From assembly GCF_017309385.1 (NCBI RefSeq), contig NZ_JAFJMJ010000003.1:186001-250000 (forward strand): 64,000 bases of DNA. Direction: 5' to 3'. The DNA is from Amycolatopsis sp. 195334CR (GTDB taxonomy: Bacteria; Actinomycetota; Actinomycetes; Mycobacteriales; Pseudonocardiaceae). Of the stretch, positions 1 through 64,000 are shown one piece after another. Both the position numbers and the translations under genes were made by a program. The notes beneath the pieces are model-generated. The model did not search any database. It saw nothing but the letters and a program-made list of their open reading frames with translations, and was not told where the DNA came from. The first letter of the stretch is position 1; every line of letters begins with the position of its first letter.

Positions 1-943
1 CGACCGGCAGCCGGTCGCCCTCGGCGATCCGGAGCTGGCGGGCGACCAGGTCCTCCCCGGTGACGCATTCGGTGACCGGGTGCTCCACCTGCAGCCGGGT
101 GTTCATCTCCAGGAAGTAGAACCGGCCGTCGGCCCCGGCGAGGAACTCGACCGTACCGGCGCCGACGTAGCCGATCGCCTTGGCCGCCTTGCGCGCGGCC
201 TCGAACAGCTCCTCGCGCATGGCCGCGCCGACCAGCGGCGACGGCGCCTCCTCGACCACCTTCTGGTGGCGCCGCTGGATGGAGCACTCCCGCTCCCCCA
301 GCGCCCAGACCGTGCCGTGGGTGTCGGCGAGCACCTGGACCTCGATGTGCCGCCCGGTCTCCAGGTAGCGCTCGCAGAACACCGTCGGGTCCCCGAAGGC
401 CGAACCGGCTTCGGCGCGGGCGCTCTCGACCGCGTCCGCCAGCTCACCCGGCGCACGCACCACCCGCATACCGCGCCCGCCACCCCCGGCGGAAGCCTTG
501 ACCAGCAACGGGAAATCGGCCTCGGTGACCTCGGCCGGGTCCAGCTCGGCGAGCACCGGCACCCCGGCCGCGGCCATCAGCCGCTTCGACTCGACCTTGG
601 AACCCATCGTCTCGATGGCCTCCGGCGGTGGCCCGACCCAGGTCAGCCCGGCGTCGAGGACCGCACGCGCGAAGGCCGCGTTCTCCGAGAGGAACCCGTA
701 ACCGGGGTGGACCGCGTCGGCGCCGGCCTTCGCCGCGGCTTCGATCAGCAGGTCCGCGCGCAGGTAAGTTTCCGACGGCGCGTTGCCAGGCAACCGGACC
801 GCCGCGTCGGCCTCGGCGGTGTGCGGGGCGTCCGCGTCGGCGTCGGCGAACACCGCCACCGTGCCGATCCCGGCGTCACGGCAGCTGCGGAACACCCGGC
901 GGGCGATCTCCCCGCGGTTGGCGACAAGCAGATTCTCGATCAT
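1..943 (-). CDS. Acyl-CoA carboxylase biotin carboxylase subunit (partial, 3' end beyond window)
   Basis: This is the ATP-dependent biotin carboxylase half of an acyl-CoA carboxylase, which carboxylates biotin before the partner carboxyltransferase moves the carboxyl group to an acyl-CoA. The N-terminus IENLLVANRGEIARRV is typical of the family. It is followed by the glycine-rich ATP-grasp loop KASAGGGGRGMRVV and the segment ERECSIQRRHQK. FLEMNTRLQVEHPVTE carries the metal-binding Glu/Asn and the catalytic Arg. About 314 residues are visible; the rest of the ATP-grasp domain and any biotinyl (AMKM) domain lie off the left edge. The ATG at 943 lies 4 bp after the carboxyltransferase stop, so the two are one operon. 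Gene order resembles accA2-accD2 of mycobacteria. The acyl substrate cannot be read from the sequence. Confidence 0.93.
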   Translation of the reverse strand, partial: MIENLLVANRGEIARRVFRSCRDAGIGTVAVFADADADAPHTAEADAAVRLPGNAPSETYLRADLLIEAAAKAGADAVHPGYGFLSENAAFARAVLDAGLTWVGPPPEAIETMGSKVESKRLMAAAGVPVLAELDPAEVTEADFPLLVKASAGGGGRGMRVVRAPGELADAVESARAEAGSAFGDPTVFCERYLETGRHIEVQVLADTHGTVWALGERECSIQRRHQKVVEEAPSPLVGAAMREELFEAARKAAKAIGYVGAGTVEFLAGADGRFYFLEMNTRLQVEHPVTECVTGEDLVARQLRIAEGDRLPV

Positions 944-946
944 CTC

Positions 947-2541
<1,595 letters not shown>

Positions 2542-2545
<4 letters not shown>

Positions 2546-3690
2546 GCGGTGTATCCCAATCGTTTCGCGGCCAGCCCGGCGAGGATCTCGTTGGTGCCAC
2601 CGCCGATGCCCAGGATGCGGACGTCGCGGTAGTGGCGCTCCACCTCGGTCTCGCTCAGGTAGCCGAGCCCGCCGTGCAGCTGCACGGCTTCGTTGACCAC
2701 CCATTCCGCGGTCTCCACCGCGGTGTTCTTGGCGAAGCAGGCCTCGGCGATCACCTCTTCACCCGCCACGTGGCGGATCCCGACCTGGCGGGCGTAGGTC
2801 CTGGCCACGTCGATCCTGCGGGCCATCTCGGCCAGTTTGTGCTGCACCAGCTGGCGGGAGATCAGCGGGCGGCCGAAGGTCTCCCGGAGCCGGCACCAGT
2901 CCAGGGTCAGCTCCAGCGCGCGCTGCGCGTGCGCGTACCCCTGCACCGCCAGCGAAAGCCGTTCCGCGACGAACTGGGTGGCGACCTGGGCGAAGCCGGA
3001 GTTCTCCGGTCCGACCAGGTTCTCCACCGGAACGCGGACGTCCGCGTAGGACAGTTCGGCGGTGTCCGAGCAGTGCCAGCCCATCTTGGCCAGCTTGCGG
3101 CCCACGGTGAACCCCGGCGTGCCGCGTTCCACCACCAGCAGCGAAAGCCCGTGCGCGCCCTCGCCGCCGGTGCGCACGACGGTGGTGACGAAGTCGGCGC
3201 GGCAGCCCGAGGTGATGAACGTCTTGGCCCCGTTGACGACGTAGTGGTCACCCTCGCGACGGGCCGTGGTGCGGATGCCCGCGACGTCGGAACCGCCGTC
3301 CGGCTCGGTGACCGCGAGCGAGCCGATCAGCTCGCCGGCCAGCGTCGGGCGCACCCACTTGGCCAGCTGCGCCTCGTCCCCGGCGGCGGCGATGTGCGGC
3401 ACCGCGATCCCGCAGGTGAACAGCGAGGCGATCAGCCCACCGGAACCGCCGGCGTAGTGCATCTCCTCGGTGACCGTCATCGCGTCGAGGAAGTCACCGC
3501 CGGCACCACCGGCCTTCTCGTCGAAGGCGATGCCGAGCAGGCCCAGCGCCCCGGCCTTGCGGTGCAACTCCCTGGGCAGCTCGCCGTCGCGCTCCCACTG
3601 GTCCAGATACGGCAGCACGTCGGTCTTCATGAAGCCGCGCACCGTTTCCCGGAGCGCTTTCCGCTCCGGCGTGGCGAACGGGTCGATCAC
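2542..3690 (-). CDS. Acyl-CoA dehydrogenase
   Basis: A 382-residue FAD-dependent acyl-CoA dehydrogenase that oxidises an acyl-CoA to the 2,3-enoyl-CoA. Visible family signatures include SLAVTEPDGGSDVAGIRTTA in the FAD/substrate-binding middle domain and the C-terminal QLHGGLGYLSETEVERHYRD. The sequence ends with GIGGGTNEILAGLAAKRLGY. Length is normal for the family. The start is GTG at 3690, where GTGA overlaps the stop of the AtuA-family gene; the downstream overlap with the carboxyltransferase is also 4 bp. By position it corresponds to fadE13 of the mycobacterial accA2/accD2 cluster (from memory). It should supply the unsaturated acyl-CoA for the carboxylase encoded next. Confidence 0.93.
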
Positions 3691-5384
3691 AGCAACACCT
3701 CCGGGATCTCGGCGTACCGGCCGCGCAGCCATTCGCCGAGCGCCTTCGCCTGCGGGTCGAACCTGGCCTGCGAGGCGACCCCCTGACCGAGGATGCCGGT
3801 CACCACGAAGTTGATCGCTCGCAGGTGGGGCAACATATGCCGGCGCACCGACAGTTTCGCGGTCTCCGGCAGCAACCTGCGGAATTCCTCGACGGTCAGC
3901 GTGTGCGCGAGCCAGCGCCAGCCCTCGTCGGTGGTGGCCCAGACGCCGACGTTCGCGTCCCCGCCCTTGTCCCCGCTGCGGGCACCGAGCACGGCACCGA
4001 GCGGCGCCCGGCGGGTCGGCCCGTCCGGCAGGGGTTCGGGCAGTTCCGGGTCGGCCACGTCGGCCAGTTCGAGCGTCTCGGCCGCCGGTGCCACATCGAT
4101 CCGCGAGTCGCCGACCACCGCCACGTGCGGCACTTCTCCTGCGTCCACATAGGACGCTCGGTACACCCCGTACGGCGAGGCGTCCGACGGCGGCGCGGTG
4201 ACGTGGAAGCCGGGGTAACTGGCGAGGGCGAGTTCGATCGCGGCCTGGCTGAACGCGCGTCCGGCCACCTTCGGGTCGGCGTCGGTGACGGCCACGTGCA
4301 GCAGCGCGCTCGCGGTCTGCTCGGTGTCGGCGTCCTCGCGGTCCGTGCGGGCGAGCGTCCAGCGCACCTTCTCCGGCGGCTTCGCCTTGAGCGCCTCGGT
4401 GAGCTGGTCGCGCACCAGCGCCGCCTTCTGCTCGATGTCGAGACCGGTGAGCACGAACGTGGTTTCGTTGCGGAAGCCGCCGAGCGCGTTGAGGCACACC
4501 TTCAGCGTGGGCGGCGGTGGTTCGCCGGTGACCCCGCTGATCCGGACGCGATCGGGACCCTCCTGCGCCAAGACGAGACTGTCGAACCGCGTGGTGACGT
4601 CGGGACCGGCGTACCGCGCACCGGTGATCTCGTACAGCAGTTGGGCGGTGACCGTGCCCGTGGTGACCACGCCGCCGGTGTCCTCGTGCTTGGTGATCAC
4701 GCTGCTGCCGTCCTCGTGGACCTCCGCGATGGGGAACCCCGGGTGGGCGAGTTGGGCGCTGTCGTGTTCGGTGAAGAACGAGTAGTTGCCGCCGGTGGCC
4801 TGCGCACCGCATTCGATCACGTGCCCGGCGGCGACCGCGCCGGCGAGCCGGTCGTAGTCCGTCCGCGCCCAGCCGAAGTGCGCGGCGGCCGGGCCGACCA
4901 CCAGCGAAGCGTCGGTGACCCGCCCGGTGACCACCACGTCGGCACCCGCGTTCAGGCATTCGGCGATGCCCCACGCACCGAGATAGGCGTTGGCGGTCAA
5001 CGGTTCCCCGAAGCCCAGCTCCTCGGCGCGATGCCGGAGGTCGTCGCCCTCGACGTGTGCGATGGAGACGTCCACACCGGACTTCGCGGCGAGCTCGCGC
5101 AGTGCGGCGGCGAGCCCGGCGGGGTTCAGCCCGCCCGCGTTCGTGACCACCTTGACGCCGCGTTCCTTGGCCAGCGCGAGGTTCTCGGCCATCTGCCGGA
5201 GAAAGGTCTTGGCGTACCCGCGGTCCGGGTCCTTGAGCAGGTCGCGGCCGAGGATGAGCATGGTCAGCTCGGCCAGGTAGTCACCGGTCAGCACGTCCAG
5301 CGGGCCGCCGGTGAGCATTTCGCGCACCGCGCTGAACCGGTCGCCGTAGAAACCGGAGGCGTTGCCGATGCGGATCGGGGCCAT
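3687..5384 (-). CDS. AtuA family (DUF1446) protein of acyclic terpenoid/branched acid catabolism
   Basis: A 565-residue protein of the AtuA/DUF1446 family, named for the acyclic terpene utilisation cluster of Pseudomonas; its exact reaction is not established. The start APIRIGNASGFYGDRF, the internal LAELTMLILGRD, TNAGGLNPAGLA and ECGAQATGGNYSFF are characteristic. A C-terminal segment around GARSGDKGGDANVGVWA matches the smaller C-terminal AtuA domain, so N- and C-terminal halves are fused as in actinobacterial homologues. The ATG at 5384 overlaps the preceding stop by one base (TGATG). By position it corresponds to mycobacterial Rv0976c. Its place in a carboxylase/dehydrogenase operon supports a role on a carboxylated terpenoid or branched-chain acyl-CoA. 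Confidence 0.85.
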   Translation of the reverse strand: MAPIRIGNASGFYGDRFSAVREMLTGGPLDVLTGDYLAELTMLILGRDLLKDPDRGYAKTFLRQMAENLALAKERGVKVVTNAGGLNPAGLAAALRELAAKSGVDVSIAHVEGDDLRHRAEELGFGEPLTANAYLGAWGIAECLNAGADVVVTGRVTDASLVVGPAAAHFGWARTDYDRLAGAVAAGHVIECGAQATGGNYSFFTEHDSAQLAHPGFPIAEVHEDGSSVITKHEDTGGVVTTGTVTAQLLYEITGARYAGPDVTTRFDSLVLAQEGPDRVRISGVTGEPPPPTLKVCLNALGGFRNETTFVLTGLDIEQKAALVRDQLTEALKAKPPEKVRWTLARTDREDADTEQTASALLHVAVTDADPKVAGRAFSQAAIELALASYPGFHVTAPPSDASPYGVYRASYVDAGEVPHVAVVGDSRIDVAPAAETLELADVADPELPEPLPDGPTRRAPLGAVLGARSGDKGGDANVGVWATTDEGWRWLAHTLTVEEFRRLLPETAKLSVRRHMLPHLRAINFVVTGILGQGVASQARFDPQAKALGEWLRGRYAEIPEVLL

Positions 5385-6175
5385 CACGCGAACTGCCCCT
5401 GCTTGCGCCCGGATCCCGGGGGCCCGGCGAAGGCCTGCGCGAAACCGAGCCAGGCCCTGGCCTGCTCGCCCTCGGTCCGCAGATCGGTGTCGCCGGGGTG
5501 CCGCCGCTGCGTGACCACCAGCACGAAACCCAGTGCGCAGCCGGTGATCCGGTCCGCCGCGTCCTCCGGGCCCCACGCCCAGGTCGAACCGTCGGGCGCG
5601 GTCAGCTCCACGCGGAACTCCCCGTCCGGCGGGGTGCGTGAGTTGATCGTGTAGGCGAAGTCCCTGGTGCGCACGCCGAAGCGGGCGATGTGCCACAGCC
5701 GGGCGGTCGGCTCGCGCGTGCGGCCGAGCGCGTCGAACACGTCCTGCGTGTGCGCCCAGGTCTCCATGATCCGCGCGGTGACCATCGACGCGGCGCTCAT
5801 CGGCGGGCCGTACCACGGCACCTTCTGGCCGTGGGGGACCTCGGCGAGCGCCCGCGCGAGGTCCTCACGGCCCCGGCGCCAGCGCGCGAGCAGTTCGGCG
5901 GGCGGTGCGGTGGCACCGGCTTCGGCACCCTCGTCCACGTCCTTGCCGCCGGAGGCGAACGCCTTCTCCACCTCGGCGGCGAACTTCTCCGGGGTGCGCA
6001 CGGCGATGAGCGCCTTGTCGTCGGTCCAGGCCAGGTGCGCGATCTGGTGCGCGATCGTCCAGCCCTCGGCCGGGGTCGGCCGGGCCCAGTCCGCCGTCGG
6101 CAGCGCCGCGACCACGTCGTCCAGCTCCGCGCTCTCGGCCGCGAGATCCCGCAGGATCGCGCCCACATCCGCCAC
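5384..6175 (-). CDS. TIGR03084-family metal-binding (DinB/mycothiol-type) protein
   Basis: A 263-residue protein of the actinobacterial TIGR03084 family, related to the DinB/mycothiol-dependent maleylpyruvate isomerase fold. Three likely metal ligands stand in the expected places: the His of IAHQIAHLAW (about residue 45) and the Glu and His of METWAHTQDVF (about 140). The C-terminal half is the small extra domain typical of this family. No reaction is known for it. The GTG at 6175 follows a strong ribosome site (GAGGAGGTG) and is the first gene of the minus-strand catabolic operon, so the operon promoter should lie in 6176-6284, shared with the divergent esterase. Confidence 0.82.
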   Translation of the reverse strand: MADVGAILRDLAAESAELDDVVAALPTADWARPTPAEGWTIAHQIAHLAWTDDKALIAVRTPEKFAAEVEKAFASGGKDVDEGAEAGATAPPAELLARWRRGREDLARALAEVPHGQKVPWYGPPMSAASMVTARIMETWAHTQDVFDALGRTREPTARLWHIARFGVRTRDFAYTINSRTPPDGEFRVELTAPDGSTWAWGPEDAADRITGCALGFVLVVTQRRHPGDTDLRTEGEQARAWLGFAQAFAGPPGSGRKQGQFA

Positions 6176-6234
6176 GGTGGCACCTCCTCGTCCACTGCTG
6201 CCCCGCCGCCGAGCGTGGCACCGGGACCAAGAAA

Positions 6235-6252
6235 AATCAAGCGTGCATGATT
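6235..6252. promoter_or_regulatory. Inverted repeat in divergent promoter region (candidate operator)
   Basis: An A+T-rich island in the 109-bp gap between the divergent catabolic operon and the esterase gene. AATCA (6235-6239) and TGATT (6248-6252) form an inverted repeat, with A and T runs flanking it outside. This is a plausible site for a TetR- or MarR-type regulator of one or both units, but no such regulator gene is inside the window. Confidence 0.35.
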
Positions 6253-6284
6253 GTTTTGCGCCGGACCGGGGCTAGAGTCGGGGC

Positions 6285-7202
6285 ATGCCGCGAGAAGCGC
6301 CCAGCCCGGAAAGTGTCCGCCTCCGCACCGCCTTCGCCACCCGCGTCCGCCCGCTCGCCGATCGCTCCGCGCCGAGGGGCTACCAGCTGCGCGGCATCCG
6401 CCGGATCGCCGACAGCGCCGGGCTGACCCGGCTCCCCCGCGGCACCAGGGCCTGGCCCGCCCGCTACGGCCGCGTGCGCGGGGTGTGGATGCGCGCACCC
6501 GGCGCCGACCCGACCCGCGGCGCGCTGCTTTACCTGCACGGCGGTGGGTATGTGTTCGGCTCACCGCGGTCGCACCGCACCTTCGCCTACCGGCTGTCCA
6601 AGCAGGTCGGCGTGCCGGTGTTCCTGCTGGACTACCGCCGGGCGCCGGAGCACCCGTTCCCGGCCGCGGCCGACGACGCGCTCGACGCCTACCGGTTGCT
6701 GCTGGCGCAGGGGTACCCGCCGGAGAAGCTGCTGGTCGCCGGGGATTCCGCGGGCGGGCACCTGACCGCCTGCCTGCTCGGCGACCTCGCTCGGCTGCAC
6801 CTGCCGCAGCCCGCGGGCGCCTACCTCATCTCGCCGTGGCTGGACCTGAGCGTCGCTTCGGCGGCCGAGCGGGACGGCAAGCAGCGCGACCCGTTCCTCT
6901 CCCCCGCCTACGCCGCCAAATGCCGCGACGCCTACCTGACCAGCACGCCGTGGAGCCATCCACGCCTCGACGTGCTCGGCGCCGACAAGACGGGCTGGCC
7001 GCCGATCCTGCTGCAGGTCGGTGACACCGAATCACTGCTGGACGAGGCGCACCGCTTCGCCGGCACCCACGACCGCACCGAGCTCGAGGTCTGGCCGGGG
7101 CAGATCCACGTGTTCCCGATCTTCTCGAACCTGCCGGAGGGCCGCGACGCCGCGCGGCGGGCGAGCGAGTTCCTCGGCAGCTTGTTGACAGCTTGCCAGT
7201 AA
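6285..7202 (+). CDS. Alpha/beta hydrolase, hormone-sensitive-lipase-like esterase
   Basis: A 305-residue carboxylesterase of the HSL (family IV) group. The oxyanion motif HGGGYVFGS sits at about residue 86 and the nucleophile elbow GDSAGG at about 158. The acid is probably the Asp of LQVGDTESLLDEA and the base His is in GQIHVFP near the C-terminus, so the triad is complete. No signal peptide is evident, so it is cytoplasmic. It is divergent from the carboxylase operon and followed 47 bp downstream by the crotonase gene, perhaps in one transcript. A role releasing an acid from an ester for the adjacent CoA pathway is possible but not shown. Confidence 0.88.
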   Translation: MPREAPSPESVRLRTAFATRVRPLADRSAPRGYQLRGIRRIADSAGLTRLPRGTRAWPARYGRVRGVWMRAPGADPTRGALLYLHGGGYVFGSPRSHRTFAYRLSKQVGVPVFLLDYRRAPEHPFPAAADDALDAYRLLLAQGYPPEKLLVAGDSAGGHLTACLLGDLARLHLPQPAGAYLISPWLDLSVASAAERDGKQRDPFLSPAYAAKCRDAYLTSTPWSHPRLDVLGADKTGWPPILLQVGDTESLLDEAHRFAGTHDRTELEVWPGQIHVFPIFSNLPEGRDAARRASEFLGSLLTACQ

Positions 7203-7249
7203 GCCGGGAACCGCCTTATCTTCGTCGCACGCGGAGCAAAGGAGCACCT

Positions 7250-8098
7250 GTGTCGCACACGGGGTACACCGACATCACCTACCAGGTCAGCGACCGGATC
7301 GCGACGATCACGCTGAACCGGCCGGAAGCACGCAACGGCTACACCATCAAGATGGCCGACGAGCTCGGCGACGCCTTCGACCGGGCCGACCACGACGAGC
7401 AGGTCCGCGTGGTGGTGCTGACCGGCGCGGGCGACAACTTCTCCGTCGGGGCCGACCTGTCCCAGGGCGGGTTCGACTTCGACGCGGAGAAGGGCCCCGA
7501 CCCGGAGTGGCAGGAGCCGGCCGGCCGCTGCTCCAAGCGCGTGTTCACGATGAACAAGCCGGTCATCGCGGCGATCCGCGGCGCGGCCATCGGCGGCGGG
7601 ATCACCATCACGCTGTCCGCCGACTACCGGCTGGCCTCCACCGACGCCCGCTTCGGCTTCGTGTTCGTGCGCCGCGGGATCTATCCCGAAGGCGCGTCGG
7701 CGTGGTTCCTGCCGCGCCTGGTCGGCATGGGCACCGCGATGGACTGGATGATCAGCGGCCGCGTGTTCGGCGCCGAGGAGGCGCTCGAGGCCGGTCTGGT
7801 GCAGCGCGTGCACGAACCGGAGGAGTTGCTGGACAAGGCGTACGAACTGGCCCGCGAGCTGATCGAGACGACCGCGCCGGTCTCGGTCGCGGTCACCCGG
7901 CAACTGCTCTACCGGATGGCCTCCGCGGACTCCCCGTTCCCGGTGCACGAGGTCGACTCGAAGCTGATCGGCGGCCTGTCCACCAATCCGGACGCGGTCG
8001 AGGGCGTGCTGTCGTTCCTGCAGAAGCGCCGGCCGGAGTTCAAGCTGCGCGTGCCCGAGGACCTGCCGGGCCACCTGCCGTGGGTGGCCGGGAAGTGA
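7250..8098 (+). CDS. Enoyl-CoA hydratase/isomerase (crotonase) family protein
   Basis: A 282-residue crotonase-fold protein. The oxyanion-hole segments GAGDNFSVGADLS and AAIRGAAIGGGITITLSADYRLAS are present. The catalytic region reads FGFVFVRRGIYPEGASAWFLPRLVG. Aligned by eye to rat enoyl-CoA hydratase, the position of Glu144 is Phe, and Glu164 is replaced by the Asp of AMDWMISG. A Glu occurs nearby in PEGAS, as in a common actinobacterial subgroup. Hydratase activity is therefore uncertain, and isomerase, hydrolase or another crotonase reaction is possible. GTG at 7250 has an AAAGGAG site upstream. The stop overlaps the next start (GTGA), so the two are translationally coupled. Confidence 0.88.
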   Translation: MSHTGYTDITYQVSDRIATITLNRPEARNGYTIKMADELGDAFDRADHDEQVRVVVLTGAGDNFSVGADLSQGGFDFDAEKGPDPEWQEPAGRCSKRVFTMNKPVIAAIRGAAIGGGITITLSADYRLASTDARFGFVFVRRGIYPEGASAWFLPRLVGMGTAMDWMISGRVFGAEEALEAGLVQRVHEPEELLDKAYELARELIETTAPVSVAVTRQLLYRMASADSPFPVHEVDSKLIGGLSTNPDAVEGVLSFLQKRRPEFKLRVPEDLPGHLPWVAGK

Positions 8099-8706
8099 CC
8101 GCCTACCCGCCCGAACCCTGGAACCTGGCCGGGCAGGCGTACGCGACCACCTGGCGGGTGCCGGTGGACGCGCTGCCCGCGCTGCCGTCCGGACTGGACC
8201 CGGTGGTGCTCGCCGGACAGGCGATCGTGGTCACCGCCTGGCTCGACTACCAGCCGCCCGGCCAGCTCTCCTACCACGAGCTGCTGGCCACCGTCGCGGT
8301 CCGCAACGGCACGCGCGCCACCGGGTCGATCACCGACATCTGGGTGGACAGCGAGGTGTCGCTGGCCGGTGGCCGCGGGCTGTGGGGCATCCCGAAGGAC
8401 CTCGCCGCGTTCGACTTCACCCACGGCCGCACCTTCACCGCCTCGGCGAGCCTGGCCGGCGGCTGGATCGCCACCGCGGCCTTCACCCGGCGCGCCGGGC
8501 TGCCGTTCGCGCCGCCTGCCGCGTTCAGCATCGCGCAGGAACTCTCGGGCGCGCTGAAGTACACCCCGGTCCGCTCGGCCGCCCGCCCGCACCTGGCTTC
8601 GGCGAGCTGGAACCTCAATCCGGACGGCCCGCTCGGCTTCCTCGACGGCCGCCGTCCCGGCCCGAGCGTGGCGCTGGCCGACTTCCGCCTCACGTTCGGC
8701 GAGTAG
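8095..8706 (+). CDS. Acetoacetate decarboxylase family protein
   Basis: A 203-residue protein of the acetoacetate decarboxylase (ADC) superfamily. The segment GGRGLWGIPKDLAAF matches the ADC motif around the Schiff-base lysine, so the Lys is likely retained. The tail SWNLNPDGPLGFLDGRRPGPSVALADFRLTFGE is typical of short actinobacterial ADC-like proteins. Many ADC-like proteins are not true decarboxylases and act as aldolase-dehydratases or have unknown substrates, so the reaction is open. Translation is coupled to the crotonase through GTGA at 8095. A GC-rich hairpin follows 40 bp after the stop. Confidence 0.78.
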   Translation: MTAYPPEPWNLAGQAYATTWRVPVDALPALPSGLDPVVLAGQAIVVTAWLDYQPPGQLSYHELLATVAVRNGTRATGSITDIWVDSEVSLAGGRGLWGIPKDLAAFDFTHGRTFTASASLAGGWIATAAFTRRAGLPFAPPAAFSIAQELSGALKYTPVRSAARPHLASASWNLNPDGPLGFLDGRRPGPSVALADFRLTFGE

Positions 8707-8745
8707 CCCCCCCGGGGCGGGTGATCACCGCCCTCCCGGACGAGG

Positions 8746-8777
8746 GATGCCCCGGTACCGCCTGGTGCCGGGGCATC
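8746..8777 (+). terminator. GC-rich hairpin terminator after ADC-like gene
   Basis: Two 14-nt arms (8746-8759 and 8764-8777) pair with a single mismatch around a 4-nt loop. There is no following T run, as is usual in high-G+C actinobacteria. It separates the catabolic genes from the nrd operon. Confidence 0.65.
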
Positions 8778-8966
8778 ACTCTGAGTGGCGTTCCGGATGC
8801 CGAACGGCCCAGCGCCGCGGGTGATCCGCACACTGTTCAACAACGGCCAAACCTCCCCTGAGCAGCAGCCGAGCACCAGCCCCTAACCTGCCTGGGGGAG
8901 GGTCGAGTTCAGCATTCGGGAACGCCGCGACACGCCACCCGTTGGGGCATGTGCGCGCCGACACCC

Positions 8967-8976
8967 CTACATGTAG
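8967..8976. promoter_or_regulatory. Candidate NrdR-type box upstream of nrdA
   Basis: CTACATGTAG is a perfect palindrome, 131 bp before the nrdA start, continuing as CTACATGTAGT. The core resembles actinobacterial NrdR boxes. NrdR usually binds two boxes one to three helical turns apart, and I could not see a second good copy at the expected spacing, so this is tentative. Confidence 0.35.
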
Positions 8977-9107
8977 TCTCTGGGCACCGAGAGCGCAGCA
9001 GCGACGGGAGACCGCTGTTCAGCTCCCTCGGCCAGACCTGCACCACCGCACAGCACACCGCCTCTCGAGACGGTGTGGGGAACCAACGCGCCCTTTTGGA
9101 GCCACGC

Positions 9108-12086
9108 ATGTCACTGGACATCACCGAGACAACCCAGCGGCCACCGTCCGTCACGGACCAGACCGCCACCGTGCGCGTCATCCGCCGTGACGGCAGTGTG
9201 TCGCCGTTCGACGCGAACAAGATCTCGGTGGCGATGACCAAGGCGTTCCTCGCCGTCGAAGGTGACGACGCCGCCGCGTCCTCGCGCATCCACCACCTGG
9301 TCGCGGAGCTGACCGAGCAGGTCGAGCAGTCGCTGCTGCGCCACGCCGGCCCGGAGACCTCGCTGCACATCGAGCAGATCCAGGACCAGGTCGAGCTGAT
9401 GCTGATGCGCGGCGAGCACCACAAGGTCGCCCGCGCCTACGTGCTGTACCGCGACGAGCGCGCCAAGGCCCGCGCCGCGGCCGCCGCCCCCGCGCGTGAC
9501 GAGAACGTGCTGCACGTCAAGTCCGCCGACGGCGCGCTGCGCCCGCTGGACTGGGACCGCGTGGCCCACGTGGTCGGCGAGGCCGTGGCCGGGCTGTCCG
9601 ACGTCAGCGCCGAGCCGGTGCTGGCCGAGACCCGCCGCAACCTCTACGACGGCATCTCCGCCGACGAGCTGGCGCTGGCCCAGATCATGGCCGCCCGCAC
9701 GCTGGTCGAGCAGGAGCCGAACTACTCCTACGTCAGCGCCCGCCTGCTGGCCGACAAGCTGCGCGCCGAGGCGCTGAGCTACCTGGCCGGCCGCCCGCGC
9801 CAGGCCAGCCAGGACGAGATGGCCGAGGTCTACCCCGGCTACTTCCGCGACTACCTGCGCCGCGCGATCGAGCTGGAGCTGGTCAACAGCGAGCTGGCCT
9901 CGTTCGACCTGGACAGGATCACCGCCGCGCTGCGCCCCGAGCGCGACCTCGACTTCGGCTTCCTCGGCCTGCAGACGCTGTACGACCGCTACTTCCAGCA
10001 CCACGACGGCACCCGGTTCGAGCTGCCGCAGGCGTTCTTCATGCGCGTGGCGATGGGCCTGGCCATCCGCGAGGACGACCGCGAAGCCCGCGCCATCGAG
10101 TTCTACGAGCTGCTCTCGTCGTTCCACTTCATGGCCTCGACGCCGACGCTGTTCAACTCGGGCACCACCCGCCCGCAGCTGTCCTCCTGCTTCCTCACCA
10201 CGGTGGACGACGACCTGGACTCGATCTTCCAGGCGTACAAGAACAACGCGCTGCTGGCGAAGTACTCGGGCGGGCTGGGCAACGACTGGACCCCGGTCCG
10301 CGGCCTCGGCGCGCACATCAAGGGCACCAACGGGCAGTCGCAGGGCGTGGTCCCGTTCCTCAAGATCGCCAACGACACCGCGGTCGCGGTGAACCAGGGC
10401 GGCAAGCGCAAGGGCGCGGCGTGTGCCTACCTCGAGACCTGGCACGTGGACATCGAGGAGTTCCTCGACCTGCGCAAGAACACCGGTGACGACCGCCGCC
10501 GCACCCACGACATGAACACCGCGAACTGGGTGCCCGACGAGTTCCTCCGCCGGGTGGAGGCCAACGCGGGCTGGACCCTGTTCTCCCCCAACGAGGTCCC
10601 CGACCTGCACGACCTCTACGGCAACGCGTTCGCCGAGCGCTACCGCGAGTACGAGGCCGCCGCCGAGCGCGGTGAGATCAAGGTGTTCCGCAAGGTCCGC
10701 GCGGTCGAGCTGTGGCGCCGCATGCTGACCATGCTGTTCGAGACCGGGCACCCGTGGATCACCTTCAAGGACCCGTGCAACCTGCGCTCGCCGCAGCAGC
10801 ACACCGGTGTCGTGCACTCGTCGAACCTGTGCACCGAGATCACCCTGAACACCAGTGCCGACGAGGTCGCGGTGTGCAACCTCGGCTCGGTCAACCTGCT
10901 CAAGCACGTCGGCCCGGACGGCCTGGACACCCAGCGCCTCGAGAAGACCGTGCGCACCGCGGTGCGGATGCTCGACAACGTGATCGACATCAACTTCTAC
11001 ACCATCCCCGAGGCACGCCGGTCCAACCTGCGCCACCGCCCGATCGGGCTGGGCCTGATGGGCTTCCAGGACGCGCTGTTCGAGCTGGGCCTGCCGCTGT
11101 CGTCCGAGGCCGCGGTGGAGTTCGCCGACCGCAGCATGGAGCACATCAGCTACTACGCCATCTCGGCCTCGACCGACCTGGCCGAGCAGCGCGGGCAGTA
11201 CCAGACCTTCGAGGGTTCGCTGTGGAGCAAGGGCATCCTGCCGATCGACTCGATGCAGCTGCTGATCGACGCCCGCCGCGGTGACGCGCTGGACGTGGAC
11301 ACCTCCACCACGCTGGACTGGGAGCCGCTGCGCCAGCGCGTGCGCACCGTCGGCATGCGCAACTCCAACGTGATGGCGATCGCGCCGACCGCGACGATCT
11401 CCAACATCTGCGGGGTCGGGCAGTCCATCGAGCCGCTGTTCCAGAACCTCTTCGTCAAGTCGAACATGTCCGGTGACTTCACCGTGGTCAACCCGCACCT
11501 GGTGCGCTCGCTCAAGGAGCGGGGCCTGTGGGACGAGGTGATGGTGTCGGACCTGAAGTACTTCGACGGCAGCCTCGGCCAGATCGACCGCGTGCCGGAC
11601 GACCTCAAGGCCCTCTACGCCACCGCGTTCGAGGTGGAGAGCAAGTGGCTGGTCGACGCGGCCTCGCGGCGGCAGAAGTGGATCGACCAGGCGCAGTCGC
11701 TGAACCTCTACATCGCCGCGCCGAGCGGGCGCAAGCTCGACGAGCTGTACCGCTACGCCTGGCACAAGGGCCTCAAGACCACGTACTACCTGCGGGCGCA
11801 GTCCGCGACGCACGTGGAGAAGAGCACCCTGCGCGGCACCGACGGCAAGCTGAACGCCGTCTCGGCCACGCCGGCCCCGGCACCCGCCGCCGCTCCTTCG
11901 CCCACCCCGGCCCCGGCCCCCTCGCCGTCGCCTTCCCCGTCGCCGTCGCCGTCGGCTTCCGTGCCCGCGGTGCCCCCGGCCCAGCCGGAGCCCAAGGAGA
12001 TGCCGAAGGTGGAGGACGTCGACTTCGCCGCCACCGACGGCGCGGCCTGCCGGATCGACGACCCCGACTGCGAAGCCTGCCAGTAA
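9108..12086 (+). CDS. nrdA: Ribonucleoside-diphosphate reductase alpha (catalytic) subunit, class I
   Basis: The 992-residue R1 subunit reduces ribonucleotides to deoxyribonucleotides. Two ATP-cone domains stand in tandem at the N-terminus: one from about residue 24 ([19 protein letters not shown]) and one from about 130 ([20 protein letters not shown]). Active-site motifs are complete: the Cys of [17 protein letters not shown] with the thiyl Cys and Glu, and the partner Cys of [11 protein letters not shown]. The C-terminal tail ends with [13 protein letters not shown], supplying thioredoxin-reactive cysteines. Between the barrel and the tail lies a low-complexity Pro/Ser/Ala linker of about 45 residues with repeated Ser-Pro. 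The ATG at 9108 was chosen because the conserved N-terminus begins just after it. nrdB follows after 13 bp. Confidence 0.95.
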
Positions 12087-12099
12087 GGAACCCCTGACG

Positions 12100-13179
12100 A
12101 TGACCAACACCGAAGCACCGCTCACCGACGCCACCGGCCTAGGCGAGATCGAGCGCGGAGCCGAGCGCATCAGCGTCGACGACAAGCGCATGATCAACGC
12201 CCGCGCCGACGTCAACCAGCTGCTCCCGCTCAAGTACACCTGGGCGTGGGAGAAGTACCTGGCCGGCTGCAACAACCACTGGATGCCGACCGAGGTCGCC
12301 ATGCAGGCCGACATCGCGCTGTGGAAGTCGCCCGACGGGCTGACCGAGGACGAGCGGCAGATGCTCAAGCGCAACCTCGGCTTCTTCGCCACCGCGGAGT
12401 CGCTGGTGGCGAACAACATCGTGCTCGCGGTCTACCGGCAGATCACCAACCCGGAGTGCCGCCAGTACCTGCTGCGCCAGGCCTTCGAGGAGGCCGTGCA
12501 CACGCACACCTTCCAGTACATCTGCGAGAGCCTCGGCCTGGTCGAGGGCGAGCTGTTCAACATGTACCGCGAGGTGCCGTCGATCTCCGACAAGGACGCG
12601 TGGGCGCTGAAGTACACGCAGAACCTGGAGAACCCGGACTTCGAGACCGGGACCCCGGAGGCCGACCAGGCGTTCCTGCGCGACCTGGTGGCGTTCTACG
12701 TGATCTTCGAGGGCATGTGGTTCTACACCGGTTTCGCGCAGATCCTGTCGCTGGGCCGCCGGAACAAGATGGTCGGCATCGCCGAGCAGTACCAGTACAT
12801 CCTGCGCGACGAGTCGATCCACCTGAACTTCGGCATCGACTGCATCAACCAGATCAAGATCGAGAACCCGCACCTGTGGACCGAGCAGTTCCAGGCGGAG
12901 ATCCGGGGCATGCTGACCGAGGCGTGCGAGCTCGAGGTCGCCTACGCCCGGGACACCATGCCGCGCGGCATGCTCGGGCTGTCGGCCCAGCTGTGCGAGC
13001 AGTACATGCACTTCATCACCGACCGCCGCGCGCAGCAGATCGGCCTGGCGCCGATCTACGGCGAGAACGAGAACCCGTTCCCGTGGATGTCGGAGGCGAT
13101 GGACCTGAAGAAGGAGAAGAACTTCTTCGAGACCCGCGTCATCGAGTACCAGAGCGGTGGCGCGCTCGACTGGGACTGA
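12100..13179 (+). CDS. nrdB: Ribonucleoside-diphosphate reductase beta subunit, class Ic-like (Phe in place of radical Tyr)
   Basis: A 359-residue R2 subunit. Metal ligands are visible as the Glu of [12 protein letters not shown], Glu and His of [13 protein letters not shown], Glu of FEGMWFYTG, and Glu/His of [10 protein letters not shown]. In Escherichia coli R2 the first ligand is Asp84 and the radical Tyr122 lies four residues after the His118 ligand. Here the first ligand is Glu and the residue after HTHT is Phe. Both substitutions define class Ic enzymes such as that of Chlamydia trachomatis, which use a Mn/Fe centre without a tyrosyl radical, and the surrounding sequence is also Chlamydia-like. 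The cofactor assignment is inferred from these residues. A strong terminator follows the stop. Confidence 0.94.
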
Positions 13180-13192
13180 TCCCGCCCGCTAG

Positions 13193-13238
13193 GCTCGGCC
13201 ACGCCACTGGTTCCCCGGTGGCGTGGCCGAGCTTTTTT
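13193..13238 (+). terminator. Strong intrinsic terminator after nrdB
   Basis: Arms of 18 nt (13193-13210 and 13215-13232) pair with one G-U around a 4-nt loop and are followed directly by six T residues. It closes the nrdAB transcript and sits just upstream of the metE riboswitch. Confidence 0.9.
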
Positions 13239-13244
13239 CGTGCC

Positions 13245-13430
13245 GCGTGCCGGGGAGGCAACAGGGAACCCGGTGCGAATCCGGGACTGCCCCGCAGCGG
13301 TAAGCGGGAACGAACGCTGTCACCGCGCAAGCGGTCAAGCACTGGGCACCGCCCGGGAAGCGACAGCCAGTAGGTCCGGCTCCCACGTTCTGGGAGCCCC
13401 GCCCGCGAGTCCGAATACCTGCCCGTGGTG
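13245..13430 (+). ncRNA. Cobalamin riboswitch controlling metE
   Basis: The conserved adenosylcobalamin aptamer is readable in order: GGGAACCCGGTGCGAATCCG (13264-13283), ACTGCCCCGCAGCGGTAAG (13287-13305), the B12 box region CGACAGCCAGTAGGTCCGGC (13361-13380), and the closing strand GAGTCCGAATACCTGCC at about 13407-13423. It lies between the nrdB terminator and metE. Known logic for the family: bound cobalamin shuts off the B12-independent methionine synthase while the B12-dependent MetH is active. No metH lies in the window. Confidence 0.93.
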
Positions 13431-13530
13431 CGCGCGCCGCCGGCGCGCGCGGGTCCGGGTCTCGCGGGAGGACACGGCCGAACCAGGTGTCGCCGGTTCG
13501 TGCTGTGCTGTGCCCTCCTTGCCGTCCCGG

Positions 13531-13561
13531 GCTCGTCGGACGAGCTCGCGAGGAGAGAGCT
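13531..13561 (+). promoter_or_regulatory. Candidate translational expression platform for metE
   Basis: Two mutually exclusive hairpins end at the metE start. GCTCGT (13531-13536) can pair with ACGAGC (13540-13545). Alternatively AGCTC (13543-13547) can pair with GAGCT (13557-13561), enclosing the ribosome site AGGAGA in its loop. They share bases 13543-13545. This would suit ligand control of translation, but it was found by eye only. Confidence 0.4.
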
Positions 13562-15844
13562 GTGGCAGAGCAGAACCGCCTGGGTTCGACCGTTCTCGGT
13601 TACCCGAGGATCGGTCCGGACCGGGAACTGAAGAAGGCCGTCGAGGGCTATTGGGCAGGCCGGATCGACGAGGCCGAACTCCGGAAGGTGGCGCGGGAAC
13701 TGCGCCTGGACACCTGGCGCGGCCTGGCGAAGGCCGGGCTCGACACGATCCCGTCGAACACCTTCTCCTTCTACGACCAGGTGCTCGACACCACCGTGTT
13801 GTTCGGCGCGCTGCCGCGCCGGTTCACCGGCCTCGGCCTTTCGCCGGTCGACACCTACTTCGCCGCGGCGCGCGGGGTCCAGGAGGCACCCGCGCTGGAG
13901 ATGACGAAGTGGTTCGACACGAACTACCACTACCTGGTGCCGGAACTGGGCCCGGACACCGAGTTCAGCGCAACCGGTGGCAAGCCGCTCGACGAGTACC
14001 GCGAGGCCAGGGCGATCGGCGTGGAAACGCGCCCGGTGCTCGTCGGCCCGGTGACCTACCTGCTGCTGGCGAAGGCGGCCGAGGGCGCGCCCGGCGGCTT
14101 CCGGCCGCTCGACCTGCTCCCGCGGCTGGTCACCGCGTACGCCCAGCTGCTCACCACGCTGCACGACGAAGGGGTCCAGTGGGTCCAGCTGGACGAACCG
14201 GCGTTCGCCGCCGACCGCGCCCCCGAGGAGCTGGAGGCGCTCCGGCAGGCGTACGCGGCGCTGGGCGGCTTGGCGCGTCGCCCGAAGCTGCTGGTCGCCG
14301 GGTACTTCGGCGCGCTGGGGGACGCGCTCGGCGTGCTCGCCCGCTCCCCCATCGAGGCGCTGGCCGTGGACCTGGTCACCGATCCGGCCGCGGTGCACGC
14401 CGTCGCGGCGGAAAGCGCGTTGCGGGACAAGGAAGTGCTGGCCGGCGTGGTGGACGGTCGCAACATCTGGCGGGTCGACGCCGACGCCGCGCTGGCGAAG
14501 GCCGCGACCCTGCTCGGCACCGCGGCCGCGGTCGGAGTGTCCACTTCGGCCTCCCTGCTGCACGTGCCCTACGACGCCGCTCGCGAGTCCGATGTGGACG
14601 GACGACTGCGTGGTTGGCTCGCTTTCGCCAAGCAGAAGGTCGAAGAGGTGGTGCTGCTCGGCCGGGCGCTCGCCGGTGAACCCGCCGACCTGACCTCGGC
14701 GCGCGCGGCCACTGCGGAGCGCGCGAACGCCGGTGACCTGCGTGACGACCGCGTGCGGGCCCGGCTCGCCGCGCTGAAGCCGGAGCACAGCCGCCGCGGT
14801 GACTACGCCCGGCGCGCGGCGGCGCAGGCCGAGGCGCTCGGCCTGCCCCCGCTGCCGAGCACCACGATCGGGTCGTTCCCGCAGACCGGTGACGTGCGCA
14901 AGGCACGCGCGGCGCTGCGGGCCGGGCGGATCGACGCGGCGGCCTACCGCGCCCAGATGCACGACGAGATCGAGAAGGTGGTGCGGCTGCAGGAAGATCT
15001 CGGCCTCGACGTGCTGGTGCACGGCGAGCCCGAGCGCAACGACATGGTGCAGTACTTCGCCGAGCAGCTCGCCGGGTTCGCGGCCACGGAGTTCGGCTGG
15101 GTGCAGTCCTACGGCTCGCGGTGCGTGCGGCCGCCGATCCTGTTCGGCGACGTGTCCCGCCCGGCGCCGATGACGGTGGACTGGGCGTCGTACGCGCAGT
15201 CGCTGACGGCGAAGCCGGTCAAGGGCATGCTGACCGGGCCGGTGACCATTCTCGCGTGGTCGTTCGTGCGCGACGACCAGCCGCTGGCGGACACCGCGCG
15301 GCAGGTCGCGCTGGCCATCCGCGACGAGGTGCACGACCTGGAGTCGGCGGGCATCCGGATCATCCAGGTCGACGAGCCCGCGTTGCGCGAACTGCTGCCG
15401 CTGCGGTCGGCGGAGCACGCGGCGTACTTCGGCTGGGCGGTGGAGTCGTTCCGGCTGGCCACCTCGGGCATCGCGGATTCGACGCAGATCCACACGCACA
15501 TGTGCTACTCGGAGTTCGGGGACATCCTGCCCGCCATCGACGCGATCGACGCGGACGTCACCAGCATCGAGGCCGCGCGCTCGCGCATGGAGGTCCTCGA
15601 CGGCCTCGGGGACTTCGCGCGCGGGGTCGGCCCCGGGGTGTACGACATCCACTCGCCGCGGGTGCCGGGCGTCGACGAGGTGACCGGCCTGCTGCGCACG
15701 GCGGTCGCCGCGGTCCCGGGTGAGCGGATCTGGGTGAACCCGGACTGCGGCCTGAAGACCCGGGGGTACGCCGAGGTCGAACCGGCGCTGCGGAACCTGG
15801 TCACCGCCGCGCGCCGCCTGCGCGCCGAACTCGCCACCGACTAG
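13562..15844 (+). CDS. metE: Cobalamin-independent methionine synthase (5-methyltetrahydropteroyltriglutamate-homocysteine methyltransferase)
   Basis: A 760-residue enzyme that transfers the methyl group of methyltetrahydrofolate-polyglutamate directly to homocysteine. The N-terminal barrel begins [20 protein letters not shown]. The C-terminal barrel begins [19 protein letters not shown] at about residue 430. Zinc ligands are seen as the His and Cys of [11 protein letters not shown] and the Cys of [11 protein letters not shown], with the Glu in between. Length is normal. The GTG at 13562 follows AGGAGAG and was chosen over earlier in-frame codons that lie in the riboswitch leader. Expression is predicted to fall when cobalamin is abundant. 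The hairpin repeat just after the stop, a possible terminator, is interrupted by an IS110-family element. Confidence 0.97.
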
Positions 15845-15930
15845 CCCCACGCCGTGAATGTGGCTTTCACGGCACTTGCCGCTGTGAAAGCCACAGTGAT
15901 GATGGTGTGTATGGACGGGGGCTGCCCCGG

Positions 15931-16085
15931 GGCTTGGCCCGGAAAGCCACTGATGCCCTGGCCGGGGTTGTCTTGCGAATGATCTGCCGGTTCCGGGGTG
16001 GTCTCCGTTCGTGCACGTCACCAGGCCAGGGGATGTGACTTGATAGGAGCCTGTGCCACCAGGACACCCATCACTGTGCTGTCCA
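15931..16085 (+). ncRNA. Predicted bridge RNA of the IS110-family element
   Basis: Four guide segments are visible. The left target guide GAAAGCCAC (15942-15950) is identical to the target side at 15886-15894. The right target guide GCGAATG (15975-15981) complements the target right side CATTCAC with one mismatch. The left donor guide ATAGGAGC (16043-16050) is identical to the right end of the element at 17237-17244. The right donor guide CATCACTG (16069-16076) is the exact complement of the left end CAGTGATG (15894-15901). The stem CCCGGAA/TTCCGGG (15938-15944 with 15991-15997) encloses the target loop. The RNA ends are estimates. Confidence 0.72.
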
Positions 16086-16148
16086 CCCCTGCTGGCCCGG
16101 TACGTGCCCTCCCTGACCACTGAACACCACGGGACGGCAGAGACCAGG

Positions 16149-17231
16149 ATGACTGATCAGCACACCGGCGTCGACACTGCCCAGCACACCGCGGTGATCG
16201 CCGGGGTCGATACCCATAAAGACACCCACACCGCCGCCGCGCTCGATCCTGTCGGCCGGGTACTGGGCACGCACACCTTCCCGGCCACCACCGCCGGCTA
16301 CACCGCGCTGGGCACCTGGCTGGCCGGGTTCGGCACGGTGTCCGCGGCCGGGGTGGAGGGCACCGGTTCCTACGGCGCGGGCCTGGCCCGCTACCTGGCC
16401 GGCGAGGGTGTCACGGTGGTGGAGGTCAACCAGCCCGACCGGCATGCCCGCCGCCGCAAGGGAAAGACCGACACCCAGGACGCGATCAACACCGCCCGCG
16501 CCGTCCTGGCCGGCCACGCTGAGGCCACCCCCAAAGCCGGCACCGGGCCCGCCGCCGCGATCACCGCCCTGCGCACCGCGCTGACCAGCGCGGTCAAATC
16601 CCGCACCGCCGCGCTCAACCAGCTCCACGCCCTGATCGTCACCGCCCCCGCCCCGCTACGCGAATCCTTGTCCGGCCTGACCGGCACAACCCTGATCAGG
16701 GCCTGCGCCCGGCTGCGCCCCGGCACCGACCTCACCAGCCCCGTCAACGCCACGAAAACCGCGCTCCGCCGCCTCGCCCGGCGCATCACCGACCTCACCA
16801 CCGAGATCACCGACGCCAAAACCGACCTGAACACCCTGACCCGCCAGGTCCTGCCCGCCACCACCGCCGTGTTCGGCGTCGGCCCCGACACCGCCGCCCA
16901 GCTCCTGGCCACCGCCGGAGACAACCCCGACCGCATCACCACCGAAGCCCAGTTCGCCCACCTCTGCGGCACCGCCCCGATCGACGCCAGCAGCGGCCGC
17001 AACAACCGCCACCGCCTCAACCGCGGCGGCGACCGCCACGCCAACGCCGCCCTCCACCGAATAGTGATCGTCCGCCTGCGCCACTGCCCCCGCACCCGCG
17101 CCTACCTCGAACGACGCACCCGCGAAGGCCTCCCCAAACGACACATCATCCGCTGCCTCAAACGCTACGTCGCACGCGAAATCCACCGAACCATCACCAC
17201 AGACATGGCCAACCTCACAACAACCCCTTGA
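16149..17231 (+). CDS. IS110-family transposase (DEDD recombinase)
   Basis: A 360-residue recombinase with an N-terminal RuvC-like DEDD domain and a C-terminal Tnp20 domain. The first Asp is in IAGVDTHKDTHTAA, the Glu in GVEGTGSYGAGLA, and the paired Asp residues in KTDTQDAINTARA. A helical middle section follows, and the Tnp20 domain contains APIDASSGRNNRHRLNRGGDRHANAALHRI with its conserved serine. The ATG at 16149 starts the conserved domain with little leader. The gene is full length without frameshift. Codon use is as G+C-rich as the chromosome, with more lysine and threonine codons than the neighbours. Confidence 0.95.
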   Translation: MTDQHTGVDTAQHTAVIAGVDTHKDTHTAAALDPVGRVLGTHTFPATTAGYTALGTWLAGFGTVSAAGVEGTGSYGAGLARYLAGEGVTVVEVNQPDRHARRRKGKTDTQDAINTARAVLAGHAEATPKAGTGPAAAITALRTALTSAVKSRTAALNQLHALIVTAPAPLRESLSGLTGTTLIRACARLRPGTDLTSPVNATKTALRRLARRITDLTTEITDAKTDLNTLTRQVLPATTAVFGVGPDTAAQLLATAGDNPDRITTEAQFAHLCGTAPIDASSGRNNRHRLNRGGDRHANAALHRIVIVRLRHCPRTRAYLERRTREGLPKRHIIRCLKRYVAREIHRTITTDMANLTTTP

Positions 17232-17371
17232 CCTCAATAGGAGCATCATTCACGGCACCGCGCCGCACGGCGAACTGACCCGATCGCGTTCTTGTCAGAG
17301 CGCCAACAAGCGGGCAAGCTGGACGGACCAGGTCACGCAGTGATCTCTCTCAGCGACGAGAGGAGCCGACC

Positions 17372-18826
17372 GTGCCGAGCCCCGCCGTCAGCAAGGTGAC
17401 CAGCGCGCTGCGCGAGCGCGTCCCGCCGCTCACCTCGATCCCGCTCCCCCGCGCGGTCGACCGCAGGCTGCTCGGGCAGCGCTGGCCGACCAGGGAGCTC
17501 GCCGCGCCCCCGGCGGGCAGCGGCCTCAAGGCCATTCCCGGCGACGACGGCGCCCCGCTGATCGGGCACTCACTGGACTTCATGCGCTTCGGCGTCGAAT
17601 GGGCGCTGCGGCGCCACGAGCTGTACGGGCCGGTCTCCTGGATGGGCGCCTTCGGCCGCCGGATCGTCAGCCTCAGCGGGCCGGAGGCCACCCAGATCGC
17701 GCTGGTCAACAAGGACAAGGCGTTCTCGCAGCAGGGCTGGGAGTTCTTCATCGAGAAGTTCTTCCACCGCGGCCTGATGCTGCTCGACTTCGGCGAGCAC
17801 CTCGGGCACCGCCGGATCATGCAGGAGGCGTTCACCCGCGACCGCCTGGCCGGCTACGTCGCCCAGATGGGGCCCGCGCTGCGCGACGGGATCGGCGCGT
17901 GGTCACCGGATTCGCGCCCGCGGCTGTACTGGTCGCTCAAGCGGCTGACCCTCGACGTGGCGAGCCGCGTGTTCATGGACACGCCCAGCGGCCCGGAGGC
18001 GGCACAGCTCAACCGCGCCTTCGTCGACTCGGTCCGCGCCGGGACGGCGATCGTGCGGCACCCGGTGCCGGGCGGGCGCTGGGCCGCCGGGCTCACCGGC
18101 CGCAAGGTGCTGGAGCGCTACTTCCGGGAGAACCTGCCCGCCAAGCGCCGCGACGACGGGGACGACCTGTTCTCCGCGCTGTGCCACGCCACCACCGAGG
18201 ACGGCGAGCGGTTCTCCGACGCCGACGTGGTCAACCACATGATCTTCCTGATGATGGCCGCGCACGACACCACCACGATCACCAGCACCGCCGCGGTCTT
18301 CTACCTGGCCAAGCACCCCGAGTGGCAGGAACGCGTGCGCGAGGAGTCGCTGCGCCTCGGCGACGGCATCCCCGACGTGGCCGCACTCGGTGAACTGTCC
18401 ACACTGGAACTGGTGGTCAAGGAGGCACTGCGGCTGGTCGCGCCGGTACCGTCGATGGCCCGCAAAACCCTGCACGACACCGAAGTTCTGGGATTCCACC
18501 TGCCGGCGGGCAGCCTGGTCGGCGTGTCGCCGACGATCAACCACTTCGACCCGCGGTACTGGACCGATCCGCTGCGCTTCGACCCGGACCGGTTTTCCGA
18601 GGCACGGCGGGAAGATCGGGGCCACCGCTTCGCCTGGATGCCCTTCGGCGGCGGCGCGCACAAGTGCATCGGCCTGCACTTCGGCATGTTCGAGGTGAAG
18701 GCACTGCTGCACGAGATGCTGCGGCGGTTCCGCTGGTCGGTCCCGGCGGGCTACGAGGCGCGCTGGGACTACGTTTCGCTACCGGTGCCCGCCGACGGAC
18801 TCCCGATCCTCCTGACCAGGCGATAA
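17372..18826 (+). CDS. Cytochrome P450
   Basis: A 484-residue haem monooxygenase. It shows the I-helix oxygen-binding segment MMAAHDTTTITS, the K-helix ExxR as KEALRLV, the PERF-like region DPDRFSEARREDRGHRF, and the Cys loop FGGGAHKCIGLHFGMFE. The N-terminus carries about 55 extra residues before the core and no clear membrane anchor. It resembles CYP51/CYP120-like enzymes more than the typical 400-residue actinomycete P450. The substrate is unknown. GTG at 17372 follows AGAGGAG. No ferredoxin gene is adjacent. Its upstream region begins 116 bp after the IS element, which could have separated it from an earlier promoter. Confidence 0.93.
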   Translation: MPSPAVSKVTSALRERVPPLTSIPLPRAVDRRLLGQRWPTRELAAPPAGSGLKAIPGDDGAPLIGHSLDFMRFGVEWALRRHELYGPVSWMGAFGRRIVSLSGPEATQIALVNKDKAFSQQGWEFFIEKFFHRGLMLLDFGEHLGHRRIMQEAFTRDRLAGYVAQMGPALRDGIGAWSPDSRPRLYWSLKRLTLDVASRVFMDTPSGPEAAQLNRAFVDSVRAGTAIVRHPVPGGRWAAGLTGRKVLERYFRENLPAKRRDDGDDLFSALCHATTEDGERFSDADVVNHMIFLMMAAHDTTTITSTAAVFYLAKHPEWQERVREESLRLGDGIPDVAALGELSTLELVVKEALRLVAPVPSMARKTLHDTEVLGFHLPAGSLVGVSPTINHFDPRYWTDPLRFDPDRFSEARREDRGHRFAWMPFGGGAHKCIGLHFGMFEVKALLHEMLRRFRWSVPAGYEARWDYVSLPVPADGLPILLTRR

Positions 18827-19001
18827 TCTGTCACACTCAGAGTACCCGTTCGAGTACCGATCATCACCCTTTCAGCCGGTAGACACCCAGCGTGCTGCGT
18901 GATGACGTGACATGACTCTCGGCTGGCTCGTGTGCTGTGCGGGCGCACCGATCCCCGCACGGGCTTTGAGCTGGCCTTTGCATCGCATGAAGAGGTGGAG
19001 T

Positions 19002-20855
19002 GTGCCGAGACCTGGTGACGCGCCAGGATTGGTGGAGATCGCCCGCAAATGGGCGGCCACATTGGCCGACACGGAAGGAGTATCGCTTCCGCCCGAGGAA
19101 CTCGAGGGAAGCCTGCTCTCCTTCGCCCAGGAGTTGAGCGAGGACACCGATCCCGCGCGCGAAGGCGCCAAACTCCGGTTCGCCGCGCTGTATTCGGCTT
19201 CACCGCTGGGTATCGCACTGGCCGATCAGGACGGCGTGATCGTCGAGGCGAACCCGGCGCTGGGCCGCATGCTCGGCCGCCGGTCCGAGTCGCTGCGCGG
19301 CACGCCGATCCCGAGCCTGGCCTCCACCGACAAGGGCGCCGCGACGCTGCGGACCGGGCTGGCCGAACTCGACGGCGCCGATCTTTCCCTGTACCGCCAG
19401 CTGATCGTGCTCTCCAACGCCGAGGACGACCCGCTGTGGGTCAACATCACGCTGTCCCAGCTGCCGGGCGACAACACCGACCGGGTGTACCCGGTGCTGA
19501 TGGTCGAGGACGTCAACGACCTGCACCTGCTGCAGGAGCGGCTGCGGCACCAGACCCTGCACGACGCGCTGACCGGGCTGCCCAACGCGCTGAGCTTCTC
19601 CACCAAGCTCGACACCGCGGTGGCGGCGGACTCCCCCGGCCAGCTGGCGCTGGTGTACCTGGACATCGACGGGTTCAAGGTGATCAACGACGGCCTCGGC
19701 GCGGAACTGGGCGACCAGGTGCTGCGCGCGGTGGGCCGCAAGCTGGGCACCGTGTTCGCCGACCACGACGCGTTCATCGCGCGGCTGTCCGGTGACGGGT
19801 TCGCGGTGCTGCTGCACGGCGAGCTGAACGCCACCGAGGTGATCGCGCTGGTGCAGCGGGTGCTCGACGAGCTGACCGAGCCGGTCTACTACGACGAGCT
19901 CGGCGTCGGCGTGAGCGCCAGTGCCGGGATAGTGGTCCGCAAGGCGGCGGGCGGCTCGGCGAACGAACTGCTCCGCGCCGCCGAGATCGCGCTGCACCGC
20001 GCGAAGGAGGCGGGCAAGGCGCAGTGGATGCTGTTCGACCCGGAGCTGGACGCGCGCGACCGCAGCCGCTACCGGCTCGGCGCCACCATCGCCGGCGCGC
20101 TGGAGAACGGTGAGTTCTCGCTGGTGTTCCAGCCGACCGTGCGGCTGGCCCGGCAGCACGAGCTGGCCGTGGTCAACGCCGGGCTGCGCTGGGACCACCC
20201 GGAGTTCGGCGCGCTGGAGTCCGAGGACTTCTACCCGCTGGCGGCGACCACCGGCATGATGATCCCGCTCGGGCGGTGGCTGCTCACCGAGTCGCTGGCG
20301 GCCACGGCCCGCTGGCGCGAGAAGTTCGGCGACGCCGCGCCCGAGGTGTGCGTGCGGTTGCCGTACCGGCTGGCCACCGACCCGGATCTGGTGCTGCTGG
20401 TCAAGGAGGAGCTGGACCGCAACGACCTGCCCGCGGGCGCGCTGCGGTTGTGCACGGACGGGCCGTCGGTGCTCGACCCGCACGGTGAGGTGATCGACTC
20501 GCTGGCGGTGCTCGCGGATCTCGGCGCGCACCTGGTGCTGGCGGTGTCCGGCAGTGCCGATCTGGAGCTGATCCGCACGCACCAGCTGCCGGTCCGGCAC
20601 GTCATCCTCACCGGCGAGGTGGTCGACGCGCTCGCCGACCGCGACGACGAGGTCGCCTCGCGCCACCTCGGGCAGCTGGTCGCCCGCGCGAAGGAGATGG
20701 GCCTGCGGATCGGCGCCGAAGGCGTGCGCGACGCCGCCCACGCGGAACGGCTGCGGGCGCTGGGCGTGCTCGCCGGGCGGGGCCCGTTCATCGCCGAATC
20801 GGCCACCAAGTCCGATGTCGAGGAACTCATCGACCGGCACGCCGCGGCGGGGTGA
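19002..20855 (+). CDS. PAS-GGDEF-EAL protein with degenerate catalytic motifs
   Basis: A 617-residue cytoplasmic protein. Residues about 60-190 form a PAS domain (RFAALYSASPLGIALADQDG). A GGDEF domain follows from about 205 (LHDALTGLPNALSF), and an EAL-like domain occupies about 370-610. The diguanylate cyclase signature is SGDGF instead of GGDEF. The phosphodiesterase EAL motif is replaced by NAGLRW, and later metal-binding motifs are absent. Neither activity is therefore expected, and it may be a c-di-GMP sensor or a scaffold. The start is uncertain: GTG 19002 follows GAGGTGGA, but ATG 18987 and ATG 18912 are in frame. Confidence 0.85.
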   Translation: MPRPGDAPGLVEIARKWAATLADTEGVSLPPEELEGSLLSFAQELSEDTDPAREGAKLRFAALYSASPLGIALADQDGVIVEANPALGRMLGRRSESLRGTPIPSLASTDKGAATLRTGLAELDGADLSLYRQLIVLSNAEDDPLWVNITLSQLPGDNTDRVYPVLMVEDVNDLHLLQERLRHQTLHDALTGLPNALSFSTKLDTAVAADSPGQLALVYLDIDGFKVINDGLGAELGDQVLRAVGRKLGTVFADHDAFIARLSGDGFAVLLHGELNATEVIALVQRVLDELTEPVYYDELGVGVSASAGIVVRKAAGGSANELLRAAEIALHRAKEAGKAQWMLFDPELDARDRSRYRLGATIAGALENGEFSLVFQPTVRLARQHELAVVNAGLRWDHPEFGALESEDFYPLAATTGMMIPLGRWLLTESLAATARWREKFGDAAPEVCVRLPYRLATDPDLVLLVKEELDRNDLPAGALRLCTDGPSVLDPHGEVIDSLAVLADLGAHLVLAVSGSADLELIRTHQLPVRHVILTGEVVDALADRDDEVASRHLGQLVARAKEMGLRIGAEGVRDAAHAERLRALGVLAGRGPFIAESATKSDVEELIDRHAAAG

Positions 20856-20934
20856 GACCAGGCCGCCGTGCGGGTGGCTCCGAAGACCAGGGAGGATCGA
20901 CCGGTCCACCGCGCACGGCAGAGGAGTTCTTCAC

Positions 20935-21393
20935 ATGCAGCAGGGAGACCTGGCCCCGGACTTCACCCTCGACGACGATCGCGGGCAGCCGCGGTCGTTG
21001 AGCGGGTTGCTCGCCGACGGGCCGGTGGTGCTCTTCTTCTACCCCGCCGCGATGACCAGCGGCTGCACCGCGGAGAGCTGCCACTTCCGCGACCTGGCCG
21101 CCGAGTTCGCCGCGGTCGGCGCGCAGCGGGTCGGGATCAGCCCCGACGACGTGGCCAAGCAGCACCTCTTCTCGGCCACGCACGGCTTCGACTACCCGCT
21201 GCTGGCCGACCCGGACGGCGCGGTGGCCACGCAGTTCGGCGTGCGCCGCAAGTTCGGGCCGCTGCTGACCAAGCGGCACACCTTCGTCATCGACACCGAC
21301 CGCAAGGTGCTCGAGGTGATCAAGAGCGAACTGCGCATGGGCGTGCACGCCGACCGCGCGCTGGCCGCGCTGCGGGCCCGCCGCACCGCCTGA
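20935..21393 (+). CDS. Peroxiredoxin, BCP type
   Basis: A 152-residue thiol peroxidase of the bacterioferritin-comigratory (PrxQ) group that reduces peroxides. The peroxidatic Cys lies in FFYPAAMTSGCTAESCHFRD, in the expected TxxC context. A second Cys five residues later is the likely resolving Cys, as in two-cysteine BCPs. The conserved active-site Arg is not at the usual place and may be the Arg of VRRKFGPL. The ATG at 20935 follows GAGGAG. It converges on the LCP gene, 36 bp away. Confidence 0.92.
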   Translation: MQQGDLAPDFTLDDDRGQPRSLSGLLADGPVVLFFYPAAMTSGCTAESCHFRDLAAEFAAVGAQRVGISPDDVAKQHLFSATHGFDYPLLADPDGAVATQFGVRRKFGPLLTKRHTFVIDTDRKVLEVIKSELRMGVHADRALAALRARRTA

Positions 21394-21429
21394 GCCCGGA
21401 AACCGCATCCGTCCCGGGCGGCGCCACCG

Positions 21430-22620
21430 TCAGTTGACGATGACGCTGTCCGGGATCGCCTTGTCCGTCTTCAGCGCGTCGAACAGCTGCTCGGCCTTCT
21501 TCTTGTCCCAGTTCTCCGCCGAGGCGTTGGTGACCGGCACGGTCGTGGTGACCACGCCACCACTGGAGATACCGCGCATCGCGAACGCCAGCCCGACCAG
21601 GTTGTGCAGGTGGTCGCCCTCGTCCATGGTCAGCGCCTCCGGCGCCTCCGACAGCAGCGGGAACAGGTAGAACGGGTTGAGCAGGGTGCCCGGGCTGGCC
21701 ATCTCGGACACCATCGCGCCGATGAACTTGCGCTGGTTGGCCACCCGGTCCAGGTCCGACCGCGGGGTCGCGCTGCTGTAGCGCATGCGCACGAAGCTCA
21801 GCGCCTGCGCGCCGTCGAGTTCCTGGCAGCCCGCAGCCAGCTTGGCGCCGGTCTTCGTGTCGTTCATCTCGGTGTCGAGGCACATCTCGACCCCGCCGAT
21901 GGCGTCGACGATGTTGGCGAACCCGCCGAAGCCGATCTCCGCGTAGTGGTCGATCCGCAGGCCGGTGGCGCCCTCCACGGTCTTGGCCAGCAGCTGCGGG
22001 CCACCGAAGGAGAAGGCCGCGTTGATCTTGTTGGTGCCGTGGCCGGGGATCTTCACCTGCGAGTCGCGCGGCAGGCTGAGCAGCGTCGGCGGGGTGTCGT
22101 TGTCCGGGATGTGCGCGAGCATGATGGTGTCGGTGCGCTGCCCGGCGGTGTCCCCGGTGGACAGGCGCGCCTCGTCCTCCGGGTCCAGCCCCGCCCGCGA
22201 GTCCGAGCCGACGATCAGCCAGTTGGTGCCCTCGCCCGCGGCGGGACGGCCCTCGTAGTCGGCCAGCGCGTCGATCCGGTTGATGGAGAACTCGAGGTAG
22301 ATCCACACCCCGGCGAGGAAGACCACGAACACCATCAGCAGGCTGAGCAGCACCTTGCCGAAGCTCCACCGGCGGCGGCGCGGCGGCCGCTCGGGCGGCA
22401 TCGGCCGGCGCGGCGGCGCCTCCGGCCCGCGCGGCGGCACCGGGGCGCGCATGGTCGGCTGCGGCGGCATGTGCTGCTCCTCGCGCGGCGCCGGGTACTC
22501 GTCACGCCGCGGCGGCTGTTCCCGCCCCGGGATGGGCAGCATCTGCGCGCGCTGGTGTTGCCGCGGGCCTCGGGGGGCCGGGCGGGGCTCCTGCCCGCCG
22601 TAGTCTCCGCCGTAGGTCAT
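21430..22620 (-). CDS. LytR-CpsA-Psr (LCP) family cell-wall glycopolymer transferase
   Basis: A 396-residue membrane protein that probably attaches a polyprenyl-linked glycopolymer to peptidoglycan; in mycolata the related enzymes attach arabinogalactan. The first 85 residues are Pro/Arg-rich and cytoplasmic. One transmembrane segment follows (KVLLSLLMVFVVFLAGVWIYLEF, about 90-112). The extracellular LCP domain shows VGSDSRAG, QRTDTIMLAHI, LLSLPRDSQVKIPG, INAAFSFGG, and FVRMRYSSATPRSDLDRVANQRKFI, which hold the conserved Asp and Arg residues. The ATG at 22620 starts MTYGG. Its promoter should lie in the 117 bp after the cyclopropane synthase stop. Confidence 0.92.
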   Translation of the reverse strand: MTYGGDYGGQEPRPAPRGPRQHQRAQMLPIPGREQPPRRDEYPAPREEQHMPPQPTMRAPVPPRGPEAPPRRPMPPERPPRRRRWSFGKVLLSLLMVFVVFLAGVWIYLEFSINRIDALADYEGRPAAGEGTNWLIVGSDSRAGLDPEDEARLSTGDTAGQRTDTIMLAHIPDNDTPPTLLSLPRDSQVKIPGHGTNKINAAFSFGGPQLLAKTVEGATGLRIDHYAEIGFGGFANIVDAIGGVEMCLDTEMNDTKTGAKLAAGCQELDGAQALSFVRMRYSSATPRSDLDRVANQRKFIGAMVSEMASPGTLLNPFYLFPLLSEAPEALTMDEGDHLHNLVGLAFAMRGISSGGVVTTTVPVTNASAENWDKKKAEQLFDALKTDKAIPDSVIVN

Positions 22621-22737
22621 CAACCTCACCGTTTCCTGCCGTCCGACATGCCTGCGGTGCACAGTGAACCGCAGCTCCCGGAGACAAGGACGTGCGACAC
22701 CCCCTTCCGGTTGTGCCGACCACCCTGAAGTGGCCGT

Positions 22738-23973
22738 CTACCTGCCGAAGGAGAGCTGGCGCACCTTGATGTACCCGGACCGGAACCCGGCTTCGGAGTA
22801 GGCCAGGTAGAACTCCCACATCCGCTTGAACACCTCGTCGAAGCCCAGGTCGGAGACCTCGGCCCAGCGGTGGGTGAACCGCTCGCGCCACTCGCGCAGC
22901 GTGCGCGCGTAGTCCTGGCCGAACTCGCGCGCGGCACGCAGCTTCAGCCCGGCGTGCTCGGCGAGCCCGGTCTCGATGGATTCGGGCGACGGGATGAGCC
23001 CGCCGGGGAAGATGTACTTGTGCATCCAGGTGTACGAGGACGCCGAGGCCACCATGCGGTCGTGGCTCATCGTGATGGCCTGCAGGCCCAGCTTGCCGCC
23101 GGGGCGCAGCCGCTCGCCGATGGTCCGGTAGAACGCCGGCCAGTAGTCCGCGCCGACCGCCTCGATCATCTCCACGCTGACCACCGCGTCGTACTGCCCC
23201 TCGGACAGGCGGTAGTCGCGCAGCTGCACGTCCACCCGGTCGGCCAGGCCCGCGTCGGCGATCCGCTTGGTGGCCAGCGCGGCCTGCTCCTCGGAGATGG
23301 TCAGCGAGGTGACCCTGGCGCCGCGCTGGGCCGCCCGGATGGACAGCTCGCCCCAGCCGGTGCCGATCTCGAGCACCTCGCTGCCCTCGCGCACCCCGGC
23401 GTAGTCGAGCACGCCGTCGATCTTGCGGTGCTGCGCGGTGGTCAGCGCCTCCTCGGAGGAACCGTACAAAGCGGACGAATACGTCATCGTTTCGTCCAGG
23501 AAGGTGGCGAACATGTCGTTGGACAGGTCGTAGTGCCGGTGGATGTTGGCCCGCGCGCCGTCCACCGTGTTCTCCTCGTCGGCGGGCTGGCGCCGGTCGA
23601 CCAGCCGCCGGAACCGCTGCAGCACCGGCGGGATCAGCGTGGCCATCCGCTCGGCGAACGGGGTGAGCACCTCGGCCAGCGCGTCGGAGGTCCAGTCACC
23701 GACCATGTACGCCTCGCCGAAACCGATTTTCGCGTCCACGCCGAGGCGGTGGAAGAAGGCGGCCGGGCGCCGCAGGTACATGCACGGCGCTTCGGGCCCG
23801 CCCGCGCCGAGCCACCGGCCGCCGGGCAGGACCACGCGCACGTCGAGCGGCCGGACCGCGCGCCGGAACAACGCCTCGGCGATCTTCGCCCGCATCGGCG
23901 AATGCGGCGGCGTGGCCAGTTCGCGCCACGCGCCGTCCTCCGCCGCCCCCGAATCAACCCTGGAACTGGTCAC
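22738..23973 (-). CDS. Cyclopropane-fatty-acyl-phospholipid synthase family methyltransferase
   Basis: A 411-residue SAM-dependent enzyme that adds a methylene or methyl group across acyl-chain double bonds. An N-terminal region of about 130 residues is typical of full-length CFA synthases. The SAM-binding motif VLEIGTGWGELSIRAA is at about residue 200, followed by SVEMIEAVGADYWPAFY. Active-site segments HYDLSNDMFATFLDETMTYSSA and YIFPGGLIPS are also present. GTG at 23973 has GGGAGGG nine bases upstream; an in-frame GTG at 23991 is less well placed. The hydrolase gene upstream ends 30 bp away on the same strand, so they probably share a transcript. Confidence 0.92.
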   Translation of the reverse strand: MTSSRVDSGAAEDGAWRELATPPHSPMRAKIAEALFRRAVRPLDVRVVLPGGRWLGAGGPEAPCMYLRRPAAFFHRLGVDAKIGFGEAYMVGDWTSDALAEVLTPFAERMATLIPPVLQRFRRLVDRRQPADEENTVDGARANIHRHYDLSNDMFATFLDETMTYSSALYGSSEEALTTAQHRKIDGVLDYAGVREGSEVLEIGTGWGELSIRAAQRGARVTSLTISEEQAALATKRIADAGLADRVDVQLRDYRLSEGQYDAVVSVEMIEAVGADYWPAFYRTIGERLRPGGKLGLQAITMSHDRMVASASSYTWMHKYIFPGGLIPSPESIETGLAEHAGLKLRAAREFGQDYARTLREWRERFTHRWAEVSDLGFDEVFKRMWEFYLAYSEAGFRSGYIKVRQLSFGR

Positions 23974-24003
23974 CGTGAAAAACCCTCCCACCGATAGCGC
24001 CGT

Positions 24004-24699
24004 CTAAAGCGGAATTCGCAGCCGTTCCGCGGCCGGCCTGGTCCAGGCCCCGCTCAGCACGCCGTCCGCCGGCGGCAATCCGAGTGTGTCCAGTGTGAAA
24101 GCACAGACCAGCCTGGTCCATACCGGCGAGCGCCGCAGCATCGCGTGTCCCTCGTCGGAGACCTCGAACCGGGCCAGCCGCGAAGCCACGGTCTCCGCCC
24201 GGCTGCCGAAGGTGTAGGAATCGGCCGGGCTGGTGATCAGGTCCCGGGTGCCGTGTGCGATGAGCACGGCGCGGCCGCGCACCGCCGCCACCGGTTCGCC
24301 CTCCGGCGTCCACGGGGCGAGCGCGCAGACCCCGGCCACCGCGGGGTCGTCGGCCACGCGCAGCGCGACCCGGCCCCCCATCGAGTGACCGACGAGCACC
24401 ACCGGCACCCCGGGGTGGTCGGCGCGGATGCCGTCGAGCGCCCAGCGCGCGTCGCGCACCGCGTCCAGCCCGGGCGCGTTCCAGCCGCGGACGCGGTTGC
24501 GCAGCAGGCGCACCTCGACGCCGTGGCGCGCGGTGGCCCGGTGCAGCGACTTCGCGATCGGCACCATCCGGAGGTAGGCCAGCCGCCACGGGCGCACCAC
24601 GGCGCGGCCGTGCTCGGCACCGCCGTGCAGCACCAGTACCACCGCGCGAACTGGTCCGCGTGCCCGCCGGATCGTGACAGCGGCCTGTCTTTCGCTCAC
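24004..24699 (-). CDS. Small alpha/beta hydrolase
   Basis: A 231-residue alpha/beta hydrolase. The strand VRAVVLVLHGGAEHGR gives the oxyanion region, and the nucleophile elbow is VLVGHSMGGRVALR. A candidate acid is the Asp of AHGTRDLITSP and the base is the His of SDEGHAMLRR, so the triad is complete. There is no signal peptide. The GTG at 24699 follows AGGAGG at a spacing of five; an earlier GTG at 24705 is too close to that site. It probably forms an operon with the cyclopropane synthase. The substrate is unknown. Confidence 0.85.
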   Translation of the reverse strand: MSERQAAVTIRRARGPVRAVVLVLHGGAEHGRAVVRPWRLAYLRMVPIAKSLHRATARHGVEVRLLRNRVRGWNAPGLDAVRDARWALDGIRADHPGVPVVLVGHSMGGRVALRVADDPAVAGVCALAPWTPEGEPVAAVRGRAVLIAHGTRDLITSPADSYTFGSRAETVASRLARFEVSDEGHAMLRRSPVWTRLVCAFTLDTLGLPPADGVLSGAWTRPAAERLRIPL

Positions 24700-24767
24700 G
24701 CCCACCTCCTGCTCCGATCATGGCAAGGTTGCTTCGTAGCCGACCATTCCCAGGAAGGGACGATGTG

Positions 24768-25502
24768 GTGAGCACCACCCAATCCCCCGTTTTCGCCGAC
24801 CTCGCCGCGACCGCGCTGGAGCGGGCGCGGCAGGACAACGCCGAGGCCGTCACCGCGGCCGCCGCCCAGATCGTCCGGACCATCCGGGCGGACGCGCTGA
24901 TCTTCACCGCGGGCGCCGGGCATTCGCTGGCCGCGGTGGCGGAGACCTTCTACCGCGCCGGCGGGCTCGCCAACGTCTACCCGCTCTACCACGAGGAGTT
25001 GCTGCCGCTGCACGGCGCGCAACGCAGCACCAAGGCCGAGCGGCGGTCCGGGCTGGCCGCCGAGGTGCTCTCGGCCAAGGCGCCGGGCCCGGACGACCTC
25101 CTGGTGGTCTTCTCCACCTCCGGGGTGAACCCGTACCCGGTGGAACTGGCGATGGCGGCGCGCGAAGCGGGTGCCCCGGTGATCGCGGTCAGCTCGCGGG
25201 CCTCGGTCGAGGCGGCGCCGCGGCGGTCGGCGAGCACGCTGGTCGAGCAGGGCACCATCGTGCTGGACACCGGTATCCGGCCGGGTGACGCCAGCTACCC
25301 GGCCGAGAACCCGGTGACCGGCCCGCTGTCCACTGTGGTCAACGCCTTCCTGTGGAGCCAGGTGCTCACCGCGGTGCTGGAGCAGGCGGCGGCCGAGGGG
25401 GTCGAGGTCCCGCTGTGGCGCAGCTCCAACGTGGACGGTGGCGACGCGGCGAACGCGGCGCTGTTCGAGCGGTACCAGCCGCGCGTGCCGATGCTGGGCT
25501 GA
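24768..25502 (+). CDS. SIS domain (UPF0309-like) sugar-isomerase-fold protein
   Basis: A 244-residue protein with a single SIS (sugar isomerase) domain. The phosphosugar-binding Ser residues lie in FTAGAGHSLAAVAETFYRAGG and VVFSTSGVNPYPVELAM. The tail WRSSNVDGGDAANAALFERYQPRV is characteristic of the UPF0309 family, whose members bind phosphosugars or act near N-acetylglucosamine metabolism. The reaction is not established. GTG at 24768 follows AGGAAGGG. It is divergent from the hydrolase/CFA unit, and a hairpin repeat follows its stop. Confidence 0.85.
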   Translation: MSTTQSPVFADLAATALERARQDNAEAVTAAAAQIVRTIRADALIFTAGAGHSLAAVAETFYRAGGLANVYPLYHEELLPLHGAQRSTKAERRSGLAAEVLSAKAPGPDDLLVVFSTSGVNPYPVELAMAAREAGAPVIAVSSRASVEAAPRRSASTLVEQGTIVLDTGIRPGDASYPAENPVTGPLSTVVNAFLWSQVLTAVLEQAAAEGVEVPLWRSSNVDGGDAANAALFERYQPRVPMLG

Positions 25503-25525
25503 TCCCGGGCGCGGCCCCGGATGCG

Positions 25526-25572
25526 GTGAATGTGGCTTTCACAGCGGATGGTGCTGTGAAAGCCACATTCAC
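25526..25572. repeat. Chromosomal hairpin repeat (copy 2, intact)
   Basis: Perfect 20-bp arms (25526-25545 and 25553-25572) surround a 7-nt loop. The arms contain the same GTGAATGTGGCTTTCAC core as the copy split by the IS element at 15854. It lies between the convergent SIS and ABC exporter genes and could act as a bidirectional terminator. Its right arm contains an intact match to the IS110 target. Confidence 0.88.
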
Positions 25573-25586
25573 AGCGTGGCTTCCGG

Positions 25587-27455
25587 TCAGACCGGGGTGG
25601 GGTCGCTGGTGAACTGGGTGCGGTGCAGTTCGGCGTACCGGCCGTCGGCGGCCAGCAGCTCCGAGTGCGTCCCGCGTTCGACGATGGCGCCGCCCTCCAC
25701 CACCAGGATCTGGTCCGCCGCGCGCACCGTCGACAGCCGGTGCGCGATGACCAGTGCGGTCCGCCCGCGCAGCGCGTCGGTCAGCGCCTCCCCCACCGCG
25801 GCTTCCGAGGACGAGTCCAGGTGCGCGGTCGCCTCGTCCAGCACCAGCACCCGCGGCCGCGCCAGCAGCAGCCGCGCGATGGTCAGGCGCTGCCGTTCCC
25901 CGCCGGACAGGCGGTAACCGCGTTCCCCGACCACCGTGTCCAGTCCGTCCGGCAGCGCGGCGATCGTCTCGGCGAGCCGCGCCCGGCGCAGCGCGTCCCA
26001 CAGTTCCTCGTCCTCGGCACCGGGCTGGGCGTAGACCAGGTTCGCGCGGATGGTGTCGTGGAACAGGTGGCCGTCCTGGGTGACCACGCCGACCGTCGAC
26101 CGCAGCGCGTCGAAGCTCAGGTCACGGACGTCCACACCGGACAGCCGCACCGCCCCGGAATCCACGTCGTACAACCGCGGCAGCAACGAGGCGATGGTCG
26201 ACTTCCCCGCGCCCGAGGACCCGACCAGCGCCACCATCTGCCCCGGTTCGGCGCGGAAGCTGATGCCGTGCAACACCTCCTCGCCACCACGACCGTCCAC
26301 AGTGGCCACTTCCTCGAGCGACGCGAGCGAGTACCGGTCCGCCGCCGGGTAGCCGAACCGCACATCCTCGAACTCCACCGACACCGCGTCGTCGGCGGGC
26401 AGGCGCTTGGGTTCCGGCTTCTCCTTGATCATCGGGTCGAGGTCGAGCACCTCGAAGATCCGCTCGAACGACACCAGCGCGGTCATCACGTCCACCCGCA
26501 CGTTCGCCAGCGCGGTCAGCGGCGTGTACAGCCGGGTCAGCAGCAGCGCCAGCGCGACCACCGTGCCCGCGGCGAGCTGCCCGTTCAGCGCGAGCCAGCC
26601 GCCGAGGCCGTAGACCAGCGCGAGCGCCAGCGCGGACACCAGGGTCAGGCTGGTCATGAACCACCGCGTCAGCATCGCCGTGCGCACGCCGATGTCCCGC
26701 ACGCGCCCGGCCCGCGCGCCGAACTCGTCGGCTTCGGCCGCCGGACGGCCGAACAGCTTCACCAGGGTGGCGCCCGGCGCGGAGAACCGCTCGGTCATCT
26801 GCGTGGTCATCGACGCGTTCAGCACCGACGCCTCCCGCTGCAGCCCGGCCATCCGCCTGCCGATTCGCCGCGCGGGCAGCACGAACACCGGCAGCAGCAC
26901 CAGCGCCAGCAGGGTCACCTGCCAGGACAGCGCCAGCATCACCACCAGGGTCAGCACCAGCTGGATCGAGTTCGTCAGCAGCCCGGACAGCGTCGCGGTG
27001 AACGTCCGCTGCGCGCCGATCACGTCGTTGTTCAGCCTGCTCACCAGCGCGCCCGTGCGGGTGCGCGTGAAGAACGCCACCGGCATGCGCTGCACGTGCT
27101 CGAACACCGCGCGCCGCAGGTCGAAGATCACCCCTTCACCGATGCGTGCGGACTGCCACCGCTCGGCCAGTCCCAGCGCGGCGTCGAGCACCGCCAGCCC
27201 GGCGATCGCCAGCGCCAGCCACACCACCACCGAGGCCTGCCCGCCGCCGGTGATCACGTCGATCACCCGGCCGGCCAGCAGCGGGGTGCTCACCGCGAGC
27301 ACCGCGGAGATCACCGTGAGTCCGCCGAAGACCGCGAGCCTTCGCCAATGCGGCCTGGCGAACTTGGCCACCCGCTTGACCGTCCCCCTGGTCAGGCCCT
27401 TCGGCGCGGTCTCCGCCTGCATCGCGCCCATCATCAGCGACCACGTGTTCTCCAT
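25587..27455 (-). CDS. ABC exporter, fused permease and ATPase (half-transporter)
   Basis: A 622-residue exporter half. The membrane domain (about residues 35-320) has six predicted transmembrane helices. The nucleotide-binding domain has Walker A VGSSGAGKST, the Q-loop VTQDGHLFHDT, the signature LSGGERQR, Walker B VLVLDEATAHLD and the switch His in VIAHRLSTV. All ATPase residues are intact, so it should act as a homodimer; the substrate is unknown. An unusual 15-residue insert rich in Glu/Gly (around LEEVATVDGRGGEE) lies between strand one and Walker A. The ATG at 27455 follows AAGGATGGGG, and a good inverted repeat sits 24 bp before the start. Confidence 0.95.
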   Translation of the reverse strand: MENTWSLMMGAMQAETAPKGLTRGTVKRVAKFARPHWRRLAVFGGLTVISAVLAVSTPLLAGRVIDVITGGGQASVVVWLALAIAGLAVLDAALGLAERWQSARIGEGVIFDLRRAVFEHVQRMPVAFFTRTRTGALVSRLNNDVIGAQRTFTATLSGLLTNSIQLVLTLVVMLALSWQVTLLALVLLPVFVLPARRIGRRMAGLQREASVLNASMTTQMTERFSAPGATLVKLFGRPAAEADEFGARAGRVRDIGVRTAMLTRWFMTSLTLVSALALALVYGLGGWLALNGQLAAGTVVALALLLTRLYTPLTALANVRVDVMTALVSFERIFEVLDLDPMIKEKPEPKRLPADDAVSVEFEDVRFGYPAADRYSLASLEEVATVDGRGGEEVLHGISFRAEPGQMVALVGSSGAGKSTIASLLPRLYDVDSGAVRLSGVDVRDLSFDALRSTVGVVTQDGHLFHDTIRANLVYAQPGAEDEELWDALRRARLAETIAALPDGLDTVVGERGYRLSGGERQRLTIARLLLARPRVLVLDEATAHLDSSSEAAVGEALTDALRGRTALVIAHRLSTVRAADQILVVEGGAIVERGTHSELLAADGRYAELHRTQFTSDPTPV

Positions 27456-27478
27456 CTGCGCCCCATCCTTCGCCCCAG

Positions 27479-27500
27479 AACCTCAAGTAAAATAGAGGTT
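27479..27500. promoter_or_regulatory. Inverted repeat operator candidate upstream of ABC exporter
   Basis: AACCTC (27479-27484) and GAGGTT (27495-27500) form a perfect 6-bp inverted repeat around an A+T-rich 10-bp spacer, unusual in this G+C-rich DNA. Size and position fit a TetR- or MarR-like operator or an overlapping promoter for the exporter. No regulator gene is adjacent. Confidence 0.45.
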
Positions 27501-27630
27501 TTCACCGGATATGCCCTGGACAACAGTGAAATCCAACCCGTTGTTCCCAATCCAGCGGAATTCTTCCCGGTCCGCTCGGTAACCTGCATGCCACAAGACC
27601 GGTTTCCGTGGCGAAGGTGAGCAGAATCGC

Positions 27631-28899
27631 GTGGTCCGCACCGTTTCCGAGCGACTGCGGCAGCTCGTGTCCGCCCACCCGCTCGCCATCGACCTCGCGG
27701 TCTACTTCGCCTGTGCGGTCTACGCGCTGATCCTGGCCCGCACCAACGAGTTCTACGGCTTCCGCGTCTGGGGCAACTTCGCCACCGCCGCCTACGGGCT
27801 GGCCTTCGCGCACACCGCCTGGCTGCTGGCCACGCGGACGGGGCACCGGCACGGGTGGTGGCGCAGCCGCTGGGTGGGCGTGGCCGCGGTCGGCGTGGTC
27901 GGCATGCTCGCGCCGCTGCTCACCCTGGTCGTCCGGCGGCTGACCGGGGTGGACTGGCTGATCACGCCGTGGTCGTGGAGCGCGCAGCCCGAGGTCTGGG
28001 TGATCGAGCGTTCGGCGCGGCTGCTGGTCGAGACCGGCACCCCGTACGTGGACGTGCACGCGCTCGGCAGGCTGCCCGAGGTCAACGACTACACCCCCTA
28101 CGGCCCGGTGATGACCGTGTTCGGCATGCCGAGGGCGCTGTTCGGCGACAGCCCGGTCACCGACGCGCGGCTGATGTTCGCGCTCACCGCCGCGCTGTGC
28201 GTGTGGGCGAGCCTGCGGCTGCTCGGCAGGCCGCGCGTCCCGGTGGCGGCCGCGCAGCTGGCGGTGGCCTTCCCGCTCACCGCGCTGACCTTCGCGGTGG
28301 CCGGGCCGGACCTGGCGATCATCGGCCTGGTGGTGCTGGGCACCGCGCTCGCGGCGACGGACCGCCACCTGCCCGCGGCGGCGGTGATGGCGCTGGTGGT
28401 CAGCGCCAAGCTGACCGCGCTGCCCGCCGCGGTGGTGGTCGCGGTGCTGATCGCCGCCCGGCTCGGCGCCCGCGCGCTCGGCACCGCGACCCTCGCCTTC
28501 GCCGGGGTGTGCGCGGTGGTGAACCTGCCCGTGCTGCTCGCCGACCCGGCCGCCTTCGCCGAACACGTGATCCGCTTCCCGGCCGGGCTCGGCGTGGTGG
28601 GCTCGCCGGCGACGAGCCCGTTCCCCGGCTACCTCATCGCGAGCACCGGCGAGGCAGGCCACGTGCTCGCCATCGCCCTGCTGGCCGCCGCCGCGCTGGC
28701 GCTGAGCTGGTGGCTGCTGCGCCGTCCCCCGGTCACCGGCGCGGACGCGATGTTCCGCATCGCCGTCGGGCTGGGCACCTCGATCCTGCTCACCCCCGCC
28801 ACCCGGTTCGGCTATCTGGTGTACCCGGTGGCGTTGTTCGGCGCGATGCTGTGTTTTCCGCGCGAAACCCCGGACGAGCGGATTGTTACTTCTTCTTGA
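27631..28899 (+). CDS. Polytopic membrane protein, GT87/DUF2029-like glycosyltransferase
   Basis: A 422-residue integral membrane protein with about ten predicted transmembrane segments. The overall look is that of GT-C fold polyprenol-phosphate-mannose-dependent glycosyltransferases (GT87/DUF2029), with conserved extracytoplasmic PYVDVH and NDYTPYGPVMTVF motifs near the first long loop. In this fold the loop Asp is usually catalytic; here the Asp in YVDVH or VNDY are candidates. Acceptor and donor are unknown. GTG at 27631 has a modest GAAGGTGA site. Its last 14 bp overlap the 3' end of the opposite HTH gene. Confidence 0.72.
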   Translation: MVRTVSERLRQLVSAHPLAIDLAVYFACAVYALILARTNEFYGFRVWGNFATAAYGLAFAHTAWLLATRTGHRHGWWRSRWVGVAAVGVVGMLAPLLTLVVRRLTGVDWLITPWSWSAQPEVWVIERSARLLVETGTPYVDVHALGRLPEVNDYTPYGPVMTVFGMPRALFGDSPVTDARLMFALTAALCVWASLRLLGRPRVPVAAAQLAVAFPLTALTFAVAGPDLAIIGLVVLGTALAATDRHLPAAAVMALVVSAKLTALPAAVVVAVLIAARLGARALGTATLAFAGVCAVVNLPVLLADPAAFAEHVIRFPAGLGVVGSPATSPFPGYLIASTGEAGHVLAIALLAAAALALSWWLLRRPPVTGADAMFRIAVGLGTSILLTPATRFGYLVYPVALFGAMLCFPRETPDERIVTSS

Positions 28900-29095
28900 C
28901 CCTGGTGGCCCCACCGCGCCCGCGAAGCTGCACGCCGGATTCCGAAAGCACCCGGTGGACGAATCCGTAGGACCGTCCGGTGGACTCGGCCAGCGCGCGA
29001 ATGCTCGCGCCCTTCTCGTATTTCTTCTTCAGGTCAGCGGCCAGCTTGTCGCGCGTGTTACCGGTGATCCGCGCGCCCTTCTTCAGGTCAGCCAC
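28886..29095 (-). CDS. 69-residue helix-turn-helix protein conserved in actinobacteria
   Basis: A small basic protein (ADLKKGARITGNTRDKLAAD at the N-terminus) with a helix-turn-helix at about residues 30-52, containing GASIRALAESTGRSYGFVHRV. A Lys/Arg/Gly-rich tail follows. Near-identical small proteins recur across actinobacteria, usually annotated only as HTH-domain proteins; no role is known to me. GTG at 29095 follows GGAGAG. The 3' end overlaps the convergent GT87-like gene by 14 bp. An inverted repeat GTTGA-ACA-TCAAC (29249-29261) lies about 155 bp upstream. The size and basic tail fit a nucleoid- or promoter-binding factor. Confidence 0.85.
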   Translation of the reverse strand: MADLKKGARITGNTRDKLAADLKKKYEKGASIRALAESTGRSYGFVHRVLSESGVQLRGRGGATRVKKK

Positions 29096-29306
29096 GTCTC
29101 TCCGCCTTCCGCATGAGCGTGTTCTGGGCCACATTCGACCCCTGCCGCCGCAATGATCGAACACTGAGCCGCGGAATGCCAGACGACAGGCGAAAAACAT
29201 CCGGAAACCGGCCTGACATTGGGCCATTCCAGTGCCTGTCCCATGCTTGTTGAACATCAACTAAGCACATGATCAACCAGACAGGTGTTATCCCCGCGGA
29301 AGTACC

Positions 29307-30935
29307 TCAGGCCAGTTGCACGAGGTCCAGATAGTCGGCGGACCAATGGTCCTCGGTGCCGTCGGGCAGCAGGATCACGCGTTCGGGTTCGAGCGCCTCG
29401 ACCGCGCCGGGGTCGTGCGTCACCAGCACCACGGCCCCGGAGTAGGTGCGCAGCGCGTCGAGCACCTGGGCGCGGCTGGCCGGGTCCAGGTTGTTCGTCG
29501 GCTCGTCGAGCAGCAGCACGTTGGCGGCGCTGGAAACCAGCCCGGCCAGCGCGAGGCGCGTCTTCTCACCACCGGAGAGCGTGCCCGCGGGCTGGTCCAG
29601 CTGCTCCCCGGTGAACAGGAAGGAGCCCAGCAGGTTCCGCAGTTCCTGCGCACCGGTGTCCGGCGCGAGGTGGCGGATGTTCTCCCAGACACTCGCGTCG
29701 TGGTCGAGGGTTTCGTGTTCCTGGGCGTAGTAACCGAGCCGCAGGCCGTGGCCGGGCACGGTTTCGCCGGTGTCCGGCCGCTCCATTCCGCCGAGCAGCC
29801 GCAGCAGCGTGGTCTTCCCGGCCCCGTTGAGGCCGAGTACCACCACTTTGGACCCGCGGTCGATGGCGAGGTCCACCCCCGTGAAGATCTCCAGCGAACC
29901 GTAGGACTTCGACAGCCCCTCGGCGGTGAGCGGGGTCTTCCCGCACGGCGCGGGCGCCGGGAACTTGATGTGCGCGACCTTGTCCGCCTGGCGCGTCTCG
30001 TCCAGGTTCGCCAGCATCTGCTCGGCGCGGCGGGCCATGTTCTTCGCCGCCACCGCCTTGGTCGCCTTGGCCCCGAGCTTGGCGGCCTGCTGCTGCAGCG
30101 CGGACGCCTTCTTCTCGGCGTTGGCGCGCTCGCGGCGGCGGCGCTTCTCGTCGGTGGCGCGCGCGTCCAGGTAGCGCTGCCAGGTCATGTTGTAGTGGTC
30201 CAGCTCGCCGCGGGTGGCGTCGAGGAACCAGACCTTGTTGACCACCTCGGCGAGCAGTTCCACGTCGTGGCTGATCACCACCAGGCCGCCGTCGTGCGCC
30301 TTGAGGAAGCCGCGCAGCCAGGTGATCGAGTCGGCGTCGAGGTGGTTGGTCGGCTCGTCCAGCAGCAGGATGGTGTCCGAGCGGCCGCTGGCGCCCGCCT
30401 CCGAGGCGGCGAACAGGATGCGCGCCAGCTCCACGCGGCGGCGCTGGCCGCCGGAGAGGGTGCGCAGGGTCTGCGCCAGCACGCGGTCGGCCAGGCCCAG
30501 GTTGGCGCAGATGCGCGCGGCTTCGCTCTCGGCGGCGTACCCGCCGCGGGCGGCGAAGCGCTCTTCCAGCCTGCCGTAGCGGCGGATCGCCTTGTCGCGC
30601 TCGTTCTCGTCGACCAGTTCGGACATCGCCGACTGGGCCTTCTCCATGTCGCGCAGCAGGGCGTCGAGCCCGCGCGCGGAGAGCACGCGGTCCTTCGCGG
30701 TGACCGACAGGTCGCCCTCACGCGGGTCCTGCGGCAGGTAGCCGAGTTCACCGGCGTGGCGGACCTCGCCGGCGTAGGGCTCGCCCTCACCGGCGAGCAC
30801 CTTGAGCGTGGTGGTCTTGCCCGCGCCGTTGCGGCCGACCAGGCCGATGCGGTCGCCCTGCTGGATGCGCAGGGTGACGTCGGACAGCAGGATGCGGGAG
30901 CCGGCGCGCAGCTCGAGGCCGGAGGCCGTGATCAA
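29307..30935 (-). CDS. ABC-F family ATPase
   Basis: A 542-residue soluble protein with two ATP-binding cassettes and no membrane domain. Cassette one has VGRNGAGKTTTLKV, LSGGQRRRVELAR and ILLLDEPTNHLDADS. Cassette two has LGLNGAGKTTLLRL, LSGGEKTRLALAG and LLLDEPTNNLDPASR. The charged linker between them (about residues 240-300) includes KRRRRERANAEKKASALQQQ, the ABC-F interdomain helix that enters the ribosomal exit site. It may act as a translation factor of the Uup/EttA kind or confer antibiotic resistance; sequence alone does not decide. The start is TTG at 30935, nine bases after GGAG. Confidence 0.93.
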   Translation of the reverse strand: MITASGLELRAGSRILLSDVTLRIQQGDRIGLVGRNGAGKTTTLKVLAGEGEPYAGEVRHAGELGYLPQDPREGDLSVTAKDRVLSARGLDALLRDMEKAQSAMSELVDENERDKAIRRYGRLEERFAARGGYAAESEAARICANLGLADRVLAQTLRTLSGGQRRRVELARILFAASEAGASGRSDTILLLDEPTNHLDADSITWLRGFLKAHDGGLVVISHDVELLAEVVNKVWFLDATRGELDHYNMTWQRYLDARATDEKRRRRERANAEKKASALQQQAAKLGAKATKAVAAKNMARRAEQMLANLDETRQADKVAHIKFPAPAPCGKTPLTAEGLSKSYGSLEIFTGVDLAIDRGSKVVVLGLNGAGKTTLLRLLGGMERPDTGETVPGHGLRLGYYAQEHETLDHDASVWENIRHLAPDTGAQELRNLLGSFLFTGEQLDQPAGTLSGGEKTRLALAGLVSSAANVLLLDEPTNNLDPASRAQVLDALRTYSGAVVLVTHDPGAVEALEPERVILLPDGTEDHWSADYLDLVQLA

Positions 30936-31092
30936 GGGAAACTCCGAGGTGGGAGGGTGGATGTTCAGGACAGCGTCGACCTCGCCCGCGGTGCCTTCAC
31001 GCGGGCGGCGCGCTACTCCAGGAGGATGTCCACCACCCCAGTGTACGGCCCGGTGTCCACCGGTTTACCCGGCCCATGACCGGGATCACCCT

Positions 31093-31133
31093 CCCGGCCC
31101 CGCACCGTCCACTCCGGACGGTGCGGGGCCGGG
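31093..31133 (-). terminator. Perfect 18-bp hairpin terminator after protease gene
   Basis: Arms 31093-31110 and 31116-31133 are perfectly complementary around a 5-nt loop. It lies 8 bp beyond the stop of the minus-strand protease and before the ABC-F gene, so it probably separates the two transcripts. No T run is present. Confidence 0.8.
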
Positions 31134-31140
31134 CGGTGGA

Positions 31141-34056
31141 TCAGACCGGGCGAACCGGCCCGTTGCGCACTTCCTGGTGCACCTGGGCGGGCTTGGCCGC
31201 CGCCGCACCGGGGACATATCCGTTGATGTGCAAGGAAACCGCGCGGATCGCGCCGGAGTCGCCGCCGGCCACGTCCCTGGCGTGGAAGGTCCAGGTGCCG
31301 TCCACACCGTCGGCGATCAGCCCGGACAGCACCGCCGCCGGGCGCCACGACCCGGTGAACGGCGCGTCCGAGAAGGACACCGAGCTGAACGCCCGGGCCG
31401 CCGCGTCGGTGAAGACCACCTGGCACAGGTTGTTGCCCGAACTGCCGTTGCGCTGGAACACCACCGCCTGCGCGCCCGAGGGCGCGGTCAGCGTGCCGAC
31501 CAGGTCACCGACGTAGGAGTGGCTCAGCCCCACCGTGGTCGAGGTCTGGTCGGTGCTGCAGGTGCTGCCGTCCGCCGAGAAGGTCAGCTTCGAGGCCCGG
31601 CCGACCCCGGACACCGTGATCGGCACGCTCACCCCGACCTGGTTGTTGTCCGGGATGGCCACCGGCGCACCGGCGTAGGCGAAGTCGCTGGCCACCGGCG
31701 ACGGCTTGCCGACCGCCAGCGGGAACCGGACCGTGGTCGGCGAATGCGCCCCGGCGAAGCTCACCTTGGCGTCGAGCAGGATCGGCACCCCGAGTTCGTG
31801 GGTCGGCGGCACGGTGATGCCGAACTCGTTGATCCCGGTCTGCTTCGGGCTGATCGTGCCGTAGGACTTCGACCGCGGCGTGATGGTCACCCCGGGCGTC
31901 GGCGTGCTCAGCACCACGCTGGTGGACACCGACGCGCCGTCACCGGTGTTGGTCACCGGCAGGCTCAGCTTGGCGGTCTCCCCCGGGTCGAGGTAGCTGT
32001 CGGCACCGAGCACGGACGGCGCCCTGGCCACGGTCACCGGCTGCGGGCTGGCGCCGGTGTAGTCGAGCACCCGGTCGGCCAGCAGCACGCCCGCGCCGCT
32101 GAGCACGTCGGTCCCGGCCAGTTCGATGTCGGCGGCGGTGTTGACCAGCGCCTCCCGCATCTCCTTCGGGTGCAGCCCCGGATTGCCCGAGAGCACCAGC
32201 CCGGCGATCGCCGCCGCGTGCGGGGCCGCCGCCGAGGTGCCGTAGAACGTGGTGAACCCGCTGACGCTGGTGCTCACCCCGTCGGCCGCGGTCAGGTCCG
32301 GCTTCTGCCGCACCTCTCCCCCGGTCGCCGAGACGTCGCCCGGGGTGATCGGGGTGCCGTCGGATTCGTAGAAGACCCGGCGCGGGCCGTCCGAGCTGAA
32401 CCGCTCGATCTGCGTGTTCGGGCCGAACGCACCGGGGAACGGGCCGGTCGGGTTGGCCGGGTCGCCCGGCTCCAGCGGCGAGCCGAACGGCTTGGCCGCC
32501 GGGGTGGCCGCCACGCTGTAGGCCTGTCGTGCGGCCGAATGGCCCACCGTCACGCCCGGCGTGGTGTAGGCCTTGAGGCCGTCCGCCGAGTCCTTGAAGC
32601 GGCCGCCGAGGCCGGACAGCGACAGGTACCGGTTCTCGCCGGAGTACTTGACCACGGCCAGCCGCAGCCCGGTGCCGCCGAACAGCGGGGTGTCGAGGCG
32701 CTCGTACGGGTCCTGGGTGCCGGTCTGGTTGTTCTGGCTCATCGCCACCACCGCGCCGGTGGCGTTGAACAGGTACAGGTCGTAGTCGTTGGCCGACCTG
32801 CCCACCGGGTCCGACCAGAACAGCGTGACCACCACCGAAGCCGAGGAGGCGTCGGAGATCGGCTGGAAGATCTGGGTGCCCGCGGCGCCGGCGAAGTCGT
32901 GCGCCGCGCCGGAGAACTTGCCCGCCTGCAGCCCGGAATCGGCGAAGTCGCCTTCCCAGTGCGCGGTGGTGCCGTCGCTGGTGTTGCCCTCGTTGCCGGC
33001 CGAGGAGAAGTACAGCGCGCCGTCCGCGGTCACCTCGTTCACCGCCTGCGCGATGATCCAGTCCTGGAACGGGGATTCCTTGAAGTACAGGACGTCGTCG
33101 ACGATGATGTCGCAGCCCGCGTCGAAGCGGAGCTTGCGGATGTTGTCCGCGAACCCGGCGTCGGAGCTGAACGCGGTGGCGAAACCGAGGTCGGCCCCGG
33201 GCGCCACGTCGTGGATGATCTCCAGCATCGCGGTGCCCTCGTTGCCCGAGCCCTCCTGGCCGGCCAGCACGTCGATCGACGGCGGCAGCTCGCCCTTGGC
33301 CTGGGAGGCGGCCAGCGACGCGACCCCGTCGGACAGGGCGCAGATCTTCACCCCGGCGCCGCTGACGCCGAACTGCTGGCGCGCGGTGTCGGCGTTGTGC
33401 GCCCGGTCGCCCTCGCTGGTGATCGGACCGGCCTGGATGCCGACCTCGGCCTGGGCCAGTTCAGCCTCCAGCTTCTCGGCGAACTGCTCCTTGGTCTGCG
33501 CGGGGGCGTCGTCCGAGCGCGGGGCGCGCGCGGACGGATCGCTCAGCTGGTGCGCGGTCATCGCCTGCACGGCCGGTTCGACGAACCGCACGTCGGCGCG
33601 CTGGGCCAGGCCGGTGACCGCGTCGAGCGGCAGTTCGGCCCGGATGCTGGCCGCCTTCTCCGAGACGGTGCGGAGTTCGGCACCCGCGGCCCCCAGTGCC
33701 GCGAGCAGGTCTCCGGTGACCGCGGTGGCCCGGACGTCCACGGTGACCGTGCCGCGGTCGCTGACCTTCGCACCGGTGTCCAAAGCGGACAATTCACCGG
33801 CGGGCAGCCGCTGCGCGCGACGGTCCCGCTCCACCAGCAGGTGGCTGTCCACTTTGGCGTCGGCGGGCGGCTGCGCGCGCTTGAGCTGCTGCAGCGCGGC
33901 GATCTGCTCGAACACCTTCTCCTGGACGTCCTGGCCATCCACAGCGGGATCCGCCGCCGCGGCCGCGGGCGTGAGCACCCCGGCCACCAGCGCGAAGCAG
34001 GCCGCGGTGGTCAGGCCTCTTCGCGTTCTCCCGCGGGGTCGTTGAGCTGGACGCAC
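31141..34056 (-). CDS. Secreted S8/S53-like serine peptidase with C-terminal P domain
   Basis: A 971-residue exported protease. The signal peptide (about 35 residues) has an Arg-rich n-region, the core ACFALVAGVLT and an AAA-type cleavage site. A propeptide of about 170 residues precedes the catalytic domain. Asp lies in ICALSDGVAS, Ser in FYGTSAAAPHAAAIAGL, and the oxyanion Asn in FSSAGNEGN. Where subtilisins have HGT with the catalytic His, this protein reads NEGTAMLEIIHDVAPGA, giving Glu, as in the S53-like subgroup of the family. Bacterial Ig/NEW3-like and P-type (proprotein convertase) beta domains fill residues 690-960. GTG 34056 follows GGAGG. Confidence 0.87.
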   Translation of the reverse strand: MRPAQRPRGRTRRGLTTAACFALVAGVLTPAAAAADPAVDGQDVQEKVFEQIAALQQLKRAQPPADAKVDSHLLVERDRRAQRLPAGELSALDTGAKVSDRGTVTVDVRATAVTGDLLAALGAAGAELRTVSEKAASIRAELPLDAVTGLAQRADVRFVEPAVQAMTAHQLSDPSARAPRSDDAPAQTKEQFAEKLEAELAQAEVGIQAGPITSEGDRAHNADTARQQFGVSGAGVKICALSDGVASLAASQAKGELPPSIDVLAGQEGSGNEGTAMLEIIHDVAPGADLGFATAFSSDAGFADNIRKLRFDAGCDIIVDDVLYFKESPFQDWIIAQAVNEVTADGALYFSSAGNEGNTSDGTTAHWEGDFADSGLQAGKFSGAAHDFAGAAGTQIFQPISDASSASVVVTLFWSDPVGRSANDYDLYLFNATGAVVAMSQNNQTGTQDPYERLDTPLFGGTGLRLAVVKYSGENRYLSLSGLGGRFKDSADGLKAYTTPGVTVGHSAARQAYSVAATPAAKPFGSPLEPGDPANPTGPFPGAFGPNTQIERFSSDGPRRVFYESDGTPITPGDVSATGGEVRQKPDLTAADGVSTSVSGFTTFYGTSAAAPHAAAIAGLVLSGNPGLHPKEMREALVNTAADIELAGTDVLSGAGVLLADRVLDYTGASPQPVTVARAPSVLGADSYLDPGETAKLSLPVTNTGDGASVSTSVVLSTPTPGVTITPRSKSYGTISPKQTGINEFGITVPPTHELGVPILLDAKVSFAGAHSPTTVRFPLAVGKPSPVASDFAYAGAPVAIPDNNQVGVSVPITVSGVGRASKLTFSADGSTCSTDQTSTTVGLSHSYVGDLVGTLTAPSGAQAVVFQRNGSSGNNLCQVVFTDAAARAFSSVSFSDAPFTGSWRPAAVLSGLIADGVDGTWTFHARDVAGGDSGAIRAVSLHINGYVPGAAAAKPAQVHQEVRNGPVRPV

Positions 34057-34105
34057 ATGCGCCTCCGGTTTGCTAGGCGCGTGCCCCGACTCACGCTGGC
34101 CGATC

Positions 34106-34121
34106 GCCGGTGATCACCGGC
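34106..34121. promoter_or_regulatory. 16-bp perfect palindrome upstream of protease gene
   Basis: GCCGGTGATCACCGGC reads the same on both strands and lies 50 bp before the protease start, within the 144-bp gap to the upstream HD-protein gene. It could be a repressor site or a hairpin in the leader. The core GGTGATCACC recurs at 8720-8729. Confidence 0.35.
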
Positions 34122-34200
34122 TGACACCACTTAAGTGCAGAGCGCACTGCTTGGCAGCAGCCTTTCGAGTGACCGTCGATCGGTGAATTTCTGACGGGTG

Positions 34201-35781
34201 CTAAAGGACGAACGAATCGGACCACGGCTGCGACGCCCGGCCGGTGAGCGCGTCGAGCAGGCTCACCGCCTGCTTGTCGGTCAGCGACGCGACGAAGTCG
34301 ACCACCGCGCGGCCGCGGGCCAGCGCGCGCACCTCGTCCTGCCCGCGCACCGGCTCGCCGGTGGCCCCGATCAGCAGCTCGGGCGAGTGCGCGGCCAGCT
34401 GCGCGTACTCGCGGTGGGCCAGTTCGACCAGGTCGTGCAGCCGCCTCGGCAGCCGGGAGGCCTCGTCGCGGTCGACCAGCCAGGCGTCCAGTGCATCGAC
34501 CAAAGTGGACACCAGGCTGGCCTGGCCGCGCTGGTGCAGCGCCAGGTCCGGGCGGAGCAGGACGAACCGCCGGTGCACGAACTTGAGCACCTGCACCTCG
34601 TGCCACTGGGCGGGGCGCAGGGTGACGTGGCCGGACCGGGTGGACGGCGACGGGGTCAGCGAGACCCCGCCGACCAGGCGCGCGGTCCAGCGCGCGGAGA
34701 AGGCGGCGGTGGCCTGCTCGGCCTCGATCGAGCCGTCGAACGCGCCGGCGAGCAGGTCGTCGACCAGTTCCCCGCGCACCCGCGCCACCGCCAGCGCGAA
34801 CGCCTCGTCGTCGACCACCCAGCGGTCCTTGGCGTGCATGCGGCGGCGCAGGCGTTCCAGGGAGTAACCCGGTTTGCGCCGTTCGGCGGCCAGCGTCGCA
34901 CCGTCCAGTTCGGACAGCTCGGTCATCTTCGCCGACCACTGCCCGAGTTCGGCCGCGACCGACGCGTGCTGCAGCACCCCGATGCGGTGGAAGTCCTGCA
35001 GGTCGTGGATGGCGTAGGCGATGTCGTCGGCGGTGTCCATCACGGACGCCTCGACGGTCTGCTGCCAGTGCTCGAGCCTGCCGGTGAACGGCGCCCGCGC
35101 TTCGGCGAAGTCGTCCAGTTCGGTGCTGTAGGCGGAGAACTTGCTCGCCCCGGTGCCCGGCGCGCCCTCCGGCTCGGCGGCGCCGCGCGGTGGCACGCGC
35201 ATGCCCGACGGGTGCGGATCGGGCACGTGCAGCCGGGCCCACGGGTACTTGAGCACCGCCGCGCGCACCGCGGCGGTCAGGTCGAGGCCGATCGCGGCGG
35301 GCCCGCGAACGTCGGTGGTGGTCAGGATGCGGAAGGTCTGGGCGTTGCCCTCGAAGCCGTCGGCCAGGCCGTAGCGGTGCCGGGCGATCCGGTCGAGCAC
35401 CTGCTCGCCGAGGTGGCCGAACGGCGGGTGCCCGAGGTCGTGCGCCAGCGCGGCGGCCTCGGCCACGTCGGGGTCGCAGCCGCCCAGCTTCTCGGCCAGT
35501 TCGGCGGTGTCGGGCGAGGAGCCGAGCCGTTCGGCGATCGCCCTGGCCACCTGCGCCACCTTGAGGCTGTGGGTGAGGCGGTTGTGCAGGAGGCCGGCGC
35601 CGCCGGCGCTGACCACCTGGGTGACCCCGCCGAGCCGGGCGAAGAAGGGCGAGGCGGCGATCCGGTCGCGGTCGATCCGGAACGGGCTGCTGGCCAGGTC
35701 CGCGGCCGCCGAAGAACGCGCGGCCTGCCGGTCGTGGTCACGGCGGCGCGCACGCGGATCTTCGGCGGATGAGTTCAGCAC
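34201..35781 (-). CDS. dgt: Deoxyguanosinetriphosphate triphosphohydrolase-like HD protein
   Basis: A 526-residue HD-domain enzyme that hydrolyses dNTPs to deoxynucleoside and triphosphate. Metal ligands are visible in LHNRLTHSLKVAQVARAIA (His), AALAHDLGHPPFGHLGE (the HD pair and His), EGNAQTFRIL and DTADDIAYAIHDLQDF (Asp). Length and C-terminal helical region match the actinobacterial long form. The start is uncertain: GTG 35781 follows AGGGTG, and GTG 35790 is nine bases earlier. The gene is divergent from the lycopene cyclase with about 64 bp between starts. Confidence 0.9.
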   Translation of the reverse strand: MLNSSAEDPRARRRDHDRQAARSSAAADLASSPFRIDRDRIAASPFFARLGGVTQVVSAGGAGLLHNRLTHSLKVAQVARAIAERLGSSPDTAELAEKLGGCDPDVAEAAALAHDLGHPPFGHLGEQVLDRIARHRYGLADGFEGNAQTFRILTTTDVRGPAAIGLDLTAAVRAAVLKYPWARLHVPDPHPSGMRVPPRGAAEPEGAPGTGASKFSAYSTELDDFAEARAPFTGRLEHWQQTVEASVMDTADDIAYAIHDLQDFHRIGVLQHASVAAELGQWSAKMTELSELDGATLAAERRKPGYSLERLRRRMHAKDRWVVDDEAFALAVARVRGELVDDLLAGAFDGSIEAEQATAAFSARWTARLVGGVSLTPSPSTRSGHVTLRPAQWHEVQVLKFVHRRFVLLRPDLALHQRGQASLVSTLVDALDAWLVDRDEASRLPRRLHDLVELAHREYAQLAAHSPELLIGATGEPVRGQDEVRALARGRAVVDFVASLTDKQAVSLLDALTGRASQPWSDSFVL

Positions 35782-35845
35782 GGCCCACACCCTAGATGAC
35801 CGGGCCCGGCCGGGCCCGCCGTCACGACCGTGGTGGGATCGGGGC

Positions 35846-36961
35846 ATGCACACGATCATCGCCGGGGGTGGGCCAGCGGGGTGGGCGCTGGCCGCGGCCT
35901 GTGCCCGCGCCGGGGTCCGCGTGGCGCTGGTCGACCCCGCGCCGCGGCGGGCCTGGGCGCCGGTCTACGGGGTGTGGCGCGACGAAGTGCCCGGCCTGCC
36001 GGACTCCGCCGTCGCCGCCGTCCCGCACACCGTGCTGGCCACCGCGGTCACCACGCACACCCTCGACCGCGAGTACGTGGTGATCGACAACGCCGGCCTG
36101 CGCGCGTGGCTGGACCACCCCGCCGTGGAGGTGATCACCGGCCGCGCCGAAAGCGTCACCCGGGGCGATCGGGGCGCCACCGTCCGGCTCACCGACGGCA
36201 GGCGGCTCGCCTGCGCGGTGGCCGTCGACGCCACCGGCGCCCGGCGCGCGCTCACCGGCGGCCCGGCCCGGCGACCGGCCGAGCAGACCGCGTTCGGCCT
36301 CGCCTTGGACGAAGCGGCGGCGGAACGGGTCACCGGCCACTCCCCCGGCACCGCCGTGTTCATGGATTGGCGGCCCGCCCACGCCGATTTCCCGACATTC
36401 CTCTATTCCCTGCCGCTCGGCAACGGCCGGACGCTGGTCGAGGAAACCTGTCTCGCGGCGAAACCCGGGCTGCCGCAACACATTCTTTCCGCCCGCTTGC
36501 GCGCGCGGCTGACCGCCGCCGGAGTGGTTGAACCACGCGGACCGGAACGCGTGCGCATTCCGCTCGATCTGCCCATTCCGCGCACGCTCGCGTTCGGCGT
36601 CGCCGGTGGCTTCGCACATCCCGCCACGGGCTACAGCCTCGGCACCGCGTTGCGGCTCGCTTCCCCGGTGGCACAGGCCATCGCGGCCGCGTCGACCCCG
36701 CGCGAGGCCGATCGCGCCGCCCGTGCCGTGGTGGCCTCCGCGGCCGCGCGCGAAGTGCACGCGCTGCGCCGATTCGGCCTCCGGGTATTGACCCGGTTAC
36801 CCTCCGCGCAGGTTCCGGAATTCTTCGAAATGTTCTTCTCCCTGCCACCGGATCGGCAGCGCGCCTATCTGTCCGGCCGTGAAGACCTGGCGGGAACGGC
36901 CGCCGCGATGACGGGGCTTTTCCGGCGCGCGCCATGGCGGATCCGCACCCGGATGGTCTAA
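35846..36961 (+). CDS. Lycopene cyclase-family flavoprotein
   Basis: A 371-residue FAD-binding protein of the CrtY/CrtL lycopene cyclase family, which folds the ends of lycopene into rings. The N-terminal dinucleotide motif is IIAGGGPAGWALAAACARAG. Family segments are YGVWRDEVPGL, AVFMDWRPAH, FLYSLPLGNGRTLVEETCLA and AGGFAHPATGYSLGTALR. The conserved FLEET-like region is represented by VEETCLA. No phytoene synthase or desaturase gene is nearby, so it is either an orphan that works with distant crt genes or modifies another isoprenoid. ATG 35846. Its 3' end overlaps the proposed start of the EAL/GGDEF gene. Confidence 0.8.
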   Translation: MHTIIAGGGPAGWALAAACARAGVRVALVDPAPRRAWAPVYGVWRDEVPGLPDSAVAAVPHTVLATAVTTHTLDREYVVIDNAGLRAWLDHPAVEVITGRAESVTRGDRGATVRLTDGRRLACAVAVDATGARRALTGGPARRPAEQTAFGLALDEAAAERVTGHSPGTAVFMDWRPAHADFPTFLYSLPLGNGRTLVEETCLAAKPGLPQHILSARLRARLTAAGVVEPRGPERVRIPLDLPIPRTLAFGVAGGFAHPATGYSLGTALRLASPVAQAIAAASTPREADRAARAVVASAAAREVHALRRFGLRVLTRLPSAQVPEFFEMFFSLPPDRQRAYLSGREDLAGTAAAMTGLFRRAPWRIRTRMV

Positions 36962-38736
36962 TTGCGCGACCAGCCGGTGAACTTTTGTTTACAGACCACC
37001 CGATCTCGCCCCGGACTCGGCACGATGCGGTCGTGGGCCCGACCCAGATCGCCGTCAGCTTCGCCTTCCAGCCGCTGTACAGCCTGCACACCGGCGGTGC
37101 CGTGGCACTGGAAGCACTCGCGCGCGCCGGAACCGGGGAGCACTCGGTGGCCAGGCTGCTCGACGAAGCCGCCCGCGCGGGCAGGCTCGCCGAGACCGAC
37201 GTGGCACTGGCCGCGCACGCCGTCCGCCAGGAGGCCGACAGCGGGGCCGAGACCGCCGAAGCCCTGCTGCCGCTGCACCTGAACCTCACCGCCGCCTCGG
37301 TGGCCGAGGGCGCCGCGCGGTTCACCCCGCTGCTCGACGTGCTGGACGAGGTGGGCAGGCGCCCGCGCGAGGTGGTGCTGGAGATCGGGCCGCCGTTCAG
37401 CCGGGTGCGCCCGGCCGACCTGCTCGACAGCATGGCCGCGCTGACCGATCTCGGCTTCCGGCTGGCGCTGGACGGGCTCGGCCGCAGCGACCTGCCGCTG
37501 GCCCTGCTGGCCGCGGCCCCGGTCAACACGCTGAAGGTGGACGGCACGCTGACCGCCCACGCCGCGAGCAACACCGCGTCCGCGGTGGTGTTCGAGTCGC
37601 TGCTGCACTTCGCCTCGCGCACCGGCGCCCGGCTGGTGGCCACCGGCGTGGAGAACACCGCGCACTTCGAGGTGGTGCGCGGGCTCGGCATCCGCGTCGC
37701 GCAGGGACCGCTGTTCACCGGGACCGAGCAGGGCGGCTGGCTCGACGGCGTGACCACACCGCTGCCGGTGACCGGCGAGCGGGGCACCGCCCCCGCCGCG
37801 CCGCGGGTGAAGGACTTCCTCAAACCGGCCACCACCCTGCCCGCCACGGCCACCTGCGAGGACGTCCGATCGGCACTGGCCGCGTCCGAGCGGGCCACCG
37901 GCATCATCGGGGTGGACCACCGCAACCGTCCACTGTGGTCGGTCGACCGGGCGCGGTTCCTGCTCGCCTTCACCGGTCCGTACGGGCACGCGCTGCACGC
38001 CAAGCGCTCCGCCGACCGGCTGGCCGACATCCCGCACACGATCGACGCCGAGGCCTCCGCGCTGGAACTGCTGGACGTGGTGGCCGACGCCGACTGGGAC
38101 CGCACCGGGGACGACGTGGTGGTGGTCGACCGGCGCGGCCGCTGCCTCGGCGTGGTGCTGGTGACCGAGGTGGTGCGCGGGGTGGCCGAGGCGAAGGTGG
38201 AGGAGGCCACCGCGCTCAGCCCGCTGACCCGGTTGCCCGGCACCGAAACCGTGGCCAGGGACATCGACCGCCGGATCGCCGCCGGCGAGCCGTTCGTCAC
38301 CGCCTGGCTCGACGTGGACGCGTTCAAGTCGGTCAACGACAACGCCGGGTTCGCCGCGGGCGACGACCTGATCCGGGAACTGGGCCGCACGCTGACCGAG
38401 GCGGCCGCGCGGCTGCACCGGGTCACCGTCAGCCACGTCGGCGGCGACGACTTCCTGGTCGCCTGCGACGTGGACGAGATCGCCACGCTGGCCGCGGCGG
38501 TGCTGGACACCTCGTGGTCGGCCGACGGCCACCCGGTTTCGGTGTCACTGGCCACCCTGGTCTGCATGACCTCCTCGGTCGGCTCCTACCGCGACGTGTC
38601 GAAACTGCTGGCACCGCTGAAAAAGCGCGCGAAGGAGGTGCCGGGGTCGAGCTGGGTGCTCGGCCGCCCCGGCTCCGACCGCGTCGAGGTGCTGCGCGGC
38701 CGGGGTGGCCGCGAGGTCCGCCCGGTCGGCGCCTGA
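36934..38736 (+). CDS. EAL-CBS-like-GGDEF domain protein
   Basis: A protein of up to 600 residues with reversed order compared with common c-di-GMP enzymes. An EAL domain comes first (about 38-270: AFQPLYS, ALEALARAG, HLNLTAAS, EIGPP, LKVDG). A CBS-like regulatory region occupies about 290-410, and the GGDEF domain is last (TRLPGTETVARDID onward, signature GGDDF). In the EAL domain the usual DDFG metal motif is DGLG, so phosphodiesterase activity is doubtful. The GGDDF signature may or may not support cyclase activity. The start is unclear: ATG 36934 overlaps the lycopene cyclase gene by 28 bp without a clear ribosome site, and GTG 37033 is the next reasonable choice. Confidence 0.82.
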   Translation: MADPHPDGLIARPAGELLFTDHPISPRTRHDAVVGPTQIAVSFAFQPLYSLHTGGAVALEALARAGTGEHSVARLLDEAARAGRLAETDVALAAHAVRQEADSGAETAEALLPLHLNLTAASVAEGAARFTPLLDVLDEVGRRPREVVLEIGPPFSRVRPADLLDSMAALTDLGFRLALDGLGRSDLPLALLAAAPVNTLKVDGTLTAHAASNTASAVVFESLLHFASRTGARLVATGVENTAHFEVVRGLGIRVAQGPLFTGTEQGGWLDGVTTPLPVTGERGTAPAAPRVKDFLKPATTLPATATCEDVRSALAASERATGIIGVDHRNRPLWSVDRARFLLAFTGPYGHALHAKRSADRLADIPHTIDAEASALELLDVVADADWDRTGDDVVVVDRRGRCLGVVLVTEVVRGVAEAKVEEATALSPLTRLPGTETVARDIDRRIAAGEPFVTAWLDVDAFKSVNDNAGFAAGDDLIRELGRTLTEAAARLHRVTVSHVGGDDFLVACDVDEIATLAAAVLDTSWSADGHPVSVSLATLVCMTSSVGSYRDVSKLLAPLKKRAKEVPGSSWVLGRPGSDRVEVLRGRGGREVRPVGA

Positions 38737-38843
38737 GCTTCACCCGGACAGCGGTACCGGCCTTGGTACTGAAACAAAAGCGCCGCCCGGGCGACTGTGG
38801 TGGGTGAGTCCCCACTCGTGCGCACCGAACGGAGGCACGTCCG

Positions 38844-41800
38844 TTGCCCGGTAGTGAGTCGCTGGCGCTCACCCTGCGCCTGGCCGGCGAGGAATCCGAC
38901 GAACTCCGGCGGCGGGCGAACCGGGAGGCGCTGGCTTCGTTGTTCGAGCGAGCCGCGGCGAACAGCGGCCTGACCCCGCGCGCGAGCCGCGACGGCCTGC
39001 TCGCGCCGATCCCGGACGATTCCACGGTCACCTCGGTCACCGGGTTGCTCGACGGCCCGCTGCGCACCGAAGTGCGCCGGTACAACGAGCAATCGGGGGA
39101 AGCGAACCGGCTGCGCGTCCGCGCGTCGCTGCACCTGGCGGACGAAACCGACTACGGGCACTGGCTGGCCGGTGGGGACGCCCTCGTCGGCGGGAGCTGC
39201 GCCGAACTCGAACTCGCGGTGTCGGAGCAGGCCCACCGGGTGCTGCGCCGCCTGCCGGAAGCCGACCTCGACGCGTTCCACCCGGTGCAAACGCTTTACC
39301 ACACCGAGCAGGTGCGGGTTTGGTTCCACGGCGACGCCCCGGATCTGGCGCGCCGGCCGGAACCCGCGCTTCCCGCGCTGCCACCGGGTCCGGCCGAGTT
39401 CGTCGGCCGCGCGGACGCGCTCGCCCGGCTCGACGAGTACCACCGGGACGACGCCGAACTCGTCCTGCTGACCGGCCGGGCCGGACTGGGCAAAACCGCG
39501 CTGGCGGTGCACTGGGCCCGCCACAACGCCGCGCGGTTCACCGGTGGTGTGTGCTACCTCGATCTGGCCGCCTTGCCGGAGGACCCCGAAGCCGCGGTGC
39601 ACGAGGCACACGGCCGCATCCTGCGGAGCCTCGGCGTTTCACCGGCGGACATCCCCGATGCACCGGAAGCCAGGTCGAAGGCCTACGGCGCCCGGCTCAC
39701 CGGACCGATCCTGTTGCTGTTGGACAACCCCCGCACGGCGACGGAGGTCCTCCGCCTCCGCACCTACGGAACGGGTTCGTTCACGGTGACCGTCGCGAAC
39801 GAGTCACCGAAGCGGCTCGCCAAGACCAACGTGCCCCAGATCGCGCTGAACGTGCTGCCGCGCACCGAAGCGGCCGCCCTGGTGAAGTCCATTGTGGACG
39901 TTTCGGATGCGGACGCCGACGAACTGGCCTGGGCCGGTGACTACTTCCCCGGCAGCATCCGGTTGCTCGCCGCCGGGGTCGGGGCGATGACCACCGGCAC
40001 GGTGAGCGAACGGCTCGCCGCGCTGGCCGACGAAAGCCGTCCGCTCGAAGCGGCGGACGACCCGCCGGAGACGGTGGTCGCCCGGTGCGTGCTCCGCTTC
40101 CGCAAGCTGTCGGCCGACCAGCGGCGCCGCCTCACCCTCCTGTCGCTGGCCGGGGACCGCACGATCGTGGCCGCCGGATTGGCCGCGCTGGCCGAGATCT
40201 CCACCGCCGAGGCCGGGCGGGCGCTGGCCGAACTGCACCAGCGCGGGCTGCTCGAACGGCCGGGCGACGCCGCCGAGTACCGGCTGCCCGCCGCGCTGGC
40301 CGACTACGCCGGGGCCAGGCTGCGCGCGGGCGAACCGGCCGCCACCCGGACCGCGGCCGCCCGGCGGCTCGCCGAAAGCAGCGTCCGCCGCGAGGAGTTC
40401 GTCAGCTGGCTCAACGACTCCCCCGCCGTGCACGACGACCTCAAGCGCGACGCGCTCGCCGACGTGCTCGCCGTCCGGCTCAAGCGGATGTCGCTCAGCG
40501 AACCGAAACCGTCGTTCCTGGTGCACCTGGAAGGCCCGTGGGGCTCCGGGAAGACCACCCTGCTCGGCCTGCTCAGCCCGAAGCTGGCCGACGAGTTCCT
40601 GGTGGTCGAGTTCGACGCCTGGCGGCACAACCGGGTCGACCCGCCGTGGTGGGCGCTGCTGACCGCGTTGCGCCAGCGGGTGGCGCGGGACCTGTCCGGC
40701 TGGGGCCGGACCCGGCTGCGCCTGGTCGAGACCATTCGCCGGGTCCGCCGGACCGGCGGGGTGCCGTTCCTGGTCTCCGGCCTGCTGGTGGCCGTCGTGG
40801 TGGCCGCGGCGATCCTGTGGCTGAGCCCGTTGTGGAAGACGCCGAAGGACGTCGGCGACACCGCGCGGGCGGCCACCGCGATCTTCGCCGCGATCACCGC
40901 GATCTGGGTGGCGGGGCTGGTGGCGAGCCGCTTCCTGCTGTGGAACTCGGCCCGGGGCGCGCGGCGGCTGGAGCAGATCCACACGAACCCGATGCAGGAA
41001 GTGGCCGAGCAGTTCGCCTGGCTGGTTTCGCGGTCGAAGCGCCGGGTGGTGTTCTTCGTCGACGACCTGGACCGCTGTTCGGAGGACTACGTCGTCGACC
41101 TGCTGGACGCGGTGCAGACCCTGGTCCGCGACGCGCCGGGCAAACCGCGCAAGGGCCAGCGCTCGGCCTACTTCCTGGTGGCCGCGCACGGGAACTGGCT
41201 GCGCCGGGCCTACGAGGTGCGGTACGAGAAACTGGCGCCGGCGGCCGAGGAACCGACGCGGCCGCTGGGATATCTGTTCCTGGACAAGCTCTTCCAGTTG
41301 TCCGTGCCGATGCCCGCGATCGGCACCGACGCGATGAGCGCCTACTTCAACCGGATCCTCAACATCCGCGAACCGGCCCCCGCCGCGGCCGCGGCCGAAG
41401 AGGCCGAGCTGGTGGCCAGCCAGGTCGAGCGCAGCTCGCACGTGCTGGACGCGATGCGGGCGTGGGAGGGCGCCAGCCCGCCGGTTCGCGAGTACACCGC
41501 GCCCGCCACGGCGAAGAAGCTCGCCGAGTCCGAGTCCGCCGATCTGAGCGAGCACGCGCTGCAGAAGTTCGCCGGGCTGCTGCACCGGAATCCACGCGGG
41601 ATGAAGCGGTTCGTGAACACCTACAGCGTGCTCCGCGCGACGCGCACGCTCGAAGGGGTCGTGGTGGACAGCGACGCGCTGGCCCTGTGGACCGTGCTGC
41701 GCGTGCGCTGGCCGGTACTGGCCGACTACCTGGAGCGGTACCCCGATTCGGTCGGCAAGTCCGACTACGACGAGGAGCTGCTCGCCCTGCTCACCGACCC

Positions 41801-41894
41801 CGAACTCGGGGAAGTGCTCGAGCACGCCCCGGTCACGCTCACCGCCGAACTCATCCGCACCTGCTGTGGTGCCCAGAGCCGGGAAGGCAGCTGA
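38844..41894 (+). CDS. Two-module NTPase: STAND-like ATPase fused to KAP P-loop NTPase
   Basis: A 1016-residue protein, first of the six-gene accessory operon. Residues 1-170 are an unrecognised N-terminal domain. A STAND/NB-ARC-like ATPase follows, with Walker A TGRAGLGKTALAVHW at about 210 and Walker B PILLLLDN at about 290. It is followed by a winged-helix-like region to about 520. The second module is a KAP NTPase with Walker A EGPWGSGKTTLLGLL at about 565. Two transmembrane helices (about 640-662 and 677-700) are inserted before Walker B VVFFVDDLDRCSEDYV at about 734, the KAP hallmark. KAP proteins include F-plasmid PifA, a phage exclusion factor. The start is TTG 38844, eight bases after GGAGG. 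Confidence 0.85.
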   Translation: MPGSESLALTLRLAGEESDELRRRANREALASLFERAAANSGLTPRASRDGLLAPIPDDSTVTSVTGLLDGPLRTEVRRYNEQSGEANRLRVRASLHLADETDYGHWLAGGDALVGGSCAELELAVSEQAHRVLRRLPEADLDAFHPVQTLYHTEQVRVWFHGDAPDLARRPEPALPALPPGPAEFVGRADALARLDEYHRDDAELVLLTGRAGLGKTALAVHWARHNAARFTGGVCYLDLAALPEDPEAAVHEAHGRILRSLGVSPADIPDAPEARSKAYGARLTGPILLLLDNPRTATEVLRLRTYGTGSFTVTVANESPKRLAKTNVPQIALNVLPRTEAAALVKSIVDVSDADADELAWAGDYFPGSIRLLAAGVGAMTTGTVSERLAALADESRPLEAADDPPETVVARCVLRFRKLSADQRRRLTLLSLAGDRTIVAAGLAALAEISTAEAGRALAELHQRGLLERPGDAAEYRLPAALADYAGARLRAGEPAATRTAAARRLAESSVRREEFVSWLNDSPAVHDDLKRDALADVLAVRLKRMSLSEPKPSFLVHLEGPWGSGKTTLLGLLSPKLADEFLVVEFDAWRHNRVDPPWWALLTALRQRVARDLSGWGRTRLRLVETIRRVRRTGGVPFLVSGLLVAVVVAAAILWLSPLWKTPKDVGDTARAATAIFAAITAIWVAGLVASRFLLWNSARGARRLEQIHTNPMQEVAEQFAWLVSRSKRRVVFFVDDLDRCSEDYVVDLLDAVQTLVRDAPGKPRKGQRSAYFLVAAHGNWLRRAYEVRYEKLAPAAEEPTRPLGYLFLDKLFQLSVPMPAIGTDAMSAYFNRILNIREPAPAAAAAEEAELVASQVERSSHVLDAMRAWEGASPPVREYTAPATAKKLAESESADLSEHALQKFAGLLHRNPRGMKRFVNTYSVLRATRTLEGVVVDSDALALWTVLRVRWPVLADYLERYPDSVGKSDYDEELLALLTDPELGEVLEHAPVTLTAELIRTCCGAQSREGS

Positions 41895-43984
41895 TGGAGC
41901 CGCTCGACCCGATCGCCTACGAGGACCACGTGGTCAAACCCCATCGCACCGGTGCCGTCCCGGCCGCGGAGGACGAGCTCTTCGCGCGGTACGCGTTGTC
42001 CGGCGAGATGACCGACGACGAACTGGTCGCCCGCACCGAGGAAGTACGCGCGCTGTGGCGCCGGACCTCGGCCGCGGTCACCTGTCCCCGTCCGCTCAAA
42101 CGGGTCTACGACCACTTCCTGGCCGAGGACGCCGAACTGCGCGCGACCTACGGCGCGATGCTGGAGTCCGCGCAGTGGTGGCGTTCGCGGGAAACCACGG
42201 CCGCGCCGGACGAACTGGCCACGTTCCTGAAGGACGCGTACGAGCCGCTGAGCGCGTTGACCCCGCGCCTGCTTTCCTTGCTGCACAGTGCCTTCCCTGG
42301 AGTCCCACCCCACGAAGTCGAGCGCGCGGTGCAACTGGCCGGGTTGTCGGTCCGGGAAGCACACGAAGTCCCGGTGCCGTCGTGGGTCACCGCCGCGCTG
42401 GCTGCCGGGTTGCCGCTGCGGTGGATCGCCGAGCGCATCGCGTCCGCCGAGGTCCTGCTCGCGGCGCTGGACCAGCGGGCGACGGAGGAAGCGCCGCCGC
42501 CGGAAACCGCCGTGGTGGCCCCAAAACGAGCGGGAACCCCGCCGCGCGAACTCGAAGCGGCGACGAAGGGGCTGTGCGCCCTGCTCCGGTGGGAACCGGG
42601 CGAAGGGCACACGAGTTCCACCCGGTACCGCGTGGGCCGGCACGAGGACGAACCGCCCGGGCCCACCACGGGCGTGGTGGTCACCGAAACCGCCGGGACC
42701 GAGTTCCTCGACGCCGACGCGCCGGTCGGCCCGTGCGTGCACTACGCCGTGTTCGCCCGTTCCTCGGCGGAGGACGAGTGGTCGGCACCGGCACGCACGT
42801 CGATCCCGGTGTTCCCGTCGGTCGAGCTTCGAGAAACCCGCCGCGACGGGGACCGCCTCGAACTCGTCTGGCAGGTCCGGCCGGAGACCACCGAGGTGCG
42901 GATCCGGCGCACCCCCGGTGACGTGGTGGTGCACCGGGCCGTGCGCCGGGAGGACCACGGCCGGGTGTCCTATCAGGACAATGCCGCCGGGGACGCGGCC
43001 TACCAGGTGCAGCCGGTCTACGAACTCGCCGACGGCAGCCGCCACACCGGGGAACCCCTGCACTTCAAGGCCGACGTGTTGTCCACAACGGACGAACCGG
43101 TCACCGTCGAGCTGGAGCCCGCGGCACCGGGCTTCGGTCCCAGGGTGACCGCGCGGTGGGACCGGCGGGCGACCGGTGCGGTCCGGGTCCGCTTCGCCCC
43201 GGCACCGCCGGACTGGCACCCCGGCGACCGGATCTCCGCCACCGCACTGGAAACCTACGGCGAGGAGCTGCGCGGGCGGCCGGAACCGGACGGCGACCGC
43301 GTCCGGTTGACCGGGGAGGTCGCGCCGGGCTGGCAGTGGTACCTGCCGGTGGCCGTGACCGGTGCCGAAGCCACCGTCGGGGTGGCGGCCCGGCTGGGCA
43401 CCGCGCTACCGGTCAGCGAGCCGGTGGCGCAACGGCGTGGCGCGGAGATCGTGCTCTCCTGGATCTGGCCGCCGGGACTGGCCGGGGCCCGGGTGAGCTG
43501 GACGGACCGGGACGGCGAACCGCAGTCGGTGGACATCTCCGCGTACGCCTACGAAGCGAACGGCTGCCGCATCCAGGCCGGGACCGACCCGATCCGCGTC
43601 GAGATCCGCGGCACGGCGACCTCGTCCGACGGGGTCGCGCTGTCGGCACCGGAAATCGTCGAGGCACCCGGATACGCCGCCAGGGTGGACTACACCGTGC
43701 AGCGGAGCCGCTGGCGCCGCCGGGAGGCGACGATCACCTTCGCCGCGATCGACGCGGTGCGCGACGGCGAGGTCGTGGTGATCGCCGCCGCCGGACCGCT
43801 GCCACCCGAACACCCCGCCGAAGGCGTCGAGGTGGCCCGGCACCGGCTCGCGCTGGAAGCGTCCGGGAGCGAGCAGTTCGCCGTCGAACTCCCCGCCGAT
43901 CACCGCTGGGTGGTGTGCTTCGCGGCCGACCCCGGCGCGGTCGAGTTGGGCACGGCCTCGGCACGGGCGGAGGTGCGCCGGTGA
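41894..43984 (+). CDS. FN3-like repeat protein of the GAP1/GTPase operon
   Basis: A 696-residue protein I cannot assign to a named family. The first 200 residues are helical and acidic, without known motifs. From about 225 onward it is a series of beta domains with fibronectin-type-III character: strands such as CALLRWEPGEGHTSSTRYRV, then PVGPCVHYAVFARSS, RLELVWQVRPETTEVRIRR, and later VLSWIWPPGLAGARVSWTD. Four or five such repeats are likely. There is no signal peptide or membrane segment, so these FN3-like domains are probably intracellular. The ATG at 41894 overlaps the preceding stop (TGATG), and the stop overlaps the next start (GTGA). It may act as a scaffold or recognition subunit. Confidence 0.75.
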   Translation: MEPLDPIAYEDHVVKPHRTGAVPAAEDELFARYALSGEMTDDELVARTEEVRALWRRTSAAVTCPRPLKRVYDHFLAEDAELRATYGAMLESAQWWRSRETTAAPDELATFLKDAYEPLSALTPRLLSLLHSAFPGVPPHEVERAVQLAGLSVREAHEVPVPSWVTAALAAGLPLRWIAERIASAEVLLAALDQRATEEAPPPETAVVAPKRAGTPPRELEAATKGLCALLRWEPGEGHTSSTRYRVGRHEDEPPGPTTGVVVTETAGTEFLDADAPVGPCVHYAVFARSSAEDEWSAPARTSIPVFPSVELRETRRDGDRLELVWQVRPETTEVRIRRTPGDVVVHRAVRREDHGRVSYQDNAAGDAAYQVQPVYELADGSRHTGEPLHFKADVLSTTDEPVTVELEPAAPGFGPRVTARWDRRATGAVRVRFAPAPPDWHPGDRISATALETYGEELRGRPEPDGDRVRLTGEVAPGWQWYLPVAVTGAEATVGVAARLGTALPVSEPVAQRRGAEIVLSWIWPPGLAGARVSWTDRDGEPQSVDISAYAYEANGCRIQAGTDPIRVEIRGTATSSDGVALSAPEIVEAPGYAARVDYTVQRSRWRRREATITFAAIDAVRDGEVVVIAAAGPLPPEHPAEGVEVARHRLALEASGSEQFAVELPADHRWVVCFAADPGAVELGTASARAEVRR

Positions 43985-45159
43985 GAAAGCTCGTCTGCCC
44001 ATACTGCTACGAAGAAGTCTCCCTGTCGGGACTGCACTTCCAGTGCCACGGCCGCGGTTCGGCCGCGGGCAACGGCTGCCGCAAGCGGGTGGACGAGAAC
44101 CGGCGCCAGCTCACCGGTTACGCGCTGGAGTCCTGGCCCACCTTCCCGGCGAACGGCCGCGCCAAGGCCGGGGTCTGCCCCGAATGCGGTGCGGTGTCCC
44201 GGATCCGCGCCTGCCCGAACTGCCACACCACGCTGCCCACCACCTTCGGCGAGGACCCGCGCAGCCCGCTCGTCGGGCTGATCGGCGGCAAGGGCGCGGG
44301 CAAGACGGTGTTCCTCACCGTGCTCATGCACGAACTGCAGCACGCGATCCGCCGCCGGTTCGGCGCCGACACCCGGCTCATCGGCGACCAGCACGCCGGC
44401 GAGGCGTCCACCAAGCGCTGGTTCGAGACCTACGAACGCGCGCTCTTCGTGGACAAGGTGCTGCCGGAGACGACCAGGTCGGCGATCGACGGCGTGCGCG
44501 CGCCGATCGTCTTCGAATGGCGCACCTCCCGCCGCCGCCTCGGCCGCCGGAGCAGGCCGCTGAGCAGCACGCTGTCCTTCTACGACGCCGCCGGCGAGGA
44601 CATGACCACGCAGGACAGCGTGTACACCCAGCACTACCTGCGGTGGACCAGCGCGCTGATCGTGGTGCTCGACCCGTGGCAGCTGCCCGGCGCGCGCGGG
44701 CGGATCACCGTGCCGGACAACGCGATCCGGGAGAACGAACCCCCGCAGGAGGTGCTCAACCGGGTCACCGAGGCGTTGCGGCAGCGGACGAACTCCGGGC
44801 TGATCCCGGTGCCGATGGCGGTGGTGTTCGCCAAGATGGACTCCTTCTTCGACTCGCTCGGCCCGGCGCACCCGCTGATGCGCCCGCCCGCGGCGGGCCC
44901 GGCCTACGACGAGCGGGCGGGTGCCGCCACCCACGAGCACGTCCTGGAACTGCTCGGCGATCTGGGCGCGGACGCCATCGACGCGCACCTCCGGCTCAAC
45001 TACAAGACGTACCGGTACTTCGCGGTGTCCGCGCTGGGCGCCACCCCGGACTACGCCAGCAACTCGGTGAACGCGCGCGGCATCCAGCCGCACCGGGTGG
45101 ACGAGCCGCTGCTGTGGCTGCTCAGCCGGTCCGGGATCGTCGCCAGGACGCGGAAGTGA
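43981..45159 (+). CDS. Zinc-ribbon GTPase (double-GTPase-like), first of two
   Basis: A 392-residue P-loop GTPase-like protein. Zinc-binding cysteines occur at the N-terminus (LVCPYCYEEV, then FQCHGRG and NGCRK) and in a second ribbon (GVCPECGAVSRIRACPNCHTT). The G1 loop is LIGGKGAGKTVFLTVL at about residue 96, G3 is FYDAAGEDM, and G4 is VFAKMDSF, which keeps Lys-x-Asp but lacks the usual Asn. The pattern fits the DO-GTPase families described by Aravind and colleagues in GAP1-containing conflict systems. No membrane segment. Start GTG 43981, coupled by GTGA. Its stop also overlaps the GAP1 gene, so partners should be made in equal amounts. Confidence 0.82.
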   Translation: MRKLVCPYCYEEVSLSGLHFQCHGRGSAAGNGCRKRVDENRRQLTGYALESWPTFPANGRAKAGVCPECGAVSRIRACPNCHTTLPTTFGEDPRSPLVGLIGGKGAGKTVFLTVLMHELQHAIRRRFGADTRLIGDQHAGEASTKRWFETYERALFVDKVLPETTRSAIDGVRAPIVFEWRTSRRRLGRRSRPLSSTLSFYDAAGEDMTTQDSVYTQHYLRWTSALIVVLDPWQLPGARGRITVPDNAIRENEPPQEVLNRVTEALRQRTNSGLIPVPMAVVFAKMDSFFDSLGPAHPLMRPPAAGPAYDERAGAATHEHVLELLGDLGADAIDAHLRLNYKTYRYFAVSALGATPDYASNSVNARGIQPHRVDEPLLWLLSRSGIVARTRK

Positions 45160-47555
45160 GCGCCCGCCGGGCCGCCTTCGGCTCGCTGTACTACACCGAC
45201 TGCCTGCCGGGCCAGGGCCTGCGCGGGGTGGCCGGGTTCCAGTTCCAGGCCACCTCCCCCGAGGTCGGCCACGACGAGATGTCGCTCGTGCAGCGGTCGG
45301 CGCTGTACGAGCCGCCGCCGGAGTGGATCCGGCGGCGGCGCCCGGTCGAGCTGTACCCGCCATCGCTGGCGCACGTCTTCGACGACCGGTTCGTCACCGC
45401 GCGCGGCATCTACCTCGGCACCGAGGCCAACGGCATGCGCGAGGGCAACCAGTTCACCCACGCGATCACCACCGGCGACCCCGAGGCGTACGGCCAGCTC
45501 CGCCCGGCGCAGCTGTGGGGCGCGCCGTGGTGGGCGGAGCACCCGGCCCCGACCACCCGGTGCGACGGGGTCGGGGCCGAACCGCAGCCGGGGCCGTGGA
45601 CCGCGCACGCCGTGCGGTCCTGGGTGGCCGGCCGGCCGGGCGCCGCGGCCTTCCTGATCGCCGTGGTGTCGGCGTTGTCCGCGCTGAGGTCCGGCAGCCC
45701 GCAGCGGATCGTGTTCGTCGCCGACGACCCGGAGCCGGTGTTCTGCTGGCTCATCGCCGGGACCCTGCTGCTGCCGCAACGGGTGGCGCTGCGGGTCAGC
45801 TTCCGCGCGTTCGTCAGCAACCTGCAGTACAGCAGGCACGACGTGCTGGCGGTGCACCCGGACTGGGCCGGTTCGGTGCGGGAGTCCGGGTTCTGCGTGT
45901 TCGACCTGCGCGACGGCACGCACACCGTGGCCAGGACGGCACCGGTCGCGGAGTTCTGGGTGCCGCGCTTCCTCGACGCCGACCCGCTGGACGTGATCGA
46001 CGCGGTCGAACTGGCCGACCAGTTCGGCGGGGCGGCAGATCCGGGCGAGGAACTGGCCGCGCAGGACCGGCTGGCCGCGAGCACGCTGCGGCTGCGCGAA
46101 CCGGTACGGGCCGCCGACGCCGCGGCGCTGGCGAACTGGCTGAAACGGCAGCCGCCGGAGGTGATCGCCGAGGTGGGCCAGCCGCTGGCCACGCAGATCC
46201 TCGCCACCTCGCCAGGCCTGGAAGCGCGGTACGACCTGTACGAAGCGCTCTACGAACGCAGCGACGCCCGGCTCCGCGAACAACTCCGGCTCGGCGTGCT
46301 GGCCGCCGAACTGCTCGCCGCGAGCACCCACCACACCTGGGAGGACTCGCAGCGCCACCTGCGCGGCCTGCGTGGCCTGCCGTCCGGCGAGCTCACCGGG
46401 GACGCCGCCCGGCGGGAGGTGGCCGCGGCTCTGGAACGGGCAGAACCCGCCCAGTGCGACGGCCTGCTCCAGATCGCCACCCGCCACGGCGTGCCGGTCG
46501 CGGTGGACCGGCGGCAGCGCGCGTTCTGCCGCTGGTGGGCCGACCACCCGGACCTGGACATCCACCCGGCGCGGTGGAACTGCGCGCCCGCGCTGGTCCT
46601 GCTGCTTCGCGAGGAACTGCGGCGGCGGCTCGACGACCCCGGCGAACGCGGCACCACGCTGACCGCGCTCCGGACGCGGTGGTGGCGGGTGCTCTGGACC
46701 TCGATCCACGAACCGGCCCAGCCGCTGGACCGCGAACTCGCCGGTGCCGCCGCGGCCACCGAAGACCCCGGGCTCCGGCGCGACGTGCTCACGCACGTGG
46801 CCCGCAAGGCGACCGAGCACGACGACCTCGCCGCGTGGACCGCGCTCACCTCGCAGACCCGGCTGGGGCTGACCGAAGCGGCGGTGTTCCTCGGCGGCCT
46901 GCCCGCCGGGCACCGGATCTCCGACGGACTCGCCGAGCGGATGCTCGACCTGGCCGCCCGCGGCAACCGGGGCCTGCCGACCGCGGCCAAGCTCGACCTG
47001 CTGAACCGGCTCGCCGCGCTCGGCCACGAACCGCGACGGCACCCGTTCGGCGGGTGGCACCACGAAGACCGCCTGCTCAGCGCGTGGCTCGCGCACCTGC
47101 GCTCGCCCCGGCGCCCCGGGCCGGAGCCGTACGAACTGGACCAGCTCAGCGAAGCCGTGCTGGTGGCCAGGGAGGACGAGGTGATCCCGGTGCTGATGGG
47201 GGCGCGCGGCCCGTACGCCGCCCGCGCGCTGCGCGGCGCCGGGAACGCCGTGCACCGGCTGCTGCTCACCTGGCTGCCGCGCCTGCTCAAGCGCGAGGCG
47301 GGCGCCGACTCCCTCGCCGTGCTCGCGCTGGACCTCCAGTGGTCGGGCGTGCTGCCCGACGCCGAGAACGAGGCGCTGCTGTCCATCCTCGCCGACTGGA
47401 CCCGGCTGCTGGACCGGCCGGGGCGCCAGCGCATCACCACGCTCGTCGGCGAACTCGACGAGGAGAACCTGCACGTGTGGCAGAGCTGGATCAAGCGGTA
47501 CGGCGTCCGGTCCCGGCGCGCGCGGTCGCGGGCCGCCAAGCACCCGCGGGAGTGA
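45156..47555 (+). CDS. GTPase-associated protein 1 (GAP1-N/M/C type)
   Basis: A 799-residue protein encoded between two GTPases. The N-terminal segment AFGSLYYTDCLPGQGLRGVAGFQFQATSP is the hallmark of the GAP1 N-terminal (N2-type) domain. The middle section (about 130-260) is a compact alpha/beta region with FLIAVVSALSALRSG and IVFVADDPEPVFCWL. The remainder is a long helical C-terminal region. The family was predicted to regulate the co-encoded GTPases, perhaps as a GTPase-activating or coupling factor; I know of no experimental proof. GTG 45156 overlaps the previous stop by 4 bp. No signal peptide or membrane segment is present. Confidence 0.82.
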   Translation: MSARRAAFGSLYYTDCLPGQGLRGVAGFQFQATSPEVGHDEMSLVQRSALYEPPPEWIRRRRPVELYPPSLAHVFDDRFVTARGIYLGTEANGMREGNQFTHAITTGDPEAYGQLRPAQLWGAPWWAEHPAPTTRCDGVGAEPQPGPWTAHAVRSWVAGRPGAAAFLIAVVSALSALRSGSPQRIVFVADDPEPVFCWLIAGTLLLPQRVALRVSFRAFVSNLQYSRHDVLAVHPDWAGSVRESGFCVFDLRDGTHTVARTAPVAEFWVPRFLDADPLDVIDAVELADQFGGAADPGEELAAQDRLAASTLRLREPVRAADAAALANWLKRQPPEVIAEVGQPLATQILATSPGLEARYDLYEALYERSDARLREQLRLGVLAAELLAASTHHTWEDSQRHLRGLRGLPSGELTGDAARREVAAALERAEPAQCDGLLQIATRHGVPVAVDRRQRAFCRWWADHPDLDIHPARWNCAPALVLLLREELRRRLDDPGERGTTLTALRTRWWRVLWTSIHEPAQPLDRELAGAAAATEDPGLRRDVLTHVARKATEHDDLAAWTALTSQTRLGLTEAAVFLGGLPAGHRISDGLAERMLDLAARGNRGLPTAAKLDLLNRLAALGHEPRRHPFGGWHHEDRLLSAWLAHLRSPRRPGPEPYELDQLSEAVLVAREDEVIPVLMGARGPYAARALRGAGNAVHRLLLTWLPRLLKREAGADSLAVLALDLQWSGVLPDAENEALLSILADWTRLLDRPGRQRITTLVGELDEENLHVWQSWIKRYGVRSRRARSRAAKHPRE

Positions 47556-47558
47556 GTC

Positions 47559-49184
47559 GTGGAACGCGTGGGCATCGTGGTGCTCGCCATCGTGGCGGGC
47601 GCGGGTGTGCTGATCGGGTACTACCTGCTCGCCGAACTCGCCGTCGGCTACTTCGTCTGGCCCGCCTTCGTCCTGCTGCTGCCCGCGGCGGGCGCGGCGG
47701 GCGCGCTCACCGCCGCGGGCACCGCGGTGCTCACCGTGAGCGGGCCGCGCCGGCACCGGCCCGTGACGGTGACCCCGGCGATGGTGTCCGAAGAGGACTT
47801 CCCGCTGCTCGTCCCGCGCCACCGGGCCGGGCGCCGGGACCACGCCTGGCCCGCCTACCTGCCCGGGCAGGCGCAGGTCGACCTGTGGGCGGTGGCGGGC
47901 AGGCTGGGCGGGCTCAGCCGGGGCGGCTGGTACCCGGTCCGCCAGTGCGCCCGGCTAGTCCGGGAACTGCACGAACGGGTGCAGTGGACGCTGTTGGTGG
48001 TGGGCTGGCCGGTGGCGGCCGTGGTGCTCGGCGTCGCGTTCGCCTGGTCGGCCGGAGTGGTGCTCGGCGGGACCGCGCTGCTGGTGGTCGTCCTGCTCCT
48101 GCTCGGCTCGCTGGAGGCACTGCGGCTGGCCGTCGTGGGCGGGGCACGCGGACTCGACGCGCTGGTGCGGTCCCGGCTCGGCGGTCCGTCCGGGTGCCCG
48201 GAGTGCTACCGGGCGGTGCCCCTGCCGTGGTTCCGCTGCTCCGGCCGGGACTGCGACCGCACGCACCACGACCTCCGGCCCGGCGCGCTCGGCGCGTGGT
48301 GGCGGCGGTGCGGGTGCGGGCGGTTGCTGCCGACCACGGTCTTCCGCGCGGCCCGGCGGCTGACCGCCTACTGCCCGGTCTGCTCGGCGGATCTGCGCGA
48401 GCGCGCGGCCACCATCCCGGAGGTGCGCCTGCCGGTGATCGGCGCGGTGTCGGCGGGCAAGACGCGGCTGACCTTCGCGGCCCTGCTCGAACTCGGCGAC
48501 GTCGAATTCGACGACGAGGCCAGCAGGCGGGTGTTCGACGAGGGCGCGCGGATCATCCGCGAGCGCGAGGAGACCTCGAAGACCGCCGCCGGGCACTTCC
48601 CCGCCGCGGTCACCGTCCGCCTGCCGGTGCGCCGTCGGTTCGGGCGGGTCGGCGAGCACGCCTACCTGCACCTGTTCGACGCCGCCGGGGAGTTCTACCA
48701 GGACTGGGACGAGAACGCCGCACTGTCCTTCCTGGACAACGCCACCGGGCTGGTGCTCGTGCTCGACCCGTTCACCGTGCCCGCGGTGCTGGCCGAGACG
48801 GCCGGGCAGGAGGTGCTGGGCCGCGCGCACCCGGCCACCAGGGACGCCGAGGCCACCTACCAGCTCACCGTGCAGCGGCTCCGCCTGTTCCGGGTGCCGA
48901 TCGACCGGCTGCCGCTGGCCGTCGCGGTGGTGAAGGCCGATCTGCTCACCGAGGTCGCCGCCGCGGCCGAACTGACCCCCGACGGCCCGGCGATCCGCGC
49001 CTGGCTGGCCGGCGCGGGCCTGGACAACCTGGTGCTCGCAGCCGACCGGGATTTCGGGGCGGTGGGCTACTTCCTGGTGTCCTCTTTGGAGGGATGGACG
49101 CCGGGGCACCCGCTGTCGGCGGCCGCCCCGCTGCGCTGGCTGATCGGCAGGCGCGGCCTCACCACCGACCTGGAGGCGCGATGA
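47559..49184 (+). CDS. Membrane-anchored zinc-ribbon GTPase (double-GTPase-like), second of two
   Basis: A 541-residue protein. Two transmembrane segments lie at the N-terminus (about 3-30 and 32-60) and two more at about 140-190. A zinc-ribbon region follows (GCPECYRAVPLPWFRCSGRDC, then RRCGCGRLL and YCPVCSADL). The P-loop GTPase domain has G1 VIGAVSAGKTRLTF at about residue 293, G3 HLFDAAGEFYQDWD, and G4 VAVVKADLLTE. The G domain resembles the one encoded at 43981 but differs in size and membrane anchoring, so the two are diverged paralogues. It would place the system at the membrane, like the KAP protein. GTG 47559 is 3 bp after the GAP1 stop. Confidence 0.82.
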   Translation: MERVGIVVLAIVAGAGVLIGYYLLAELAVGYFVWPAFVLLLPAAGAAGALTAAGTAVLTVSGPRRHRPVTVTPAMVSEEDFPLLVPRHRAGRRDHAWPAYLPGQAQVDLWAVAGRLGGLSRGGWYPVRQCARLVRELHERVQWTLLVVGWPVAAVVLGVAFAWSAGVVLGGTALLVVVLLLLGSLEALRLAVVGGARGLDALVRSRLGGPSGCPECYRAVPLPWFRCSGRDCDRTHHDLRPGALGAWWRRCGCGRLLPTTVFRAARRLTAYCPVCSADLRERAATIPEVRLPVIGAVSAGKTRLTFAALLELGDVEFDDEASRRVFDEGARIIREREETSKTAAGHFPAAVTVRLPVRRRFGRVGEHAYLHLFDAAGEFYQDWDENAALSFLDNATGLVLVLDPFTVPAVLAETAGQEVLGRAHPATRDAEATYQLTVQRLRLFRVPIDRLPLAVAVVKADLLTEVAAAAELTPDGPAIRAWLAGAGLDNLVLAADRDFGAVGYFLVSSLEGWTPGHPLSAAAPLRWLIGRRGLTTDLEAR

Positions 49185-49333
49185 CCGACGAAGAACCCGA
49201 GCGGCCCGCGTTCTCCGTCCGGGTGAACCGCCTCCTGCTCACCGGCGGCGCGGTCGCCTTCGCCGCCGGGGTGGTGTGGGCCGCCGTGCTCGTCGGCCCC
49301 TGGCTCTGGCGCGCGGCATTCGCCTGGTATTAG
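49181..49333 (+). CDS. 50-residue membrane protein closing the GAP1/GTPase operon
   Basis: A small protein with an acidic N-terminus (MTDEEPERPAFSVRVNRL) and one long hydrophobic segment (about residues 18-45) ending in aromatic residues. The ATG at 49181 overlaps the stop of the second GTPase (ATGA), which makes it very likely a real coupled gene. The stop overlaps the 3' end of the convergent response-regulator gene by 4 bp. It may be an effector, anchor or regulator; function unknown. Confidence 0.75.
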   Translation: MTDEEPERPAFSVRVNRLLLTGGAVAFAAGVVWAAVLVGPWLWRAAFAWY

Positions 49334-49980
49334 GCGGGTTTGATGAACCCGGATTCGTAGGCCTTGATCACCGCCTGGGTGCGGTCCCGCGCGCCGAGCT
49401 TCGCCAGCAGGTTGCCCACGTGGGTCTTCACCGTCTGCACACCGAGGAAGAGCTCCCCGGCGATTTCCACATTGGACAGTCCTTTGGCGACCAGGCGGAG
49501 CACCTCCGACTCGCGTTCGGTCAGGCCCGCGGCGGCCAGGCCGTCCTGGTGGCCACCGGTGTCGCCGTGCGTGGCGGCCAGGCGGCGGATGGCGGCCGGG
49601 AAGAGCAGCGAGTCGCCCGCGGAGACCGTGCGCACCGCGGCGACGATCTCCTCCGGCCGGGCACGCTTGAGCAGGAACCCGCTGGCCCCGGCACGCAGCG
49701 CGTCGTAGACGTAGTCGTCGTTCTCGAAGGTGGTCACCACCACCACCTTCGGCGGGTTGTCCATGGTGGACATCAGGTGCTCGGTGGCGCGGATCCCGTC
49801 CACCGCGGGCATGCGCACGTCCATCAGCACCACGTCGGGCCGCAGCCGGGCGACCAGGCCGGGCACCTCGGCGCCGTCCCCGGCCTCCCCCACCACGCTC
49901 AGCTCCGGCTCGGACTCGATGATCGCCCGCAGCCCGGCCCGGATCAGCTGCTCGTCGTCGACCAGCAGCACCCCGATCAC
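49330..49980 (-). CDS. NarL/LuxR-type response regulator
   Basis: A 216-residue transcription factor. The receiver domain has the acidic pair in VLLVDDEQLIRAGL, the phospho-acceptor Asp in DVVLMDVRMPAVDG and the conserved Lys in GFLLKRARPEE. The C-terminal LuxR-type helix-turn-helix (about 150-205) contains LTERESEVLRLVAKGLSNVE and LGVQTVKTHVGNLLAKL. GTG 49980 overlaps the kinase stop by 4 bp (GTGA) and is preferred over GTG 49995. Partner of the adjacent kinase; targets are unknown. Confidence 0.95.
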   Translation of the reverse strand: MIGVLLVDDEQLIRAGLRAIIESEPELSVVGEAGDGAEVPGLVARLRPDVVLMDVRMPAVDGIRATEHLMSTMDNPPKVVVVTTFENDDYVYDALRAGASGFLLKRARPEEIVAAVRTVSAGDSLLFPAAIRRLAATHGDTGGHQDGLAAAGLTERESEVLRLVAKGLSNVEIAGELFLGVQTVKTHVGNLLAKLGARDRTQAVIKAYESGFIKPA

Positions 49981-51206
49981 TTCCCGGCTCCCCACGGCAA
50001 CCGCACCACGACCTCCCAGTGTTCTCCGTTGCGCCCCGCGCTGAACTCCCCGCGCAGGACCTCGACCCGCTCCGCCATGCCGCGGACCCCGCGCCCGCCG
50101 GTGCGCCGGGACGCCACCGGCGCCCCGGCGGGATTGCGCACCAGCAGCTCCAGCCGGTCCCCGCCGATCGCCACGCGCAGCGCGACCGGGACCTTACCCG
50201 CGTGCCGCAGCGCGTTGGTCAGGCATTCCTGCAGGATCCGGTACGCCTCGCGGGAGACCACCGCGGGCACCTCGGTCACCTCGCCGCTGATCTCGGCCTC
50301 CACCGGCACCCCGGCCAGCCGGGTCGCCGCCAGCAGGCCGGGCAGTTCGGTCAGGCCCGCCTGCGGTGCCTTGCCGGACTTCTCCTCGCGCAGCAGGCCC
50401 AGCACGTGGTCCAGGTCCTCCAGCGCCGACCGCGCGGAATCCTCGATGGCCTCCAGCGCGCGCTCGGTGAAGTCCGGGTCCCGCCGCAGCGTGCGCCGGG
50501 CGGCCCCGGCCTGGATGGTCACCACGCTCAGCGCGTGCCCCACCGAATCGTGCAGTTCCCTGGCCAGCCGGTTGCGCTCGGCGAGCTGTTCGGTGCGCTT
50601 CTCCAGCTGGGCGATCCGGTCGGCGGCGGAGATGCCGAGCAGGATCGCCGCGGCGCGGGCGAGCAGGCCGCCCACCGCCCAGATCGCGTAGACCAGCCCG
50701 ATCACCAGCGCCAGGAACAGCACCGGTACCCAGGCGCCGGCCCAGCCGCGCGGCACCGGGATGCCCTCCTCGGTGGCGATCGCGATCCGCCCGGTGAACG
50801 GTCCCGAGAGCGACAGGACGAAGAACACCGGCAGCGCCAGGCTCAGGAAGCTCAGGATGCCGCCGGCCAGCACGTGCGCCACGAACATGGCGCTCGACCG
50901 CAGGCGCACCGGCCAGTTCTCCGCGCGGCCGAAGGTGACGCCCGGCGCCGGGTCGTCCAGCAGTTCGCGGACGGCCGTGCCCTCCAGCACCCGCACGGCG
51001 GGGATGAACGAGCTGGCCACCATGGCCAGGATCGCGGCCAGCCCGCCCACCGCCGAGGCGGTCCCGATGTCAGCGGCGAACGGCGCCACCGACGGGATCG
51101 CGATCGAGGCGAAGATCAGGTAGGGCACGATCAGGGCGCCGCCGAGGATCAGGTAGGCCCAGCGGCGGTACGTCGACCGGTTCACCACCGGGTTCAGCAG
51201 GCGCAC
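49977..51206 (-). CDS. Sensor histidine kinase (HisKA_3 type)
   Basis: A 409-residue membrane kinase. Four to six transmembrane segments in the first 200 residues form the sensing region, without a large extracellular domain. The dimerisation/phosphoacceptor helix is RNRLARELHDSVGHALSVVT, with the phospho-His in ELHDS. The ATPase domain shows ILQECLTNALRHAG (N box) and GGRGVRGMAERV (G box). It is coupled to the response regulator by a GTGA overlap. The start at GTG 51206 lacks a strong ribosome site. Similar small NarL-type pairs often sense cell-envelope or antibiotic stress; here that is only a guess. Confidence 0.93.
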   Translation of the reverse strand: MRLLNPVVNRSTYRRWAYLILGGALIVPYLIFASIAIPSVAPFAADIGTASAVGGLAAILAMVASSFIPAVRVLEGTAVRELLDDPAPGVTFGRAENWPVRLRSSAMFVAHVLAGGILSFLSLALPVFFVLSLSGPFTGRIAIATEEGIPVPRGWAGAWVPVLFLALVIGLVYAIWAVGGLLARAAAILLGISAADRIAQLEKRTEQLAERNRLARELHDSVGHALSVVTIQAGAARRTLRRDPDFTERALEAIEDSARSALEDLDHVLGLLREEKSGKAPQAGLTELPGLLAATRLAGVPVEAEISGEVTEVPAVVSREAYRILQECLTNALRHAGKVPVALRVAIGGDRLELLVRNPAGAPVASRRTGGRGVRGMAERVEVLRGEFSAGRNGEHWEVVVRLPWGAGK

Positions 51207-51243
51207 CTGGTGATCGTAGGCGGCCCCGTAGGGGGCCGGGTTC

Positions 51244-51337
51244 CCTCTTCGGAGGGAGGCGCCACCCGCGCTGGCGGGACACCTCGGTACCACCGGATTG
51301 CCTCTCCGGCGGGAGGCCCCACCCGCGCCGGCGGGAC
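51244..51337. repeat. Direct repeat of a 37-bp double-hairpin unit between divergent genes
   Basis: Two copies (51244-51280 and 51301-51337, period 57 bp) differ at a few positions that largely keep pairing. Each has an inverted repeat of the form CCTC...GAGG and another of the form CCCGC...GCGGG. They fill the region between the divergent kinase and ABC1 genes, so both promoters must lie in or around them. Confidence 0.6.
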
Positions 51338-51370
51338 CCGCGCAGTGCGGCGGGCCGGTCTACTGCACGA

Positions 51371-53320
51371 GTGTCCTCTTTGCTCTTCGGTGTGCTCAGC
51401 CTGCCGTTCTACGTCGTGTTCCTCTGGCCGTTGGTGGCCGCGTCGCGCCGGGTGCTCGGCGTGCGCATCGGCGCGGTCCGCGCGCTCACCGGCGCCCTGC
51501 TCGGCTGGACCGTCGTCACCGGCGTGTTCAGCCTCCTGCCCCCGGTCGACCCGGCCAGCCCGGCCGCCTTCGTCGGCCTGCTCGTGCCGATCGCCGGCGC
51601 CGCGTTCGTCACCACGCTGATCTTCCTGTTCGTCGCGGAACTCGCCCTGCCCAGCGGCGGCGGGCTCGGCCTGCTCGGCCGGTGGCGCGCCGCCCGCGCC
51701 AAGGGCGCGCGAGGCCGCCGGTACTCGCAGATCACCCGCATCGCGGTGAAGCACGGCCTCGGCCCGTACCTGACCGGGCGCCGCGACCCGGACGGCAGCC
51801 GCGAGGCCGCGCTGGCCCGGTCCCTGCGGATGGCGCTGGAGGACGCCGGGGTCACCTTCGTCAAGCTCGGGCAGCTCATGTCCACCCGGCCCGATCTGCT
51901 GTCCCAGCCCTTCATCGACGAGCTGAGCCGCCTGCAGGACAGCGTGGCGCACGCTCCGGCCGAGCTGATCGAGCAGGTCCTGCGCGACGAGCTGGGCGCC
52001 CCGCCCACCGAGGTGTTCGCCGAGTTCGACCCCGAGCCGATCGCCGCCGCGTCGATCGCGCAGGTCTACCGCGCGAAGCTGCACTCCGGCGAGCGCGTGG
52101 TGGTCAAGGTGCAGCGCCCCGACGTCCGCCGCGTGGTCGAGCGCGACCTCGACATCGTGCACCGGGTCGCCGCCTCGCTGGAGCAGCGCACGAAGTGGGC
52201 GCGCTCCCTGGGCGTCGCCGAACTCGCCGAAGGGTTCGCCTCGGCACTCGTCGAGGAGCTCGATTTCCGCGTGGAGGCAAGGAATCTGGCCTCGGTGACG
52301 GCCGCCCGGCCGGATGACGCCGTCGCGTTGCCGACCGTCCACGAAGGACTGTCCACCGAGCGCGTGCTGGTGATGAGCAGGCTCGACGGCGTCCCGCTCG
52401 GCTCGGCCGCGGTGTCCGCCGAGCGACGGCCCGCGCTGGCGCGTTCGCTGCTGGACTGCCTGCTGCACCAGGTGATGCTGCACGGGGTGTTCCACGCGGA
52501 CCCGCACCCCGGCAACGTGCTGGTGCTCGGTGACGGGCGGCTCGGCCTGCTCGACTTCGGCTCGGTCGGACGACTCGACGCCGGACTGCGCGGCGGCCTG
52601 CAGAACCTGCTCGCGGCGGTCGACCGCGGCGACCCGGCCGCGCTGCGCGACGGCCTGCTGGAGATCGTCGACCGCCCGGACGACATCGACGAGCGGCGCC
52701 TCGAACGCGCGCTGGGTGCGTTGGTGGCCAAGCACTTCAGCCACCGGCAGGCCGCCGACCTCGACCTGTTCACCGACCTGTTCAAGGTGATCACCGGCTT
52801 CCGGCTGTCGGTGCCGCCGCCGATCGCCGCGGTGTTCCGCGCGCTGGCCACCATGGAGGGCACGCTGGGCCTGCTCTCGCCGGGGTTCGACGTGATGACC
52901 GAGTCCCGCGCGTTCGCCATGGCCAAGGTGGGCGAGAAGCTGCGCCCCGATTCACTGCGGCAGGCCGCCACCGACGAGCTGATGTCGCTGCTGCCGGTGG
53001 TGCGGCGGCTGCCGCGGCGGCTGGACCGGATCGGCACCGCGCTGGAGCAGGGCAGGCTGTCGGTCGGCGTGCGGTTGCTCGCCGACGAGCGCGATCGCGA
53101 CGTGATCACCGGCTGGCTGCACGAAATCCTGCTCGCCGCGACCGGCGCCGCCACCGGGCTGATGGCGGTGCTGCTCCTCGGCAGTTCGGCCGGGCCGCGA
53201 GTGCTGCCCGACGTCACGCTCAACCAGATGTTCGGCTACAACCTGCTGGTGGTGAGCCTGCTGGTCGGCCTGCGGCTGCTGTTCGTGGTGTTCCGCGGGC
53301 AGCGGCGGCGGCTCAGGTGA
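51371..53320 (+). CDS. ABC1/UbiB family atypical kinase-like membrane protein
   Basis: A 649-residue protein of the AarF/ABC1/UbiB family, linked to isoprenoid-quinone biosynthesis or lipid handling. Three transmembrane segments occupy the first 100 residues and two lie at the C-terminus. Between them is the kinase-like domain with the family's KxGQ motif (VKLGQLMSTRPDLLSQPF), the Ala-rich loop AAASIAQVYRA, the ATP-binding Lys in VVVKVQRP, HADPHPGNVLV, and the metal-binding LLDFGSVG. GTG 51371. The C-terminus overlaps the convergent LysR gene by 8 bp. It lies near no quinone gene in this window. Confidence 0.93.
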   Translation: MSSLLFGVLSLPFYVVFLWPLVAASRRVLGVRIGAVRALTGALLGWTVVTGVFSLLPPVDPASPAAFVGLLVPIAGAAFVTTLIFLFVAELALPSGGGLGLLGRWRAARAKGARGRRYSQITRIAVKHGLGPYLTGRRDPDGSREAALARSLRMALEDAGVTFVKLGQLMSTRPDLLSQPFIDELSRLQDSVAHAPAELIEQVLRDELGAPPTEVFAEFDPEPIAAASIAQVYRAKLHSGERVVVKVQRPDVRRVVERDLDIVHRVAASLEQRTKWARSLGVAELAEGFASALVEELDFRVEARNLASVTAARPDDAVALPTVHEGLSTERVLVMSRLDGVPLGSAAVSAERRPALARSLLDCLLHQVMLHGVFHADPHPGNVLVLGDGRLGLLDFGSVGRLDAGLRGGLQNLLAAVDRGDPAALRDGLLEIVDRPDDIDERRLERALGALVAKHFSHRQAADLDLFTDLFKVITGFRLSVPPPIAAVFRALATMEGTLGLLSPGFDVMTESRAFAMAKVGEKLRPDSLRQAATDELMSLLPVVRRLPRRLDRIGTALEQGRLSVGVRLLADERDRDVITGWLHEILLAATGAATGLMAVLLLGSSAGPRVLPDVTLNQMFGYNLLVVSLLVGLRLLFVVFRGQRRRLR

Positions 53321-54197
53321 GCGCCTTGAACAACCCGGCGGCCGGGCCGTCCAGGCCACCGGCGTGCACCACCTCCACGCAGTGCACCAGCCGCGGCTCG
53401 GCGATCGGCACGCCGATCACGCCGGGCGCGGCTTCGGCGACCGGGCGGGGCAGCACGGCCAGCCCGTGCCCACCGGCGACGAGCGCCGCGAGCGTGGCGA
53501 CGTCCGTGCCGTCGTAGGCCAGCGCCGGGCGGAAGCCGCCGAACTCGGCGTTCGCGCGCAACTGGGCCAGCGGCAGCCCGGCCTCCGGCGCGTCGATCCA
53601 CCGCGCGTCGGCGAGGTCGGGCAGGCGCACCGAAGTCCGTCCGGCCAGCGGGTGGTCGGCCGGGACCGCGGCGACCAGCTCGTCGTCACCGGCCGCGCGG
53701 ACCACGCCGGTCAGCGGGGCGACCTCGGGCAGGCGCAGCGGATCGCTCGGAGCGGCGATGCCGTCGACCAGGCCGAGCGTGAGCGCGCCGGTGGACACCT
53801 CGTCGAGCACCGCCTGGCGGCTGAGCACGCGGAGGGTGAGCTCGGTGCGCGGGTGCTGGCGGCGCAGTTCGGCGAGTGCGGCGGGCAGGCGCGGCTTCAC
53901 CGCCAGCGGGGACGCGCCGACGGCGACCGCCGCGTTCGGGGTCGCGGCCATCCGGGTGATGTCGGCACGAGCGGCGTCGAGGCGGATGAGCAGCGGGCCG
54001 GCGTGTTCGAGCAGCCGGGCGCCCGCCTCCGACGGCGCGACCGGGCGGCGGAACAGCAGCACGGTGCCCAGGTCGGCCTCCAGGCTGGCGATGTGCTGGG
54101 AGACCGCGGACTGGGTGTAGCCGAGTTCACGGGCCGCGGCGCTGAAGGAGCCGCGGCGCACCACCGTGACGAAGGTACGGAGCAGGTGCGGATCCAT
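53313..54197 (-). CDS. LysR-family transcriptional regulator
   Basis: A 294-residue regulator. The N-terminal winged helix-turn-helix is MDPHLLRTFVTVVRRGSFSA followed by ELGYTQSAVSQHIASLEADL. A type-2 periplasmic-binding-like effector domain occupies residues 85-290. The start ATG 54197 lies in an A+T-rich stretch, 67 bp from the divergent amidotransferase-like gene. By the usual LysR logic it may control that gene and itself; the AATCATTATCGCTAATG segment (54200-54216) is the most A+T-rich part of the gap and a likely binding or promoter region. Confidence 0.92.
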   Translation of the reverse strand: MDPHLLRTFVTVVRRGSFSAAARELGYTQSAVSQHIASLEADLGTVLLFRRPVAPSEAGARLLEHAGPLLIRLDAARADITRMAATPNAAVAVGASPLAVKPRLPAALAELRRQHPRTELTLRVLSRQAVLDEVSTGALTLGLVDGIAAPSDPLRLPEVAPLTGVVRAAGDDELVAAVPADHPLAGRTSVRLPDLADARWIDAPEAGLPLAQLRANAEFGGFRPALAYDGTDVATLAALVAGGHGLAVLPRPVAEAAPGVIGVPIAEPRLVHCVEVVHAGGLDGPAAGLFKALT

Positions 54198-54264
54198 AAC
54201 AATCATTATCGCTAATGCGGCCAGCACGTTTCATCGTTGGACCTGAACTCGCCCGCGGACCACG

Positions 54265-54990
54265 ATGGAGCCCGTGACCACTCCACTCGCCCGCATCGCC
54301 CTGGTCGGCGACCGCTCCCCGCACGTCCGCTCGCACACGCGCATTCCCGGCCTGCTGGAAAAGCTCGCCGAACGCGACGGCCTGGTACTCGACGCCTACT
54401 GGATCCCGACCGAGGAGGCCGCGGCGGTCGACGGATTCGACGCGGTCTGGCTGCTGCCGGGCAGCCCGTACGCCAGCGAGGCGGGCGCGCTGGCCGCGGT
54501 GACGACGGCGCGGACGCGCGGCATCCCGTTCCTCGGCACCTGCGCCGGTTTCCACCACGCCTTGCTGGAGTTCGCGCGCGAGGTGTGCGACCTGGACTCG
54601 GCTTCGCACGCGGAGACCGACCCGTCCGGGTCGTCCCCGGTGGTCGTCCCCCTCGCCTGCTCACTGGCCGGGCACGAGGGCGCGATCATCGTCGAACCCG
54701 ACTCGCTCGCGGGCCGGATCCTGGGGGCGGCGCGCACGGTCGAGCGGTACCACTGCTCGTACGGGTGCAACCCGGAGTACCTGGACCTGCTGAGCTCGCA
54801 CGGCCTGCGCTTCACCGGCGCCGACGAGGCCGGGGACCCGCGGGTGGTGGAACTGCCGGGGCACCCGTTCTTCCTGGCGACCCTGTTCCAGCCGGAACTG
54901 GCGCGGGAGGACCTCTCCCCGCACCCGATCGTCCGGGCACTGGCCTTCGCCGCCGTGCACCACCTGAACGCCCGGAGCGCGGCAGTATAG
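54265..54990 (+). CDS. Class I glutamine amidotransferase-like protein (CTP synthase C-terminus related)
   Basis: A 241-residue stand-alone amidotransferase-like protein. It begins ARIALVGDRSPHVRSHTRIP and has the nucleophile elbow FLGTCAGFHHALLEFA with a Cys. The family related to the CTP synthase C-terminal region often has a Cys or selenocysteine in related positions. The segment YHCSYGCNPEYLDLL also carries two Cys, and the C-terminal FFLATLFQPEL is where the CTP synthase glutaminase domain has its His-x-Glu; here the His is missing, so glutaminase activity is doubtful. ATG 54265, or GTG 54274 as an alternative. Divergent from the LysR gene. Confidence 0.75.
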   Translation: MEPVTTPLARIALVGDRSPHVRSHTRIPGLLEKLAERDGLVLDAYWIPTEEAAAVDGFDAVWLLPGSPYASEAGALAAVTTARTRGIPFLGTCAGFHHALLEFAREVCDLDSASHAETDPSGSSPVVVPLACSLAGHEGAIIVEPDSLAGRILGAARTVERYHCSYGCNPEYLDLLSSHGLRFTGADEAGDPRVVELPGHPFFLATLFQPELAREDLSPHPIVRALAFAAVHHLNARSAAV

Positions 54991-55005
54991 TTCGTTATAC
55001 GCGCA

Positions 55006-55068
55006 CCAATGCTATGAGTGGGGCATTACTTGCGTTGAATGCAAGTAATGCCCCACTCATAGCATTGG
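55006..55068. repeat. Perfect 28-bp hairpin repeat at convergent gene ends
   Basis: Arms 55006-55033 and 55041-55068 are exactly complementary over 28 bp around the 7-nt loop GTTGAAT. It lies between the convergent amidotransferase-like gene and sufT. It is A+T-richer than its surroundings and unrelated in sequence to the hairpins at 15854 and 25526, although loop length and placement match. A bidirectional terminator or mobile miniature repeat is likely. Confidence 0.88.
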
Positions 55069-55082
55069 GCTCGCCCGAGGGG

Positions 55083-55490
55083 CTACATCGTGAAGCCGAG
55101 TGCGCGCAGCTGGTCCCGGCCGTCTTCGGTGATCTTCTCCGGGCCCCACGGCGGCATCCAGACCCAGTTGATCCGGAAGTCCGACACCAGCCCGGCACCG
55201 CCGGTGAGCACCGAGGCGGTCTGGTCCTCGATCACGTCGGTCAGCGGGCAGGCCGCCGAGGTCAGCGTCATGTCGATGGTGGCGGTGTTGTCCGGCTCCA
55301 CGTGGATGCCGTACACCAGCCCGAGGTCGACCACGTTGATGCCCAGTTCGGGGTCGACCACGTCGCGCATGGCCTCCTCCAGGTCCTCGACCTTGGCCAG
55401 GTCGGCGGCCGGCGCCTGCTGCTCCGGCAGGTCGGCGGCGGTGCGCCCCTCGCGGTGGGCGGGAACCCCGGAAACCTCGGTCTCGCTCAT
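55083..55490 (-). CDS. sufT: SufT/MIP18-family (DUF59) Fe-S assembly factor
   Basis: A 135-residue protein. After a variable 35-residue leader the DUF59 domain reads EDLEEAMRDVVDPELGINVV and DLGLVYGI, then MTLTSAACPLTDVIEDQ with the conserved Cys. Members help mature Fe-S proteins. It is the last gene of the SUF operon (Rv1466 position), with ATG 55490 overlapping the sufU stop (ATGA). A perfect hairpin repeat follows. Confidence 0.92.
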   Translation of the reverse strand: MSETEVSGVPAHREGRTAADLPEQQAPAADLAKVEDLEEAMRDVVDPELGINVVDLGLVYGIHVEPDNTATIDMTLTSAACPLTDVIEDQTASVLTGGAGLVSDFRINWVWMPPWGPEKITEDGRDQLRALGFTM

Positions 55491-55932
55491 TTCGCCTCTC
55501 CGTTCGCAGTCCGCGCGACGGCGTCCTTGAACGCCATCCAGCCCAGCAGCGCGCACTTCACGCGCGCCGGGTACTTCGCCACCCCGGCGAAGGCGATGCC
55601 GTCCTCGAGCACGTCCTCGTCCGGCTCCACCTGGCCACGCCCCTGCATCAGCTCGACGAAGGCGTCCAGCGTGGTCATCGCCTCCTCCACGGTATGCCCG
55701 ACGACCAGATCGTTCAGCACGGAGGTCGAGGCCTGGCTGATCGAGCAGCCCTGCCCCTCGTAGGAGATGTCCGCGACGGTCGTGCCGTCGAGCTTGACCC
55801 GCAGCGTCACCTCGTCACCGCAGGTGGGGTTCACCTGGAACGACTCGGCGTCGAACGGCTCCCGCAGGCCGCGGCCGTGCGGGTTCTTGTAGTGGTCCAG
55901 GATGATTTCCTGGTACATGCTCTGCAGTTGCA

Positions 55933-55933
<1 letters not shown>
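55487..55933 (-). CDS. sufU: SufU-type sulfur transfer protein
   Basis: A 148-residue zinc-dependent sulfurtransferase that accepts sulfur from SufS. It has the three conserved cysteines in NPTCGDEVTL, GQGCSISQAST and ARVKCALLGW, with the Asp of CGDE completing the zinc site. The insert before the last Cys is typical of SufU rather than IscU. ATG 55933 overlaps the sufS stop by one base. Confidence 0.95.
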
Positions 55934-58039
<2,106 letters not shown>

Positions 58040-58079
58040 GAATCTTTCTTTTCCTAAGTCCGGGAGGGTTCAGGCGCCG

Positions 58080-59252
58080 TCAGGCGCCGACGGCTTGCAG
58101 TTCGGCCTCGATCGCGGCTTCGAGCCGCTCGCGCACCTCGGGCACGGTGATCTTCGCCAGGATCTCGTGGAAGAACCCGCGCACCACCAGCCGGCGCGCC
58201 TGCTCCTCGGCGATACCGCGCGACTGCAGGTAGAACAGCTGCTCGTCGTCGAACCGCCCGGTGGCGCTGGCGTGGCCCGCGCCCTCGATCTCGCCGGTCT
58301 CGATCTCCAGGTTCGGCACCGAGTCGGCGCGCGCGCCCTCGGTGAGCACCAGGTTCCGGTTGAGCTCGTAGGTGTCGGTGGCCTCGGCGGCCGCGCGGAT
58401 CAGCACGTCGCCGATCCACACCGCGTGCGCGCCGTCGCCCTGCAGCGCACCCTTGTACATCACGTTCGACTTGCAGTGCGGCACCGCGTGGTCGACGAAC
58501 AGCCGGTGCTCCTGGTGCTGGCCGGCGTCGGCGAAGTACACGCCGAGCAGTTCGACCTCGCCACCCGGCTCGGCGAACGTCGCGGTCGGCGACACGCGCA
58601 CCAGGTCGCCGCCGAGGGTGACCACGGTGTGCTTGAGCACCGCGTCCCGGCCCAGCTTGAGGTGCTGCTCGGAGACGTGCACCGCGTCGTCGGCCCAGTC
58701 CTGCACGGAGACCACGGTGATCTTCGCCGAGTCGCCGATGACGAACTCGACGTTGTCGGCGTAGGTGCCCGAACCGGCGTGGTCGAGGATGAGCACGGCC
58801 TCGGCGAACGCCTCGGCGCGCACCTGCAGGTGGCCGAAGGCGGTCTTGCCCTCGCCGGGGCCGACCAGGCGCACCACGCTCGGCGCCGACGCCTGGGTCT
58901 CCTTCGGCACGGTCACCACGGTGGCCGTCTCGAAGGCGGAGTAGGCCTGCGCGGCGATCCGGTCGCTCGGCACGCCCGCGGCGCCGAGGCGCTCGTCGTC
59001 CCGGCCGACCGTCTCCAGCTTCAGCTCGGGGGCCAGGTCGGCCTCCACGGTGATCCGGCCGTCGGCGACGGCGCTGCCGTCGTGCAGGCCGCGCAGGCGC
59101 TTCATCGGCGTGAAGCGCCAGTTCTCCTCACGGCCACCGGGGACCTCGAAGGCCTCGACGTCGTAGGAGGCGAACCGCTCCGCGCGGGAGGCGGCCGGAA
59201 TGACCGACTCCCGTGCGGCGGCCGAAACGTTGTTCTCTGTCGTAGCCGTCAT
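58080..59252 (-). CDS. sufD: SufD scaffold protein
   Basis: A 390-residue partner of SufB and SufC in the Fe-S cluster scaffold. The right-handed beta-helix region is followed by the C-terminal GHASATGRFDDEQLFYLQSRGIAEEQARRLVVRGF with the conserved His. ATG 59252 lies directly after the sufB stop. Shorter than SufB, as expected. Confidence 0.95.
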   Translation of the reverse strand: MTATTENNVSAAARESVIPAASRAERFASYDVEAFEVPGGREENWRFTPMKRLRGLHDGSAVADGRITVEADLAPELKLETVGRDDERLGAAGVPSDRIAAQAYSAFETATVVTVPKETQASAPSVVRLVGPGEGKTAFGHLQVRAEAFAEAVLILDHAGSGTYADNVEFVIGDSAKITVVSVQDWADDAVHVSEQHLKLGRDAVLKHTVVTLGGDLVRVSPTATFAEPGGEVELLGVYFADAGQHQEHRLFVDHAVPHCKSNVMYKGALQGDGAHAVWIGDVLIRAAAEATDTYELNRNLVLTEGARADSVPNLEIETGEIEGAGHASATGRFDDEQLFYLQSRGIAEEQARRLVVRGFFHEILAKITVPEVRERLEAAIEAELQAVGA

Positions 59253-59253
59253 A

Positions 59254-60702
59254 TCAGCCGACGGACCCTTCCATCTGCAGCTCGATCAGGCGGTTCAGCT
59301 CGAGCGCGTACTCCATCGGGAGCTCGCGCGCGATGGGCTCGACGAACCCGCGGACCACCATCGCCATGGCCTCTTCCTCGGTCAGCCCGCGCGACATCAG
59401 GTAGAACAGCTGGTCCGCGCTGACCTTGGAGACGGTGGCCTCGTGGCCCATGGACACCTCGTCGTTGCGGATGTCCACGTACGGGTAGGTGTCCGACCGC
59501 GAGATGGTGTCCACCAGCAGCGCGTCGCAGACCACGCTGGAGCGCGAGTGGTGCGCCCGCTTGGCCACCTTGACCAGGCCGCGGTAGGAGGTGCGGCCAC
59601 CGCCGCGCGCCACCGACTTCGACACCACGGTCGAGGAGGTGTGCGGCGCCAGGTGCTCCATCTTCGCGCCGGCGTCCTGGTGCTGGCCCTCACCGGCGAA
59701 GGCGACCGAGAGCACCTCGCCCTTGGCGTGCTCGCCCATCAGGAAGACCGACGGGTACTTCATGGTGACCTTGGAGCCGATGTTGCCGTCGACCCACTCC
59801 ATGGTCGCGCCCTCTTCGGCCTTGGCCCGCTTGGTGACCAGGTTGTAGACGTTGTTCGACCAGTTCTGGATCGTGGTGTAGCGGCAGCGGCCGCCCTTCT
59901 TCACGATGATCTCCACGACCGCCGAGTGCAGCGAGTCGGACTGGTAGATCGGCGCCGTGCAGCCCTCGACGTAGTGCACGTAGGCACCCTCGTCGACGAT
60001 GATCAGCGTGCGCTCGAACTGGCCCATGTTCTCGGTGTTGATCCGGAAGTAGGCCTGCAGCGGGATGTCCACGTGCACGCCCGGCGGCACGTAGATGAAC
60101 GAGCCGCCCGACCAGACCGCGGTGTTCAGCGCGGAGAACTTGTTGTCCCCGGCCGGGATGACCGAGCCGAAGTACTCCTGGAACAGCTCCGGGTGCTCGC
60201 GCAGGCCGGAGTCGGTGTCCAGGAACAGCACGCCCTGCTTCTCCAGGTCCTCGCGGATGGAGTGGTAGACGACCTCGGACTCGTACTGCGCGGCCACGCC
60301 CGCGACCAGCCGCTGCTTCTCCGCCTCGGGGATGCCCAGCTTGTCGTAGGTGTTCTTGATGTCCTCGGGCAGCTCTTCCCAGCTGGTGGCCTGCTTCTCG
60401 CTGGAGCGCACGAAGTACTTGATGTTGTCGAAGTCGATGCCCGAGAGGTCGGCGCCCCAGTTCGGCATCGGCTTGAGGTCGAACAGCTTGAGCGCCTTCA
60501 GGCGCGCGTCACGCATCCACTCCGGCTCGGACTTCTTCGCCGAGATGTCGAGCACGACATCCTCGCTGAGGCCGCGCCTGGCGCTGGCCCCGGCGGCATC
60601 GGAGTCCGCCCAGCCGTACGCGTAGTTGCCCAGGGAGTCGATGGTCTCTTCCTGGGACAGGGGCGCAGTGGTGGGAGTGCGCTGCTCGGCAGCGGCAGTC
60701 AT
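59254..60702 (-). CDS. sufB: SufB scaffold protein
   Basis: A 482-residue core scaffold on which Fe-S clusters are built. Conserved segments include [40 protein letters not shown] with a Cys, [21 protein letters not shown], and [14 protein letters not shown] with the assembly Cys. No intein interrupts it; mycobacterial SufB often carries one at a conserved site. ATG 60702 overlaps the sufR stop (ATGA) and follows GGAGGGA. Confidence 0.97.
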
Positions 60703-61457
60703 ACGGGATTCCCTCCGTCCGGAGATGGTGCTTCCATACCGCGCGGATTCTCCGCGGGTACGTGGGTGGTGCAGGCGGTGTCCCCGCGCGCGATGGTCGC
60801 GAGGCGCTGCACGTGGGTGCCCAGCAGCTTCGCGAAGGCCTCGGTCTCGGCTTCGCAGAGCTGCGGGAACTCGGCGGCCACGTGGGCCACCGGGCAGTGG
60901 TGCTGGCACAGCTGCTCACCCGTGCGGACCTGCCGGGTCGAGGCAGCGTAACCCTCCCTGGTCAGGGCGGTGGCGAGGGCCTCCGCCCGGGAGGACGGCC
61001 CGGCGGAGCTGGTCACCGCGTCGCGGTGGGGCTCCACCAGAGCCGCGACGCGGCTCTCGGCGAACGCGCGGACGGCGTCCGGGCCCGCGTGCTCCGCGAG
61101 GAACCGGACGGCCGAGACCGCAAGGTCGTCGTAGGCGTGCCCGAAGCGGGCCCGGCCGCTGTCAGTGAGGCGGAACGCCCTGGCCGGGCGCCCCCTCCCC
61201 CGCGGCCCGCGCCGGGGCGCGTCGAGCGCCTCGGCTTCCCCGCAGTCGAGCAGGGTGTCGAGGTGACGCCGCACCGCGGTGGGACTGATGCCGACCTTCT
61301 CGGCGACCACCGCGGCCGTGATCGGCCCCTCCTCCAGCAGCAGGCGAGCCACCTCGTGCCGGGTCCGGCCGTCGGCGTTGGCCTGGACGGGCACGCCGGC
61401 GGAGGCGGGGCGGCTGTCGCCGTCCCGCCGCTGCTGAGCGGCACCCGTCTTTTTCAC
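60699..61457 (-). CDS. sufR: SufR-type Fe-S-binding transcriptional regulator of the suf operon
   Basis: A 252-residue regulator at the head of the operon. The DNA-binding winged helix (about residues 33-90) reads [20 protein letters not shown] and [13 protein letters not shown]. The C-terminal half holds the cluster-ligand cysteines: [23 protein letters not shown] and the later DTACTTHV. Known SufR proteins repress suf when clusters are plentiful. The start is GTG 61457; an inverted repeat begins one base upstream, so transcription may be nearly leaderless and autoregulated. Confidence 0.93.
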
Positions 61458-61458
61458 A

Positions 61459-61470
61459 ACACAAGTGTGT
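61459..61470. promoter_or_regulatory. Candidate SufR operator overlapping the sufR start region
   Basis: ACACA-AG-TGTGT is an inverted repeat directly upstream of sufR. On the minus strand a TATACG-type -10 element (61474-61479) lies 3 bp further upstream. Mycobacterial SufR binds an ACACT-N5-TGTGA-type repeat, so ACAC/TGTG arms fit the family. The promoter is shared with the divergent mptB gene. Confidence 0.55.
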
Positions 61471-61552
61471 CGTATATGCGGGCAAGGGGCAAAGGAGGGT
61501 CAATTCCGGGTGACCGACATCACGGTGACATCGCAGTCGATACCCTGCCGGA

Positions 61553-63193
61553 GTGGAGACCAGGTCGCCCGTCGAACCCGCCGCACCCCAGCCGCTGGAC
61601 GTCACCGAGGAGCGCGCGCTCAAGATCATCCGCCGGTTCGGCACCACCGGGTCGCTGTTCCTCGCCATCGGCTCGCTCGGGGCGGGCGCCGCGCCGGTGA
61701 TCAACCCGGTGCTGGAGATCCCGGTGCTGCGGGTCTTCGCCCGGATCTCCACGGTCTCGCTGGCCATCGCCGCCACCGGCATCCTGATGGTGGTCATCGC
61801 CTGGCTGATGCTCGGCCGGTTCGCCCGCCCGGCCAACGCCCGGCTGGCCACGCCGAAGCAGCTGCACCGCGCGCTGATCACCTGGGTGACCCCGCTGCTG
61901 TTCATCCCGCCGCTGTTCTCCCGCGACGTCTACAGCTACCTGGCGCAGAGCGAGATCGTGCGCCGCGGGATGGACCCGTACTCGCTCGGGCCGGCCGAGG
62001 CGCTGGGCATCGGCGACCCGCTGACCTCGGGCGTGTCCAACATGTGGCGCGAGACGCCCGCCCCGTACGGGCCGCTCTACCTGCGGTTCGGCAGCTGGCT
62101 GGCGGAGCTTTCGGGCAACAACATCGTCACCGGGGTGATGCTGCACCGCGGGCTGGCCGTGGTCGGCGTGGTGCTGATCGTCTGGGCGCTGCCGAGGCTG
62201 GCCTCGCGGTTCGGCGTGCAGCCCGCCACCGCGCTCTGGCTGGGCGCGCTGAACCCGCTGCTGATCTTCCACCTGGTCGCCGGGGCGCACAACGACGCGC
62301 TGGCGCTCGGGCTGATGGCCGCCGGGCTGGAGCTGGGCCTGCGGAAGCTGCCGATGCGGGTCAAGGGCGACACCCCGCCGCCGCTGGCCCCCGGCGAACT
62401 GCGCTTCATCGCGCTCGGCGTGGCGGTGATCACCCTCGGCGTGCTGACCAAGGTGAGCGCGATCCTGGCGCTGCCGTTCTTCACCGTGATGGTGGCGCGG
62501 CGCTGGCACGGCGGGATCCGGGACCTGTTCCGCGCGGCCGCGCCGATGGCCGCGGTGTTCGCCGTGGTCTTCGTCGGGGTCACCCTGGTCACCGGGCTCG
62601 GCTTCGGCTGGATCGGCACGCTGGACACCCCCGGCCTGGTGCGCGCGTGGATCTCGCCGACCGCGGAACTGGGCAACCTCGGCGGGCTGCTCGGCATTTC
62701 ACTCGATCTGGGGAACCACACCAACGCGCTGGTGCCGATCCTGGGCAACCTCGGCTACGTGGCCGCCGGGGTGGTCACGGTGAAGTTCATCTGGGACAGC
62801 CTGAAGTGGCGGTACCGGCCGATCATCGGGCTGGGCGTCTCGCTCGGCGCGGTGATGGTGCTGCACGTGGCGCTGCAGCCGTGGTACCTGCTCTGGGCGG
62901 CGATCCCGCTGGCCGCGGCGGCGGGCACCTCGCGGTTCCGGGTGGCCGCCACGTGGTCGAGCGTGGTGCTCTCGCTGGTGGTCTTCCCCACCGGCGGCAG
63001 CTTCGGCGGGCGGACCTTCGTGCCGTTCCAGGCCTACACCGCGGCGATCGTGGTGGTGGTGCTGGCGCTGCTGCTGGTGCGCCGGATGTGCCCGCTGATC
63101 TTCACCAGGCCGGACGCCGCGGCCATCTCCGGCGCGCTGTCCGAAGCGCACCTCGACGACGAGGTCTACCCCGGCCCGCGGCAGCCCGCGTGA
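61553..63193 (+). CDS. mptB: Polyprenol-phosphate-mannose-dependent alpha-1,6-mannosyltransferase
   Basis: A 546-residue polytopic membrane enzyme (about 12 predicted transmembrane segments) of the GT-C fold. It resembles MptB, which starts the mannan core of lipomannan/lipoarabinomannan. The extracytoplasmic motif PLFSRDVYSYLAQSEIVRRG supplies the catalytic acidic residue, followed by YGPLYLRFGSWLAELSG and NPLLIFHLVAGAHNDAL. Divergent position next to sufR is the mycobacterial Rv1459c arrangement. The start is GTG 61553; a TACCCT -10-like element eight bases before it suggests leaderless translation. Confidence 0.88.
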   Translation: METRSPVEPAAPQPLDVTEERALKIIRRFGTTGSLFLAIGSLGAGAAPVINPVLEIPVLRVFARISTVSLAIAATGILMVVIAWLMLGRFARPANARLATPKQLHRALITWVTPLLFIPPLFSRDVYSYLAQSEIVRRGMDPYSLGPAEALGIGDPLTSGVSNMWRETPAPYGPLYLRFGSWLAELSGNNIVTGVMLHRGLAVVGVVLIVWALPRLASRFGVQPATALWLGALNPLLIFHLVAGAHNDALALGLMAAGLELGLRKLPMRVKGDTPPPLAPGELRFIALGVAVITLGVLTKVSAILALPFFTVMVARRWHGGIRDLFRAAAPMAAVFAVVFVGVTLVTGLGFGWIGTLDTPGLVRAWISPTAELGNLGGLLGISLDLGNHTNALVPILGNLGYVAAGVVTVKFIWDSLKWRYRPIIGLGVSLGAVMVLHVALQPWYLLWAAIPLAAAAGTSRFRVAATWSSVVLSLVVFPTGGSFGGRTFVPFQAYTAAIVVVVLALLLVRRMCPLIFTRPDAAAISGALSEAHLDDEVYPGPRQPA

Positions 63194-63217
63194 ACCGCCG
63201 CTCTACCCTCTAACGTT

Positions 63218-64000
63218 GTGAGTGCACCCGCCGTGGAGATAACCGGGCTGGTGAAGCGCTTCGGATCCACCAAGAAGGTCACCGCCGTCGATGGCCTCGA
63301 CCTGCGGATGCCGCAGGGCACGCTGCTGGCCCTGCTGGGCCCGAACGGGGCGGGCAAGACGACCACGGTCGAGGTGTGCGAAGGCTTCCAGCGGCCCGAT
63401 TCCGGGACCGTCCGGGTGCTCGGGCTGGATCCCGCCGGCCAGGGCGCCCGCCTGCGGCCCCGCATCGGCGTGATGCCGCAGGGCGGTGGCGCCTACCCCG
63501 GCGTGCGCGCGGACGAGATGCTCGGCCTGGTGGCCTCCTGCGCGGCCCGGCCGCTGGACCCGGCGTGGCTGCTGGAGGTGCTCGGCCTCGATGGCGTGCG
63601 GCGGACCCCGTTCAAACGGCTCTCCGGCGGGCAGCAGCAGCGGTTGTCGCTGGCCTGCGCCCTGGTCGGGCGGCCCGAACTGGTGTTCCTCGACGAGCCG
63701 ACCGCGGGCATGGACCCGCAGGCGCGGCGCCTGGTCTGGGACCTGCTCGCCGCGTTGCGCGCCGACGGCGTCAGCGTGCTGTTGACCACACATCTGATGG
63801 AAGAAGCCGAAACGCTCGCCGATCACGTAGTCATCGTCGACGGTGGCAAGGTGATCGCCGAGGGCGCGCCGAGCGAGCTGACCGCCGAGGCCGGGGAAGC
63901 CGCGCAACTGCGGTTCCGCGCGCGAGCCGGCCTCGACACGAAGCTGCTCTCGGCGGCGCTGCCCGAGGGGTACCTGGTGCGGGAGTCCGCGCCGGGCAGC
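63218..64000 (+). CDS. ABC transporter ATP-binding protein (partial, 3' end beyond window)
   Basis: The first 261 codons of an ABC-2-type export ATPase. Walker A is LGPNGAGKTTTVEVCEGF, the Q-loop IGVMPQGGGAYP, the signature LSGGQQQRLSLA, Walker B LVFLDEPTAGMDPQARR and the switch His in TTHLMEEAE. By gene order it corresponds to Rv1458c, with permease genes expected beyond the window. GTG 63218 is preceded by a TACCCT element, again suggesting a leaderless transcript, 24 bp after mptB. Confidence 0.94.
   Translation, partial: MSAPAVEITGLVKRFGSTKKVTAVDGLDLRMPQGTLLALLGPNGAGKTTTVEVCEGFQRPDSGTVRVLGLDPAGQGARLRPRIGVMPQGGGAYPGVRADEMLGLVASCAARPLDPAWLLEVLGLDGVRRTPFKRLSGGQQQRLSLACALVGRPELVFLDEPTAGMDPQARRLVWDLLAALRADGVSVLLTTHLMEEAETLADHVVIVDGGKVIAEGAPSELTAEAGEAAQLRFRARAGLDTKLLSAALPEGYLVRESAPGS

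Follow-up and report, generated by a model that had tools for sequence, protein, structure and literature searches.

A GAP1-N2/DO-GTPase operon of Amycolatopsis with a STAND-KAP protein in the place of HSP70, a candidate conflict system at the membrane

The window analyzed here, a 64,000-nucleotide stretch of the genome of Amycolatopsis sp. 195334CR, contains six genes on the forward strand (positions 38844–49333) that form a GAP1-N2/DO-GTPase operon with a STAND-KAP protein in the place where most related loci carry HSP70. The chances are evenly balanced that the products form a membrane-attached, NTP-driven switch in which the HSP70 module has been replaced by STAND-KAP, with a conflict response as the most likely function. 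The predicted type of system is already known, as the passages bearing on it in Kaur, Burroughs, Iyer, and Aravind (eLife 2020, PMC7159879) describe GAP1-N2 systems with two zinc-ribbon GTPases and an FNIII protein. The rare STAND-KAP form is a new variant within the open-licence PMC literature, where no experimental work on GAP1/DO-GTPase systems was found.

The junctions between the six genes measure −1, −4, −4, +3, and −4 bp. The first gene, g1 (38844–41894), encodes the STAND-KAP protein of 1016 amino acids and overlaps by 1 bp with g2 (41894–43984), which encodes a putative FN3-repeat adaptor of 696 amino acids. Each across a 4-bp GTGA overlap, there follow g3 (43981–45159), a soluble zinc-ribbon DO-GTPase of 392 amino acids, and g4 (45156–47555), a GAP1 protein of 799 amino acids with N2, M, and C parts. 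A 3-bp gap precedes g5 (47559–49184), a membrane zinc-ribbon DO-GTPase of 541 amino acids, and a 4-bp ATGA overlap joins it to g6 (49181–49333), which encodes a 50-residue protein with one helix. The start of g1 is a TTG codon with GGAGG upstream, a context matched in the relative G004. A codon-usage gene caller gives the identical six genes, a partly circular agreement since five of them and the upstream EAL gene served as training. Support independent of the gene caller argues that the set is real, because it is kept in two other genomes. G004 retains all six genes at 77–95% identity, and all six components were found in Amycolatopsis sp. GM8 (G192), where g1, GAP1, and g5 are 51%, 49%, and 49% identical to those of the window, the counterparts of g2 and g3 are detected by profile, and a 42-residue one-helix ORF corresponds to g6. 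The gene caller had suggested that G192 lacks the second GTPase, a suggestion discarded when a whole-genome search found a GTPase gene directly after GAP1. A promoter scan detected none, and a terminator scan found 1 where 2.8 are expected. The first-pass annotation had read the locus as six genes joined by overlaps of 1–4 bp or a 3-bp gap, partly membrane-anchored, and related to the systems of Kaur and colleagues. The ORF coordinates agree with this layout, Pfam profiles agree with the names given (STAND plus KAP, zinc-ribbon GTPase, GAP1, membrane GTPase), the predicted FN3 nature of g2 being the weakest identification in the operon, helices are predicted in the KAP part of g1, in g5, and in g6, and g2–g5 match the described components. 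Elsewhere in the window, ARAGORN calls a possibly spurious tRNA-Ala (ggc) at 15762–15850 on the reverse strand; it runs into the end of a long gene called on the opposite strand.

The g1 protein consists of an N-terminal region (residues 1–175), a STAND/NB-ARC-like NTPase (about 180–510, Walker A at 211), and a KAP NTPase (541–932) with Walker A at 564, helices at 642–660 and 676–694, and Walker B near 736. The Pfam match to KAP_NTPase reaches 90.7 bits (cut-off 20), and the two helices between Walker A and Walker B of a P-loop domain are the arrangement of the KAP family. Profile matches in the first half of the protein give a NACHT/NB-ARC-type NTPase domain followed by a helical region, as in STAND proteins. 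NACHT scores 27.3 bits against a cut-off of 26.7, with its best stretch at residues 206–249 only, and the AfsR model covers residues 179–510 at 75.1 bits, far under the full-length model's cut-off of 1430. For residues 1–175 the single Pfam match is sub-threshold (DUF6931, E 0.0087, 16.6 bits, cut-off 27), and a nucleotide-cyclase-like reading made by eye found no support and was dropped. An Amycolatopsis lurida protein is 88% identical to g1. Among the best 120 of 601 matches only g1 itself and this protein give full-length cover, and the others listed cover 13–37% and have no listed KAP domain; the N-terminal region likewise has only these two as homologues among the matches listed. An AlphaFold model of g1 has a mean pLDDT of 46, too poor to use, and a solved-structure sequence search with the KAP part returned nothing useful. 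Scanning 84,980 species genomes with two peptide patterns yielded two loci, that of G192 and one in Actinosynnema sp. ALI-1.44 (L130:10031-11515). The latter encodes a 494-residue KAP protein that shares 49% identity with g1's KAP half and is not fused to STAND; a separate gene in the same stretch has a STAND match, the following genes resemble by eye a molybdenum-type oxidoreductase cluster, and GAP1, FN3, and DO-GTPase matches are absent from the 21 kb examined.

The second protein, g2, has no Pfam match at E ≤ 10, fn3 included, and a family profile shows its homology to the FN3 proteins encoded at other GAP1 loci, the FNIII component of GAP1-N2 systems. The FN3 fold itself is seen only with a wide alignment. 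When an 83-member family alignment was compared by hhalign with fn3 domains taken from the same genome, FN3 was placed at about residues 215–290 (probability 81, E 1.4e-6). A 3-member alignment from the KAP clade gave a probability of 2.8 (E 0.0056); reversing this small alignment, the only one controlled in that way, gave 0.1 (E 0.53). The FN3 protein of another locus (L100, 11768–14125, reverse strand) has a weak Pfam match to a TY-Chap-type chaperone domain (E 0.38).

The GTPases g3 and g5 are paired paralogues of the DO-GTPase type. DO-GTPase2 matches g3 at 29.1 bits and g5 at 57.4 bits (cut-off 27), Walker A is intact in both (GGKGAGKT and GAVSAGKT), and both contain CxxC pairs and DAAGE, the Glu-bearing form of DxxGE. 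In g3, Walker A lies at 102, DAAGE at 202, and AKMD at 284, with three CxxC motifs; a solved-structure sequence search with this protein gave nothing useful. Four N-terminal helices are predicted in g5, at 6–24, 32–50, 144–162, and 167–185.

The last gene, g6, has no Pfam match and most likely encodes the fifth, C-terminal helix of g5 in detached form. One of the two GTPases in the systems of Kaur and colleagues has, besides four helices at the N-terminus, one at the C-terminus, according to the domain descriptions in that paper (PMC7159879). An ORF of 31–73 amino acids with one hydrophobic helix starts between −30 and +60 bases from the stop of the post-GAP1 GTPase in 64/82 loci, 47 of the 64 at an exact 4-bp ATGA-type overlap; a recount without the gene caller gives 66/86 loci, 48 at the overlap. 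The same test succeeds after 9/1066 non-core genes, 1/92 other DO-GTPases, 4/112 GAP1 genes, 0/91 FN3 genes, and 0/3 KAP genes. Arg and Lys number 178 before the helix and 54 after it in these small ORFs, which suggests an N-in orientation. By hydropathy, 64 loci have the small ORF and no C-terminal GTPase helix, 5 have the helix fused and lack the ORF, 13 have neither, and none has both (Fisher p 3e-4). The fused cases are not independent and may represent a single event, because the four of the five that are placed in the GAP1 tree all fall in one 5-row clade. The motif P..Y...R, a regular expression picked after the sequences had been inspected, occurs in 57/64 small ORFs and 5/5 fused tails (shuffled mean 13.3/64, maximum 23). 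A small-ORF profile run over 1867 proteins ranks GTPase C-terminal tails second, third, and fifth among those longer than 100 residues (L151, L141, and L071; E 3e-4 to 3e-3; L071 had been scored as having neither), ranks 1 and 4 being other proteins. Rank 1 is gene 2 of L140 (5426–6067, reverse strand), a 213-residue protein whose gene immediately follows that of the membrane GTPase, with the small-helix match at the protein's N-terminus as joint best profile match. The helix thus seems mobile, found now in the GTPase tail, now in a free ORF, now in the following gene, and the pattern of gene fusion and fission supports a g5–g6 contact.

The GAP1 protein encoded by g4 matches GAP1-N2 at 109.7, GAP1-M at 48.7, and GAP1-C at 78.1 bits, each over its Pfam cut-off, the three-part composition of the GAP1 in GAP1-N2-type DO-GTPase systems. 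The N/M part is possibly DENN-like by fold, and the C part is an alpha-solenoid. Residues 1–303 have fold-level similarity to DENN-module regulators (DENND10, FLCN-FNIP2) and to TagF, with no detectable sequence similarity and no Foldseek match at E ≤ 0.001. FLCN-FNIP2 acts on the Rag pair, and GAP1 is likewise encoded beside a GTPase pair. Solved-structure sequence searches with GAP1 and with an alignment of its N/M part gave nothing useful. Weak Pfam matches to TY-Chap-type chaperone domains occur in 2/53 members of an N/M alignment (A5; best E 0.003).

The variable part of these operons is the gene preceding the FN3 gene. The locus set contained 113 members, namely the window, L008 (from G004), L010 (from a same-genus genome, G017), and 110 further stretches, mostly of 20 kb and some ended by a contig edge. 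In stop-to-stop frames, 78/113 loci have the FN3-GTPase-GAP1-GTPase core and 3/113 have STAND-KAP. In the 112 neighbourhoods with a core gene from the gene caller, FN3 is immediately preceded by HSP70 in 66, by STAND-KAP in 3, and by another gene in 16; in 3 the preceding gene is on the other strand, in 2 there is a contig edge, and in 22 no FN3 gene was called. These counts come from the gene caller and may miss genes, as may the small-ORF count of 82 loci, the fusion classes, and the tree labels, and the labels HSP70, GrpE, vWA, and tubulin were assigned by Pfam on one representative each. The KAP profile, iterated from the three-locus clade, recovers two of three further KAP genes that the window's genome contains, at E 6e-13 and 2e-11, but misses the third, so a very distant KAP could be overlooked in the loci. 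Scanning the stop-to-stop frames for KAP motifs likewise gave just the three loci. In a GAP1 tree of 101 rows, built by a quick method with SH-aLRT support only, the three KAP loci group together (99) inside a clade of 39 rows (99), the other 36 rows of which are labelled HSP70 (27) or 'none' (9). At least one of these 'none' labels, that of L082, was given though HSP70 and GrpE genes lie beyond the 200-base labelling gap. On the simplest reading, STAND-KAP took the place of HSP70 once.

The distribution of the system is patchy. GAP1-N2 occurs in 3/24 same-genus genomes (the window's own, which has one copy, included) and 3/40 of all those searched, and one of the three carriers is of a different, minimal type; frequencies are 58/390 in genomes of the family and 50/394 in genomes drawn from the class. 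In G017, a GTPase-GAP1 pair (L010:4186-8187) has a long branch in the GAP1 tree, with a 208-residue membrane protein before it and a MiaB-like gene after it (both by eye). Genome G791 has two GAP1-N2 matches of equal score on different contigs (L145 and L146) with the same four-gene core, reflecting either two copies of the system or a duplication in the assembly. The insertion site in the window lies between an EAL-GGDEF gene (36934–38736, forward strand), whose protein has a match in 57/60 genus members, and a LuxR-type response regulator gene (49330–49995, reverse strand). Of the 30 best-scoring EAL loci, 28 are other than the window and G004. In 9/28 the response regulator gene is convergent and 11–392 bases away with no operon between (eight at 76–85% identity, one at 60%); for the remaining 19, the 107–1512 bases examined contain no such gene. 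The site is therefore empty in at least nine relatives, given that the two genes adjoin there without the operon. The G004 operon occupies the same site as in the window, and that of G192 has different flanking genes. The first-pass annotation had weighed its proposal against two outcomes, housekeeping profiles and one locus in all relatives; the profiles are not of a housekeeping type, nor do all relatives carry the operon at a single locus. Carriage by a phage or plasmid was considered and set aside, GAP1 having no match in phage and plasmid collections, weak evidence in view of their uncertain actinomycete share. Among the plasmids, 14 records (Rhizobium, Agrobacterium, and Rhodococcus) match the KAP part at 24–27% identity.

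The operon shares with the GAP1-N2 systems set out in PMC7159879 the GAP1-N2/M/C protein, the pair of zinc-ribbon DO-GTPases, of which one has four N-terminal helices, and the FNIII protein. It differs from the systems described there in its variable partner, which is STAND-KAP instead of tubulin, HSP70/GrpE, or kinase/PP2C, and in having the C-terminal helix of the membrane GTPase on a separate ORF. The whole word 'KAP' has 0 matches in the main text of that paper, whose figures or supplements may list KAP cases. Relative to the HSP70/GrpE theme, the core order is the same and the variable gene is in the same place upstream of FN3, but Pfam finds neither HSP70 nor GrpE in the window's operon and STAND-KAP stands in that place. 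Tmn is a KAP NTPase said, in the statement on it in PMC11846954, to act against phages including T2 and P1 through a mechanism that is unexplored. Like Tmn as described there, g1 is a KAP NTPase with two transmembrane segments, but Tmn is one protein (TmnA), whereas the KAP domain here is fused to STAND and lies in a GTPase operon. Among PADLOC defence profiles, the KAP part resembles PDC-S20 (9e-16), QatA (9e-14), and PifA (8e-10). All PADLOC matches at E < 0.001 are confined to it, with none in g2–g6; g1 scores 59.1 bits against the QatA cut-off of 600, and QatB–D profiles have no match in the operon.

The proposed switch may work as follows. The paralogous GTPases g3, soluble, and g5, with its four N-terminal helices and the g6 helix, would pair at the inner membrane face, held and regulated by GAP1 through its putative DENN-like N/M part, with the alpha-solenoid C part as a scaffold. 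The FN3 protein g2 would be the adaptor linking the GTPase-GAP1 core to g1, whose STAND NTPase would oligomerize on a signal and drive the membrane-inserted KAP ATPase. The latter would alter the membrane, most likely in an anti-phage, cell-sacrificing conflict response and less likely in a stress response. Beyond the g5–g6 contact, we infer this wiring from operon order.

Immune function is a prediction, and we place it slightly ahead of stress because of the patchy presence, the exchanged module, and the KAP kin in defence. The strongest competitor, with a sizeable but smaller share of our belief, is an envelope or protein-folding stress system, in which the switch would sense membrane damage or misfolded protein and remodel the membrane, with phages as at most one trigger. 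HSP70, and GrpE too in many loci, accompanies most sister systems, which suits proteostasis, and the literature points to both functions, PMC7159879 tying DO-GTPases to conflict and PMC11237479, a PSP paper that cites the YcjX structure, presenting a DO-GTPase family protein as a predicted player in membrane-related stresses. Nor is there a defence neighbourhood, as a scan of ten flanking genes found no recognized defence or mobile gene; they include an ABC transporter, a subtilase, an HD phosphohydrolase, a two-component pair, an ABC1 kinase, and a LysR gene. However, patchy presence in one genus and an exchanged module beside FN3 are seen less often in general stress responses, and the relatives of the KAP domain are phage-defence factors. 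A module for development or surface signalling in filamentous actinobacteria, serving sporulation or hyphal membrane organization and unrelated to conflict or stress, would fit the enrichment of GAP1-N2 in multicellular bacteria given in Table 1 of PMC7159879, but it is improbable as most close relatives, presumably of the same life style, have no GAP1-N2. That g1, g6, or both adjoin a four-gene GAP1 system by chance is largely refuted and very improbable: KAP is rare beside GAP1 and a related KAP gene lies apart from any GAP1 gene in Actinosynnema, yet g1 and g2 overlap by 1 bp in both the window and G004, G192 keeps g1 beside FN3 amid different flanking genes, and g6-type ORFs follow the GTPase far more often than they follow non-core genes.

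The preferred reading, a conflict switch at the membrane, can be carried further, tentatively and with some doubt. GAP1 may be a bacterial DENN-like regulator of a membrane GTPase pair, with Rag/FLCN-like logic, whose HSP70 output has here been rewired to a STAND-KAP protein that kills or seals infected cells, g6 being a detached GTPase helix. If GAP1 is DENN-like, the eukaryotic-stem origin of the DENN module, as placed in the relevant part of PMC3521125, would need re-examination. The reading of g6 would explain the tiny ORF found in most of the two-GTPase operons examined, and the operon offers a compact six-gene case with a recognizable output module (KAP) and a testable claim on the contact between GAP1 and the GTPases.
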